NCBI GenBank assembly: GCA_011033025.1
Contig: WFMF01000048.1
Location: forward strand, 310,001 to 374,000
Length of the DNA: 64,000 nucleotides
DNA from: Beroe forskalii
Lineage: Eukaryota; Ctenophora; Nuda; Beroida; Beroidae
Direction of reading: 5' to 3'
Shown: positions 1 through 64,000 of the stretch, piece by piece
Layout of the letters: each line of letters begins with the position of its first letter
Numbering within the stretch: position 1 is the stretch's first letter
Made by a program: the position numbers and the translations under genes
Notes under the pieces: generated by a model
Databases searched by the model: none
What the model saw: only the letters and a program-made list of their open reading frames with translations
Told to the model about the DNA's origin: nothing

Positions 1-2170
1 CCCATACCAGACTCACCCTTACCTTGGGCTTCGCCATACCAGGCTCCACCGAACCTCGGGCTTCTCCAATGCCTTGGGATAACCCCGATACAGGGGCTCA
101 CCCGTACCAGGCTCACCCTTACCTTGGGCTTCGCCATACCAGGCTCACCCGATCCTCGGGCTTCACGGATGTTCTGGGATAACCCCGATACAGGGGCTCA
201 CCCGTACCAGACTCACCCTTATCTTGGGCTTCACCATACCAGGCTCCACCGAACCTCGGGCATCACTGATGTTCTGGGCTCACCCTCAAACATGGCATAA
301 CCCATACCAGGCTCACCCTTACATTGGGCTTCACCGTACCTGGCTCCACCATATCCTGGGCTACACTGATGTTCTGGGCTATCCCTGAAACATGGGATCA
401 CCCATACCAGGCTCACCCTTACCTTGGGCTTCACCGTACTTGGCTCCACCTAATCCTAGGCTCCACCATAACTTGGGCTCACCCTGAAACATGGGATCGC
501 CCACACGAGGCTCACCCTTACCTTGGGCTTCACCGTACTTGGCTCCACCTTATCCTGGGCTTCGCCATAGCTTGGGCTCCCCCACACTTATTTGGGCTCC
601 CCATACCAACTCGGGCTCCCATATACCAATTTGGGCTCCCCCATACCAATTTGGGCTCCCCCATACTCCCATACTAACTAGGGCTCCCCATACTAACTCG
701 GGCTCCCCCACACTAACTCGGGCTCCCCCATACTACCTCAGGCTCCCCCATACTAACTCAGGCTCCCCCATATTAACTCGGGCTCCCCCGTGCAGTACGG
801 GCTCCCCCATACCAACTTGGGCTCCCCGTTCTAATCGGGCTCCCCCATACCAACTTGGGCTCCCCCGTGCTGTTCGGGCTCCCCCATACCAACTTGGGCT
901 CCCCCGTTCTGTTCGGGCTCCCCCATACCAACTTGGGCTCCCCCGTGCTATTCGGGCTCCCCCATACCAACTTGGGCTACCCCGTGCTGTTCGGGCTCCC
1001 CATACCAACAGGCTCCCCGTTCTGTCGGGCTCCCCCCATACCAACTTGGGCTCCCCCGTGCTGTTCGGGCTCCCCCATACCAACTTGGGCTCCCCCGTTC
1101 TGTTCGGGCTCCCCCATACCAACTTGGGCTCCCCGAGTTAGTATGGGGTAGCCCGAGTTAGTGTGGGGAGCCGAAACAGTACGGGGGAGCCCAAGTTGGC
1201 ATGGTTGAGCCTGAACAGCACGGGGGAGCCCGAGTTAGTATGGGGTAGCCCGAGTTAGTGTGGGGAGCCCGAGGTAGTAGGGGGAGCCCGAGTTAGTATG
1301 GGGGAGCCCATATGGGGGGAGCCCCTGTTAGTATGGGAAGCCCAAGTTGGTTTGGGGAGCCCATAATAAAGGGAGCCTGAGGTATGGGGGAGCCCAAGTT
1401 GGTGTGGGGGAGCCCGATTTAGTATAGGGGAGCCCAAGTTGGAAGGTGGATCCCAAGTAAGTATGGGGGAGCCCGAGTTATCATATGTGAGCCCGAGTTG
1501 GTAGGGGAGCCTATGTAAGTGTGGGGGAGCCCAAGCTATGGTGAAGCCAGGGATAAGGTGTAGCCAAGGTCGGTGGAGCCCAAGGTAAGGTGAGCTCGTA
1601 TGGGCGATCCCATGTATCTTGGTGAGCCCAAGTTATGGTGAAGCCCAGGATAAGGTGGAGCCAAGTTCGTGAAGCCCAAGGTAAGGTGAGCCTGGCATGG
1701 GTGATCCCATGTTGAAGGGTGAGCCCAGAACATCAGTGAAGCCCGAGGTTGAGCCTGTTATGGTGAGCCAGGGTGAGCATCAGTGTGAGCCCTGTATCGA
1801 GGTTATCCCAAGGCATTGGTGAAGCCCGAGATTCGGTGGAGCCTGGTATATGGCCCGGCAATAAGGTGAGTCTGGTGTACGGGTGAGCCCCTGTATCGGG
1901 GTTATCCCAAGGCATTGGTGAAGCCCGAGTTTCGGTGGGGCCTGGTATGGTGAAGCCCGGCAATAGGGTGAGTCTGGTATGGGCGAGACCGTGTATAGAG
2001 GTGAGCCCGGACAATCGGGGGGAGCCCATTAAGGGAGCTGTGTACAGGGAGTCCGTGAATAGAGGTGATCCCAGGTTTAGGGGAAGCCTCCGTACGGTGA
2101 ACTCTGTAATTTGTGATCCCGGGAATAGGGGGAGCATTAATGCCTCCCCCTATTCCCGGGCTCCCATACT
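1..2170. repeat. Long foldback array of ~30-40 bp GGGCTCCCCC words, left end outside the window
   Basis: From 1 to about 1133 the plus strand repeats words such as GGGCTCCCCCATACCAACTT. From about 1134 to 2100 the same words appear as their reverse complement (for example GGGGGAGCCCGAGTTAGTAT). The whole block therefore folds on itself around position 1133. The outer part (1-590, mirrored at 1540-2100) uses a related word with CTCACCCTTACCTTGGGCTT. Reading frames here stay open only because the units lack stop codons; I see no gene. The layout is that of a foldback transposon with arms made of tandem repeats. The left terminus and any target duplication lie outside the window. Confidence 0.75.
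2118..2160. repeat. Near-perfect palindrome at the right edge of the foldback array
   Basis: The arms CCCGGGAATAGGGGGAG and (C)CTCCCCCTATTCCCGGG surround a CATTAATG centre. There is one extra C in the right arm. It lies where the tandem words of the preceding array stop, so it may mark the end of that element. Confidence 0.8.
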
Positions 2171-3295
2171 TGCCAACCCCATTAAAAGGGACAAATGAGA
2201 AAATGTTGCATTATCGCAGCACTGGCGTTAATTTTTCCTTTACAATAATTTTCAATAATTTGAATGCTGCGATGTTTTATGGGTGCTTATTGAGTAGTTA
2301 TAGACTCCCCTCAATGAATGTGGTGCTGAATGTTGCATAAGTGCAACGCTGGCAGCTCAAACAGTTGGGTTGATGATAAAAACATACAATGATTCCCATT
2401 TCCCATAGTATATTCTAGCATTGGTATCTGGCATTGCATACTGTATCTAACATTGGATGTTAGCCAATTCAGCCAGCCAGACACTGGCACTGTTTGCTCG
2501 GGTTCAGTCAGATAGTGACTTAGACGGCTGTTTGCTGAGGTTCAGCCAGAAACTGACATAGATTTCAGTTTTCTCGGGTTCAGCAAGAAACTGACGTGAA
2601 TAGCTTTTTGGTGAGGGTCAGCCAGATACTGCCGTAGATGGCTTTTTGATGAGGTTCAGCCAAATACTGACGTAGATGGCTGTTAGCTGAGGTTCAGCCA
2701 GATACTGATGTAGATGGCTTTTTTGCTGAGGTTCAGCCAGATACTGACGAAGATGGCTTTTTGCTGAGGTTCAGCCACATACTGACGTAGATGGCTTTTT
2801 GCTGAGGTTCGGCCAGATACTGAAGTAGATGGATGTTTGCTCGGGTTCAGCCAGATACTGAAGCCGATGGTCACTTACTGAGGTTCAGCCAAATACTGAC
2901 GTAGATGGCTGTTTGCTAAGGTTCAGCCAAATACTGACGTAGATTGCTTTTTGCTGAGGTTCAGCCAGATACTGAAGTAGATGGATGTTTGCTCGGGTTC
3001 AGCCAGATACTGAAATATTTGACTTTTTGGTGAGGAGCAGCCAGATACTGACGTAGATGCCTGTTTGCTGAGGTTCAGCCAGGTACTGACATAGATGGCT
3101 GTTTGCTTGTTTGCTAAGGACAAGGTTCAGGCAAATACTGACTTCGATGGCTATTTGCTAAGGTTCAGTCATATACTGAAGTAAATGGCGGTTTGCTGAG
3201 TTTCAGCCAAATACTGACGTAGATGGCTTTCTGCTGAGTTTCATCCAGATACTGTCGTAGATGGCTGTTTGCTGAGGTTCAGCCAGATAGTGACT

Positions 3296-3636
3296 TTCTT
3301 TCACCTCTACTGAACTCTTTCTTTTTTCTACCCCTTCCCTCTAAACTGTGTTGCTCAGGAATCCGGAGTCCTGGGTGGCCCAGCCTTGCAGTTTTAAGCT
3401 GTGAGGGGTACGTGGGCCGAAACCCCTCCGTTTCCCTTTGTCACCTGCTGATGGGACACCTACATCGCAGATAGCAGGGAAGCCTTACAACTGTAGGGTA
3501 ACCGCTGATGATTCACAGTTTAGTCTCTTCCGCTTCTCATGTCAATCCTTGAATTAGAAAATCGATATGCAGTATTTTGTTATGTTTGTAGTATACCCAA
3601 TACCCATACACCTCTATAGATAAGACATTGGATTAG
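3296..3636. other. About 340-bp block present in copy A and absent from copy B
   Basis: Copy B runs directly from the last CAGCCAGATAG unit into TTAGATGGCTATTTGC. Copy A carries an extra block between these two words. The block contains a GC-richer core (3360-3500) with ACGTGGGCCGAAACCCCTCC and ACCTGCTGATGGGACACC. Such a composition could be a SINE-like insertion, but I see no clear poly-A tail, A/B box pair or target duplication. The alternative is deletion from copy B. Confidence 0.45.
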
Positions 3637-3675
3637 ATGGCTATTTGCTCGGGTTCAAAAACTGTTCCCAGCTTA

Positions 3676-3701
3676 CCATTGTTGCATTAATGCAACAATG
3701 G
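3676..3701. repeat. 26-bp perfect palindrome
   Basis: The arms CCATTGTTGCATT and AATGCAACAATGG are exact reverse complements with no spacer. The equivalent site in copy B (near 17212-17232) has lost the symmetry. Confidence 0.8.
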
Positions 3702-4639
3702 ACCTTGAAAATAAAATTTCAATGTTAGAAATATAGTTGAATACGGTCCATATGCTTGATACATTGTTGAAAGGGAAGTTTTTTATGTTAAACATGAATT
3801 TTATGATGAGTGTGCCAGTGTTGCGAAATTGCAACATTGATTTAAATTGGATACTGTTGAACAAGATAGCTTGAGATAGCATCATTTTCAATCAGTTTGA
3901 CAGGATAAAACCCAAAAGAAACACATTAAAACAGGAAATTCTTCCGGTTGCAAAAATGCAACATGCCAGTGTTGCGTTTTTGCAACAGCTTGTTTTACTA
4001 TGTTCCCGAAGGAGTACGTGAATGGGACTTTTACCAATCTTAATTGTGTGGCCTAAGGACAAAAATATGTAAAATTCATCAAAAAATACCAAAAACCTGA
4101 ATTCTGGGCACTAATGGGTTAAGGCCATCTATGCATTGTCTAATTGACATTAAATTCCGTAGAAACCCCCACCTTTCCTGGCCAGTACGTTTGGCAGGAT
4201 AATATTTGAGCATGGCTCTTTACCGGAAGGAATGAATCCAATCTGAAAAACCATACTATATGTTGGGACAACATCGTCCTAAAATGCAAGTGGAACTTTT
4301 ATTTGTATTTTCATTTCAACAGTGTTTGTTTGGCCCAGATCAAAAATATTGAAGTGTCATTGTCATGAATGGTCTCATTTAGAGTATCCATACTTTCCAT
4401 GATTACTGTACATCTTTCACAGAATTTTCATCCAAAATATTATGCAGCTTACTTTATGGGTGGGTTTGCTCTATGTGGGTTTTATGTGGATTTGCTTTAT
4501 GGTATGGCCAGCTCTGAAATTCTACCTGAATACCACGAATGGTCAATCAGAAATGGTCATTATATATCAAAATGATGACTCACCTAAGACGTATTTTGAC
4601 CTCTTTCATACGTTTAGCCCCCTGTATTTGGTAAAAAAT

Positions 4640-5560
4640 TTCCAAATTCCATCAAATCGATATGAGATATGAGATAGAAACTTGCAACCTTGTTCTACCC
4701 CACCAAATGTGCTCATTCTAGACATTTTAGAGTGGTTGTTGACCTCTGTAGGTATCTCAATTGAAAGTCAAAATATCCCAAATTCAAAATTGAAAAAGGG
4801 GTGAAAAGGGGGTTTTATTATGGGATTTTTTCGGATAACTTTATTTTGGTGTTACTTCAGGCTATGAACAACTGATAGACATGTCTATGATCATAATTAG
4901 TGCCAATTTACCCACAGTACAGCTGTATTTACCGGGACCACTTTTTACCCCTTTGCGCATAGCGAAAAAGGGTTTTTTTTTGCGATTATCTCGAAAACGG
5001 TTCAAAATATCGACCTGGGACCATGACCCGCCCAACCAAATGTGCCCATTGCGCATATTATAAAGTGGTTATTGAGCTCCGTATCTCAAAAGGAAGCCGA
5101 GATATCCCCATTTGAAAATTTGGCTTACGTGGGGGTTTGAAAAAGGGGTGAAAAGGGGGTTAAATTATGAAATTTTTTGGATAACTTTTTTCTGGTGTTA
5201 CTTTAGGCTATGAAGAACTGATAGACGTGTCTGTGATTATAATAAGTGCCAATTTACCCACAGTACAGCTGTATTTACCGGGACCACTTTTTTACCCCTT
5301 CGCACAAAGCGAAAAAGGGGTTTTTGGCGATTATCTCGAAAATGGTTCAAAATAGCGACCTGGGACCGTGACCCGCCCAACTAAATGTGTCCATTGCGCA
5401 TATTTTAGTGTGGTTGTTGAGCTCCGTATCTCAAAAGGAAGCCGAGATATCGCCATTTAAAGTTTTAACCCACACGCGGGTAAAAAGGGGTAAAAAATCA
5501 AGGTTCCCCAAGGAATTTTTTGGATAACTTTCTTAGGGGGTTTCTATGACCTATGAACTA
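4640..5560. repeat. Direct tandem repeat of ~347-bp units, about 2.5 copies
   Basis: A unit beginning GAAAAAGGGGTGAAAAGGGG near 4791 recurs near 5138, and a degraded third start appears near 5475. The tail of an earlier unit (CACCAAATGTGCTCATT) is visible near 4700. Shared internal words include AGTGCCAATTTACCCACAGT and GATTATCTCGAAAA. Short reading frames on either strand are interrupted differently in each unit, so coding is unlikely. Confidence 0.75.
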
Positions 5561-6056
5561 CCGAAAAACGTTCTAACATCTTTGGGAGGATTTAGTTCAC
5601 AGGGGGTTACGGGTCAATCCCTTACTAATTGCAGGGTTTGAAAATTTGGGATATTTGACAAATATAACTGTGCGAAAAAGCGCACGCTGTTGCCTAAAAC
5701 TCTTAATTCATGCACTCTTAAATAATGCACCACGTACTGTAAATTCGGAATCTACCTTGGCATGACGTGAGATGGTTTTGCCTTGCAAAAAATCGCGGCT
5801 TTTTAGCTCCATTTCGGTCAGTTATTCACATACACCAGTAGAAGTGCCTCTTTCAATTATAATTATTAAAGATGCGAACAACGATTTGTAAGGACAACGA
5901 TTTGTAAGGACCGGTATAGAAAAAGGTGCTTGGGTTTGGAGATCAAATTTTGGAGGGGAACAAATTTGCGGGACGAAGTGGGACAAAAGCTCAAAACTTC
6001 AAAAAGGACAAACTGGTACGTCCCCCCCCCATGAAACAACAGACATTATTGCTTTA

Positions 6057-6522
6057 GGGATCGTTCACATATTACGTAATCAATTTTTGGCCATTTTCAA
6101 CCCCCCTCCCTCCCCTTCGTAATCAAACGTAATCAAATCCCAACCCCCCTCTCTTGAGGAGATTATTCCGTAATCATGGCTAACCCCCCCCCCACCTTTT
6201 TGAGTAGAAAATGAAGAAAATGGACAGTGTAAATACTTTAAAATTGATTATGTTTCAACTTTGGAAAAATTTATGAAAATATTGAGGTAAATTTTTAAAA
6301 ATGGTGCTGAAAAATGGTGCTTTTGAGTTGGTTTTCTGAAAATTTTGCTTAAAATACCGAGAATTTGTGGCAAAAAATGTCGAAAATTGTGTCAAAAATT
6401 GTAAATTTTGATTACGTAATCAACCACCAAACCCCCTCCCCCTCCCCCCTCCCCGTAATCAAACGTAGTCATTTGAAAACACCCCCTTCCCCTAGGTGAT
6501 TACGTAATATGTGAACGATCCC
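6057..6522. mobile_element. 466-bp MITE with 26-bp perfect TIRs and TTA target duplication (PIF/Harbinger-like)
   Basis: The left end GGGATCGTTCACATATTACG (continuing AATCA, after a T) is matched exactly in reverse complement at 6497-6522. Each end is flanked by TTA (6054-6056 and 6523-6525). The interior has C-rich tracts and a second pair of ATTACGTAATCA words but no transposase. Three-base TWA target duplications and GGG/CCC ends are characteristic of the PIF/Harbinger superfamily. The superfamily label is inferred from those two traits only. Confidence 0.8.
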
Positions 6523-6569
6523 TTATTGAGAGTTGGAGTACTTAAAAATCTTACCAGGTCAGTCGATGG

Positions 6570-6999
6570 CAGTAAACGACCGAGTTCAGGTTCTTAGCCG
6601 AAGCCGAGGCCGAGGCCGAGTTTGCATCGTCAAGGCCAGAGCCGAGGCCGAGGCCGAGGCCGAGGCCGAGGCCGAGTTCAACCGAGTTCATATAACTTTC
6701 GTGAAGCTACAATTTTATATTGCCGTAAAACTATTTTAAAAGAATCTTTTGCTAATTGAATCGGTTAAATTTGATGAAGTTCTTATGTTTAATTTTAATC
6801 CAGAGAAAATTTTAGCTTGTTTGATCCTAAAATTCAGCCTAAGTTTTGAAATATCACATGAAATTCTGGCAATTAGCTAGGTATCAAACTCGGCAAAATG
6901 AAGCAAAATTTGGCCGAGACCGAGGCCGAGGCCGAGTTTGAAAAAAGGGCCGATTTTGGCCGAGGCCGAGGCCGAGGCCGAGTACTCGGTCGTTTACTG
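6570..6999. mobile_element. 430-bp MITE with CAGTAAACGACCGAGT TIRs and 8-bp target duplication (hAT-like)
   Basis: The left end CAGTAAACGACCGAGT and the right end ACTCGGTCGTTTACTG are exact reverse complements. They are flanked by identical GTCGATGG (6562-6569 and 7000-7007). Inside each end lies a hexamer array of GCCGAG units (about 6595-6677 and 6913-6983), in the same orientation at both ends rather than inverted. There is no transposase. An 8-bp duplication and CAG ends fit the hAT superfamily. It is inserted in the coding part of the minus-strand gene described at 7008-8126. Confidence 0.85.
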
Positions 7000-7007
7000 G
7001 TCGATGG

Positions 7008-8126
7008 ACCATCTCGTGGCACAAATCCGATGTCATCAAATCCTGGTTTACTAGAAACAGGCTGGTTGTCTATTCGTTCAGCATGTTCCTCGTCAGCAAC
7101 TGTCCCCTCATCAGCAACTGGCCCCTCATCAGCAACTGGCCACTCATCAGCAACTGGCCCCTCGTCAGCAACTGGCCCCTCATCAGCAACTGGCCCCTCA
7201 TCAGCAACTGGCCCCTCATCAGCAACTGGCTCCTCATCAGCAACTGGCCCCTCATCAGCAACTGGCTCCTCATCAGCAACTGGCCCCTCGTCAGCAACTG
7301 GCCCCTCATCAGCAACTGGCCCATCGTCAGCAACTGGCCCCTCGTCAGCAACTGGCCCCTCATCAGCAACTGGCCCCTCGTCAGCAACTGGCCCCTCGTC
7401 AGCAACTGGCCCCTCATCAGCAACTGGCCCCTCATCAGCAACTGGCCCCTGATCAGCAACTGGCTCCTCATCAGCAACTGGCCCCTCGTCAGCAACTGGC
7501 CCCTTGAAAGTAACATAATTAATAATTAAATTTTGCCATACAGTCCTCAAATCACCAGCAGATCATATGAAAATTGTATCTATTTCGGTTATTACTCAAA
7601 AGTAACTAACTTACTTAATAAGTAAGTAGCGTATTACTTTGTAGAGTTGTAGGTGTCTTAATTACGCAGTTGGTCCGAATCATAATATTAACAAAGTAAT
7701 AAAATATACTATAGAGCTCTGTGAGAGCAGGGCATTATAGGGATGTCAAAATTTAACAATGCACTTTTCATATCAGATCGCTGGTTCTATAAGAAGCCAA
7801 TACTTCAATGGTAGTAAACTCTTAAATAATTTCGAAATGAACCAGAATCTGACTTTTTTAATAACACGTCTTGCCAATAGCTCCTTCCCTCCATAGTCTT
7901 CAATGAACGTCCGCAAATCTTCAGTATCTGTGATTTCAGCATTGAGAAGACCTTCGGCGGTATTGATCATAACAGCTCCTAAAAGCTTGATTTGTGTAGT
8001 AGATTTGAGATTGAGGGCATCTCTAATCTTTGCCATCCCTATCGGTCCTCTTGTTTCTTCTTGTTGAAGAGTTATGGGATATCTCAATCCTCGATAATGA
8101 ACTGCTACTTTGTAGTTCATGGCCAT
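7008..8126 (-). CDS. Gene fragment: possible ubiquitin-like N-terminus followed by an exon of 6-residue GPVADE repeats
   Basis: I do not recognise the gene. An upstream block (8126 to about 7820, minus) starts MAMNYKVAVHYRGLRYPITL and has a mixed, non-repetitive composition. The KLLGAVMIN and LRTFIEDYGG parts faintly recall ubiquitin-like folds, but this is a weak impression. A second block (about 7503 to 7008) consists of some 23 GPVADE repeats and then the unique tail ending GFVPRDGPST. A TTACTTTCAAG acceptor precedes the first repeat, so the two blocks may be exons. The donor of the first block is unclear. Right after GPST the frame enters the 430-bp MITE and gains an Arg/Pro and Ser/Ala tail before a stop at 6873. 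Removing the MITE and one target duplication would read GPSTDL followed by a GTAAGA donor-like site. The gene may thus be disrupted or altered. Confidence 0.4.
7083..7503 (-). repeat. 18-bp tandem array (about 23 units) encoding GPVADE
   Basis: The plus-strand unit is TCAGCAACTGGCCCCTCA with third-position changes (TCG/TCA, CCC/TCC). Because 18 is a multiple of three, all frames repeat and several stay open. The changes that do not alter GPVADE (GAC/GAT, GAG/GAA) suggest that the minus frame is, or was, the coding one. Confidence 0.7.
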
Positions 8127-8835
8127 TGGTCACTATGAACTTATGACCTTGTAAAGGGACGCTTATAGAGTTATAGTAGTCTCACGACAGGTTTAGACCG
8201 ATTTAAAGGGTAGTACTATATGCGTAGAGTCCTGTTACCACACGCGCTTTATATCAAGTGTTTGTTATGACTCACTGTAATTCAATACCAATTTAAATAC
8301 ACATCTATGCAACCTTTACATTTGCGTTACAAAAATGTGCATATCTCCGAGGTTTTTTGAGCAAACTTGATGAAACTTTCAGGATATCTAGAGCTTCATA
8401 AAAGCAACATCTCAGTGAAGTTTAGATTCATTTTTGAGCTCCAGAAGCGGAGTTATGACCGAAAAGCCAGTTCTTAAACGATGACTTGAAAACATAAAAC
8501 CGGTTAATTTGCCATATATCAACTTCTGAAGGTCAAAAATGTTAGCTACTCCAGGATTATATTGGCCATATGTTGCCCGTGATATCCTGAAAATTTGATC
8601 AAAATTGCTCAAAAAACGGCTGAGTTATGCGCTTTTTGTTATGTGTAAACAAGCATTTTGCTTATTACCATATAAGGTAATGTGTGCTTGTTGTATACAG
8701 GGTGTGTCTTGTGTACACCGCTCGACTACTATAGTACTTTAGAAGCTCAAACTCACCGCAGAAATATGATTTAGAGCACTCGGCTCAGCTTCGCTTCGTC
8801 TCGCACTCTAAATCACTCTGCGCTGTCGACATTTA

Positions 8836-8869
8836 AATATAGAGCCCTGCTCGCGCAGGGCTCTATATT
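8836..8869. repeat. Perfect hairpin, 15-bp arms, 4-base loop
   Basis: AATATAGAGCCCTGC and GCAGGGCTCTATATT flank TCGC. A related but imperfect sequence (CTATAGAGCTCTGTGAGAGC) lies near 7710. No gene association is clear. Confidence 0.7.
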
Positions 8870-11729
8870 GTCTGCGTGTTCGTCTTACGCCTCTAAAGTA
8901 CATGCACCCAAAGAATTTAAGAAGGATATTATAAAGTTGTAAGATTAGGCTCCATAGTAACTTAGTAAGATGATCATAATATATTTTGGATTGAGCAGCG
9001 GGTGTCAAAAATCAAAATATATCGATAGAAACATGTGCAAAATAATAAACCGACGTATTTTCAATTTGAATTACCTTGATAAAAACGGTCGTACGAGTGA
9101 ATTTCGACGACAAACCTGCGACACACCTGCGACGTACCTGCGGCATACCTGCGACACAACTCAAACATAAGTCTATCGTTATTCTGATACAACTGCGGCA
9201 AGTCGGTCAAAAGTCGTAAGATATCTAGGATATTCATAATTCAACTTTTCGAGGTAAGTTGAGAAATTCGAAGCAAATGGAAAGATAGAAGGTGATTTTT
9301 TATCGCATTTGCATGTCACAAGAGCCACGCAAAATCACGAACAATAAGAACTTTGTCGAACTTGTATTATGCCACCGAACAACTGACCAAGGTGAAATGA
9401 TATCACGGCAAAGTTATTTACACGCCATAGTGATCGCATAATTTGATCAACACTGTTTCAATGTTTGTGTATTCATACTTTCATATTTCATACATGCTTA
9501 CTGCTTTGCTGGGGCGGAAAAGCCACACAAATTCCGGTCGACCATAATCGAATCAAACAGAATCAAATGCAATTTTTTGTCTTTAATTTGTTTTACCGAT
9601 TTCACACCTTTTATTATTATCCACATACTTACATACTTATGTTGCCTTTCTAATCCTGAGATTCAGATATGCACGGTCCAAACCGTGATCAGCAATCATC
9701 CGTGTCTCAATAGTTAGTAGGATCAGGAACTCAGGAAAAGCAAAAAAATAAGATAGAAGTCATGTGAATGACTCAATGACAAGTATTTTCATATATACAA
9801 AAGTACAAACTACAGTACGGAAGTGTTGTAATATCCGATCAACCATTGAATTTTACTATTTACCATTTAGGCGTTTATAACACTGCATTTCACCATTTAG
9901 AGGTTAGAACGGGTCAAATAACAACACTTTCGCAATGTTATATTTGAGAGCGCCCATCGGACATCTGGTACATGTCAGGTAAGCAGGTATTTGCTACGTG
10001 TCTGGCATTTGGAGAGCTCTTTACCTTGCTACTTCTATGACGTTATTTTCATGAATTATTGTGGAGAATTGATGATGCACAAAAGCCTCCTTATCATACG
10101 TGATTTACGCCAACATGGTGTTGTATTAGAGACTTCTCTATAATGCAGTTAGTATAAGATGGTGCATTGGTTATTTAAATTTACAAACCACAGTACACAA
10201 GTGGTTCATTATATCTCTGTGTGATAAATGGTAAATATAAAAATTCATAGACAACGCAATGTCAAACTTCATATGACCTCATTTATGTAATAGAATTCCA
10301 GTCAATCATGTTAAAAGGAATAAATGATTATTAATAATAATTTAAGGCCTGAAAGTGAAAGTTAGTGCTCAATGGCTAATATGGTTCAATGAATTTTGAC
10401 TGACGTTTATCAATCTTAATTCTTCAGGAACTAGAATGAACTTCGATCTTTGGATACTTTAATAAGCTCTTATGACCTTAATTAATCTTTAGAATAAAGT
10501 AACCATACTTCCACTTCCTGATACGCCCTCTGAACTTCCCATTGAGCTGTTAGCTAGTATTCTTCTCCATTCGGAGTTATTACAACTTTAATATCACTAC
10601 TATAGAGTATACTAAAGGCTTTAGATTTTCGTTATATTCACTAAACTATAATGTGCGAGACCCCAGGTAAGTCCTCAATGAGTTGTAATACCTTGATCCT
10701 TCCCTTCAAGGTTCAGTGTATGGGTTTTCAACCCATTGGGGTTAGAAAGAGAGTCTACATTAGAAATCATTATATGATGACTTTTATTCATTGCTCAACG
10801 TGACTAGCATGGTATTGTACTTGCACTTTACAGTTACAGGCATACACATTCCACATTTCAATAATTGAACAGTCTAGATGTATACAGTATACATTTTCCA
10901 CGAGTAACGGTTGTTTCATTTTCTACCCAACAACAAGTTGACGCAGTTCGAGAGCTTTGGGGACTCCAATATAAGTGTAGTAAAGGTCTCAAAACCACTA
11001 TCTTAAATTGTGTTAAATCTTCTGGGTTCTTTAAGACTTCTCGTATCATTGAAACTTCTTAAGTAAAGTTTTGTCGTTTTCCCTTTCCATCATTTGTTAG
11101 ATGACGATGAGAGGGGCTAAATTACAAGCTCCTATTTCATTCTGGAATCTGGTTTGAGTCATCTTACCGGCTCAGTTCTCTCCTCTTATTTAAATATGTT
11201 AAACAGGCTCATGTGAACATCCTGGAAAAATGCCCTCACCAGCCCCCGAAGGAGTTAGTGAGGTTTCTCGAGGAGAAGAGAACATGAGCCAATTGATTCC
11301 CTCCCCCTCCCTATTACCTACTGTTTTTTTCCAGTAACATGTGATGATAGGGGATCAAGTTACCGTTTCATGAAAAGTGGAAGGAAGGGAAGCTCACCTG
11401 ACTATCTTCAGATTTCAACAGACTACGTACAAGTTTTGGTTATACAGGTATTAAACAGCTGCGATAATTATCGTAGACAGTGGACATGCCATTATGCAGG
11501 TCTCTGACATGTTTCTCGTCTAAGCAAGAAATTTGTGCGTTTACACTGCTTTTCTCTTTGAACAGTCGACAGGACTGTTGTTTATTATTGCAAAACCAGT
11601 CGATACGGTAGCGTACAAATTGAGATTATGGTTCAATCGGGGGGACATTAATTTCTCTATTTTACACTTTCAGTTGTGAAGATTATCTTAATGTTATCAT
11701 CCCTTTTATTGGCAGTCTTTGAGTTTAAA
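8870..11729. other. No gene recognised
   Basis: AT-rich DNA with short reading frames broken by many stops. I see no conserved protein motif, no strong splice-site pairs and no tandem array beyond a short run of ACCTGCGACA-like words at 9110-9160. Confidence 0.5.
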
Positions 11730-14700
11730 ACATTTCTTGTTTTTCAGAAGAAATTTTAAGGGGGCCCAACAACAAATTTTTTGGTTTTTTTGGGCTTTTT
11801 AATCTTGTCCCTTTTAAGGAAACTTTTGGTTTTCTTCCCTTTTTATATTTTTGGAAACCCTTTATTTCAGAAAATTTTAAAAAATTTTTCCCCTGATACA
11901 TGGTGGGAATTTTAAACCTCATTCCAATGGGGAAAAATTTCTGGGGGAAAAAAACCCAAAATAAAAATTTTTTTTTTGGGCCCCCAAAATTTTTGCCTTT
12001 TGGGGGGGAAAACGCTGGGGATCAAAATTTTTTTTTAAAATGTTTCTTCCTCGGAGGAAGCCCCGGGCCCCGCCCTGGGGTTGGGGGGGCAATCCTTGGT
12101 TCAATAAAAAATTTTTAATTTTAAAAAACCGTTTTTCCCTTGGTTAAGGTAAGTTTCCCTGAAAAAACCCCAAATTTCCTCGGGGTAACCAAAAAGGGTT
12201 TTAGTTTTAAAATAAACCTAAAATAAAAAAACTAACCCAAAATTTTTTTTCAAATTTTAAAACTTCCCAAAACAAAAACGGAAAAATAAATCAAAATTTA
12301 CCCTTCCTTATTTTTTTTTTGAATAAATAATAACCCTTTTAAAATATTTTAATTTTTCAAAAAATTCAATTAAAACCAAACAATTTTTAAATTTTAAAAA
12401 AATCCGATTTTAAAATTCCCCTTTTTCCTATGTTCTAAATTTGGGTTGGTGCCCTCTTTTTAAAAGCCTTTTAATTTTTTTCAACCCCAAACCCAAAAAA
12501 AATTCTTTTTGGACTATAAAAAATTTTTTGTTTTAGGTTTTTGCCGCTTTTTTCTCTTTATTTTAAAACCCAAAGGGAAACTCGAAAAAAAAAAAAGTAA
12601 AATAATTCACCCTAAAAACCGGGAATAAATAATTTTGGGGGGGAGGAAATTTGTGGGGGAAAAAATTCCCTTTACAGTCAGCCCTAAATTGTGGACTCCC
12701 CGGGGGAAATTTGGAATTTGCGATTTTTTTAAAAGTTACCAAAATTAACTATTTTTGGACTGATTTTGGTCTTTTCACCCAAATTATCGACGGGGGTTTT
12801 AAACCCCAATTTTTTAGGATTACCCAATCGCTTTTTTAGGTTTTTGGGGTTTAAAGCGACCGGCATTTGTTTCCAGGGATCGTTCCCCAAATTTCGGAAA
12901 AAATTGTTTTTTTTAAAATTTCGGGTTAAAATAACATAAATCAATGATATTTTTATTTTTTGATTTTTTTTTTTTCCCTTTTATTTTTAAAAGGGGACCC
13001 CTTTTTCTATGGATAAAAACATTTTATAAAATGGTTTTAAAAATTTTTCCTTTTAAAAGTGGCAAACATTTTTTTTCTTTTGGTCTGTTTAAAGTGATTT
13101 AAATTCATTTCTTGTCCCGGGCGAAAAATTTGAATCAGGGGTTAAATTTTAATTTTTGGGGTTTTTTTTAAACGGGACAATCCCATGTTCCCAATTGGTT
13201 TATTTTTTCCAGTCTTTATTTTTTTTTCCCCACAGCAAATTTTCTATTTGCCCTTTTAAAAGGGCTTTTTTTTGGGTTTAAAACCTTCCAAATTATATTT
13301 AAACTACGTGGGTCCCAAACACTGGTGCTGGGTTTTTTGCCCTTTTCGTTTAAATAAACTGCCTCATATTAAACTAAAATTAAACATAATGGGGTTTTTA
13401 AGGGTTTTGCATTAAACTAATTAATTGATAAAACTCCCCCAGTTATTAATTAAAGCCTTTTTTGGATAAATCGGGGTTTTAAACTTAGAAACTTTTGTTT
13501 TTTTTGGGGTTTTTTCAATAAACTTTAATTTACTATTTTAGGGGTTCCCAATTTTTGTTTTACTCAGGGGTTAGATTTTAAATTTTTTTGGGATTATAAA
13601 ATTTAATTTCCTTTCCAATTTTCCTTTTTTTTACCCGGGTTGGGGCCTTTATTTTTGGGGGTTTTTAAAATTCTTTAAACAGTGGATACGGGACTAAAAT
13701 TAATTTTTTTGATAAAAAACCAACCTGTTTGAATTTGGGTAAATTTTTTGCTTATTTTTAAAATTTTCCCCAAGGTTAAATTGATCCCAATTTTCCCAAA
13801 AAATGCACAACATTTTAAATTGTTCTCTCGATTTTTCCTAAACAGGGATAAAAAATTTTGAAAGGCATTCCAAAAAACAATTTTAGGTTTTGAAAAAATT
13901 TTCGTTTTTCAAACATTTTCATATAAAAAGCCCATCAAAAAATTAATCGAATATTTGGGTTAAATATTATGTTTCCCTCGGAAATTTCTCCCCCTTTTGA
14001 CCTCCCACAGCTTTCAACCCAAAACCCATATCCCCCTCTTTTATTTTCGGCCCAATCTACGCCTACAGCTAAAAAACCAGGTTTTTTTTTCCGTTTGAGC
14101 CTGCTCCAAGGGCCCTTCCCCCAACCCCCCTCTCCTTGTTTTCCCCGGAATTTCTGTCTTATGACATTTCTATTTTTTCTGGTCCTTTTTAAATTCCCTT
14201 TCCCAACATCATTTAACAAAAATTTTTTTAAGCATGGAAAAATCTCTTTAACACTGGGCAAAAAGGGACTTTTAAAATGACTGGTGGGTGACAGAAGACC
14301 ATTGTTAATGATGAGAAATAAAAGTAAAAGGAAAGACTTTTTTGGGTTTACTTTTGGGAAAATTAACTGGTCAATATGGGAAAAAGGATACAAAATCTTT
14401 GATTTTTTAGTGGCCCCCCGGGCCCCCTGCTAACTCCCCGGGTTCCCCCCGGGGGGGGAAATTCTTTTTTTGGAAGGGAGGGGAACCCCCTTTTTGGGGC
14501 CCCAGAGGATATAGAAAATAAAAAGGACCCCAAAAGGGGTGCCCCAAATGTCCCCAAAAAAAAAAGTGGATTGGGGGGGGGGGGGGACATTTGGGACAAT
14601 AAAAGACATTTGGGACAAATGGGACAATTGGGACTTAGATAAAATGGAGTTTCTTGAGCCAGGGACCAGAAAGGTGAATTGGGACAGGACATTTAGGACA

Positions 14701-16119
14701 GTGACGATCCCCAGAATGATATGTAAAAAGGCCTGGAGAAGCTAAAGACTAAGAGTTCCCAAAAAAAGGTATGTACCTGTTGAAGTCGTGATATCAGTTT
14801 TGGTTTTATAACAAGCCAAGGGTTTCAAAACTGCTCAAAATGTCCCAGTCGGTGCTGGCAGCGTTGTGTAAACCCTAACTACCACACTCTTTGACATTTG
14901 TTGTACCCATGATAAGCCGGTCTATTAACTTAATCACATCATAATTCTTCTCAAAATCATTGTTACACAGCAGTTCTTTATGGAATCCAGGCAATTTTTC
15001 GTTTCGTCAATTTGCAGTAACATCATGGTTGCCTTTTCAGAAGCATTTATACTCGTGGCCATGGCCGCTGCGTAACCATAACCATCTCACCATGGAGCAT
15101 GACAAAGTCGTCTTTTTTGAAATATGAAGAATTTAAAAGGGAAAAGGTGGTTTTTTTTGGTTTTTATTAATTGAATAAACCCGCCTCTATGAAGGAGGGA
15201 AAATAAATAATATAAGGGGATCTTCCTTTTTGACAAATAACCCCAAATGGGTGGGTTGATTTCCAACGCTTACATGACAACAAATAAGAAATAAGCCCCA
15301 AAAAATTTTAGACCCAAAGAAACGGGGGAAAATTTTTTAAAATTAATAAGGACGTTTCTATAAAAACCTATGGTGTAAACGGATACGTATTTAAAAAGTT
15401 TTGGGGTGAAAATTTTTTTCCGTTCAGAAAATTCTCCTGATGTTTTTGGGGAAAACAACGAAAAAGGGAAACAAAACAACATAAAAGCACAAAAGGGAGA
15501 AGTCTAGGGCCGAGAAGATTAAGCATTTTGAAGTGGTGATGATCTGGCCCTGAGATAAAAAAATTTTCTCATTAAAAGCCCAAAACTTTCTCACCCATTA
15601 ACAAAATTCTGGGGAAATTTTTCCCCAAATATTACCCTTCAAATGAAGATTTGTTTAACCATTAGTGCCTTCTTAAGGAAAAACGAAACCCTTATTTTAA
15701 CTGTATTGGGGGAACCCCATCGCCCAAAAATACCCATTTTGGGATTTTTTTGGCTTCATAAAAAACCCAAACCGGGTTAATTTTCATTTTGGGAAATACA
15801 AAAAACCCCTCAAATTTAATGTTTATGCATGGATGAAAAGGTTTTTTTAAAGTTTTGGGTTTTAATTTTCCGGTATTTTCCCTGGTTTGATGCTTTTGAA
15901 ACTTTTTCTTGAAAGGAAAAATTCCGGGACATCTTTAAAAAGGGATTCAAACCCCATGTTTTTATAAAAGTTTTAAAAAAGCTGTAGAAAAAAAACCAAC
16001 ACCGGCATGAAACACTTTAGGGGAAACAAAAAGGTTTTTAAAATTTGGGAATTCAAAGGAACATTAAATTTTTTGGAAAAAAATGTTAAATTTATCCCAA
16101 CCCCCTGGCCCCTTGAATT
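11730..16119. other. Region with abnormal homopolymer-rich texture, probably poor consensus; no gene annotated
   Basis: Most of this stretch is chains of three- to eight-base runs (for example AAAATTTTCCCC-like and GGGGTTTT-like transitions), unlike the DNA on either side. Two islands look normal (about 14755-15115 and 15480-15560). Such texture is typical of low-quality basecalls merged into a consensus. A genuine low-complexity sequence is possible but would be odd. Frames in the region (for example 13935-14393 minus) should not be trusted. The island at 14755-15115 has two partly overlapping minus-strand frames with ordinary amino-acid composition, separated by a frameshift, and could be a coding remnant. 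Confidence 0.6.
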
Positions 16120-17653
16120 TTTCCTTTATTTTCAATAATTTGAATGCTGCGATGTTTTGGTGGGTGCTTATTGGAGTAGTTATAGACTCCTCAATGAATG
16201 TGGTGCTGAATGTTGCATAAAAGCAACGCTGGCAGCTCAAACAGTTGGGTTGATGATAAAACATACAATGATTCCCATAGTATATTCTAGCATTATATTC
16301 ATATTGCATACTGTATCTAATATTGGATGTTAGCCACTCCAGCCAGCCAGACACTGGCACTGTTTGCTCGTCTGGCCATCAGATAGTGACGTAGACGGCT
16401 ATTTGCTGAGGTTCAGCCAGAAACTGACATAGATTTCAGTTTTCTTGTTCAGGGCAAGAAACTGACGTAGATGGCTTTTTGTGAGGGTCAGCCAGATACT
16501 GCCGTAGATGGCTTTTGATGAGGTTCAGCCAAATACTGACGTAGATGGCTGTTAGCTGAGGTTCAGCCAGATACTGATGTAGATGGCTTTTGTTGAGGTT
16601 CAGCCAGATACTGGACGTAGATGGCTTTTTGTTGAGGTTCAGCCCACATACTGACGTAGATGGCTTTTTGCTGAGGTTCGGCCAGATACCTCAAGTAGAT
16701 GGATGTTTGCTCGTCTCAGCCAGACACTGAAGCCGATGGTCACTTACTGAGGTTCAGCCAAATACTTGACAGATAGATGTTTGTTTGTTGGTTTCAGCTA
16801 AATACTGACGTAGATGGCTGTTTGCTGAGGGTTCAGCCAGATACTGATGTAGATTGTTTTTTATTAGAAAGGTTCAGCCAGATACTGAAGTAGATGGATG
16901 TTTGCTGTCATTCAGCCAGACACTGAAATATTTAACTTTTTGGTGAGGAGCAGCCAGACACTGACGTAGATGCCTGTTTGTTGAGGTTCAGCCAGATACT
17001 GACATAGATGGCTGCTTGCTTTGTTTGCTAAGGACAAGGTCCAGGCAAATACTGACTTTGATGGCTATTTGCTGAGTTTCAGCCAAATACTGACGTAGAT
17101 GGTTTATTCATTGGTTCATCCAGATACTGACGTATATTGTTTGCTGAGGTTCAGCCAGATAGCACTTAGATGGCTATTTGCCTGGCTCAAAACTGTCTTC
17201 AGCTTACCATTGTTGTTTTAATGCAACAAATGGGACCTTGAAAATAAAATTTTAATGTTGGAAATATAGTTGAATACGGTCCATAGGCTTGATACATTGT
17301 TGAAAGTGGAAGTTTTTATGGTAAACATGAATTTATGATGAGGTGCCAGTGTTGCGGAATTGCAACATTGATGTAAATTGATACTGTTGAACAAGATATT
17401 TGAGATAGCATCATTTTCAATCAGTTTGACAGGATAAACCCAAAAAGAAACACATTAAAAATGGAAATTTTTCCGGTTGCAAAAATGCAACATGCCAGTG
17501 TTAAGGTTTTTTGCAACAGCTTGTTTTACTATGTTCCCGAAGGAGTACGTGAATGGGACTTTTACCAATCTTAATTGTGTGGGCCCAAGGACAAAATTAT
17601 GTAAAATTCATCAAAAAATACCAAAAACCTGAATTCTGGGCACTAATGGGTTA
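16120..17653. repeat. Dispersed repeat segment, copy B (38-bp array at about 16335-17165)
   Basis: It is the second, direct copy of 2225-4115, running from GAATTTTTCCTTTATTTTCA to GGCACTAATGGGTTAA. It lacks the ~340-bp block found in copy A and has many single-base indels. Its left edge merges with the homopolymer-rich stretch, so some indels may be sequence error. Confidence 0.75.
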
Positions 17654-17764
17654 ATTTCTGCTCCTTCGGGCTGGTTAATGATGAATATGATACATGTTGT
17701 AAACCAGGCAGTATCATCTTATATCTTATTTAATGTATTAGTACTTTGATTCATTTCATTAATC

Positions 17765-17995
17765 AATGATTCCCGCCCTGGCCAGGGCGGTAACCCCCCG
17801 CGGTAAAAAGAAAACTGGCCAGGGGTATAAGTTAGAGATTTGAGTGTCACAGGGTGATATAATAATACTATATAATATGTAATTATGATAATTGGGAGCA
17901 AATTTGAAACGATGAGATCAAGAACGGGAAATGGTAGAGCCATGATCGAGGTCAGGTTTGTTGATCTAAGATGGGAAAATGTTATAGGCTATAAG
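17765..17995. repeat. Dispersed repeat with a CCGCCCTGGCCAGGGCGG palindrome, uninterrupted copy
   Basis: The unit begins TTCCCGCCCTGGCCAGGGCG, continues GGCCAGGGGTATAAGTTAGA and TTTGAGTGTCACAGGGTGAT, and ends ATCATGATCGAGGTC-like and GATCTAAGATGG. The same unit occurs in two halves at 36150-36245 and about 37740-37862. The palindromic head could form a stable hairpin. The family is unknown to me. Confidence 0.7.
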
Positions 17996-18724
17996 AGAAG
18001 TTCTGGTGACGTCATTTTTCACGTCACTATGACGTCATCAACTTAGCGAAATTTTATTTCTTTTAGGTCATCTTTGTGCGCATTTTTCACCAAGAAGGAA
18101 TGGAATAGCTCAAAAATGTTGAAAAATCGTTTGTTGGAAATTTAAAGAGCTTTCAGAAAATCATACGGATCATCGGGCTATCTCGATTTTTCATCGAGAT
18201 ATACGCGATTTTCTAAGGTACGGTGAAAAAATCGATTTCCAAATTATAGGTCAAAACTGAAACGAGTGAGATGTACCAAAGTATCTTGAGATGAGACCGG
18301 TCAAAGTATATGTTCTACTAAGGCGGAATTCAACCAATAGGCTATATGGGAAATTGGTTTGAGCCTATTTTGGTGCTGTGATGACGTCATCAAAATCGCG
18401 TAAAACCACTAAAATAACGTATTTTTTGCGATAAAACGCTATTTTGCACTACTTTGAACATCTCTAACTCAGAGAGTTTTCATCGAATAATGTTTTACGT
18501 CGATATTTTGCTTTTAGACCTCGGGATTTAGCTATAAAAATAGTTTCAAGGTGATCGGTCGAAAAAAGTCGTCATGTGAAGCCTCTAAAAATTGAGATGC
18601 AAAATGGGTTGAAATTACATATGACGAAAATTGTACTGTAGTCCTATTCTGTGATACGATAGTGAACTGATAATGGTTTCTCCATGTCTTGCAGTGACTA
18701 GGGATGGAAATATACGATGGAATA

Positions 18725-19045
18725 GTGAAGCACGTGAGTTCACGCGGACGTTTTGTAGAAATTAGGGATTTTGAAGAAATTGATATTTACATGGGATTTT
18801 CGACTTGATTACGTTGAAATGAGTTTAAATACGACTACTGCGTGAAATTAGATCTGGTTGCTATATTTCAGCACGTGAGTACACGGCCGTTTTGTAGAAA
18901 TTAGGGGACTTGAAGAAATTGATATTTACACGGGATTGACTTGGTGACGTTGAAATGAGTTCAAATACGACTGATGCATGTGAAATTAGATCTGTTTGCT
19001 ATATTTCAGCACGTGAGTTCACATGGATGATTTGTAGAAATTAAG
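18725..19045. repeat. Tandem repeat of ~140-bp units (2.3 copies) beginning CACGTGAG
   Basis: CACGTGAGT-type starts occur at 18731, 18872 and 19010. Between them the words TTTTGTAGAAATTAGGG, GAAATTGATATTTACA and GTGAAATTAGATCTG recur in order. Each unit ends TATATTTCAG, which resembles a 3' splice site, but no open frame follows. Confidence 0.75.
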
Positions 19046-19234
19046 AAATACGTCATTTCTAGTAAATCCAAGTTAGAATAACGTAGTTTTGGACTTCGTC
19101 AGGGTGAGTAACGTGGGTTAGACTTGCGTGTGGGCTTAACGTGGGTTCGGACTACGTGAGGGCAGGGCAAGTTACGTGGGTCCAAACTGCCTTTCGGCAA
19201 CTAACATGGGTTCAAACATACATCTGTCAAGATA

Positions 19235-19381
19235 TCACCACCAAAACCGTTGGACGGTTGGTCTAGTAACCCCCCGCGGGTTTGGATGTGACAACGGAAC
19301 CTGAAAAGAGACAAAATGGGCTGATCACATCCAAACCAGCGGGGGGTTACTAGACCAACCGTCCAACGGTTTTGGTGGTGA
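19235..19381. repeat. Inverted repeat, 57-bp arms around a 33-base spacer
   Basis: The arm at 19235-19291 (starting TCACCACCAAAACCGTTGGA) is matched in reverse complement by 19325-19381 (ending GTCCAACGGTTTTGGTGGTGA-like), with very few mismatches. RNA from either strand would form a long hairpin. No flanking duplication is evident, so it may be a small foldback element or a hairpin-RNA locus. Confidence 0.8.
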
Positions 19382-19744
19382 TTGTACATGATACATTGCA
19401 ACAGGAAAAATGTCTGCTGCTGCTGGTCTGCTGATAGTTTCTGTCTTGTTGTTGTGTGAGGAAAACCACGTATCAAGAAAAACTGCCAACAGGTTTTCTA
19501 TTATTTTATAACTTGCTATTCTTGAGTTACTGAGTTATTCTTGAGTTACTACAGTAACTTAATGTAGTCCAAATAAGTGGGACCTATAAGTCTGACCCCT
19601 TGATGTCAGTATCCGAAGACTTTTTTTTAATCCTCAATGGTCACTCATTAGTCATGTGAGGTTACATAAACAAGGGTCGTGTTAAACGATCAACATGGCA
19701 GGGTGTTATGTTAGGCAAAGTATCCTTGACTCGAGAACATCAGA

Positions 19745-21074
19745 TGTGATGACTGATGATGCAGCACGTTTCAGTTTCACAGGCATTCAATGTTTTCAGG
19801 CTGGTTTCTAAGCTTGTGTTGGATCTCGTAGGTGAAGTGTGGAAGTGTTCCATGAGTCGCCATGGTCTATGACGAGGGCGGGTCCAGTCGTAAGTCTTGG
19901 CTGTTATTCTGCAAACCAATGGCAAACTACATCATCCCTTTCATTAATAATAGTGCGTTCGGAAAAGATTGTCACTTGCAATTTCCTGGAGAAACGGCTG
20001 CCGGAAGTGACTTTTTGATGCGATATTCGTTTTTTTCAGACATTTTTGGATTAAGATAATCGTGTTTTACCGATAACTAAGTTTTCTTAGCCCATTCTAC
20101 GGCGGATTCAAATTTCTAATTTTTGCTCCGCTGTACGAAACTGACCACAAATTTCGTTATCAAAGAAAACACGCTATCAACGGACCCAGGAAGTGTGAGA
20201 TAATCAAAATGAGGATGTTGCAGCACACGTGGATGCTTACTGGAACAAATGAACTGTTTTCGTCGAGTTGAAATAATCTTAAGGGGTGCTTTAACCTCAA
20301 AAAAGGATATGCTCCAGATAGGGGCAATTGCAACTTTTGCTCAATTACCCAGAAATATAACATTTAAATAACTCGATACGTTCGGTTATCGTGTTAGGCT
20401 ATTACTTCGAACCCTTCCGTACACGGGACAACCATTTTAAGATTTTGAGTTATTGTCTTAACTTCAGAACGTGTGTGCAAGATGTGTACTGCATTATCGG
20501 TTACTGAACTGTTAAATTTATACATTTAACCAATCTTTATCAATCATACACAGTTAAATTGTACATAAATTTGCCCCAGATAATCAACCAATCATCCTAT
20601 TCTTTAGTTTTGGACCTGAACGCCTGAATATGTCTGAATAGTGAAATCAGACCATAAACATGGCCTAGAAGATGAATTCGCCATACAGCGGAGTACCTGA
20701 AAGCAATCAAAAAACCAGCTAGATGACCCACTCAAAAATCTTCGTTAACACTGAAAATTTGCAATTCAGTCTGGTAGAGACCCTTGTACTCTTGTACTCG
20801 AATATGTCGAAATTTTGACATATTTGGTCATATTTTTCATTTTATGCCTGTAGTGACAATCATTTCCGAACGCCCTAGTATAACTAGATTTTTAAAATTT
20901 TAGTCATTATCAGTAAGAGACTATCAAGAACAATTAAACGTGGATCAAAAATTTATTGAAATTAGTCTGAAACGCTCCCACGGCATGACCTTTCACAGCT
21001 CCCAATGCTTCTCGGCTTACCCCTCCTTCAGCGCCCAAAGGCCTGACCCCCTGCCTTAGCTCCCACCCTCCCGC
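19745..21074. repeat. Duplicated left flank of the 27-bp satellite (copy 1, interrupted by a MITE)
   Basis: The stretches 19745-19949 and 20879-21074 together match 25802-26210 (shared words TTTCACAGGCATTCAATGTT, TTATTCTGCAAACCAATGGC and CATTATCAGTAAGAGACTAT). The second locus lacks the intervening 929 bp. The flank leads straight into the 27-bp array in both places, so flank and array were duplicated together. Confidence 0.8.
19950..20878. mobile_element. 929-bp TA-flanked TIR element (Tc1/mariner-type target), no transposase
   Basis: The left end (A)TAGTGCGTTCGGAAAAGATTG and the right end, read in reverse complement as (C)TAGGGCGTTCGGAAATGATTG, share about 24 of 27 bases through GTCACT. 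TA flanks both ends (19948-19949 and 20879-20880). The duplicate locus reads CATTAATATAACTAG at 26000-26014, with a single TA at 26006-26007, exactly the expected empty site. No long frame or DDE-like motif is present, so the element is non-autonomous. A TA duplication is the hallmark of the Tc1/mariner superfamily; the assignment rests on that alone. Confidence 0.8.
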
Positions 21075-23955
21075 ATTTCCCCAAGGCTTGACCCTCTCCC
21101 TCAGCTCCCAAGGCTTGAACCCCTCCCGCAGTTCCCAAGGCTTGACTCCCTCCCTCAGCTCCCAAGGCTTGACTCCCTCCCTCAGCTCCCAAGGCTTGAC
21201 TCACTCTCTCAGCTCCCAAGGTTTGACTCCCCTCAGCTCCCAAGGCTTGACTCACTCCCTCAGCTCCCAAGTCTTGACTCCCTCCCTCAGCTCCCAAGGT
21301 TTGACTCCCTCCCTCAGCTCCCAAGGCTTGACTCCCTCCCTCAGCTCCCAAGGCTTAAACCCCTCCCTCAGCTCGCAAGGCTTGACTCCCTCCCTCAGCT
21401 CCCAAGGCTTGGTTCCCTCCCTCAGCTCCCAAGGCTTGACTCCTCCCTCAGCTCCCAAGGCTTGACTCCCTCCCTCAGCTCCCAAGGCTTGACTCACTCC
21501 CTCAGCTCCCAAGACTTAACTCCCTTCCTCTTCTCCCAAGGCTTGAATCCCTCCATCAGCTCCCAAGGCTTGACTCCCTCCCTCAGCTCCCAAGGCTTGA
21601 CTCCCTCCCGCAGCTCCCAAGGCTTGACTCCCTCCCTCAGCTCCCAAGGCTTGACTCCCTCCCTCAGCTCCCAAGGCTTGACTCCCTCCCAGCTCCCAGG
21701 CTTGACTCCTCCCTCAGCTCCCAAGGCTTGGTTCCCTCCCTCAGCTCCCAAGGCTCCTCCCCTCAGTTCCCAAGGTTTGACTCCCTCCTCAGCTCCCAAG
21801 GCAGTCCCTCCCGCAGCTCCCAAGGCTTGACTCCTCCCTCAGCTCCCAAGGCTTGGTTCCTCCCTCAGCTCCCAAGTCTTGACTCCCTCCTCAGCTCCCA
21901 AGGCTTGACTCCCTCCTCAGCTCCCAAGGCTTGAATCCTCCCGCAGCTCCCAAGGCTTGACTCCTCCCTCAGCTCCCAAGGCTTGACTCCCTCCCTTAAT
22001 TCCCAAGGTTTGACTCCTCCTCAGCTCCCAAGGCTTGACTCCCTCCCGCAGCTCCCAAGGCTTAAACCCCTCCCTCAGCTCGCAAGGCTTGACTCCCTCC
22101 CTCAGCTCCCAAGGCTTGGTTCCTCCTCAGCTCCCAAACATTCCTCCCTCAACTCCCAAGGCTTGACTCACTCCCTCAGCTCCCAAGGCTTGACTCACTC
22201 CCTCAGCTCCCAAGACTTAACTCCCTTCCTCTTCTCCCAAGGCTTGAATCCCTCCATCAGCTCCCAAGGCTTGACTCCCTCCCTCAGTTCCCAAGGTTTG
22301 ACTCCCTCCCTCAGCTCCCAAGGTTTGACTCCCTCCCTCAGCTCCCAAGGCTTGAATCCCTCCCTCAGCTCCCAAGGCTTGACTTCCTCCCGCATTTCCC
22401 CAAGGCTTGACTCCCTCCCTCAGCTCCCAAGGCTTGACTCCCTCCCGCAGCTCCCAAGGCTTGGTTCCCTCCCTCAGCTCCCAAGGCTTGACTCCCTCCC
22501 TCAGCTCCCAAGGCTTGACTCCCTCCCTCAGCTCCCAAGGCTTGACTCCCTCCCTCAGCTCCCAAGGCTTGACTCCCTCCCTCAGCTCCCAAGGCTTGGT
22601 TCCCTCCCTCAGCTCCCAAGGCTTGACTCCCTCCCGCAGCTCCCAAGGCTTGACTCCCTCTCCCAGCTCCCAAGGCTTAAACCCCTCCCTCAGCTCGCAA
22701 GGCTTGACTCCCTCCCTCAGCTCCCAAGGCTTGGTTCCCTCCCTCAGCTCCCAAGGCTTGACTCCCTCCCTCAGCTCCCAAGGCTTGACTCACTCTCTCA
22801 GCTCCCAAGGTTTGACTCCCTTCCTCAGCTCCCAAGGCTTGACTCCCTCCCTCAGCTCCCAAGTCTTGACTCCCTCCCTCAGCTCCCAAGGCTTGACTCC
22901 CTCCCTCAGCTCCCAAGGCTTGACTCCCTCCCTCAGCTCCCAAGGCTTGGTTCCCTCCCTCAGCTCCCAAGGCTTGACTCACTCCCTCAGCTCCCAAGGC
23001 TTGACCCCCTCCCTCAGCTCCCAAGGCTTGACTCCCTCTCTCAGCTCCCAAGGCTTGACTCCCTCCCTCAGCTCCCAAGGCTTGACTCCCTCCCTCGGTT
23101 CCCAAGGCTTGACTCCCTCTCCCAGCTCCCAAGGCTTAAACCCCTCCCTCAGCTCGCAAGGCTTGACTCCCTCCCTCAGCTCCCAAGGCTTGGTTCCCTC
23201 CCTCAGCTCCCAAGGCTTGACTCCCTCCCTCAGCTCCCAAGGCTTGACTCACTCTCTCAGCTCCCAAGGTTTGACTCCCTCCCTCAGCTCCCAAGGCTTG
23301 ACTCCCTCCCTCGACTCCCAAGTCTTGATTCCCTCCCTCAGCTCCCAAGGCTTGACTCACTCCCTCAGCTCCCAAGACTTGCTCCTTCCTCTTCTCCCAA
23401 GGCTTGAATCCCTCCATCAGCTCCCAAGGCGGCTCCTCCCTCAGCTCCCAAGGCTTGACTCACTCCCTCAGCTCCCAAGGCTTGACTCCCTCCCTCAGCT
23501 CCCAAGGCGGCTCCCTCCTCAGCTCCCAAGGCTTGACTCACTCTCCCAGCTCCCAAGGCTAAAACCCCTCCCTCAGCTCGCAAGGCTTGACTCCCTCCCT
23601 CAGCTCCCAAGGCTTGGTTCCCTCCCTCAGCTCCCAAGGCTTGACTCCCTCCCTCAGCTCCCAAGGCTTGACTCACTCTCTCAGCTCCCAAGGTTTGACT
23701 CCCTCCCTCAGCTCCCAAGGCTTGACTCCCTCCCTCAGCTCCCAAGTCTTGACTCCCTCCCTCAGCTCCCAAAACGGCTCCTCCCTCAGCTCCCAAGGCT
23801 TGACTCCCTCCCTCAGCTCCCAAGGCTTGGTTCCTCCCTCAGCTCCCAAGGCTTGACTCCCTCCCTCAGCTCCCAAGGCTTGGTTCCCTCCTCAGCTCCC
23901 AAACGGCTCCCTCCCCGCAGCTCCCAAGGCTTGACTCCCTCTCCCCTTGGCATGA
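21075..23955. repeat. 27-bp satellite array A, roughly 105 units
   Basis: The unit is CCCAAGGCTTGACTCCCTCC followed by CTCAGCT. Because 27 is a multiple of three, most frames remain open for hundreds of codons, giving artificial proteins rich in SLSSQGLTP, LPQLPRLDS or (minus strand) GAEGGSQAL. Unit variants (TTGGTTCC, TTAAACCC, GACTCACTC, TCTTCTCCC) recur in the same order several times. This shows higher-order duplication of multi-unit blocks. No splice sites or unique coding ends adjoin it. Confidence 0.9.
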
Positions 23956-24949
23956 CATATCCCTCCTCTACTTTCAATGGCCTTACATCGTTTTCCCGTC
24001 TCTGAACGCCATGATTTCCTCTCGCTGCTTCCCAAGGCCCGACACTCTCCTTCGTGCAGTGTTGCGTGTACACAATGCATCAGCATGTTGACCCTATAAA
24101 CAGTGCAGTGATTGCTGTACTTGTGAAAAACATCGGCTTTCTTGGGTTAAATTTAGATTTTCCCAACAATGGGGTGTAAATTTGTACTTTTCGTCGGCCG
24201 CGGTTACTCATCAGCAGTGAAAGGACCCCATCACATACAAACCTGTTGTGCAGCATGTAGAATTAACAAAACTCTATTATGTACTTGTACATTGGATGAA
24301 TGGGCGTGTATTGTGTGTTGTAAAGCCTGCTTTATGATCCCTTTTTAAAGGTTGCATTCCCTTAAACTGTCAATGACTACGAACTGAATTGCTGTTTGTA
24401 AATCATAATGATAATGCCAACATAAATTGGTCCTCTTCCAATCCATATCCGCCTTAATTCTACATGAATGATTTTCGGCCACTACTTCCAAGTACTGGAT
24501 CCTTTCCCCTATCTTTAAGTCATAGTAAAGTCATAAGATAAATTCCCTGTCATTTCCGTGAATCCCTCCATGTTTCCCCAGATGATCCTGATATTGAGCC
24601 TTATCATGTCCTCCCAATGTCCTGTATTAATCCCTTTCCACGTCTAAATTGTACGAATATCAATCCCTTGCCACTCCCATGCCCGAGATCGATCAAATTT
24701 TCGAGAATCCAAGAAATGATCATTGTTGAATAGTATTTGTTGACAACATTGGATAATTTATGACTTTCTGTACAAGTGATACGTCTTTGTTGAAATTGAA
24801 TGGTTATTTGCGAAATGGTTATTTGAAATTAATTGGTTAGTAGAAAAAGCTGTTTTACTGTTTGATCTAATTCAACACAATTATTCATGTGAAACTAAAT
24901 GTGATAAATTGAATTTCCTGTGAATTTCAATCGAGGCGAATCATGGTTT

Positions 24950-25110
24950 GATCAACCAGACGCGCGCGCGATCAGCTCGAGCTTCCTCGCTCTGATTGGT
25001 CGAATGAGCTGAGGATGAGCTCATTCGATCAAACGCAGCTGAGCTTTCAACTCGCGCTCTGATTGGTCGAACCCGGACCAATCAGCGACTCCCGACCTGT
25101 GGGTAAGCTA
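24950..25110. promoter_or_regulatory. Cluster of CCAAT-type motifs in a CG-rich patch
   Basis: CTCTGATTGGTCGAA occurs near 24991 and again near 25059, and GGACCAATCAGCG follows near 25075 in the opposite sense. ATTGG/CCAAT is the core bound by NF-Y in animals. A (CG)n run lies at 24960-24974. No gene start could be tied to it, so promoter function is a guess. Confidence 0.3.
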
Positions 25111-25299
25111 ATACGCCGTCGATAATAGTGATAATATCCATTCTCGTACCACCAACAATGACATGTGGCTAAAAGGAATTGGTTAAACTTAAAACAATTA
25201 ATCAGTGTACACTGTACAATTCATAATATCGTGAATAGCTTTAATATAAATAAAATCGAAAGTTTTGCGTGCATAGGTACAATACAAGCAGAGGAACAC

Positions 25300-25570
25300 A
25301 TCAAAGGTAGCCCAAAAACTCCCATTAACCCTTGGTGGGGGTTTGTTTTGGTAATTCCTTTTAGCCCCACAGGCTTTTGTGGGGTGACCCCTAATAGGCC
25401 CCCACTTCTTCCACCCGTGTGGGGGCTAATTAAATTATAAAATTAGCCCCCCCGCAGCTGTGACTAACAGCTCCCATTTCCCCGTATGCCTGGATTAATT
25501 TTGAAATTTAGCGGGCCCCTCCCCCTGGTTGCTATAGTGGGGGCTAGTGGGGGCAATTTCATTTTAAATT
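25300..25570. repeat. G/C-run repeat, probably a decayed foldback element
   Basis: Words GTGGGGGCTAATTAAATTAT and AATTAGCCCCCCCGC lie in opposite sense about 20 bp apart, with further GGGGGCTAGTGGGGGCAATT to the right. The vocabulary resembles the G-run elements at 31403-32693. Ends and target duplication were not found. Confidence 0.4.
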
Positions 25571-25801
25571 TTTTTGAATTTTTTGGGTATATGGGAAACT
25601 AGGTACCAAAAAAGGAGACGAAAAGTAAAATGAATTCAACATGGGGGCGAATATTCCGAAAAAAGATAGGTTAAATTTTCCAGCCATAAACAAAATCATC
25701 AATTCATTCAGGGAAAAAATTCCTTAATTTTTGTTGTTTTTTTTAAAACAAACAAGACCCTTTCCAAATTGAATTTTGCCAAATCCCCCATTCATTTTTG
25801 A

Positions 25802-26210
25802 GATGTCATGACTGATGATGCAGCACAGTTCAGTTTCACAGGCATTCAATGTTTTCAGGCTGGTTTCTAAGCTTGTGGTTGGATCTCGTAGGTGGAAGTG
25901 TGGAAGTGTTCCATGAGTCGCCATGGTCTATGAGGGCAGGTCCAGTCGTAAGTCTTGGCTGTTATTCTGCAAACCAATGGCAAACTACATCATCCCTTTC
26001 ATTAATATAACTAGATTTTTAAAATTTTAGTCATTATCAGTAAGAGACTATCAAGAACATTTAAACGTGGATCAAAATTTATTGAAATTAGTCACAAACG
26101 CTCCCGGCATGACCTTTCACAGCTCCCAATGCTTCTCAGCACCCCTCCTTCAGCGCCCAAAGGCCTGACCCCTGCCTTAGCTCCCACCTCCCGCATTTCC
26201 CCAAAGCGAA
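25802..26210. repeat. Duplicated left flank of the 27-bp satellite (copy 2, with the empty MITE site)
   Basis: It matches 19745-19949 joined to 20879-21074. It passes through the join at 26006-26007 (single TA) without the 929-bp element, then continues into the satellite. Confidence 0.8.
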
Positions 26211-28690
26211 GCCCTCTCCTCAGCTCCTAAGGCTTGACTCCTCCTCAGCTCCCAAGCTTGACTCACTCCTCAGCTCCCAAGGCTTGACCCCTCCCTCCTC
26301 CAGCTTGAAAGGCTCCCTCCCTCAGTTCCCAAGGCTTGACTCCTCCCTCAGCTCCCAAACTTGACTCCTCCCTCAGCTCCCAAGGCTTGACTCCTCCCGC
26401 AGTTCCCAGGCTTGACTCCCTCCCTCAGCTCCCAAGGCTTGACTCACTCTCAGCTCCCAGGTTTGACTCCTCCCTCAGCTCCCAAGGCTTGACTCTCCCT
26501 CAGCTCCCAAGTCTTGACTCCTCCCTCAACTCCCAAGTCTTGACTCCCTCCTCAGCTCCCAAACTTGACTCACTCCTCAGCTCCCAAGACTTAACTCCTT
26601 CCTCTTCTCCCAAAGCTTGAATCCCTCCATCAGCTCCCCAAGGCTTGCTCCCTCCCTCTCCCAAGGCTTGACTCACTCTCTCAGCTCCCAAGGCTTGCTC
26701 CTCCCTCAGCTCCCAAGGCTTGACCTCTCTCTCAGCTCCCAGGCTTGACTCCCTCCCTCAGCTCCCAGGTTTGACTCCTCTCTCAAGCTCCCAGGCTTAA
26801 ACCCTCCTCAGCTCATAGGCTTTCCTCCTCAGCTCCCAAGGCTTGGTTCCTCCTCAGCTCCCAAGGCAGCTCCTCCCTCAGCTCCCAAGGCTTGACTCCC
26901 TCCCTCAACTCCCAAGTCTTGACTCCCTCCCTCAGCTCCCAAGGCTTGACTCACTCCCTCAGCTCCCAAGACTTAACTCCCTTCCTCTTCTCCCAAGGCT
27001 TGAATCCCTCCCTCAGCTCCCAAGGCTTGACTCCCTCCCTCAGCTCCCAAGGCTTGGTTCCCTCCCTCAGCTCCCAAGGCTTGACTCCCTCCCTCAGCTC
27101 CCAAGGCTTGACTCACTCTCTCAGCTCCCAAGGTTTGACTCCCTCCCTCAGCTCCCAAGGCTTGACTCCCTCCCTCAACTCCCAAGTCTTGACTCCCTCC
27201 CTCAGCCGGGGGGGGCCGAGAGCTAATTGGTAGGACCACATGCCAGTTAAGGGGTGGGTGACCCAGCGGGCTCGACCAGTTAGGGTCTGGACCCTAACTG
27301 GTAAAATTTTCTGCCAAAAGGGTCCACCCAACCATCTGACCAGTTAGATTTTGTTACCTAAGTGGCTATTTTCAGACCTAATTATTGTGGAAATTACCAT
27401 TTAAATCGAAATTGAAACCAAAGAGATTCATTCTACCAGAAAACGCATGATACAAGAAAGTGAGTTATGCTTTACCAATTTTGTGTTTATTTTTCATCGT
27501 GTATTCTATGTATACTGTATTATGTACATATCTATCACTCACACATAACTCAATAATCAACATCATGAGACCTTATCAATCTCGAACTATATACCTGTCG
27601 TCTAACCATAACGTTGATGGATCTTATGACATAGGCGCTCGAAATGATAGTGAAATAGATTAATAGGTACCGTTCATTCTTAATAATGATTCTGTGTTAT
27701 TTTCGTTGTACTGCAATATCGATAGGATAGAGTGTTGGTTGTGATGAACTATATAGTTATATTTAACAGAAAGTTGTTTGGTTTGGAGCTTTAAAATGTG
27801 ATGTGTAAGTGATAATTATGAGATTGGAGAATTACTTATTTTGCACTTATTTTGCCATACGAAATTAAGTCTCGATAATTTATGCGATTTAATTGAGATA
27901 TTAACATTATGAAATCAACATTAATTGGGTGGGTGGTTGTCGTCGATTTTGACCAACCACTTAGGGTAAGAACCTAACTGGTGGGTGGGTGGGTCAAAAT
28001 TTTGGCTTACCAGTTAGGTACCAAAATAGGCATGTGGTCCAGCCATTTAGCTCCCGGCCCTCCCCCGCCTCAGCTCCCAAGGCTTGACTCCCTCCCTCAG
28101 CTCCCAAGACTTAACTCCCTCCCTCAGCTCCCAAGGCTTGGTTCCCTCCCTCAGCTCCCAAGGCTTGACTCCCTCCCTCAGCTCCCAAGGCTTGACTCAC
28201 TCTCTCAGCTCCCAAGGCTTGACCCCCTCCCTCAGCTCCCAAGGCTTGACTCCCTCCCTCAGTTCCCAAGGCTTGACTCCCTCCCTCAGCTCCCAAGGCT
28301 TGACTCCCTCCCTCAGCTCCCAAGGCTTGACTCCCTCCCGCAGTTCCCAAGGCTTGACTCCCTCCCTCAGCTCCCAAGGCTTGACTCACTCTCTCAGCTC
28401 CCAAGGTTTGACTCCCTCCCTCAGCTCCCAAGGCTTGACTCTCTCCCTCAGCTCCCAAGGCTTGACTCCCTCCCTCAGCTCCCAAGGCTTGACTCCCTCC
28501 CTCAGCTCCCAAGGCTTGACTCACTCCCTCAGCTCCCAAGACTTAACTCCCTTCCTCTTCTCCCAAGGCTTGAATCCCTCCATCAGCTCCCAAGGCTTGA
28601 CTCACTCTCTCAGCTCCCAAGGCTTGACTCCCTCCTTCAGTTCCCAAGGTTTGACTCCCTCCCTCAGCTCCCAAGGCTTAAACCCCTTAT
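26211..28690. repeat. 27-bp satellite arrays B and C, one array split by an inserted element
   Basis: Units of the same 27-bp satellite occupy 26211-27206 and 28068-28690. Units in 26211-26880 are eroded by 1-3 base deletions (CTCCTCAGCTCCC). Those in 26880-27206 and 28068-28690 are nearly perfect. The gap is exactly the 861-bp element at 27207-28067, whose flanking duplication CCTCAGC is part of the unit. Confidence 0.85.
27207..28067. mobile_element. 861-bp TIR element with G-run ends and 7-bp target duplication, inside the satellite
   Basis: The left end CGGGGGGGGCCGAGAGCTAA and the right end, read in reverse complement CGGGGGAGGGCCGGGAGCTAA minus one base, align for about 39 bp through GGACCACATGCC. 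Identical CCTCAGC flanks both ends (27200-27206 and 28068-28074). Subterminal words ACCAGTTAGG / CCTAACTGGT recur on both sides. The centre is AT-rich, with short frames only. It shares G-run ends and a 7-bp duplication starting with C with the elements at 31403 and 51535. Confidence 0.75.
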
Positions 28691-28889
28691 ATCTGAATAT
28701 ATACTCAACATACTCTTCCTTCCTAGGCTAGATGGTTCTACTTTACCCCTATAAAAACTGATGTCGTCTCTTCGTTCCACCTACACGTGTCCACTCTAAA
28801 TATCACACTAGGTGATAGGAGTCCGAGGTGACTAAGTGACTTGTTCTCGTCTGATGGGCTTCGGCCCATCACCTTTATTAACTCTTTAA

Positions 28890-29340
28890 GAAGAAGCCGA
28901 GGTCATTGAGCTCAGAGACGTCTAGGCTCAGAAGTGACGAAAATCAGACTCAGTTCAGGAGACTTAAATAAGAATTTGGGAATGACTGAACTCAGAGGTT
29001 TCATGCAACAGGAATCGAAGGTGACGAGAGTCACTAGTCAGGGGAGACTGAACTGAGAGATGACTTCAGAGAGTCAGAGGTCACTGAACTCTAGGGCGAC
29101 TGATCATAGAACTTCAGAAGTGACTGAACTCAGAGATTATATTACGAGTCATGGATAACTGGATTTGAATGACATGGTGATTAAGTGACTAGTCACAAGA
29201 TTCAGATGTAACAGCTGAGATGTTACTGGATTCAGAGGTGATGGGAGTCGGAACTCAAATGTGACGGACCAAGAGGTTAAGGGACCCAGAAGTCACACGG
29301 GTCACTGGTGACGGGAGTCAAAGAAGATTGAATTAACCGG
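28890..29340. repeat. Degenerate repeat of GACTGAACTCAGAGGT-like words
   Basis: The words GTGACTGAACTCAGAG, GAGGTCACTGAACTCTAG and TCAGAGGTGATGGGAGTC recur irregularly with spacing of about 20-45 bp. No stable period or open frame exists. Confidence 0.5.
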
Positions 29341-29801
29341 TAACTAGGTTTTTCTAATTTTCAGAGATGGGTGTAGTCACAATTATTATAGGAGGTTTTT
29401 ACAATGTCACTGGTCAATTATTTCAAAAGTTGAAAGTGAAGCTGGATTGGTGGCTGGAATCAGGCGTGATCGGAATATAGAGGCAATGGAATCAGACGTA
29501 TCTGGGTCCGTTGTATCTGGGTCCGTTGTATCCGACTGGTTTTATTTTCAAAGACGAGGGAGATACTTGCGATGGCAGTTAAATTGACATTATAATACAG
29601 AGGAGGATGGAGCTAGACCAAGCATAAAATCGGAATCATCATACAGTATACATTAAATACAATTTAAATTAGAAGATTAGGATGTATTAGTTAAAAACTT
29701 ATATGCAGATCGAAAATTGGTTCCATCAAGATTACTTGTATCATGTGTACAATGCATTGAGTGCCAACTATCGAGACCATATCAAAATTAATTCATCAAC
29801 A

Positions 29802-29935
29802 GATAATGAATAGGTACTGTATACTGTATTTTTATCTACTAACCACTGCACTATAATAAGTTTACCTCGATAATGAATAGGTACTGTAAACTGTATTTTT
29901 ATCTACTAACCACTGCACTATAATAAGTTTACCTC
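29802..29935. repeat. Tandem duplication of a 67-bp unit
   Basis: The unit from GATAATGAATAGGTACTGTA to AATAAGTTTACCTC is repeated head to tail with a single base change (TATACTG / TAAACTG), indicating a recent duplication. Confidence 0.85.
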
Positions 29936-30454
29936 GAGGCTCGAATTGCAATTATCAAAATTTTCAAATTCAATGCTGAAACGCGCTATGTGCGCGCAGC
30001 GCACATTGTGCGAACTCAATTATTTAGAGACAAAGTTAACGTAAAATGTGGCTTTATGCTTTTATGGACTAGAGAAAAAGAAGACAGGAACTGTCAAATC
30101 AACAATCCACAATAAGTTATTAGAGTAACCTAGCCAACTGATTTACCATTTGGGATCACTTTTTTAAAGTATGTGATCCTTTTGTGAATCTCAGTTATTA
30201 TCTGAATTGATAGACAAAATGGGAAAAGAGAGAGGTTTCAGAATATGATTGGTATCAAACACTAGGCAGGTAAACAGGAGGAAATAGTTTTGTTGTGCAT
30301 CGAGTAAGAAAGTAAGAAGTAACTTGGACAAAATAGGAATAACATAACACGGTATGTTTTTCTTAGAAATTGAAAACTTGGAAAGCGAATTTATAAGAAC
30401 CGCAAGGCGCCAACCAGACATGCAATAAGAAAGGATTGGTGACACTAGATCTGG

Positions 30455-31174
30455 GGATCCTCCACGAACGGAGATAAGTGTACTTAAGAAATACTTATGA
30501 TCGATTTTAAGAGTGCTCCTAAATATTCTGTTCACGAAACTTGAGTTAAGAAGATATTTCGCACTTATCTTTTTCTTCTTAGGAACTTCCTAAATATTTA
30601 AGAAGACTTATCATAAACCCTTCCTAAGTCTGCGTTACACTTCATATTTGATGCGTGAGTCAAACGTGAGCTTAATTGGGGTCTTCCTAACTCACTAAGT
30701 GCACTTAACTTTCTTCTTAACTTCACTATATTTAGGTGCATCACTAAGAGCGGTTTTATCCTTCTTAACGTCTTCTTAGCGTGATCCTAACTCAGGAATT
30801 GGATTCAATTTCAATCAAATAATTATTATATCGCCCCACATTATTGAGTTAGAACAGTAATTGGAAATGTTTTCATAGCAGCGATAGGAAATTCTATCTT
30901 AATTAGCTTATGCTTGGCGTGACACAAAATAAATTATCCTTTCTTGGCCTCTGATTGGCTTGTGCACTATACATGTGATTTGCGTTAGCTTATTCACGTG
31001 TCACATCCTACAACACTTAAGAAGGGTTTCGTGGACAAGAAAATCCATCTTAAAAACAATATTGGTTAAGAAGAAAAGTTTCATGAACAGTCACAACTCG
31101 CGTTCCTAAATATGAAAAGTGTTCATAACTTTATGATCACTTTTAAGAAGGAAGTTTCGTGGAGGAGCTCCTCG
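30455..31174. mobile_element. Decayed foldback element with CTTAAGAAG-rich arms
   Basis: The left side (CCTCCACGAA, later CCTAAATATTCTGTTCACGA and TTAAGAAG) is mirrored on the right by TTAAGAAGAAAAGTTTCATG, CCTAAATATGAA and TTTCGTGGAGGAG. Arms are about 100 bp and imperfect. The interior is full of CTTCTTA/TAAGAAG words. I did not find a target duplication. Confidence 0.45.
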
Positions 31175-31402
31175 TGTATAGGGGAAAGGGGTAGTGTTTA
31201 TAAAAGTACATTGCACAATTGATGTAATTCTGTGATTGAAACATGGTAAGTGAAATCTCATTAAATAAACAAACCATGTTTCGGTGATCAGTCAAAGAAG
31301 AAATATGGATAGGCGTATCTCATCAAATTAGGTGCAGATGGAGAAGCAATTAGTGGTAAGTGGGGTGATAATGTTACACATAATTTGCTTCACATCATAA
31401 CA

Positions 31403-32693
31403 GGGGGGGGGGCCAACCCCCATAAACCCCCATAAACCCCCAAAAATTTAACCCCCATTTGCCTTTTTCGATATCCACTTGGGGGTTTATGGGGGTTTAA
31501 TTTTCCAGGTACCATTTCCAAAATGATCAAAATTTCAGACAAAAATGGCTCAATTGTGGTGAAAATGTGGCCCCCTTGTGATCCTAACAATTTTAAAGGC
31601 GTATTTAAACTAAGAAGCGAAGAAAGGAAGGAAAGTTAAACCAAAAAATCTCTAAAAAATTTAAATTCTAGAAAAAGGTCGAAAATCATCAACAAAAAAT
31701 GGTACCATTTCAGAAAAGGGCCAAAAAACAGTACCATTTCAGAAAAGGTTCGCAAATCGTCAACAGAAAATGGTACCATTTCAGAAAAGTGCCAAAATCT
31801 TCAACAGAAAATGGTACCATTTCAGAAAAGGGTTGATATTTGTCAACAAAAAGTGGTACCATTTCAGAAAAGGGTCAAAAACCATCAATCGAAAATGGTA
31901 CCATTTCAAAGAAGGGCCAAAAATCGTCAACAAAAAATGGTACCAATTTATAAAAGGGCGAAAAATCTCCAACAAAAAATGGTACCATTTCAGAAAAGGG
32001 TCGAAAATCATCAACGAAAAATGGTACCATTTCAGAAAAGGGCCAAAAATAGTACCATTTCAGAAAAGGTTCGAAAATCATCAACGAAAAATGGTACCAT
32101 TTCAAAGAAGGGCCGAAAATCGTCAACAAAAAATGGTACCATTTCAAAGAAGGGCCAAAAATCTTCAACAAAAAATGGTACCAATTTAGAAAAGGGCGAA
32201 AAATCTCCAACAAAAAATGGTACCATTTCAGAAAAAGTTATCGAAAATCATCAACGAAAATGGTACCATTTCAGAAAAGGGCCAAAAATAGTACCATTTC
32301 AGAAAAGGTTCGAAAATCATCAACGAAAAATGGTACCATTTCAAAGAAGGGCCGAAAATCGTCAACAAAAAATGGTACCATTTCAGAAAGGGGTCGAAAA
32401 TCATCAACGAAAAATGGTACCATTTTGAAAGAGGGCCAAAAATGGTACCATTTCAGGAAAGGGTTAAAAATCGCCAACAAAAAATGGTACCATTTCAGAA
32501 AAGGGTCGAAAATCCTCAACAAAAATGGTACCATTCCGTTAAAAAAGCCAAAAATCGTGCAAAAATTAATCATAAAACAGCCAAATTTAACTAAATTAAG
32601 CCCCCATAAACCCCCATAAACCCCCAAAAATTAAACCCCCATTTGCCATTTTTCGATATCCACCGGGGGTTTATGGGGGTTGGCCCCCCCCCC
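31403..32693 (+). mobile_element. 1291-bp foldback element with G10/C10 ends, 7-bp target duplication and a GGTACC array
   Basis: Ten G at the left and ten C at the right are followed inward by CCAACCCCCATAAACCCCC and its exact reverse complement. CATAACA flanks both ends (31396-31402 and 32694-32700). Inside each end is a module of about 75 bp with CCCATTTGCC and TTTTTCGATATCCAC, and the two modules are in direct, not inverted, orientation. The centre (about 31695-32535) is about twenty units of ~40 bp with the core AAAATGGTACCATTTCAGAA and variable tails (GGTCGAAAATCATCAAC). There is no transposase; long frames here are repeat artefacts. Confidence 0.85.
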
Positions 32694-32754
32694 CATAACA
32701 ATAATCTGGAATGTTTTGAGGCGACAGAATCATCAGTAAATTTGATAAAACTAA

Positions 32755-32895
32755 ATGGGGAAAAATGGGGTAAAATGGGGAAAAATGGGGACTTTTTTTC
32801 ATTGGGAATTTAGCTTTTTCCAACTGAAAAATTCCCCATTTCCCCATTTTTCCCCATTGCCACCGCCCCAAATTACGTTGGCCCCCCCTGTACAA
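32755..32895. repeat. Small imperfect hairpin of AAATGGGG words next to the foldback element
   Basis: AAATGGGGAAAAATGGGG repeats at 32753-32790 are mirrored by CCCCATTTCCCCATTTTTCC at about 32836-32860. The right side ends ACGTTGGCCCCCCC, which recalls the end of the neighbouring element (GTTGGCCCCCC). It may be a remnant of a related insertion. Confidence 0.5.
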
Positions 32896-33025
32896 AACAT
32901 TATACAATAAATAATCATCATTTTTCAAATTTTGAGGCGATGTTATAATATATTTTGCTGCTCAAAACAACCAATTCAAACAATTTAAATCCGAATTAAT
33001 TACAACTACATTGTCATCAGTTGTA

Positions 33026-33031
33026 TTTATT
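33026..33031 (-). terminator. AATAAA polyadenylation signal for UBE3C
   Basis: AATAAA on the minus strand (TTTATT on plus) lies about 92 bases downstream of the UBE3C stop. It is the first canonical signal after the stop. Confidence 0.6.
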
Positions 33032-33122
33032 GACTGCAAATAAACACTTTGATTAGTTAAAGATTAAACAAAAATCTTTTATGTAAATTCAACCAATATA
33101 TAAACAAAAACTCACAGGAAGA

Positions 33123-36089
33123 CTAACTGAGTTCAAATCCTGCCCCTGACTCAATAACATACAGCAATCGTTTCTCTAACGTATCCCTGTCACTAAATTC
33201 AGGTAATTTCAACAAGTTCGTGCACGTGCTCGCAGTGGGGAGTCTATCTTCCACCCCTGCACTGTGAATAGCAAAGAGGGGAGTTAACGCCCCGAACCCG
33301 AGCAGAGGAGTTCGGTCGTTGCTCGTCACGAAGGCCAGGAGTTTACGGTGTTGTTCAGGTGTCATGCTCTCCACCACATTCCAGAACATATTGATAGTGG
33401 GGTGCTGGTCGTTGTACACTCCGTGATACACCGTGTGTTTCTTCAAATCACCTATATCAACGTCTGCTGTGCTGCCGGATATCAGGCTCTGGAACTCCGA
33501 ACAACTGAACATCTTTAACCATTCTGGTGAGACAACGCTGTAAAAGCCCTCCGCAAAGTTACGGAAATGAACGCGAATCTGCCGGTTTAGCCGGTAGTCT
33601 GCCATCAAGTGAATGTATTCAATGAGGTTGCTTTTAGTGACTTGAATGGCTGCTCCGTTAGGTTTCAGTTCGATTGTCCTAGTCTCACCCAGTATGTTAT
33701 CTGATACGATAAAGTAGAGACACAGGTCTGCTATTGTGTCCTCCGAGTACCCCCTAAGAGACAGGATATTACGGTACATGTCAGGATCCAGAGACCTGAG
33801 GTGGTTAACATCTGCATCACCTCCAAGCAACTTCTCAAGGAAGTAGGAAGCCAGTGGTAGGTCGACAAGCAACTTCTCATACACTGCCTTACCGAGGAGT
33901 CTACCAATGAAGTAGTAGTGTTTTGTGAAGTCAGGGTAGAGACACTGAGCAGCAGGGTTAGGATGCAGCAACCCATCGGTTTCTATGAAGAATCCCCGGT
34001 TAGGGTTGAAAGCTTCCATGAGGAAGGAGGAAAGGAATTCCTGAAACAGCCCTCCCCCATCCACCCCTGCCTCATCTAAACCAGTATAGTTGATCAGCTG
34101 GATCAGTATCCTGTTCTTCAGGTTAGGGGCTACAGATTCTGTGAGCTGAGCAAACGCATCCTCGTATATGTAGTCCCTCCTGATAGATGCCTTGATAAAC
34201 CCGGAGTGGGGGTGCCCAGTGGGCCCCATCCCCGGGGGAGGCCCCCCTTGCTGAGACATGTCCTCGTTTAGAATGTGGTGAAATATCTCCACCCTCTCAC
34301 TAAAGGGAACTGTGAAAGGAACCCCGTGAAGGAGATACAGCTCCTTGATCGTGTTGAGACTCAGGTTAGGCACTGATAGAGGGTCAATGAACACACCCAC
34401 ATTGTCCTTGGTTATGTTCTGTATCCTGCTTTTGGATAACCACTCGGCCTTGTCCTCAATGAAGTCTAATCGGGAATCCATCTTATGAAGTTCACCAGTG
34501 AGTTTGATAAGAGAGGTCCAGTACGCCACCCAGTCCCTGACACCTAGCACAATCTTAGAGGTGCTCTCAGTCACACTGCCTGGAATGGCTATGTGTCTGT
34601 GTGCAGTAAAGGCTGATCTGAAGTTAAGGGTCTTGTGAGGCTGCACAGCTACCAGGTCCAAGTTAGTCATGTGGACAGAGAGGTCCCGGCAATACACACT
34701 GATACCCCTCAGTTGAGACAGGGAGAACAGAGCACTGCTGCCCTCCAATATGTCAGCATCGTGAGAAGCTCGGAGGTACTCGTAGAACAGGGCAGAGAAG
34801 ACGGTGAGGGGCGGTATGATGTCCTGGTACTCGGAGTTAGACAGGGACTTGTTGTCAGCCATCTTACTCAGACACAGTGTGGTGCCGGAGGAGAAGACAC
34901 CGGACACTTCCTTCCTCGACACTTCATCCCACAGACACCTCAGAAAGTCAGCCCGGAGACACAGCCACCGAATAGGCGAGGTTTGGATGACAGACATGCT
35001 GAATTTAGTGATCAGTAGGTAGGCTACTCGGGAAATGTGGCTGTAGCAGGAGCTGCCATATTCGCTGGACTGTACAAAGAGACGCTCCAAGCAGTCGAAG
35101 TTAAAGATAATTCTGTGGGGTTTATCAACCTCCATCTCGTCTTCTGATGAGTCTGAAGAGTCGCTGTCGGGAGAGGAATGAACGGCTTCTGCTGGGATCT
35201 CATACTCATTTAGCAACTTGAACAGCACATCCAACGCACTCTTACATGATACACTGTCCGATATGAGTTTCAGTAAGAAATAAACTATTTTATTCAAATA
35301 AATGTTCACATTTACATTCAGTTTATGAACCATTAGCTTCATGTCGATGGCACAGAGGAATGCTTTACTTTGATCAACTGGAAGTGAAGCAGGAAAGAGC
35401 AAATCAGCTGTTTCCGTGAAGTTTCTGACATGTTCATTGACAACGAAATGTTTGAGAATTAGGCCATGGTACTTGGTGTTCAGCACCTGTATGAGTCGCA
35501 CCAAAGACATATGAGAGCCCCCCAAGACATCCGCCAATAAAACCAACTTCCAGTACGTTTTCACGATTTTATCTGTGGTACACTGATTCAAGAAATCGTT
35601 GGCAGTGAATGAGGTGTCTGACACAATCCTATCAATGTAAGCGAGTGATTGGCCCTGCTGAGAAAGAACACTCAACTGATGATGTGCATCTTCAACACAC
35701 TTCAAGAGCAACATAGTGCGAGGGTAGAGGAAGGAAGGTGCCGTATACTGACCCCACAACCGCTCCACCAGCCCCCACAACCTCACTAACTTATCATGAT
35801 CACACCTCGCATCGTAGAAGTTACAGAGCAGCCGAGTGGTGACGGTCAGGTTTCCCTCCCTGAGGGAGTTCTCGAACCTGCCCCTGCTCTCCCGCCTGAC
35901 TTCTCTCCGGGTGAGAATACCCCGGATTATGCGCTGTACGGTCAGAGCAGCATCCTCCTCAGCTCGTTGAGCTTTGCGAGTCTCCCTTCCCTTGCGGTTC
36001 TGAGCGATCACGTGATCGGCGGGTACTCCGGCGTGGGAGGAGCCACAGAGGGCAACAACCGGCTTAGACTTGAACTGACCATCGAACAT
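33123..36089 (-). CDS. UBE3C: HECT-type E3 ubiquitin ligase, UBE3C family, complete single coding exon
   Basis: UBE3C extends ubiquitin chains on proteasome-bound substrates by forming a thioester on a HECT cysteine. The 988-residue frame starts MFDGQFKSKP, the typical UBE3C opening (human MFSFEGDFKTRP). An IQ-like helix lies near residues 49-62 (ALTVQRIIRGIL), and an acidic Ser/Asp/Glu patch near 306-323. The HECT domain runs from about residue 595 to the C-terminus. Visible landmarks are RRDYIYEDAF, the GLDEAGVDGGGLFQEF core, HYYFIGRLLGKAVYE, ADYRLNRQIR, and the catalytic PTASTCTNLLKLPEF (Cys about 956), ending AGFELS. Length is near the family norm (human 1083). No intron interrupts the coding region, unusual for an animal UBE3C. 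The start is supported by a pyrimidine-rich acceptor just upstream. The gene appears intact and functional. Confidence 0.96.
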   Translation of the reverse strand: MFDGQFKSKPVVALCGSSHAGVPADHVIAQNRKGRETRKAQRAEEDAALTVQRIIRGILTRREVRRESRGRFENSLREGNLTVTTRLLCNFYDARCDHDKLVRLWGLVERLWGQYTAPSFLYPRTMLLLKCVEDAHHQLSVLSQQGQSLAYIDRIVSDTSFTANDFLNQCTTDKIVKTYWKLVLLADVLGGSHMSLVRLIQVLNTKYHGLILKHFVVNEHVRNFTETADLLFPASLPVDQSKAFLCAIDMKLMVHKLNVNVNIYLNKIVYFLLKLISDSVSCKSALDVLFKLLNEYEIPAEAVHSSPDSDSSDSSEDEMEVDKPHRIIFNFDCLERLFVQSSEYGSSCYSHISRVAYLLITKFSMSVIQTSPIRWLCLRADFLRCLWDEVSRKEVSGVFSSGTTLCLSKMADNKSLSNSEYQDIIPPLTVFSALFYEYLRASHDADILEGSSALFSLSQLRGISVYCRDLSVHMTNLDLVAVQPHKTLNFRSAFTAHRHIAIPGSVTESTSKIVLGVRDWVAYWTSLIKLTGELHKMDSRLDFIEDKAEWLSKSRIQNITKDNVGVFIDPLSVPNLSLNTIKELYLLHGVPFTVPFSERVEIFHHILNEDMSQQGGPPPGMGPTGHPHSGFIKASIRRDYIYEDAFAQLTESVAPNLKNRILIQLINYTGLDEAGVDGGGLFQEFLSSFLMEAFNPNRGFFIETDGLLHPNPAAQCLYPDFTKHYYFIGRLLGKAVYEKLLVDLPLASYFLEKLLGGDADVNHLRSLDPDMYRNILSLRGYSEDTIADLCLYFIVSDNILGETRTIELKPNGAAIQVTKSNLIEYIHLMADYRLNRQIRVHFRNFAEGFYSVVSPEWLKMFSCSEFQSLISGSTADVDIGDLKKHTVYHGVYNDQHPTINMFWNVVESMTPEQHRKLLAFVTSNDRTPLLGFGALTPLFAIHSAGVEDRLPTASTCTNLLKLPEFSDRDTLEKRLLYVIESGAGFELS

Positions 36090-36090
36090 A

Positions 36091-36125
36091 GCTGTCAGGG
36101 GAAGGGTTAGAGGGTGGCTGGCCGA
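36091..36125 (-). promoter_or_regulatory. 3' splice acceptor 2 nt before the UBE3C ATG
   Basis: On the minus strand the sequence reads TCTAACCCTTCCCCTGACAG, then CT, then the ATG. It has a branch-like CTAAC, a pyrimidine tract and a terminal CAG. The first coding exon therefore probably starts here, joined either to a 5' UTR exon or to a trans-spliced leader. Confidence 0.55.
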
Positions 36126-36149
36126 GGTGATATCGTAATGGGTTACCGG

Positions 36150-36245
36150 TTAGATTCCCGCCCTGGCCAGGGCGGTAACTCCCCGCGGTAAAAGAAAAGA
36201 CTGGCCAGGGGTATAAGTTAGAGATTTGAGTGTCACAGGGTGATA
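36150..36245. repeat. Left half of the dispersed palindrome-headed repeat
   Basis: The stretch matches the first half of 17765-17995, from TTCCCGCCCTGGCCAGGGCG to TTTGAGTGTCACAGGGTGAT. The matching second half is about 1.5 kb away at 37740-37862. Confidence 0.75.
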
Positions 36246-37739
36246 TCACTATTATATTCGGAAGAGGTAGTTATAAGTAGGAGCCTCCGCTCTCCATGAA
36301 AATCTGACACACTAGGAGTTGAAAAGCCGCGATTTTTTGCAGGGTGGTAGGAAAAAGGTGTCTTCCTAAGATAGCAAGGCTCTTTTTTGCGTAAAGGCTT
36401 TAGATTTTCCGTAATTAATGCTCAAAGTTGGAAAAAGGGTCGCGAAAAACAAGATCGAGTTATAGGTTTAATTCATCAGTTGCACGCGTTGCTATGGCTA
36501 CATGTAGCGCGCGCGCGCAAAACTGCACGTGCATTTTAACGAAGGATCTACCATTTCGTTATTTCACAGTTTTGAAACGTTTCAACCGTTGAAAAATGAT
36601 AGTTTACGTTCTTAATGGAATTTTCGAGTAACGGAAAAAAGTTTACGACAGAAGACTGCTAACTCTTATCATTATTATATGAGAGTAGGGGACCAGGTTG
36701 CAGGTAACAGTTGAAGGTAATGTTCCATCGCGAAAGTTGATTCTACGATATCAATTATCAACCATTTTGTAGAGCCGATAGGTAAGTTTGCTGCAAGAAT
36801 TCGAAGGAAAGATGAATTTGTATTTAAATTAGGAGAGGTTAATACGGACAATTTTAATTTCAATGAGCTTGAATTCAAATTGTTGCTTATCTATTCTCCG
36901 AATCCGAACATTTGTTAGAAAACCATTTTTGTTGAGTTCTTATCCTTTTCTGTACTCCACATTACTTTGAAATCTTGAAAAATGTTCTATTTTTTCATTC
37001 TTTCTCAAGGCCTGCGTAGATATTTCGTACTTTCGCTACGTTACACCCCTACCCCCAGCAACAAAAATTTCATCAATGACATACATGGTGTTTGAAATCA
37101 CATTAAGACATTAGACACTTCCAAATCTTAGAAAAACGAAATTGATGATATTTCAATAAATATTGTTTTAGTGATAATTTTGAAATTCTGGAAAATTGTA
37201 CCACACGAACGTAACCACACAAACGTAACCACACGAACGTAACCACACAAACGTAACCACACGAACGTAACCACACTAACGCTTAGTTGCTCGGAGCTCA
37301 ATGAACCGAACTCCATATTAAAATTGAAACTTGCATTTACCCTGAAAACACTGTAAATTTTGGTTTTGTATCAAGTATACCTGATACGGTGATACTATTT
37401 GGCCGGTAAAGAATGGACTGGGTGCCCTGTGGCCTGGAAGGCTCAACGGGCCTTCTAGTAATATATCTCTTTATAATCTCGCAGATTGTTTATGTTTTTT
37501 GTACGTCACGCGTCATGGCAACGCGCGCGCATGCACGTGCAGATTAAGTGCGCACGCATTTAGTGCTGTTTAATGTGTTTTGATTTCGGAGCTTTATAAC
37601 TTTTGATGTGAATGGAATTTTTTGATGCGGTAAAAAGTATTTTGTTGGTTAGGATTTTAGGGTTTGGAATTTGCGAACGAGGTGCTGCATAGCAGCGCTG
37701 AGTGAGCTGTGTATTAGAAGGCCCAACGGGCCTTCTAGT
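36246..37739. other. About 1.5-kb DNA separating two halves of a dispersed repeat; no gene recognised
   Basis: The stretch interrupts what is continuous at 17765-17995. It contains alternating purine-pyrimidine runs (GCGCGCGCGC near 36517; ACGCGCGCGCATGCACGTGC near 37522) and a 14-bp array. It also has two copies of GGGCCTTCTAGTAATATAT. It could be an inserted element, but no inverted ends were identified. Confidence 0.45.
37201..37278. repeat. 14-bp tandem array, CACACGAACGTAAC, about 5.5 units
   Basis: Units alternate CACACGAACGTAAC and CACACAAACGTAAC. It contains no gene and would be expected to vary in copy number. Confidence 0.85.
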
Positions 37740-37745
37740 AATATA
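37435..37745. repeat. Pair of hairpin words GGCCCAACGGGCCTTCTAGT
   Basis: AAGGCTCAACGGGCCTTCTA (near 37438) and AGAAGGCCCAACGGGCCTTCT minus one base (near 37717) occur about 280 bp apart, both followed by AGTAATATAT. The second is a perfect 9-bp-arm hairpin with a 3-base loop. Confidence 0.65.
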
Positions 37746-37862
37746 TAATATATAATATATATCATGATAATTGGGGCCCATCTTAAAACGATGAGATGTA
37801 AAGAACGGGAAATGGTAGAGTCATGATCGAGGTCACGTTTTGAAGATCTAAGATGGACATAC
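37740..37862. repeat. Right half of the dispersed palindrome-headed repeat
   Basis: The stretch matches the second half of 17765-17995 (CATGATAATTGGGGCC-like, AACGATGAGAT, AACGGGAAATGGTAGAG, TCATGATCGAGGTCA and GATCTAAGATGG). Confidence 0.7.
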
Positions 37863-39240
37863 TCAAGCAAAACTGGCAGAAATTGCGATTTTTGGGGTCA
37901 TCTAATCTTCGTGTATTTGTTATCATGTGATCTCAAAGCAAACTTTGAGTGTATTGCTACAAAATAGAGGAATAATCAAGGAAAATTTTGGTTAAACCAG
38001 GAGAGTTCTATGATATTGGACATAGGATATATAAAGGCTCAAAGTTAGGGCAATGAAATGATAACAAATATACACATAGAATATTCATGAAATGATAATG
38101 GACGCTATAATGAGGCAGTTATGACTTAATTGAACGAATATCATACTAATAATCCATCCTTACACACTAATAGATCATATCTGATCATTAATAATAATGC
38201 CAGGGCACTCTCATGATCATAAATACACAGGCTCAAAGTTTATTTATTGGTAATCTTTGGTCAGCTGTATACACGTAATCATGAGTTTTTCCAATCACCT
38301 CTAAACATTCGTATCTCTCCCTGTCTCTCTCCCTTTACTAAAAATCCTTACAAAAGTGTATACACTAGAAGGCACATGTTCGAACTTGCGGCATGCAACT
38401 CTTTCGTGTAATATATGTACTCCAGCGTATAGTGCAATTACCACTTGCGTTATAAAAACCACTGATGTAATGAAGAAGTTTCGGAACAGTTCACACATAA
38501 CTGCACTCTGGTTGCTACTTTCGCTGTTTACTTAGGTTAAAATTCCTTTCGTTCCTTGTTATAAGTTTTGATACGTTATCATCTCCATTTGTTTTGAATA
38601 ATTCTTGGGTTAAATTTTATACATTCGATGCTGTACTTTTATTAACGCCCTCCTTATACGCATGAAATACTTAATTCAAGCCAAAATAACTTCCTGGAAG
38701 AGACTTTAAATATTCTTGTTCATAACAAACTTTCCTTTAGTTGATTAATGATGCGATTAATGTCGATTATTGATGTTTAATGATGTTTAATGCCGACTTT
38801 GATATAAGAGCACTTATAAAATGGTTTTATAAACTCCCTACTTTTTGCCATTTCGTCGACTTTCATTGACTGCCAGTCATAAGTTCAGTAAGGTATAGAT
38901 AAGTGTATAAACCAATTTTCATTCACGTTTTGTTTAATTAATTGTATGTTTTTACTTTTGTTGGTTTCATTAAGTGCCCCTTATTTAGTTGTTTATTTAC
39001 AGTTTAATTGCATCGCCTTGCTTTGATTCTGCCAGCTAAAAAGTAAAAGTATGTTTAAATTTTAGATCTTTTTTATGAAGAACTGGACCTTTAAACCCTT
39101 ACATTCTTAGTCAGAGATTCTATCCTCAGCTGCATTTTAAGTTTGACTGCCTTTCGATTATTTAATTACATAATTTTTCATTTGCTTCTTCTATTTTACT
39201 TGCTCGCTTTCATGTTATTCTTCAATTGCTACTTATACAA
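37863..39240. other. No gene recognised
   Basis: AT-rich DNA with short broken frames only. No tandem array or inverted repeat of note was seen. Confidence 0.5.
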
Positions 39241-39476
39241 TTTTAATATTATGCTGAAAGTGTCTTAATTTATATCTTGCCTTTATCTCTTAGTAAATTA
39301 AATAATATTATTATTTTATTAAATAATATTATTATTATTAAATATTAGTATTAAATAGAAATAATAAATAATATTATTAAATAATATTGTTTTATCAAAT
39401 AGTATTATTATTTTAATATTATGCTGAAAGTGTCTTAATTTATATCTTGCCTTTATCTTTTAGTAAATTAAATAAA
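39241..39476. repeat. Direct repeat of a 66-bp word (39241-39306 and 39411-39476)
   Basis: TTTTAATATTATGCTGAAAG to TAGTAAATTAAATAA occurs twice, 170 bp apart, with one base change (CTCTTAG / CTTTTAG). An AT-only run of AATAATATT words lies between them. It lies 5' of the Penelope-like element and might be part of its terminal structure. Confidence 0.7.
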
Positions 39477-39751
39477 TTTGCTTTTGCTTCCCACTTGACT
39501 TTTCATAGTGCAGCCTTTCGCTGCAGTAAGCTGATTGCCTTCATACAGGGTGCAGTTATGTATCTCAATTGATACTTTTTTCTTTTTCCCACCACCTACA
39601 CATCCAAGGAATCTCCGCTACAACACAACCAACTAGCCACTTGAGGTTAGTTGGAAATGGTACACACTCGCAGTATATGCTGCAAATCTTTTTTGGATAT
39701 CGAGGAGAAATGACTTGGTTCGACATTGAGTGTGTCCCATAACCAAGGACA

Positions 39752-42230
39752 TTGTCTAAACGTTCGGTAACCCCGGACCTATATGGCGAGTTCCTCGATA
39801 TGCAAAAAAAAAAAAAAAAGAACTTTCTTGAAACTCCAAAAAAGAGATTATTGGACGAAAACATGCATAATATATTAATTCAAAATTGTAGTTACAATGT
39901 AATATGGCAAGTTACTGAAATTTGTAGGTTGTTGAAGAGACCTCCACGGTCGCTGAGAATGAAATGCAATAGATTGTATATGTCGAACAAGTCTTCAAAC
40001 TACGCCACTGTTTGTTCTAATGCAGAAACTACTTTACTCAATAAAGAGATTATAGACAAAACAAAGGAAGTTAAAGATCTTATAAAGCTTATTAAATCTT
40101 CTGATCAGTCTCTCCTGCTCCCAAGAGATTATGAAAAAATCAATGCATGTAAATCTCATTTAGAAAAGAAATTTAATGGCCTCAAATTGGAATCTGAAAA
40201 TAAATGGTCATCTTGGCCTGAGAAAAAGAAACTTTCTGGGACTAATGTAACATCAGAACCTAGTGCAATTCATTTATCAAATAAGAGGATTAGAAACAAG
40301 AAGAAGAGATGTCGAAAAGCTCAGAAACAATTTCAACTCATAGTAGACACAGCTAAGCAGAATGGTACCATCATAAATCTTTCAGATCATGACATACCTG
40401 ATGAGACTTTTGCTGCTCTGAGTAGAAGGAAAGGCTTTGTTGTTGTACCCAGATATGATGCTGCTAATTGTCGTAAAGATACAGTTGATGCAATGGGAAA
40501 ATTAGCTGCCATGACATCAAAACGTATGAAAGAGTTACAAGTCAATCAGAACTCTAATGAGGATGATTTTGTTGAAGAGCCTATTGATTCTTCTCGCCTT
40601 CAACCAAAATCTGACTTCCCTAAAGACCTTAGAAGAAAATTTGTTGGGGAACCGGAAACGACAGGTGATAAGGTGGTTGATCAACTGATTCCAGAAATCA
40701 GAACAGAGCTTGATAAACTGCAACCCCCTAAGACTTTCAGCAATCTGTCCAGGAAAGAATTAAATGGTATTGTTTGGCTAACTCAACAAATAGATAAGGG
40801 TAATCTGGTGCTAGTTGAAGCAGATAAAGGTGGTGCTCTTATCATAGCTTCAAAAGACTATGTCAAGAAATTAACAGAAAAGAAATTACATAGTTCATTT
40901 TATGAAAACATTGGAACTCAAGATCCCTATACCCCGGTTTTCAAATCTATGTTGGAAATTTGGAAGAAAGGTGAAAAAGAAGGTTTGGTTGATAGAGACA
41001 CAGTTAAAACGGTAGTTGGTATCACAGACAAGGGAAATCAGAGTACACTTCCTATATAATACAAGTATGGTGAACCATATTTTTATGCTCTTTTGAAAAT
41101 TCACAAGCTCAGTACAGATCAAATCAAGGTTGGAGCAGATATTCCTGTCCGACTAGTTGCCAATTTGAGTAATGCTGCAACAACACGATCTGATAAGTTC
41201 ATCAACTGGCGGTACCTAAAGCCCCTACAAGACAAATTTTGTTCCAATTTAGTTCAAGACAGTACAGAATGGCTAATTTGGTTAGAACAAATAGCAGAAG
41301 AAGTCAAGTTAAAAGGCCACAAAAGTATAAATGGTTTCAGTTGGGATTTTGTTAGTCTTTATGATAACCTTGACCCAAATTTAGTTGTTGAAGCTCTTAA
41401 ATATGCCATAGAAGTTTGTGAATGTAATTGGACTGAAAATGAAGTTGAATGGCTCCTAGACTTGGTTAAAATTAGCATAAAGAATGGTTTTGGCAGGTAT
41501 GGACAAAATCGGTTCAAAATTGTCAAAGGAATCCCAACAGGTGGAAGCATATCAGTTTGTCTTGCTAATATTACAGTGGCATATTGTCTTATTAAAATGG
41601 TAATTAGTCAACTGGGGGGATTACCTCCTGAAATGATGGGGTTCTGTTCTTTTGTTGATGATATTGGGGGATGCTGGCAAGGGGATCAGGATAAATTTAA
41701 ACAGTTCTCAGAAGATGTCAATTCTGTCTTGTTTGATCGTTTTGGCCTCTCAATCCAAGATGGGGATTGGCAGATAAATGATGGAAATAGTTTTAGTGTT
41801 TTTCTTGATGTGCAATTCAGATTTTGTGATTCAGAAGGTTTGATCACTGATGTCAATATCAAAAAAACAGATGCTCGAGCATACTTGCATTTTGATAGCT
41901 ACCATCCAGCACATACATTCCCATCAATTGTATATATTCACAAATGCTTCGATATCAAAGAATCATAAATTCTACCACATTATTGGATTGTAGGTTAAAG
42001 GAACTCTCAAATTATTTCATTGCATCAGGCTACCCCAAGACAATGATCAATAAGATAAGGGAGGATGTCATGAAGAGAAAACGTATCCTTAGATACAAAG
42101 AAAAAGAAAACAAAGCACCTTTCAATGTGACATGGGTAACAACATACACTCCTGCTACAAACCTAATCCAGGAGACTATAGACAAAGCAAACAATGCTCT
42201 TAAATTATCAGACACTTGGAAAGAAATTGA
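39752..42230 (+). pseudogene. Penelope-like RT polyprotein, N-terminal and RT part (copy 1), with a stop and a frameshift
   Basis: Residues 1-245 form a Lys-rich leader beginning MSKRSVTPDL; an A15 run lies near codon 20. RT landmarks follow. NLVLVEADKGGALIIASKDY is the typical Penelope N-terminal motif. Motif A is WDFVSLYDNL, motif B is GIPTGGSISVCLANI, and the catalytic motif C is FVDDI. Then come FLDVQFRFCD and SYHPAHTFPS. An in-frame TAA at 41057-41059 arises from three bases absent from copy 2. An extra TA near 41934 shifts the frame after PSIVY. Both lesions are tiny and lie in repetitive sequence. The frame is then cut at 42230 by the foldback element. RT of this group uses a GIY-YIG nick for target-primed reverse transcription. 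Confidence 0.85.
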
Positions 42231-44273
42231 GGCAAAATGGTACCACAGGAACACGACAAAAATTAGCCTCCATTAGCCTCCATTAGCCTCCATGGAGGCT
42301 GAGTGGAGGCTGAGTGGAGGCTGAGTGGAGGCTAAGTGGAGGCTAATTTCAAAATTAGCCTCCACGGAGGCTAGTGGAGGCATGAGGCTAATTTTCGAAA
42401 ATAGCCTCCACTATGGAGGCTATATTAACCTCCACTAGCCTCCACTAGGCTCACTAGGCTCCACTCAGCCTCCACTCAGCCTCCACTCAGCCTCCATGGA
42501 GGCTAAATTTTTGTTTAGCCTCCACTAGCCTCCACTCAAGATTTAGCCTCCATTAGCCTCCACGGAAATTTAAAAAGTCATTTTTGTATTCTATGGAAGC
42601 TATTTTGACAGTGCTAGTGGAGGCTATAGCCTCCAAATGGAGGCTAAAATCATGAAAAAACACAGATAATATGCTAGCCTCCACAAAATTAAATTTATGT
42701 CATGTTTTTACAAAAGAGTACATTTTGGCAACATAGACCAAAGTCTAGTATTAGGCACCACTAGGCCTCCACTAGAATCCACTCAGCCTCCACTAGGCTC
42801 CACTAGGCTTCACTCAGCTCACTAGGCTCCACTCAGCCTTCCACTAGGCTCCACTCAGCCTCACTAGGCTCCATTCAGCCTCCACTAGCCTCCATGCAGC
42901 TTCACTCAGCCTCATTAAGCCTCCACTCAGCCTCCACTAGGCTCCACTCAGCCTCCACTAGGCTCCACTAGCCTCCAATAGGCCCACCAGCCTCCACTAG
43001 GCTAGTTGAGCTAAGTGGAGCCTAGTGGAGGCTGAGTGGAGCCTAGTGGAGGCTGAGTGAGCCTAGTGGAGGCTGATTGAGCCTAGTGGAGGCTGAGTGG
43101 AGCCTAGTGGAGGCTAGTGGAGGCTGAGTGGAGCCTAGTGGAGGCTAAGTGGAGCCTAGTGGAGGCTGAGTGGAGCCTAGTGGAGGCTATTGGAGCCTAT
43201 TGGATCCTAGTGGAGGCTAGTGAGCCCTGGTGGTGGCCAGTGGAGGCTGAGTGGAGCCTAGTGGAGGCTAGTGGGGCCTGAGTGGAGCTTAGTGGAGGCT
43301 GAGTGGAGCCTAGTGGAGGCTAAGTGGAGGCTAGTGGAGGCTGAGTGGAGCCTAGTGGAGGCTGAGTGGAGCCTAGTGGAGGCTGAATGGATCCTAGTGG
43401 AGGCTAGTGGAGCCTATTGGATCCTAGTGGAGGCTAGTGGAGCCTAGTGGAGCCTAGTGGTGGCCAGTGGAGCCTAGTGGAGGCTGAGTGGAGCCTAGTG
43501 GAGGCTAGTGGGGTCTGAGTGGAGCCTAGTGGAGGCTGAGTGGAGCCTAGTGGAGGCTAAGTGGAGGCTGAGTGGAGCCTAGTGGAGGCTGAGTGGAGCC
43601 TAGTGGAGGCTGAGTGGAGCCTAGTGGAGGCTGAGTGGAGCCTAGTGGAGGCTGAGTGGAGCCTAGTGGAGGCTGAGTGGAGGCTGAGTGGAGCCTAGTG
43701 GAGGCTGAGTGTAGGACAGTTGGAGCTGTCTGAAAGTTTGAAGCTATATATTGTTTTTCACATTAGTACACATAAATCACCATTTTCAGCAAGAAATTTG
43801 TGTTTTGTAGGCTTATTGATTTAGGCTCCACTCAGCCTCCACTTAGCCTCCACTCAGCCTCCATTAGCCTCCATTAGCCTCCATATGGAGGCTTTAGCCT
43901 CCACAAAAATGACTTTTTAAATTTCTGTGGAGGCTAATGGAGGCTAATTCTTGAGTAGAGGCTAGTGGAGCCTAGTGGAGGCTAAACCAAAAATTTAGCC
44001 TCCATGGAGGCTGAGTGGAGGCTGAGTGGAGGCTGAGTAGAGGCTAGTGGAGGCTAATGGAGGCTAGTGGAGGCTAATATAGCCTCCATAGTGGAGGCTA
44101 TTTTTCAAAAATTAGCCTCATGCCTCCACTAGCCTCCGTGGAGGCTAATTTTTGAAATTAGCCTCCACTTAGGCTCCACTCAGCCTCCACTCAGCCTCCA
44201 CTCAGCCTCCATGGAGGCTAATGGAGGCTAATGGAGGCTAATTTTTGTCGTGTTCCTGTGGTACCATTTTGCC
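42231..44273. mobile_element. 2043-bp foldback element of AGCCTCCA words with an exact 8-bp target duplication
   Basis: The ends GGCAAAATGGTACCACAGGA and its exact reverse complement open arms of about 350 bp that pair almost perfectly. The arms are made of AGCCTCCACT/AGTGGAGGCT words in alternating sense. The centre (about 43010-43720) is a one-directional array of a 21-bp unit, GGAGCCTAGTGGAGGCTGAG plus T. The host duplication GAAATTGA lies at 42223-42230 and 44274-44281. Copy 2 of the retroelement has a single GAAATTGA (as TCAATTTC, 56095-56102), so it shows the empty site. No transposase is present. Arms made of short tandem words with an 8-bp duplication recall the sea-urchin TU and Drosophila FB foldback classes. 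Confidence 0.92.
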
Positions 44274-44281
44274 GAAATTGA

Positions 44282-44902
44282 TAGACCTATTGGATTAGTT
44301 CACAAACGTGCTCCTAATTTAGGTAATAAACTTTTCAAGAGAAGAAAGCTAGCTTTATCTGCCCACAACTCAGTACATCAAGAAAGGGGTCAGGGAACTG
44401 TAAGTTGTACTAATGCTGAAAATAAAAAGCGGGGTCGTCGGTGTAAAGGTTGTGCTATGATGTCTGGTAAATCAGTTGTAAAGTCAAGCTCAAATGGGCG
44501 GCAGATCAACACACCATTTGCAACATGTCAGACAAAATGGTAATCTATCTAGCTGAATGCCGTAAATGTGACAAACAATATATCGGTCGTACAGTTCAGA
44601 TGCTCAGAAACAGAATCAGTGGTCATAGGGGTTGGATAAACAAACCCAAAGTAAAGGAAAAAACAGAAAATTTGAATCATGAAGAGGAAGATGAGGCAGC
44701 ACTGGCTGATCATTTACAGACTGTCCACAATTTGTCATCAGCAAATGATTTTGATTCTAACTACATGTTTACAATCATTCAAATTTGTGAACCATCATCA
44801 ATTGTCAATTCAGAATACAAATGGATTTCAAATTTGAAAACTCTAACACCTTTTGGACTCAATATTCAGAAACCTTTTGGGATTGGTGAGAGGCTGATCT
44901 GA
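44282..44902 (+). pseudogene. Penelope-like polyprotein, C-terminal GIY-YIG part (copy 1)
   Basis: The frame resumes DRPIGLVHKRAPN after the foldback element. A Cys cluster (CTNAENKKRGRRCKGC) and the GIY-YIG nuclease follow: MVIYLAECRKCDKQYIGRTV, then LRNRISGHRG. The C-terminal part includes EEDEAALADHL and the WISNLKTLTPFGLNIQ tail. The stop is at 44902. A one-base change of frame occurs near 44524-44540 (QTKW then stop, versus QTKMVIYL in copy 2). The domain makes the DNA nick that primes reverse transcription in EN+ Penelope-like elements. Confidence 0.85.
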
Positions 44903-45420
44903 GAATTTTTTCTAATGCCAGGTTTTAATTTATTAATTTATTAATGATTTTCATGTGAGGGAATTTATTTAATATCTTTGAATTTAAATATAATATCTTT
45001 AATTTCGATTTTTAATTTTCTAAACTTTTTAATAAATTATTTTCTTCTTCTTCTTTTTAATTTAATCTGTTGGCTACATCCACACTAGTTTCAATAATTC
45101 ATCTTTGTAGTTTGTAAAACGATTTTCTTCATCGTTTTAAAGTTTTTAGGCCTATCTCTATTTTCTAGGAAAATTTGTTATCAATTTTGTTATTTTTATA
45201 TGTTGTTGTTTGTATATTTGGACGGCTATTGAGTTAATTGCATTTGATTTTCGGCGCCCGTTAGGTTTTTTTAATAGCTTGCAAAATTTAATAATAGGAA
45301 TCTTGGTTTGAATTGACTTCATGTTTTAAGGTTTTTATCTTATAAACTTGGATAGATATTTTAACCTTTCTTTTATTATAGGTAGGAAGCCAGAAGGCTT
45401 ATTAATGATATATGAGATGT

Positions 45421-45468
45421 TAATTGTCCTGAAGACGGAGATGGACCGAAACATGTAGACAAATTAAT
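45421..45468 (+). ncRNA. Hammerhead-ribozyme-like motif in the 3' region of Penelope-like copy 1
   Basis: The core CTGAAGA (45429-45435) and GAA (45448-45450) are in hammerhead order. Helix I is TAATTGTC (45421-45428) against GACAAATTA (45458-45466), with one bulged A. Helix III is the very short ACATGT, and the predicted cleavage follows A45457 (GTA). Penelope-like elements are known to carry minimal type I hammerheads with such short helix III. Helix II is weak here: only GG/CC pair around AGATGGA, with an extra C at its base, so activity is uncertain. The same sequence is kept in copy 2. Confidence 0.55.
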
Positions 45469-45729
45469 ATCATTGCTGTGTTTCTTGGTTTATAAAAGAG
45501 CATCAATTGTTTTATTGTTTTATTGATCAGTCATTACTGAAATTTAAACATGAATTTGACTTAAATATACACAATTAATAGAACGTCTCATAAACCAGCC
45601 AATAATGTCCGACAGTAAGTGTATATTTTTCTTCTCATAATTACATTTCCATCCAAATGGAATTTACTTATCAACGGCGTAAAGAAAAGGTAGAAAACCA
45701 TGCCAAACTCGCACCTTCACCTGACTAAT

Positions 45730-46700
45730 TCACTCCACATTGGAGGCTAATTCCACTTCCTTGTACGATTGCTTCTCGTGGACCTTGCTATGTCTGACGA
45801 AGTCACTGTGTCGAACTGTCTTATACTCGCACAAGTTACACTTGAAGACATTGTCAATATGGATGTTAAAGTGTCGGGTCATGTCTGACTTCCTGATCGT
45901 TAGATACCCGCACATCGGACACTTCCACTTGCCCGAGCCGTGACTCAGTTTGTGCTCGTGAAACACCTTCCGACAGGCCGCCACGAAATCGCACTTATCG
46001 CACGAGTACATCTTCAAATCTGCTTTCTTTTTCTTGCCCGGACTACGTCTCCTCGGTTCTGGTTGGGGCTGCTTAACAGGCGAGTTTGCAGGCATATCTG
46101 CCAGGGCGTTGTTGTTGATGACTTTCTGGCCATCCTTAGAGACCTGAACCAGGATGACCCTACAGCGAGGTAAGTTGGCAGTGTGGATGCGCATGTGCTT
46201 TAACAGGACTGTTTTATGGAAGTAGTGTAGTGGCAGACCCCACACTTGAAGGGCTTCTCTCCGATGTGCAGGAGCTGGTGTCGCCTCAAGTCGCTCCTCC
46301 TCGCTGTCTTATACTCACACTTCGTACAATTGAAGAGGTTCTCTCCAGTGTGACTGAAAACGTGTCTCTTCAGATCACTCTGACGACTGGTCGAGTAGCT
46401 GCAATACCCGCATTGGAAGTCCTTCTTATCATGTAGCTGCCCTACGTGCTCCCCTCCTTCTCCAATATACTCATCCGGATCCATCAATTCCTCCTCCTCT
46501 TCCTCCTCTCCTAAGTCATCTATCACATCACCCATACCCACCATCTCCCCCTCATCTATAATGTGATCAGGGGGACCTGCTATCAAGTCATCCTTATCTT
46601 CATCGTATTCCTCGTGTATTTCAGCAGGTAGGTGGTCGTCATTCAAATCAGTGGAATGGTCGAGGGGGGCAGATTGAGGGGAAACACTCGGTCCTTCCAT
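45730..46700 (-). CDS. C2H2 zinc-finger protein with six fingers, one frameshift in finger 3
   Basis: The predicted start is MEGPSVSPQS at 46700. An acidic N-terminal region (GEEEEEEELMD, about residues 67-77) precedes fingers 1 and 2 (FQCGYCSYSTSRQSDLKRHV, FNCTKCEYKTARRSDLRRHQ). Finger 3 begins FKCGVCHYTTSIK and resumes VLLKHMRIH in another frame. One extra base near 46215 would give the normal 12-residue spacing. A basic linker (PRRRSPGKKKKA) and fingers 4-6 follow (YSCDKCDFVA, WKCPMCGYLTIRKSD, FKCNLCEYKTVRHSD), ending at 45730. All fingers have the C-x2-C-x-Y/F pattern of REST- or CTCF-type regulators. A DNA-binding transcription factor is likely, but I cannot name an orthologue. The lesion may be a consensus error because the rest is well kept. 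Confidence 0.8.
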
Positions 46701-46739
46701 GTCAACTTGACAAGAACATCCTCAAATTTGATTGGGTAA

Positions 46740-47470
46740 TTACTTTAAATCGTACAATCATCCTCCCATTTTGAAAGTGAGAAGAAACGTTTATGCAGTA
46801 GGGCAGAATAGTTAGGGATTTAAATATTGATGGGAGAAAAGTAGGTGCAGTTGTGTGGCTGCATAACAGCCATTGCTATACACCCCCGTTTTCATAGTAA
46901 TGAGCTGAATCATCAAGGGTCAGGTAGTTGATTTAAAAAAGAAATATCTTTCCAAAGAACCCAGGATCAAAATAAAGGTCATGACCACAGTGAAACGCTA
47001 TATATATAAATGATTGATAATGCGATTTAAACACATAATAAATATAACATACTGGGGTCCATAAATCAATCTCTCAGTTCTTTATCATATAATTTTTACT
47101 GGATCACTGAATGGAATAACAATCATTACAAGCGAGGAGAAGAAATGCAAGACTTAGGAGTTCAAAGTTCAAATCCGACCAAAACACGTGTAAGTAACTC
47201 ATAGAGAAACAGAACCGGATACAACATCATCTGAAGTATTTTACTAGAAGTTAAAACCGATAGGAAATTGCCACCAATATGATAAAAGCAGAACTGATCA
47301 GAAATAAGATTAATTCATAATTCAAATTATTTCACCCAATTCTATGAAATATCGATCAAATCTGAGAGGGTCTACTCACCCCCCTCCCTCATTGCGACTT
47401 TATGGATGGTCCTTTGAAATATTGACCGAATCTGAGAAAGCTATGTGTACTGCACATGGCACTCTTTTCC
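46740..47470. other. No gene recognised
   Basis: AT-rich intergenic DNA upstream of the zinc-finger gene. It may hold that gene's promoter, but no TATA box or initiator could be fixed. Confidence 0.4.
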
Positions 47471-47489
47471 AAAAAAATACAGCCCTAAT

Positions 47490-47955
47490 GGCGGAGTCCA
47501 CTGGCAGAGTCCACTGGCAGATTCCACCAGTGGAGTTTACTGGTGGACTCCACCGGCATTCACGGAGTCGAGTCCACTGCGGGAGTTGAGTCACTGGCGG
47601 AGTCGAGTCCACCAGTGGACTCCACACTGGTGGAGTCCGCCAGTGGACCTGACTCGCCAGTGGACTCCGCCGGTGGAGTCCACTGACTCCGCCAGCGGAC
47701 TTACCTCCACAATTATTTTAGTCCACGGTGACTCTTTTGGTGGACTTTTCGGTGGACTGTCCACCAGTGCGCCGGGCGGAGTCAGGACCAAGCAGCGGAC
47801 CCACCCACCGCGGGCGGAGTTTCGAAAAGTCCGCTGCAGGTCCACCAAAGTCCACCAAAAAATTTTATGGTGGACTTTAGTGGAGTCCGCGGCGGACCTG
47901 CAGCGGGTCCACCGGGTCCGCAGCGGGTCCGCGGCGGAGTTAAGTCCACCCATTT
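47490..47955. repeat. Inverted/tandem array of GGAGTCCACTGGC words
   Basis: GGAGTCCACTGGCAGAGTCC and its opposite GGTGGACTCCACCGGC alternate, with a GC-rich right part (GCAGCGGGTCCGCGGCGGAG). The vocabulary TGGACTCC/GGAGTCCA makes it self-complementary over most of its length. It looks like a foldback element, but I could not define ends or a target duplication. Confidence 0.6.
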
Positions 47956-48049
47956 TTTAGCCAAATGATATGAGTGGTGTCAGGTGTAGGAGATGGGAGA
48001 AGGATGTGAGTAGGTGATTTTGTTATCAAAAACAATAACAAGATTACAA

Positions 48050-50120
48050 GAATGAAAATGGTGTCAGTTGTAAGGGAAGAGGATGCCGGAGTCAGTTGAC
48101 CCGAAGGTAAGGAGATCCTTGGAAGGATGAGGTTCCAGAGAGGGCTTCCTAATGGTTATGACTGCTTGTTCTGTCAGGTCTAGGTGGGATCAGTGAGAGG
48201 GGAGGGCCTTTAGGATGCAGATGTTGTTCCAGGCAATGATGTGTCTGGTGGTGATGGAGTGAAGAGCAGGAGCAGACTTCACTCTGTATGTAATGTTGTC
48301 AGTTGTAGCATTGTTCATGTTCCTTCATTCTGTCGAGAAGATGACAGTAGGTCTGTCCGTGGGGATGTCAAGGCAGCTGATCTCGTAGATGGTGTTGGGG
48401 GTCTGGGAGGAAGGAGATGTAATCTTGTCTTGGTGAGGATGTTCCCAAGATAGGTGTTGGAGAAGGTAATGTTGATGTCGTATTGGTTGAGGATCTTCTA
48501 GGTGGGAGAGGGAGAGATGGAAGGGGAGGAAGGTCTTCAAGGAGGGTCGTGGTTTGATGTCTCTGTTGAAGGCAGCAAAAGATTGGTAGGTGGAGGGTTT
48601 GTTGAACTTCTGGGAGACTTCTGTCTTGATGGAGGAGATGGGGGATGGAAGGAGTCCATTCTGAAGGAGGGTGTGTCATACTGTCTGAAGTTCTGTGTTA
48701 AGGTGTTGAGGGGAGCAGTGGTTGTGGGCTCATCAGGTGAGGGATCTGATGACAGTGGAGGAGGTCATCATGCACGAGTCATTGCGAGTGTAGACTGTAG
48801 AGGTTGGTGTGGTACATTTTCTGTAGAATGAGGTGGACTTGTCGGGATGGATGAGGAACTCGAGAAAGGTGATGAGGGTGGGGTGTTCTAGGATGAAGGT
48901 GAGGTCATCAGTGAGGGAGTTGATGAAGTTGAAGAAGATGTCTGCATGTTGTCTGTCTCTGAAGTTAAGCCTAGGCAGCAGGCCTAGTAGGAGTTGCCAG
49001 ACGTTGCCTGGTCCCATACTCAAAGAGATGGTGGAGGAGGCAAGGTTAGAGGGCAGGAGGGAGCCTGACTTCATGGCAAGGGGCATGTTGCAGGAGTTGT
49101 AGAGGGATTGGGCGTCGAGGGAGGAGTGGTAGGAGTAGGAAGATTTGAGGGATGATAGGAATCTGGATTCCAAATCGAGGGAGTCCTTGAGGTGGAGTTG
49201 GTTCTGCATCAGGGGCTTCAGGATGTGCAGAAGGTTTTGTGGAGAGCCTCGAGAGGGGTGTTGTAGAAGGAGACCACGGGACAGATGGGGGCTCCAGGTT
49301 AGTGTATATATTCAGTTAATCATAGAGCTGAGGCCATCTTGGGTGGTGGTTCTGAAAAAATTTCCAGGCCAGGTACACTCAAAAAAGCACCCACCCCGTT
49401 TAAGCCATTTTTTGAGTACAGTACATTGCAAAATGTACTCAAAAATGGCAATTTTTTGTCCTTTTCTCCATATTTTTCGGTAATTAGTTTGTAAACTTGG
49501 CTAAGCAATGGTCTGACTGGCATAAATCAGATAAATTTCGATTACTTCATGGACAAAAACAATTAAGGAGTAAATTCGTTTCATCAGCAGTCCACCCACC
49601 TATTTGGCAACCCTGTGTTTGGCAAGTAGGCATCGAACTTCTCCTGGTGTTTGAGAAAATGCTTATTGTGGGTGTAGCGAGACTTCTTGATGCAGAGGTG
49701 TAGGAGTTTCTGGTAGTAGCCGAGGAGAGGAGGAGCTGTAGGGTTTGGAGGTTATCATCGTACTAATCCTTCTGTGGGTGAAGCGTGTCTGTAATGGTTG
49801 AGTCGTTCTGTCAGGAAGGAGGTGGAGGCTTTGGTCAGAACTTCAGTGGCGCTGGGTGAGGTGATAGGGAGGTCAGGGGGAGTCCTTTGAGGATGAAGGA
49901 GTTGTCCCAGTAGGCATTGAGGAAGGAGATGTGGCAGGAGAAGGTTGACATGCATTGCATGAGGCAGGAGGTCATCTTGCAAAGAGAGGGGGCCAAGGGT
50001 CCCAAGAGGGAGAGGAGGGTGTCATTGAAGGAGGGGGTAGGTGGTTGAGGTGGTGAAGGAGTTGATGGTGAAGAAGATGTAGGTGTAGAATTGGATACTA
50101 CATGGTTTGTAGACAGATCC
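48050..50120 (-). pseudogene. Decayed GC-richer reverse-transcriptase/GIY-YIG (Penelope-like) relic, possibly two tandem pieces
   Basis: On the minus strand, in shifting frames, a long RT-like piece (49209 to 48733) ends ITFLEFLIHPDKSTSFYRKC. This fits the FLD...YRK motif downstream of the RT catalytic core. Further on, NTIYEISCLD (about 48395) and QTYCHLLDRMKEHE (about 48340) look like the two halves of a GIY-YIG domain. ALHSITTRHIIAWNNICILK near 48220 fits its C-terminal end. A similar C-terminal word, AYWDNSFILKGLPLTSLSP, occurs near 49890. This suggests a second partial copy upstream. Many frameshifts and a base composition unlike the 39.7-kb element indicate an older, different family. 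Confidence 0.5.
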
Positions 50121-50756
50121 ATGGGAAAAGGTGTGACATATCAGGGTACAACTTAGGGAGCAAGTTTAAAACGTTAAATGATACAATATTGATACGATAA
50201 AGTGTGTTGACATTAATTATTCAATTATCAAACACAAAGAAATTTTGTCTTGATCCACAACATATAGACCATTGTCCATTTGTCACAATACGTTGTAACT
50301 GTTATGAGCCTAACCTGGTAATCTCCGTGAATGTTCTTTTTTGATGTCATGTTGAACAAGGAACTGAAGCTGAGAGGTTCACCGCTAAATTTCACATGAT
50401 AAAATTTTTCTTGTTCATATTTTTAGAATGAGTGCTGAAAAAATTGATATTATTATTATTATTATTTTCCTTTGAATCTGACCATTTCTTACCATCTCAT
50501 TTATTATTGGGGGCATTTTATCAGTGCTACTGCATATTCTATGTTCATATATAATGATATACTTCAGAATTTTTGAAATATTTTCACTTCAGATTATATA
50601 ATTGTTTCTAATTCATCAGAAGTTATTAAGTATGATATACCTATCTCAAATGTGACTCAAGAATCGTGATCTATCCGTAATTGCACATTCAGAATAATTG
50701 TATGATGTAGGTAAGTACAAGTAGGTATGATATAATTTATTTGCTTGAGGTAAGTT

Positions 50757-53316
50757 ATGCAGAGTGAGTGGAGTCACATTGATGAATTAGATGATGTTAT
50801 TTCTGATACTAAATTGAGGATAGCAGAATATAAGGAAGAAATCATAAAGCTTGAATCACATTTATCATGGCTTTATGATGAACGTGAAAGTTTTCTTGAG
50901 AACCTTTCAACAAAGAAAAAAGAGAATGTTTCAATTACCTCTAAACCACATTCCTTCAATTTGCAACGTTCAAGAAACCTTCCAATTGCACCAGTAAGAC
51001 AACTTTCTGAAACTGGAGGGAAGCTCACTGAATCACCTTTAGATTCTTTTGTCAGCAAATCATCAGGAAATTCATTTGGATCAGCTACAAGTTTAATTAG
51101 CAGGAACTGCATATCTTGTTCTGTTGAGGATGTATCATTAAGTGAATCAAATAGCCCTTCTCGAACATCATCAAAGAAAGGACAGAAATTTTCCACCCAT
51201 GATTTAAAGTTCCTTAAGAAACTTACTAATTACGCCAAATCTCCATCAAAATGGAATGGTTCTAACCCAAAGCTTTCAATATCTTCTATGGATGAAATTC
51301 TGTCAGAATCTTGTAATAGCATTGGAAGTATTACAACATCAACTGATGATTTGGATGCTGACAAATCACTTAAACATCAATATGTGAGTTAATTGATCCT
51401 TACAACACATTAGGTATTCTTTGATAAAATATAATTGATGATATCTATAATCAAAAATATTGCATAGGTATTTTTTGCACACAAATTTGAAAATGATTCA
51501 TTGACATCGTGTGGTATACTGGTATAACTACATAGGGGGGGGGGGGGCAACCTCGAAAAACCCCGGGTGGATACAAAAATTGCCAAATGGGGGTTTAATT
51601 TTTCGGGGTTTATGAGAGTTTAAGGAGGCTAAACTGATGAAAATAGCCGTTTTTCGGTCGGAAAATTCAATTTTTTCTCAAAATGGTACTACTTTAGTTG
51701 TGGATTTTCGGCTCTTCTCTCGAATGGTACCATATTTGTTGAGGATTTTTGGCACTTTTCTGAAATGGTACCATTTTTGTTGAGGATATTCGACCCTCTT
51801 CTGAAATGGTACCATTTTTATTGAGGAATTTTGGCCCTTTTCTGAAATGGTACCATTTTTGTTGACGATTTTCGACCCCTATCTGAAATGGTACCATTTT
51901 TGTTTAGGATTTTCAACCCTTTTCTGAAATGGTACCATTTTTGCTGGAAATTTTTCTTCGCACTTTTCTGAAATGGTACCATTTTTGTTGAGGATTTTCG
52001 ACCCTTTTCTTAAATGGTACCATTTTTGCTGAAGATTTTTGGCACTTCTCGGAAATGGTACCATTTTTGTTGACGATTTTCGACCCTTTTCTGAAATGGT
52101 ACCATTTTTGTTGACGATTTTCGACCCTAATCTGAAATGGTACCATTTTTGTTGAGGATTTTCAACCCTTTTCTGAAATGGTGCCATTTTTGCTGAAGAT
52201 TTTTGGCACTTCTCGGAAATGGTACCATTTTTTGTTGACGATTTTCGACCCTTCTCTGAAATGGTACCATTTTTGTTGACGATTTTCGACCCTAATCTGA
52301 AATGGTACCATTTTTGTTGTGGATTTTCAACCTTTTTCTGAAATGGTACCATTTTTGCTGGAGATTTTTGGCACTTTTCGGAAATGGTACCATAATTTTT
52401 GTTGAGGAATTTTGGCTCTTTTCTGAAATGGTACCATTTTTGTTGAGTATTTTCGACCTTAATCTGAAATGGTACCATTTTTGATGATGATTTTCTGAAA
52501 TGGTACCATTTTAGTTGTAGATTTTTAGCCCTATTTTGAAATGGTACCCATTTATACCCCCAAAAACCTAAAAGTGGATATAAAAAAAGCCAAATAGGGG
52601 TTTAATTTTTCGGGGTTTATGGGTTTTTTTCGAGGTTGCCCCCCCCCCCTACATAACTACTGAATAGTGAATAAATTTTGTTAATGCTAGCTTTGATTCA
52701 TTTAATGAAGTTGTGAGCAAAACATGGCTTTTTAGCTTCAAGCATCAGAATCTGATCTGACAATTTTCAGTTCAAGATAAGTGATAATGATGCTGGTTCC
52801 AGTAGCAACAACAATACCAATAAAAGTAGTCTGAGAAGAAACAGAGTGTTCTATTCTAAGAAGGTAGGTAAAAATGCCCAGAAGTAAATGCAGAATTTAC
52901 AAAAATTATGATAATCACTTCAAAGATCCTTATTTAAATCTTTGTTGAGTTCAAAACAAATTCTCCGCCCATTCCAACCAATTTCCTATCACCCTGCAAA
53001 AATCCCTGAGTTTTGACTTTTTAACTTATGCACATATCACAAAGCTACCACTTTGTTTTATTATAACAATACACTTGATGGGTTGATATTTGCCAAACTG
53101 CTGCAAAGACCACCAACAACTTATAACTCATCTAACTATCATCCAGAAAAAGCACTATCTGATGGAAACGATGTCACATCATGGCACTTGCAGTCCAAGT
53201 GACCACTCAGGAGCCAGCGACGACATATCACTCGATAACATCTCCAACTCTGACTCCAGTGGGTGTCTAGGGAACCCTGTCTCTGACGAGAATGTTCAGC
53301 AGTCTAACAGTGGAAC
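50757..53316 (+). CDS. Coiled-coil/Ser-rich protein, at least three exons (50757-51383, 52771-52863, 53147-53316)
   Basis: I do not recognise the protein. Exon 1 (209 codons) starts MQSEWSHIDELDDVISDTKL and has a predicted coiled coil at about residues 5-55. A Ser/Thr-rich stretch follows. It ends CAATAT then GTGAGT. Exon 2 (31 codons, phase 0) lies between TTTTCAG and GTAGGT and reads FKISDNDAGSS to NRVFYSKK. Exon 3 (phase 0 start after ATCATCCAG) reads KKHYLMETMSHHGTCSPSDH and then a Ser/Asp-rich run, ending GGAAC then GTGAGT (phase 2). All joins keep the frame open, which strongly supports a real gene. A stop lies two codons before the ATG, though TTATGCAG there could itself be an acceptor. 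Exons beyond 53316 were not found. Intron 1 contains the foldback element at 51535-52648. A cytoskeletal or signalling scaffold is a guess. Confidence 0.7.
51535..52648 (-). mobile_element. 1114-bp foldback element of the GGTACC family, inside intron 1, opposite orientation to 31403-32693
   Basis: Left G13 and right C10 runs are followed inward by CAACCTCGAAAAA and its reverse complement. CTACATA flanks both ends (51528-51534 and 52649-52655). Module words GTGGATACAAAAATTGCCAA and GGGGTTTAATTTTTCGGGGT occur at both ends in direct orientation, as in the 31403 element but reversed. The centre is about twenty units of ~40 bp, ACGATTTTCGACCCTTTTCT then GAAATGGTACCATTTTTGTT. The element makes up most of the 1387-bp intron. 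Confidence 0.85.
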
Positions 53317-54840
53317 GTGAGTTGTCAAACTTCCATAATATGCTCATAGGGGGATGGGGCAAAGGGGTTGGTTCAGTCTTTACTCAGCCCTGATGCTATC
53401 TCTTCAACATATCTGCAGTGCCTGATTACCGACAAGAAATGTGAATATTTGAAAATTGCAATCTCCAGTTCTTGATTCGACAAGTCTTCTTGTTGATTTT
53501 TGTTATCTGTGGTATAAGCTCAGTTTGTTAAACTGAGATATAAGGTCCAATCATCCTAATCAGTTAATCAGTGCTTCGTTCACTTGAGAAATTGTATTCA
53601 ATTCTTGTCGGATATCATAGTATCGTGCGCCCATTATATCTCTATATAGATGCTATTTGAATGCTGATCATGTAACGGGCTATAGGTTGTAACATCTTGT
53701 AAGGTGATTGCTGCCCTATCCGAGGAAGTATTTAAACCCATTAGCTGTTATTGAAATGCTCGCTCCTCCTGTACCACAAACTTTCATTAAGAAAATACGA
53801 CAGTTTATTGCGAAATTTGGCATGAATCTAAGTTATGCCGTGTAGTATTCAAGTGTCTGGTCTAAAGTCTTCTCTTCACAGTTCCATGGCACGGAACTTA
53901 TGACTGTTTGTATTATTGTGAAGATCATTAACTTATTGAGACACTGTGTTGGAGAGCATCCTGATTCTTGACACCGAATAACCCGACGGTTGGTTCTAGT
54001 CTGGTTTCTGTCAGGTTATTGTCTGGTTTCACCTGGTTTCCCTTGGGTTTACATTTCGTCGTGCTTTTGTATTTTTGATATTTGTCATGCTTTTGTCGTT
54101 TTTCATCGCGTTTTGATTTTTTTGGAGCTATGTCAGGCTTTTTTGTGATTTTTTTTTGGATTTTGTTCGGGACTCGGGTTTCAGTTGAGTTTTGTCCTGG
54201 CTTTGATTACAAATTTGTCCTGGAAATGTGGGGCTCTTGAGTGTCAGCGGATGCCTCGGAGGTAAAAGACACATGTACCTGAGTGGTTAAGTGTTGTGTG
54301 TCGCAAGAAAATGTTATTAAAAGCTATCTGGAGAGACATTGCCTTATAAGGGCATGATCTTGCTCTGTCTTTCAATTCTCAAGGGAGTGTTAATATTGAA
54401 TTCTCGCATAGGTACCCATATTACAGTGTTATGCGCTTTGAGAAAGCGTCAGCGATCACCATGCACCCCATTAGCCGTACACTGCAACTATTATACCCGC
54501 TTTGTTTAGCCTTGGTCACAGAACTCATTTGCTATACCGTAGTGAGTAATGAAGTGAATGGTTCGACGAGTTTATATTAGACCTCCACTACCATACGCTG
54601 ATTTAATTACACAGTTAAATATTAAATACTATTGTAAAGTAAATTGAGGGAGTGAACCCCTGATTTTGCGTCATAGTTTCAACTTGGCAGCCTCACCTCC
54701 GCTCTCCTGACTTACATCTGCTAAGCTGGGAAGAAATCTCACCTAGTGAGCCGACTATAGTGATTTCTGAGAACAGTGAACTCCTGCCCCTTCCCACCGG
54801 TAAGATACCCAGAGATTCAACGTATATTAATTTAAAATTT
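53317..54840. other. No gene recognised
   Basis: The next exon of the upstream gene could lie here, but no acceptor with a convincing open frame in the right phase was found. Confidence 0.4.
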
Positions 54841-54912
54841 CATTAATTAAATTAATGACTGATCAATAAAACAATTGATGCTCTTTTATAAACCAAGAAA
54901 CACAGCAATGAT

Positions 54913-54961
54913 ATTAATTTGTCTACATGTTTCGGTCCATCTCCGTCTTCAGGACAATTAA
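54913..54961 (-). ncRNA. Hammerhead-ribozyme-like motif in copy 2
   Basis: The minus strand carries the same TAATTGTC, CTGAAGA, GAA, ACATGT, A, GACAAATTAAT series as 45421-45468, with the same weak helix II. Preservation in both copies shows that it was part of the source element. Confidence 0.55.
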
Positions 54962-55472
54962 CATCTCATATATCATTAATAAGCCTTCTGGCTTCCTACC
55001 TATAATAAAAGAAAGGTTAAAATATCTATCCAAGTTTATAAGATAAAAACCTTACAACATGAAGTCAATTCAAACCAAGATTCCTATTATTAAATTTTGC
55101 AAGCTATTAAAAAAACCTAACGGTCGCCGAAAATCAAATGCAATTAACTCAATAGTCGTCCAAATATACAAACAACAACATATAAAAATAACAAAATTGA
55201 TAACAAATTTTCCTAGAAAATAGAGATAGGCCTAAAAACTTTAAAACGATGAAGAAAATCGTTTTACAAAGATGAATTATTGAAACTAGTGTGGATGTAG
55301 CCAACAGATTAAATTAAAAAGAAGAAGAAGAAAATAATTTATTAAAAAGTTTAGAAAATTAAAAATCGAAATTAAAGATATTATATTTAAATTCAAAGAT
55401 ATTAAATAAATTCCCTCACATGAAAATCATTAATAAATTAATAAATTAAAACCTGGCATTAGAAAAAAATTC

Positions 55473-57832
55473 TCAGATCAGCCTTTCACCAATCCCAAAA
55501 GGTTTCTGAATATTGAGTCCAAAAGGTGTTAGAGTTTTCAAATCTGAAATCCATTTGTATTCTGAATTGACAATTGATGATGGTTCACAAATTTGAATGA
55601 TTGTAAACATGTAGTTAGAATCAAAATCATTTGCTGATGACAAATTGTGGACAGTCTGTAAATGATCAGCCAGTGCTGCCTCATCTTCCTCTTCATGATT
55701 CATATTTTCTGTTTTTCCTTTACTTTGGGTTTGTTTATCCAACCCCTATGACCACTGATTCTGTTTCTGAGCATCTGAACTGTACGACCGATATATTGTT
55801 TGTCACATTTACGGCATTCAGCTAGATAGATTACCATTTTTGTCTGACATGTTGCAAATGGTGTGTTGATCTGCCGCCCATTTGAGCTTGACTTTACAAC
55901 TGATTTACCAGACATCATAGCACAACCTTTACACCGACGACCCCGCTTTTTATTTTCAGCATTAGTACAACTTACAGTTCCCTGACCCCTTTCTTGATGT
56001 ACTGAGTTGTGGGCAGATAAAGCTAGCTTTCTTCTCTTGAAAAGTTTATTACCTAAATTAGGAGCACGTTTGTGAACTAATCCAATAGGTCTATCAATTT
56101 CTTTCCAAGTGTCTGATAATTTAAGAGCATTGTTTGCTTTGTCTATAGTCTCCTGGATTAGGTTTGTAGCAGGAGTGTATGTTGTTACCCATGTCACATT
56201 GAAAGGTGCTTTGTTTTCTTTTTCTTTGTATCTAAGGATACGTTTTCTCTTCATGACATCCTCCCTTATCTTATTGATCATTGTCTTGGGGTAGCCTGAT
56301 GCAATGAAATAATTTGAGAGTTCCTTTAACCTACAATCCAATAATGTGGTAGAATTTATGATTCTTTGATATCGAAGCATTTGTGAATATACAATTGATG
56401 GGAATGTATGTGCTGGATGGTAGCTATCAAAATGCAAGTATGCCCGAGCATCTGTTTTTTTGATATTGACATCAGTGATCAGACCTTCTGAATCACAAAA
56501 TCTGAATTGCACATCAAGAAAAACACTAAAACTATTTCCATCATTTATCTGCCAATCCCCATCTTTGATTGAGAGGCCAAAACGATCAAACAAGACAGAA
56601 TTGACATCTTCTGAGAACTGTTTAAATTTATCCTGATCCCCTTGCCAGCATCCCCCAATATCATCAACAAAAGAACAGAACCCCATCATTTCAGGAGGTA
56701 ATCCCCCCAGTTGACTAATTACCATTTTAAGACAATATGCCACTGTAATATTAGCAAGACAAACTGATATGCTTCCACCTGTTGGGATTCCTTTGACAAT
56801 TTTGAACCAATTTTGTCCATACCTGCCAAAACCATTCTTTATGCTAATTCTAACCAAGTCTAGGAGCCATTCAACTTCATTTTCAGTCCAATTACATTCA
56901 CAAACTTCTATGGCATATTTAAGAGCTTCAACAACTAAATTTGGGTCAAGGTTATCATAAAGACTAACAAAATCCCAACTGAAACCATTTATACTTTTGT
57001 GGCCTTTTAACTTGACTTCTTCTGCTATTTGTTCTAACCAAATTAGCCATTCTGTACTGTCTTGAACTAAATTGGAACAAAAATTTGTCTTGTAGGGGGC
57101 TTTTAGGTACCGCCAGTTGATGAACTTATCAGATCGTGTTGTTGCAGCATTACTCAAATTGGCAACTAGTCGGACAGAATATCTGCTCCAACCTTGATTT
57201 GATCTGTACTGAGCTTGTGAATTTTCAAAAGAGCATAAAAATATGGTTCACCATACTTGTATATAGGAAGTGTACTCTGATTTCCCTTGTCTGTGATACC
57301 AACTACCGTTTTAACTGTGTCTCTATCAACCAAACCTTCTTTTTCACCTTTCTTCCAAATTTCCAACATAGATTTGAAAACCGGGGTATAGGGATCTTGA
57401 GTTCCAATGTTTTCATAAAATGAACTATGTAATTTCTTTTCTGTTAATTTCTTGACATAGTCTTTTGAAGCTATGATAAGAGCACCACCTTTATCTGCTT
57501 CAACTAGCACCAGATTACCCTTATCTATTTGTTTAGTTAGCCAAACAATACCATTTAATTCTTTTCCTGGACAGATTGCTGAAAGTCTTAGGGGGTTGCA
57601 GTTTATCAAGCTCTGTTCTGATTTCTGGAATCAGTTGATCAACCACCTTATCACCTGTCGTTTCTGGTTCCCCAACAAATTTTCTTCTAAGGTCTTTAGG
57701 GAAGTCAGATTTTGGTTGAAGGCGAGAAGAATCAATAGGCTCTTCAACAAAATCATCCTCATTAGAGTCCTGATTGACTTGTAACTCTTTCATACGTTTT
57801 GATGTCATGGCAGCTAATTTTCCCATTGCATC
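55473..57832 (-). pseudogene. Penelope-like RT/GIY-YIG polyprotein, copy 2, with small frameshifts
   Basis: The RT core is open from 57157 to 55700, with DFVSLYDNL, GIPTGGSISVCLANI and FVDDI intact. It joins seamlessly through KEIDRPIGLVHKRAPN to the Cys cluster and the GIY-YIG segment (IYLAECRKCDKQYIGRT). Lesions relative to copy 1 are single-base changes in runs. One C is missing in GATATTCTGTCC near 57178. One A is added near 57567 in CAGGAAAAGAATTAA. One A is lost near 55707. A local double shift changes KPLQDKFC to KAPYKTNFC near 57090. Without these it would be a single continuous frame from the truncation point. Such run-length lesions could be assembly errors. Confidence 0.85.
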
Positions 57833-58189
57833 AATTAAATTAATCATTAATTAGAATATATTAACTATTAACTATTCATATAGTTGTAAAATGTTACCAT
57901 CTGTTGGTAAAAGTGGCAATCTTCTCACTTTCTCAGAGGGCTTCAATTAATCATAACATTACCCTACTCACTAGCTCACTATAAAACCACGCAAAGAACT
58001 CACATTATAGCTCTAAATTGACAAAATTATAAATAATAATTGCTTGTACAGCAGCTCACAGCATAACTGTATAACGATACAGCATAACAATTATACTGCT
58101 TTGACAGATAATGTCGAACTTTTTAACAAGTTATCTATTTTATTTAGAATTCTGCTATTGATTTATCTGTTGTGGATCGTCAAGCTAAG

Positions 58190-58815
58190 TGAGTAAGTGG
58201 ATCAAGTGGATCGTCAAGTCGATCAAGTGGATCGTCAAGTCGATCAAGTGGATCGTCAAGTCGATCAAGTGGATCGTCAAGTCGATCAAGTGGATCGTCA
58301 AGTCGATCAAGTGGATCGTCAAGTCGATCAAGTGGATCGTCAAGTCGATCAAGTGGATCGTCAAGTCGATCAAGTGGATCGTCAAGTCGATCAATTGGAT
58401 TGTCAAGTCAATCAATTGTATTGTCAAGTCAATCAATTGGATTGTCCAGTTGATCAAGTCGATCATCAAGTGGATCGTCAAATCGATCAAGTGGATCGTC
58501 AAATCGATCAAGTGGATCGTCAAATCGATCAAGTGGATCGTCAAGTCGATCAATTGGATTGTCAACTCAATCAATTGGATTGTCCAGTCGATCAAGTCGA
58601 TCAAGTCGATCATCAAGTGGATCGTCAAATCGATCAAGTGGATCGTCAAATCAATCAAGTGGATCGTTAAATCGATCAAGTGGATCGTCAAGTCGATCAA
58701 TTGGATTGTCAAGTCAATCAATTGGATTGTCAAGTCAATCAAGTAGATAGTCAAGTCGATCAAGTGGATCGACAAGTCAATCAAGTGGATCGTCAAATCG
58801 ATCAAGTGGATCGTC
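58190..58815. repeat. 21-bp tandem array, GATCAAGTGGATCGTCAAGTC, about 29 units
   Basis: Units alternate GTGGATCGTCAAGTCGATCA with local variants (ATTGGATTGTC, TCAAATCG, and two contractions at CGATCATCAAG). The period is a multiple of three, so long artefactual frames appear on both strands (for example LTIHLID repeats). It has no splice sites or unique ends. It lies about 350 bp from the truncated end of Penelope copy 2. Confidence 0.9.
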
Positions 58816-58859
58816 TTAACATAGATAAATTTTCTAATTTTTAACCACTCACAGCAGTA

Positions 58860-61800
58860 TCAGCCGCGACAATTTAATTAAGTCGCTTTTGGACTTGATT
58901 TTCTCAAGTCAGTAGCAATTGGTGGTTTGAGAGAAGGAAGATTTCTGCTGAACGATCACTTTTACAGTCTTATTACGATAATTCAGTCCTTAAACTCAGT
59001 TTATTTGTCTGACACTGGTGTTGCATTGATGTGTTCAACGTTAAAACTGTATTTAAACACAGATAAACGTTTTTCATTACACATTTTGTGACATCTATAC
59101 GATAAATATCGGTGGGTGGTTTTTAAGCAATTTCTCAGAACCTGCTCCTCGCCTTGCCAGTTCATGTCTGTCTCACAGATCACAAACTCACAACTTCCCA
59201 TCCAATCTCTATCATTTAGTTTAAATAGCTCTTGTCAGGGCTATTTCTGGAGCCAGAGCGGGTTGATTGCAGTTATCAAGGTGTGTAACTCTTTAGTTAT
59301 AAAGTTCTAACTATCTCTGTTATGATAATAGTTCTAACGATCTCGGGTAGTATCTTTCAAGGATAAACACAGTTCAATATCTGCTTATTCAAGTATAATT
59401 AGGTTTGCAACAGAAGGCAGAGAATTGATTTAAAGGAGTATGGAACTGGATTTTCTATCGACCTCTTCTTCCTTAGGCCAAGAGCAAAGAATTATTATAC
59501 AATACTTCCAAGCAGTAAAATCATTACTATCCCTTCGACTCCTTCTCAGCATTAACTATTATTTATCAAAATTCAAATTTATATGCACTAATTCTGTGCC
59601 CTTGCGGGGTTGGAACTCTGTAAGGAGATACCAATTAAGCTCATTAATGACAGAGTGATTTGAGAGGGACTTTACACAGCATTGTATCCTTGTTTTGAGT
59701 TTGTGCTTCTAAACTGTTGATAATCGGAGATATTGTTCAATATATTGTTGACAAGGGCGACAAATTTTTGCGGAAAATTTTCACAATTTCCGTTTTTTGT
59801 TCGTGATAAAGAATACAACTTATACATTCAAATTTTAATATGTAAGCATGTAAACATGTAAGGAGCTCGATGATTCAAAACCATTTTTCTCGATGTACCC
59901 TTCCCTTTCAGTCCTTCAGTTTACGTGGAATCACAAAATAACATTTAATCAGAAAGTTCCTCAAGTGATTGAAGTTTATCAACGATAAAGCTAATACAAG
60001 GAAGTTGTCATGAGAAAGTTCCTGTGCTGCTCACAGTTCATCAGCTGTTCATAAAATAGTTAGCTGTACTACATAACAGTGTAACTGTCACTTGAAATCA
60101 ATTCTATCCAGTTACTACCTCACTCAACAAACTTTCGCTTTTGGCTAACTCCTAGAAGCTAGTTTATAATAGTATCTTGTTCTTCACGTTCTGTCGTTCA
60201 CATCGACTGCTTCAGACTTCAGCATTTCTCGTCCACGGTTGAAAGCGTTTACCTCTTGAACGTTTGATCTAGAATTACCCTCAAATGCTCCAGAGAGTTA
60301 TACGGATATATTTCATCATAGCATATTGATCTATTGTAGGGCTACGACGGAATTCATACCATATAAACGATGTTCGGGGGAAGCTTTACTAAAATTATTT
60401 TTTGAGTCGCGATTTTATCGTCGTGGACATAATATTTCGTGTGTGTTGTGTAACATATCGTTAAGTGTGCTTAGCACCAACTGTATATATGGATTTTGAG
60501 TTGCTCTACGTAGTACGTAACGTCGTAACTTGATCTATGAAATCACTGGACACGTGATAGTCTCCTATCTAGTGGAAATAGAGCTATAATCATTCTCATA
60601 TTTGGCAGAATTTTGTGACATCTACGTAGTTTAAAATGATCATAACGATTGACGTCTTTATCTGGCTGTTATTTCTACGTTTATTATTAGAACATTTTGA
60701 GTTATTTTTCCAAGTTCCACGCTTTCATCTGCTAAATCATATGGGTTTTCAGTTTTCGGGAACCCTGTATTATTTTCATATTATATTCTCATATTATATT
60801 TTTGTCCTATCAACATTATTTCTAACACTGCATTTACTATTAAAAAGCCCACCCAAATATCCCATTAAAGTTTTTGAGGCAGATATCATGCTATTTTCCT
60901 TTGAAACTGATCTGTAATTAGGAGCTTATTCAGCGATCAGTAATATTTGATAAAATTTTTTCCCTCCCCATTGGCCTTTTTGTGTATACAAAAAGGCAAA
61001 TGAGAGGGTTGGCAGAGATCGTGGTCTGGGAGGGTGAGAAATAAAATATGTGTATATGAGGTCCAGGTTTGCAATACAACTACTGTAATTTCTGGAAAGT
61101 GCCCGGATTGCTCCTTTATAATATCAGTCGCGAAAATGTCCCTCCGTCCGTCCCTCCCCCCCCCAAATCACAAAATCTTCAAAATAACGAATTTCATGGA
61201 GCTGTCGGTTGTCAAAAGTATAAATCTTATAGGTTGATCTGGCCCATCCGTGCCGCATGCTCGAACTCCTAAATTATGATAAGTTCTAAATTTAATTATG
61301 CTGTTGAAGAATTCGTGTCTTAAAAAGTTAAAAAGTTAAAATCTTAGGCGTGAGTTGGGCGGTGGATTGGAGGAAAAGGCTTCAGTTTTGTACTAGGTTT
61401 AATACCAAACTGCATAACTATTAAACTTTCTGCTGGTTTCGACTAAGTTTGAAAAGTATTATTCGCTGTGAAAGACGAACATTGCTTTTTGGAACAAGAG
61501 ACAGCATTGAAACAGAAAACAAAAGCACGAAATTTTAAAATCAGATGAAAGGTGATATCAACTTAGTATAAACATTCAAGAAAATACATCGCGTGAGCCG
61601 TGAATAAACGGTGACACAATTTGATGCGAAACGTAAACCAATTCAACAAAATGGCGCGAAATCTACAACGAAATGAGTACAACAACGAACGCTCGCGCGA
61701 GAATTTTAGAAGAAATGGCACGTGCCAATTTGTGTTCTCGGTGGTCGCGCGCAGCAGCAGCACGCGCATCGGAACAATATTTATATTTCATACTCTTAAG

Positions 61801-63400
61801 CTCTTATTACTTTATAACGACTGCGTTTTGTATCATCTTATTATGATGCTATAAGGCTACATCAAGCACCGCGGGGGAGGGAAATTAAGTGCCTGCATAC
61901 GGCCTATACGGGAACAACAATAATTGTGTCGGTGCAGGCGCAATTCTTGTTAATAAATACAGTCCTTGAGTTTGAAGAAGTGAATTCAATATAGTATCAT
62001 CTAGGCAAGGTACACTGTAGAGTTTACAGCGTAGGATTAATTAAGAATATTAGTGTTTCACACTCCACAGTTTACATTGAGACTTGAGCTGATCATGATT
62101 AAAGTGGTTTTTAAGCTTAATTAATAAGGCATATGAGTCACTCATTTCAACTTATTTCATCGGCTTTTAACGTTGCAATGTTCACTTGTTTTTAAGGTTT
62201 AATGGACGTATTGGAATTCTATGGCACGTACTTAGTAGTTACTAGTTACTCATAAGCGAGCCTAAGATACTAGTATACTATGATGTTTCTAGCGTTAATA
62301 CTTTAATAAAACACTTAACGCCGAGTATTATATTCTAGTATTTTACATATGCTTACAGAAGCCGAGTCTAGCATATTTGTTCATAAGTTTGCATTTATAT
62401 TAAGCGATTCCCCAATTTTCATTATCGTGTCAATTTGTTGCCAAATAAATCCCAATATTAAAGTTTCTATTCCATACTTTGTTATCCGGGCGCTTGGGCA
62501 CTGTTTAGTGTTTATTTGCGTAAGACTTTGCTCGCAATTCACAAGGACAGAAGAATTTGATTCTAAGTACTTTAATACCGCTCATAACGCTGTGTTAAAA
62601 ATCCTGTTTAATCGTGTTTATAATTCTGTTTAACAAAGTAAATAATTAGACTTTTCATTAGATAACTTCGATCTTCTACAATAAAGTAATAACGTAATAA
62701 CACAATAGCATACTATGATGAGCAGATGGTTTACAGTTATATTTACTTAAATATATTTCATATAAGAGTTGTGTGTATGAATAAAATTATAAGCTCATAA
62801 CAAAATTGTTTGCCAGAGATTTCTTGAAATTACACACAAACTATATACGTTTTTTGGTTAATTAAGTTTTTCGACAAAACAAAAAAGTCCGGTCTATTTG
62901 CTGCACTTTTGGTGCTTGAAATTACTGCAATTTGCTGTTCAAAGTCTGCTACAATTCGTATAATTTAACTCTCCTCTCGGCTTTTCTCTCCCTCTAAAAA
63001 ACGTTAACACTCTGTAAGAAGGAAGTTTATAGCTGCCAAATATAGAACCATTACGTAAACCAATGTAATCAACAAAGTCATTCTAATGGAAGAACCATGT
63101 TTTCTTCTCCTGGACAGCGCGCCAAATGGAACAAAGGGAGGAGAAGAGGAGACAAGTTCGGCAACTAAATTATAGAAAAGGAGACAAGTCCAGCAACTAA
63201 ATAATAGAAAAGGAGACAAGTTCAGCAACTAAATAATAGACAAGTTCCATTAGAAAACGACTGCTATTATACCGACTTGTTATAAAAGTATAAACGAGTG
63301 TCAAGGAGCTATACATCTGACGATAGTCTTTGTTAAGCTACGTATAGGTACCAATAGTTACGATAACAGAAGAGAACGCATTGTTAACGTTATAAACTCG
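58860..63400. other. No gene recognised
   Basis: AT-rich DNA with short frames only. Visible minor structure includes a hairpin at 60972-60998 (GCCTTTTTGTGTATACAAAAAGGC minus a few bases) and a C-rich run near 61140-61165. Confidence 0.5.
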
Positions 63401-63542
63401 CTATCGTAACCCGTGATAATGACGTCATCTCCCCCGCCGACTCTTTACCCCAGAACAGCACAACAACACCTGTCCTGTTCTCAAATAAAGCGTTCTTGTT
63501 TTGTTCTACCAAACTTATTATCACCTTCACAACCTCCTTCAG

Positions 63543-63667
63543 AGAGAGTAAAAGATCGCGTATTTGCGTTAGGTTGCACTACTGACGTCATGATCAGGGG
63601 TTACAATGGTGATGTTGTGGACGTAGCGCCTGGCTACCGGTCGTACGTGACGCGTTTTAATGTATGA
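63543..63667 (+). CDS. Possible terminal coding exon (41 codons)
   Basis: TTCACAACCTCCTTCAG is a good 3' splice site ending at 63542. The following frame reads RVKDRVFALGCTTDVMIRGY and ends SYVTRFNV at a TGA (63665-63667). AATAAA lies 39 bases downstream. I do not recognise the protein and no matching upstream exon was identified. The same frame is open back to 63413, so a short separate gene is possible. Confidence 0.3.
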
Positions 63668-63705
63668 TAATATAGCGACCATGATATGAGATAAATATAC
63701 TGCAC

Positions 63706-63711
63706 AATAAA
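63706..63711 (+). terminator. AATAAA polyadenylation signal
   Basis: The canonical hexamer is 39 bases after the stop of the possible terminal exon. Confidence 0.4.
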
Positions 63712-63906
63712 ACACAAAATACAGTCAATTAACGAGTCAATTAACTAATTAACTGCACAGTCATTAGTGTACCCTGAGGCGGGGGTATAATGTACATTAT
63801 GCGGGACGAGACACTCAGGTGTGTGGACTCCGGGACTCCCTCTTATCTCTCTGCTGTGTCCGACGCAGTGTTTGTGTGTTCCCTGTTCCCTGTTGACAGC
63901 TTCCAG

Positions 63907-63931
63907 ATCACGTGACCCTGGTCACGTGACC
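63907..63931. promoter_or_regulatory. Paired GTCACGTGAC-type E-boxes
   Basis: ATCACGTGACC (CACGTG at 63909-63914) and GGTCACGTGACC (CACGTG at 63923-63928) lie 14 bp apart. GTCACGTGAC is the motif recognised by MiT/TFE-family bHLH-Zip factors in animals. It could belong to a promoter that continues beyond the window. Confidence 0.4.
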
Positions 63932-64000
63932 GTTATCCGTGTATACCATATTACATATTCCCTCCCTGCTACTACGTCAACTTGTGTACGTCCTTGACGC

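Follow-up and report, generated by a model that had tools for sequence, protein, structure and literature searches.

The element and its insertion site

The stretch of DNA analysed here (termed the window) comprises 64,000 nucleotides from the ctenophore Beroe forskalii, and harbors, within one of two inverted copies of a retroelement, an intervening sequence of 2043 bp that extends across positions 42231-44273. That sequence is bounded by inverted tips reading GGCAAAATGGTACCACAGGAACACGAC (also written GGCAAAATGGTACCACAGGAACACGACAAAAAT), which can be read directly in the window, and is flanked on either side by an 8-bp direct repeat, GAAATTGA, at positions 42223-42230 and 44274-44281. The ends lie where an earlier reading, made from the sequence alone, had placed them, and the 8-bp duplication that it reported is present. 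The features of the locus, with their strands, are as follows.

40485-45517 (+): interrupted host retroelement, its extent being that of the inverted repeat
42223-42230 (+): left target-site duplication, GAAATTGA
42231-42263 (+): left tip, 33 bp, holding the 8-bp palindrome TGGTACCA
42264-42730 (+): left arm, in which the words AGCCTCCA and TGGAGGCT alternate; haplotype L, inner part poorer in words
42731-42759 (+): conserved non-word segment X, marker ACATAGACCAAAG...
42760-43002 (-): central satellite in the AGCCTCCACT orientation
43002-43715 (+): central 21-bp satellite in the opposite orientation, 34.5 units
43759-43811 (+): conserved non-word segment Y, marker CACATTAGTACACATAAATC...
43812-44240 (-): right arm made of words; haplotype R
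44241-44273 (-): right tip, the left tip inverted
44274-44281 (+): right target-site duplication, GAAATTGA
54864-57834 (-): second copy of the host retroelement, inverted and without the element
56094-56101 (-): empty target site, reading TCAATTTC on the + strand

The uninserted form of the target is preserved in the second retroelement copy: when the element and one duplication are deleted, the resulting flanks correspond to that copy at 554 of 554 bases, with no mismatches. The empty site announced by the sequence-only reading thus exists, although the coordinates then given for it (56095-56102) were one base off its actual position. Across the two copies of the host retroelement, matching pieces are 96-100% complementary. 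By eye, this retroelement was judged to be Penelope-like, with an end that we take to be GIY-YIG-like; comparison of three of its frames with Pfam returned, in one of them, a weak match to RVT_1 that fell below the cut-off (E 6.6e-4).

Architecture of the element

Four words (AGCCTCCA, TGGAGGCT, AGGCTCCA and TGGAGCCT) account for 49% of the element as exact matches and for 56% when a single mismatch is permitted, as compared with a mean of 1.1% and a maximum of 2.9% in 50 mononucleotide shuffles, and with 0.9% in the rest of the window. The words follow one another at a spacing of 10 or 11 bp (approximately one helical turn) in 66% of 3806 gaps, and change strand near position 43002. The 21-bp satellite that had been noted in the centre is real, with 87% matches across its units. 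The accompanying description of the element as made only of short words was too strong, because the non-word segments X and Y are present and recur in other copies.

The inverted arms are likewise real, but their length, originally put at 350 bp, was understated: the outer arms (42225-42354 and 44150-44279) are 98% complementary without gaps, and a gapped alignment of the two halves of the element extends over 966 columns at 78%. Two of the properties by which a foldback is recognised are accordingly present, namely inverted arms composed of short internal repeats and the ability of a single strand to form a hairpin, the latter found for the first 100 nucleotides of the element (z -4.65) and for a 321-bp copy, L065 (z -30.8). 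As had been proposed, the element lacks coding capacity; its longest ATG reading frame in the window spans 42 amino acids, and no such frame exceeding 100 amino acids was found among the 38 genomic copies, described below, that retain two tips.

Several further repetitive structures occupy the same window. Two inverted-repeat elements, at 31403-32693 and at approximately 51534-52673, carry tips with runs of 10-13 G/C and contain a 41/42-bp satellite (AAAATGGTACCATTTC...); outside them lie the 7-bp direct repeats CATAACA and CTACATA, the leading C of which may belong to the tip. At the start of the window (1-2160), and cut by it, is an inverted structure composed of other words (GGGCTCCCC and GGGGAGCCC), whose arms (1-107 and 1877-1983) are 91% complementary; it is possibly a second word-built unit resembling a foldback. 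Positions 47488-47955 are dense in GGAGTCCAC and GTGGACTCC words and in short inverted repeats, and a 27-bp satellite, CCCAAGGCTTGACTCCCTCCCTCAGCT, is distributed in three blocks across 21080-28679. A HECT-domain protein of 1008 amino acids (E 2e-93) is encoded by a single open frame on the - strand at 33123-36149.

Copies in the genome

A genome search with the terminal sequence, as the sequence-only reading had advised, was conducted against the host assembly (216 Mb in 1134 contigs) and revealed many copies. The 33-bp tip was found, at up to three mismatches, at 326 sites (153 forward and 173 reverse), while a reversed control returned none in either orientation. Exact 26-bp tips number 204 (32 + 62 + 110), and the exact 25-bp tip was absent from viral_contigs. 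Among the 194 exact tips that were listed, 134 make up 67 neighbouring pairs in inverted orientation less than 8 kb apart (280-6180 bp, with a median of 1965), the two longest of which (5.9 and 6.2 kb) lie at C369:205638-211492 and C1067:14643-20822; the other 60 lack an exact partner at that distance.

In all, 41 regions were read, consisting of the window and 40 regions fetched by an exact tip (35 pairs and 5 single tips). Two tips are present in 38 of them, including L076 and L078, in which the partner differs by one or two mismatches; the remaining three (L074, L075 and L077) have a single tip. Because these copies were selected by exact tips, the constancy of the tips is partly a matter of ascertainment. 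Long repetitive open frames near the single tips of L075 (1-4300) and L077 (4140-7890) have the appearance of further word satellites.

A shared plan of arm, X, satellite, Y and arm is displayed by 31 of the 38 two-tip copies. In those 31, the distance from tip to X (489-553 bp) and from Y to tip (427-528 bp) is in each case about 0.5 kb, and differences in length reside mostly in the central satellite, which measures 767-2599 bp in 30 of the 31 oriented copies. The other, L060, contains an insert and is the longest readable copy at 4835 bp; by eye, that insert is retrotransposon-like and holds no recognisable transposase. L050, in contrast, owes its 3595 bp to satellite expansion. Three copies without the middle (257, 280 and 321 bp) are MITE-like, and four others (L042, L043, L045 and L070) are rearranged, carry foreign DNA or have no recognisable X; the other DNA inside L043 and L045 includes no gene recognised by eye.

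An exact 8-bp duplication is present in 31 of the 38 two-tip copies and one with a single mismatch in three more; an exact 9-bp repeat flanks two (L065 and L072), the 8-bp repeat of L045 is displaced by two bases, and L078 has no duplication. Duplications of 8-9 bp therefore flank 36 of 38. At up to one mismatch, shifted positions yielded only 6 such repeats in 3800 and wrong pairings none in 1406, versus 34 of 38 for the true 8-bp comparison. Next to the duplication, A (or T, on the opposite flank) stands in 36 of 68 instances (p 1.4e-4), and within the duplication the position in contact with the tip is occupied by G or C in 110 of 204 cases (p 1e-6). Among 76 flanks of 250 bp, three pairs, from two pairs of loci, share sequence. 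One copy, L050, is itself inserted into the Y segment of another copy and is flanked by the target-site duplication GTTTTTCA.

It had been stipulated that copies with varying ends, or without flanking duplications, would argue against a discrete transposing unit. What was found is the reverse, that is, duplications around nearly all copies and constant ends (the latter partly by selection), and hence the remaining property expected of a foldback, that of a discrete mobile unit. A satellite array or a segmental duplication with look-alike ends might still be contemplated, in that half of the element consists of satellite words and satellites abound in the window; that explanation is refuted by the empty site and by the duplications of the other copies, runs counter to the mostly unrelated flanks, and is extremely improbable. 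The ends are discrete, the targets are duplicated, an empty site survives, the many copies sit at mostly unrelated places, and one copy has inserted into another; all of this is demonstrated, and the element represents a non-coding foldback family that is discrete and recently mobile.

Recent movement and probable exchange between arms

The first 40 bases of the arms are conserved at 99.8-99.9% across 62 arms from 31 copies, these having been selected by exact tips, while the later full 20-bp arm blocks are conserved at 79-98% and the last, partial block at 61%. The inner segments differ by a median of 3%, and between the window copy and L062 they show no difference in any of the 364 columns compared. 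Because the inner segments of different copies are nearly identical, recent movement is demonstrated.

Five positions distinguish two arm haplotypes, GCCGT on the left and CTTCA on the right. The right type occupies both ends in 7 of 31 copies (four perfectly, and three, L044, L061 and L078, with gaps or one mismatch), and the left type occupies both ends in none of the 31; mixed arms also occur in a few cases, among them the right arms of L046 and L057. A tree built from the inner segments, which has no well-supported branch, requires five changes for the seven right/right copies. Conversion from arm to arm is likely.

Relationship to known foldbacks

Foldbacks have long been known, and the present family is a new one of that known type, distinguished by an unusual word architecture; its structural type is that of FB, TU, Tetris, Galileo and Tm1. 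In FB and TU the long inverted arms consist of short words in tandem, the short forms are non-coding, and the target is duplicated, over 9 bp in FB and 8 bp in TU; FB has, in addition, a NOF/MULE partner with shared ends. The family resembles both in its arms, its duplications and its lack of coding capacity, and appears to differ from both in its words and tips. Its initial assignment to the TU/FB type was thus correct as to structure, while membership in either the Drosophila FB or the sea urchin TU family is not supported. The family is not FB, because the length of its duplications differs (8 bp in 34 of 38 copies, and 9 bp in only two); that length does agree with TU. A NOF-like partner of the kind found with FB was not encountered, none of the 46 MULE matches in the genome having a listed exact tip closer than 10 kb (194 of 204 located). 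A literature search on foldbacks in combination with sponge, sea urchin, Merlin and target duplications produced no matching family among the titles listed, subscription journals and Repbase being outside its scope.

The hosts of foldbacks include Drosophila and sea urchin (PMC4079207). Tetris and DAIBAM, from the Drosophila virilis group, are described as including a non-autonomous foldback with tandem-repeat arms, 8-10-bp duplications and a short relative that shares its ends, a combination that is also seen here (PMC4079207). The arm repeats of Tetris, however, are about 220 bp long rather than 8-bp words at a spacing of 10/11 bp, and three structurally complete copies were reported, as compared with the 38 two-tip copies read in this study (PMC4079207). 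Galileo, of the P superfamily, similarly displays foldback-like arms with tandem repeats, and includes chimeric copies without matching duplications (PMC3573991, PMC3688188); the absence of a duplication at L078 is reminiscent of those recombinants (PMC3573991). Unlike the present family, Galileo has duplications that are mostly 7 bp with a consensus (PMC4168063). Its transposase is known. Finally, repeats within inverted ends and many non-autonomous forms are also features of Muta1, a MULE from Aedes, and of Tm1, a Mutator/foldback element from Meloidogyne with 9-bp duplications (PMC5225508, PMC3169594). Both differ in having a transposase-bearing member, none having been found here.

Search for a larger relative

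The larger relative with a transposase for which the sequence-only reading had hoped was not found among the non-canonical GGCAAAATGGTACCA sites that were read, these having the look of satellite units, unrelated sequence or a giant palindrome. At up to one mismatch, and with different next bases, GGCAAAATGGTACCA occurs at 84 sites (12 for the reversed control). Those read comprise a stretch of 9.2 kb, L079, together with 20 shorter stretches, L080-L099, a number of which carry one mismatch. Eight ends of the form ..CAGGG, CAGGA or CAAGG (L080-L087) lead, by eye, into a satellite whose units resemble GGTGTCAGGGTAAAGT; six of the eight are preceded by that satellite's GTGTC(A/G)G. In a ..CATTA group of six exact sites, the same ACGTGTCTTG precedes all five ends read, again by eye. 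Given that satellite and that shared upstream sequence, neither the CAGGG-type ends nor the CATTA group were read as ends of elements. L079 (C802:263400-272630) was likewise rejected, its palindrome running past its GGCAAAATGG sites, with arms of about 2.9 kb that are 98-99% complementary in six pieces. This palindrome is built of the same words as the element, and surrounds exons that are presumably NUP107-like.

Candidate transposases and a possible mechanism

The family is, in all probability, a non-autonomous foldback DNA transposon that is moved in trans by a cut-and-paste (DDE-type) transposase. The genome contains 23 hAT-dimer, 46 MULE and 35 Merlin-type (DDE_Tnp_IS1595) domain matches. 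Of the exact tips, 194 of 204 were located and listed, as were two inexact tips in the fetched regions. No domain match lies inside a pair of these 194 exact tips, and no MULE or Merlin match has one of them closer than 10 kb; of the 23 hAT matches a single one does, at 3.6 kb from a pair and outside it.

A Merlin (IS1595-like) transposase is one tentative candidate for the mobilising enzyme, several of its matches in the genome being in open frames near 300 amino acids. The distance of all of them from the listed tips counts against it, as does the fact that no foldback family is known to us whose source is Merlin, nor, to our knowledge, has a word-built Merlin been described. In its favour, Merlin tips begin 5'-GG and its duplications are 8 or 9 bp, both of which are found in this family (PMC8101967); Merlin inverted repeats are there given as 24-462 bp (PMC8101967).

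A Mutator-like (MULE) enzyme is also possible, while falling short of probable. Such an enzyme would be in keeping with most foldbacks, which seem to be Mutator (PMC4079207), and with Muta1, in which 8- or 9-bp duplications accompany a tip that is short and imperfectly palindromic, with tandem repeats behind it in subterminal position (PMC5225508). The tip palindrome TGGTACCA, the subterminal repeats and the 8/9-bp duplications of the present family fit that pattern, and MULE matches do exist in the genome; the same remoteness from listed tips weighs against this candidate, as does the predominance of 8-bp over 9-bp duplications noted above.

It is rather unlikely that the mover belongs to another class with duplications of about 8 bp, such as hAT, a P/Galileo-like element or a Zisupton-like KDZ element. 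Duplications of hAT and KDZ elements are about 8 bp long, and hAT-dimer matches are present in the genome. Galileo, a member of the P superfamily, is foldback-like (PMC4168063, PMC3688188), and yet its duplications in D. willistoni, described as 7, rarely 8 bp, with the consensus GTATTAC, are unlike those of this family (PMC4168063).

For a DDE-type enzyme supplied in trans, with Merlin or Mutator-like transposases as the preferred classes, the proposed course of events would be as follows. The transposase would recognise the near-invariant 33-40 bp tips, excise the element, and reintegrate it where the two strands are cut with a stagger of 8 bp (rarely 9 bp), with A[8 bp]T favoured. The words may serve as repeated binding sites for that transposase, or as spacers in helix phase, and the arms may grow, shrink and convert one another through slippage and hairpin-templated repair. 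A broader and improbable extension holds that the 8-bp words, one per helical turn (10/11 bp), might offer a transposase a series of repeated docking sites, the enzyme possibly being of the Merlin type and of a class not known to be tied to foldbacks. On that view, the unrelated word-built inverted structures of the window (1-2160, 31403-32693 and approximately 51534-52673) and the giant palindrome L079 might have arisen through a single process, acting across the genome, by which the ends of transposons are converted into mirrored satellites.

The family bears on how foldbacks move, and on why their arms consist of short repeated words. It is young, and offers dozens of close copies, clean target duplications, an empty site that matches perfectly, one insertion of a copy into another, minimal forms of 0.3 kb and two distinguishable arm haplotypes; the minimal requirements at the ends, the conversion of arms and the search for the transposase are therefore directly testable.
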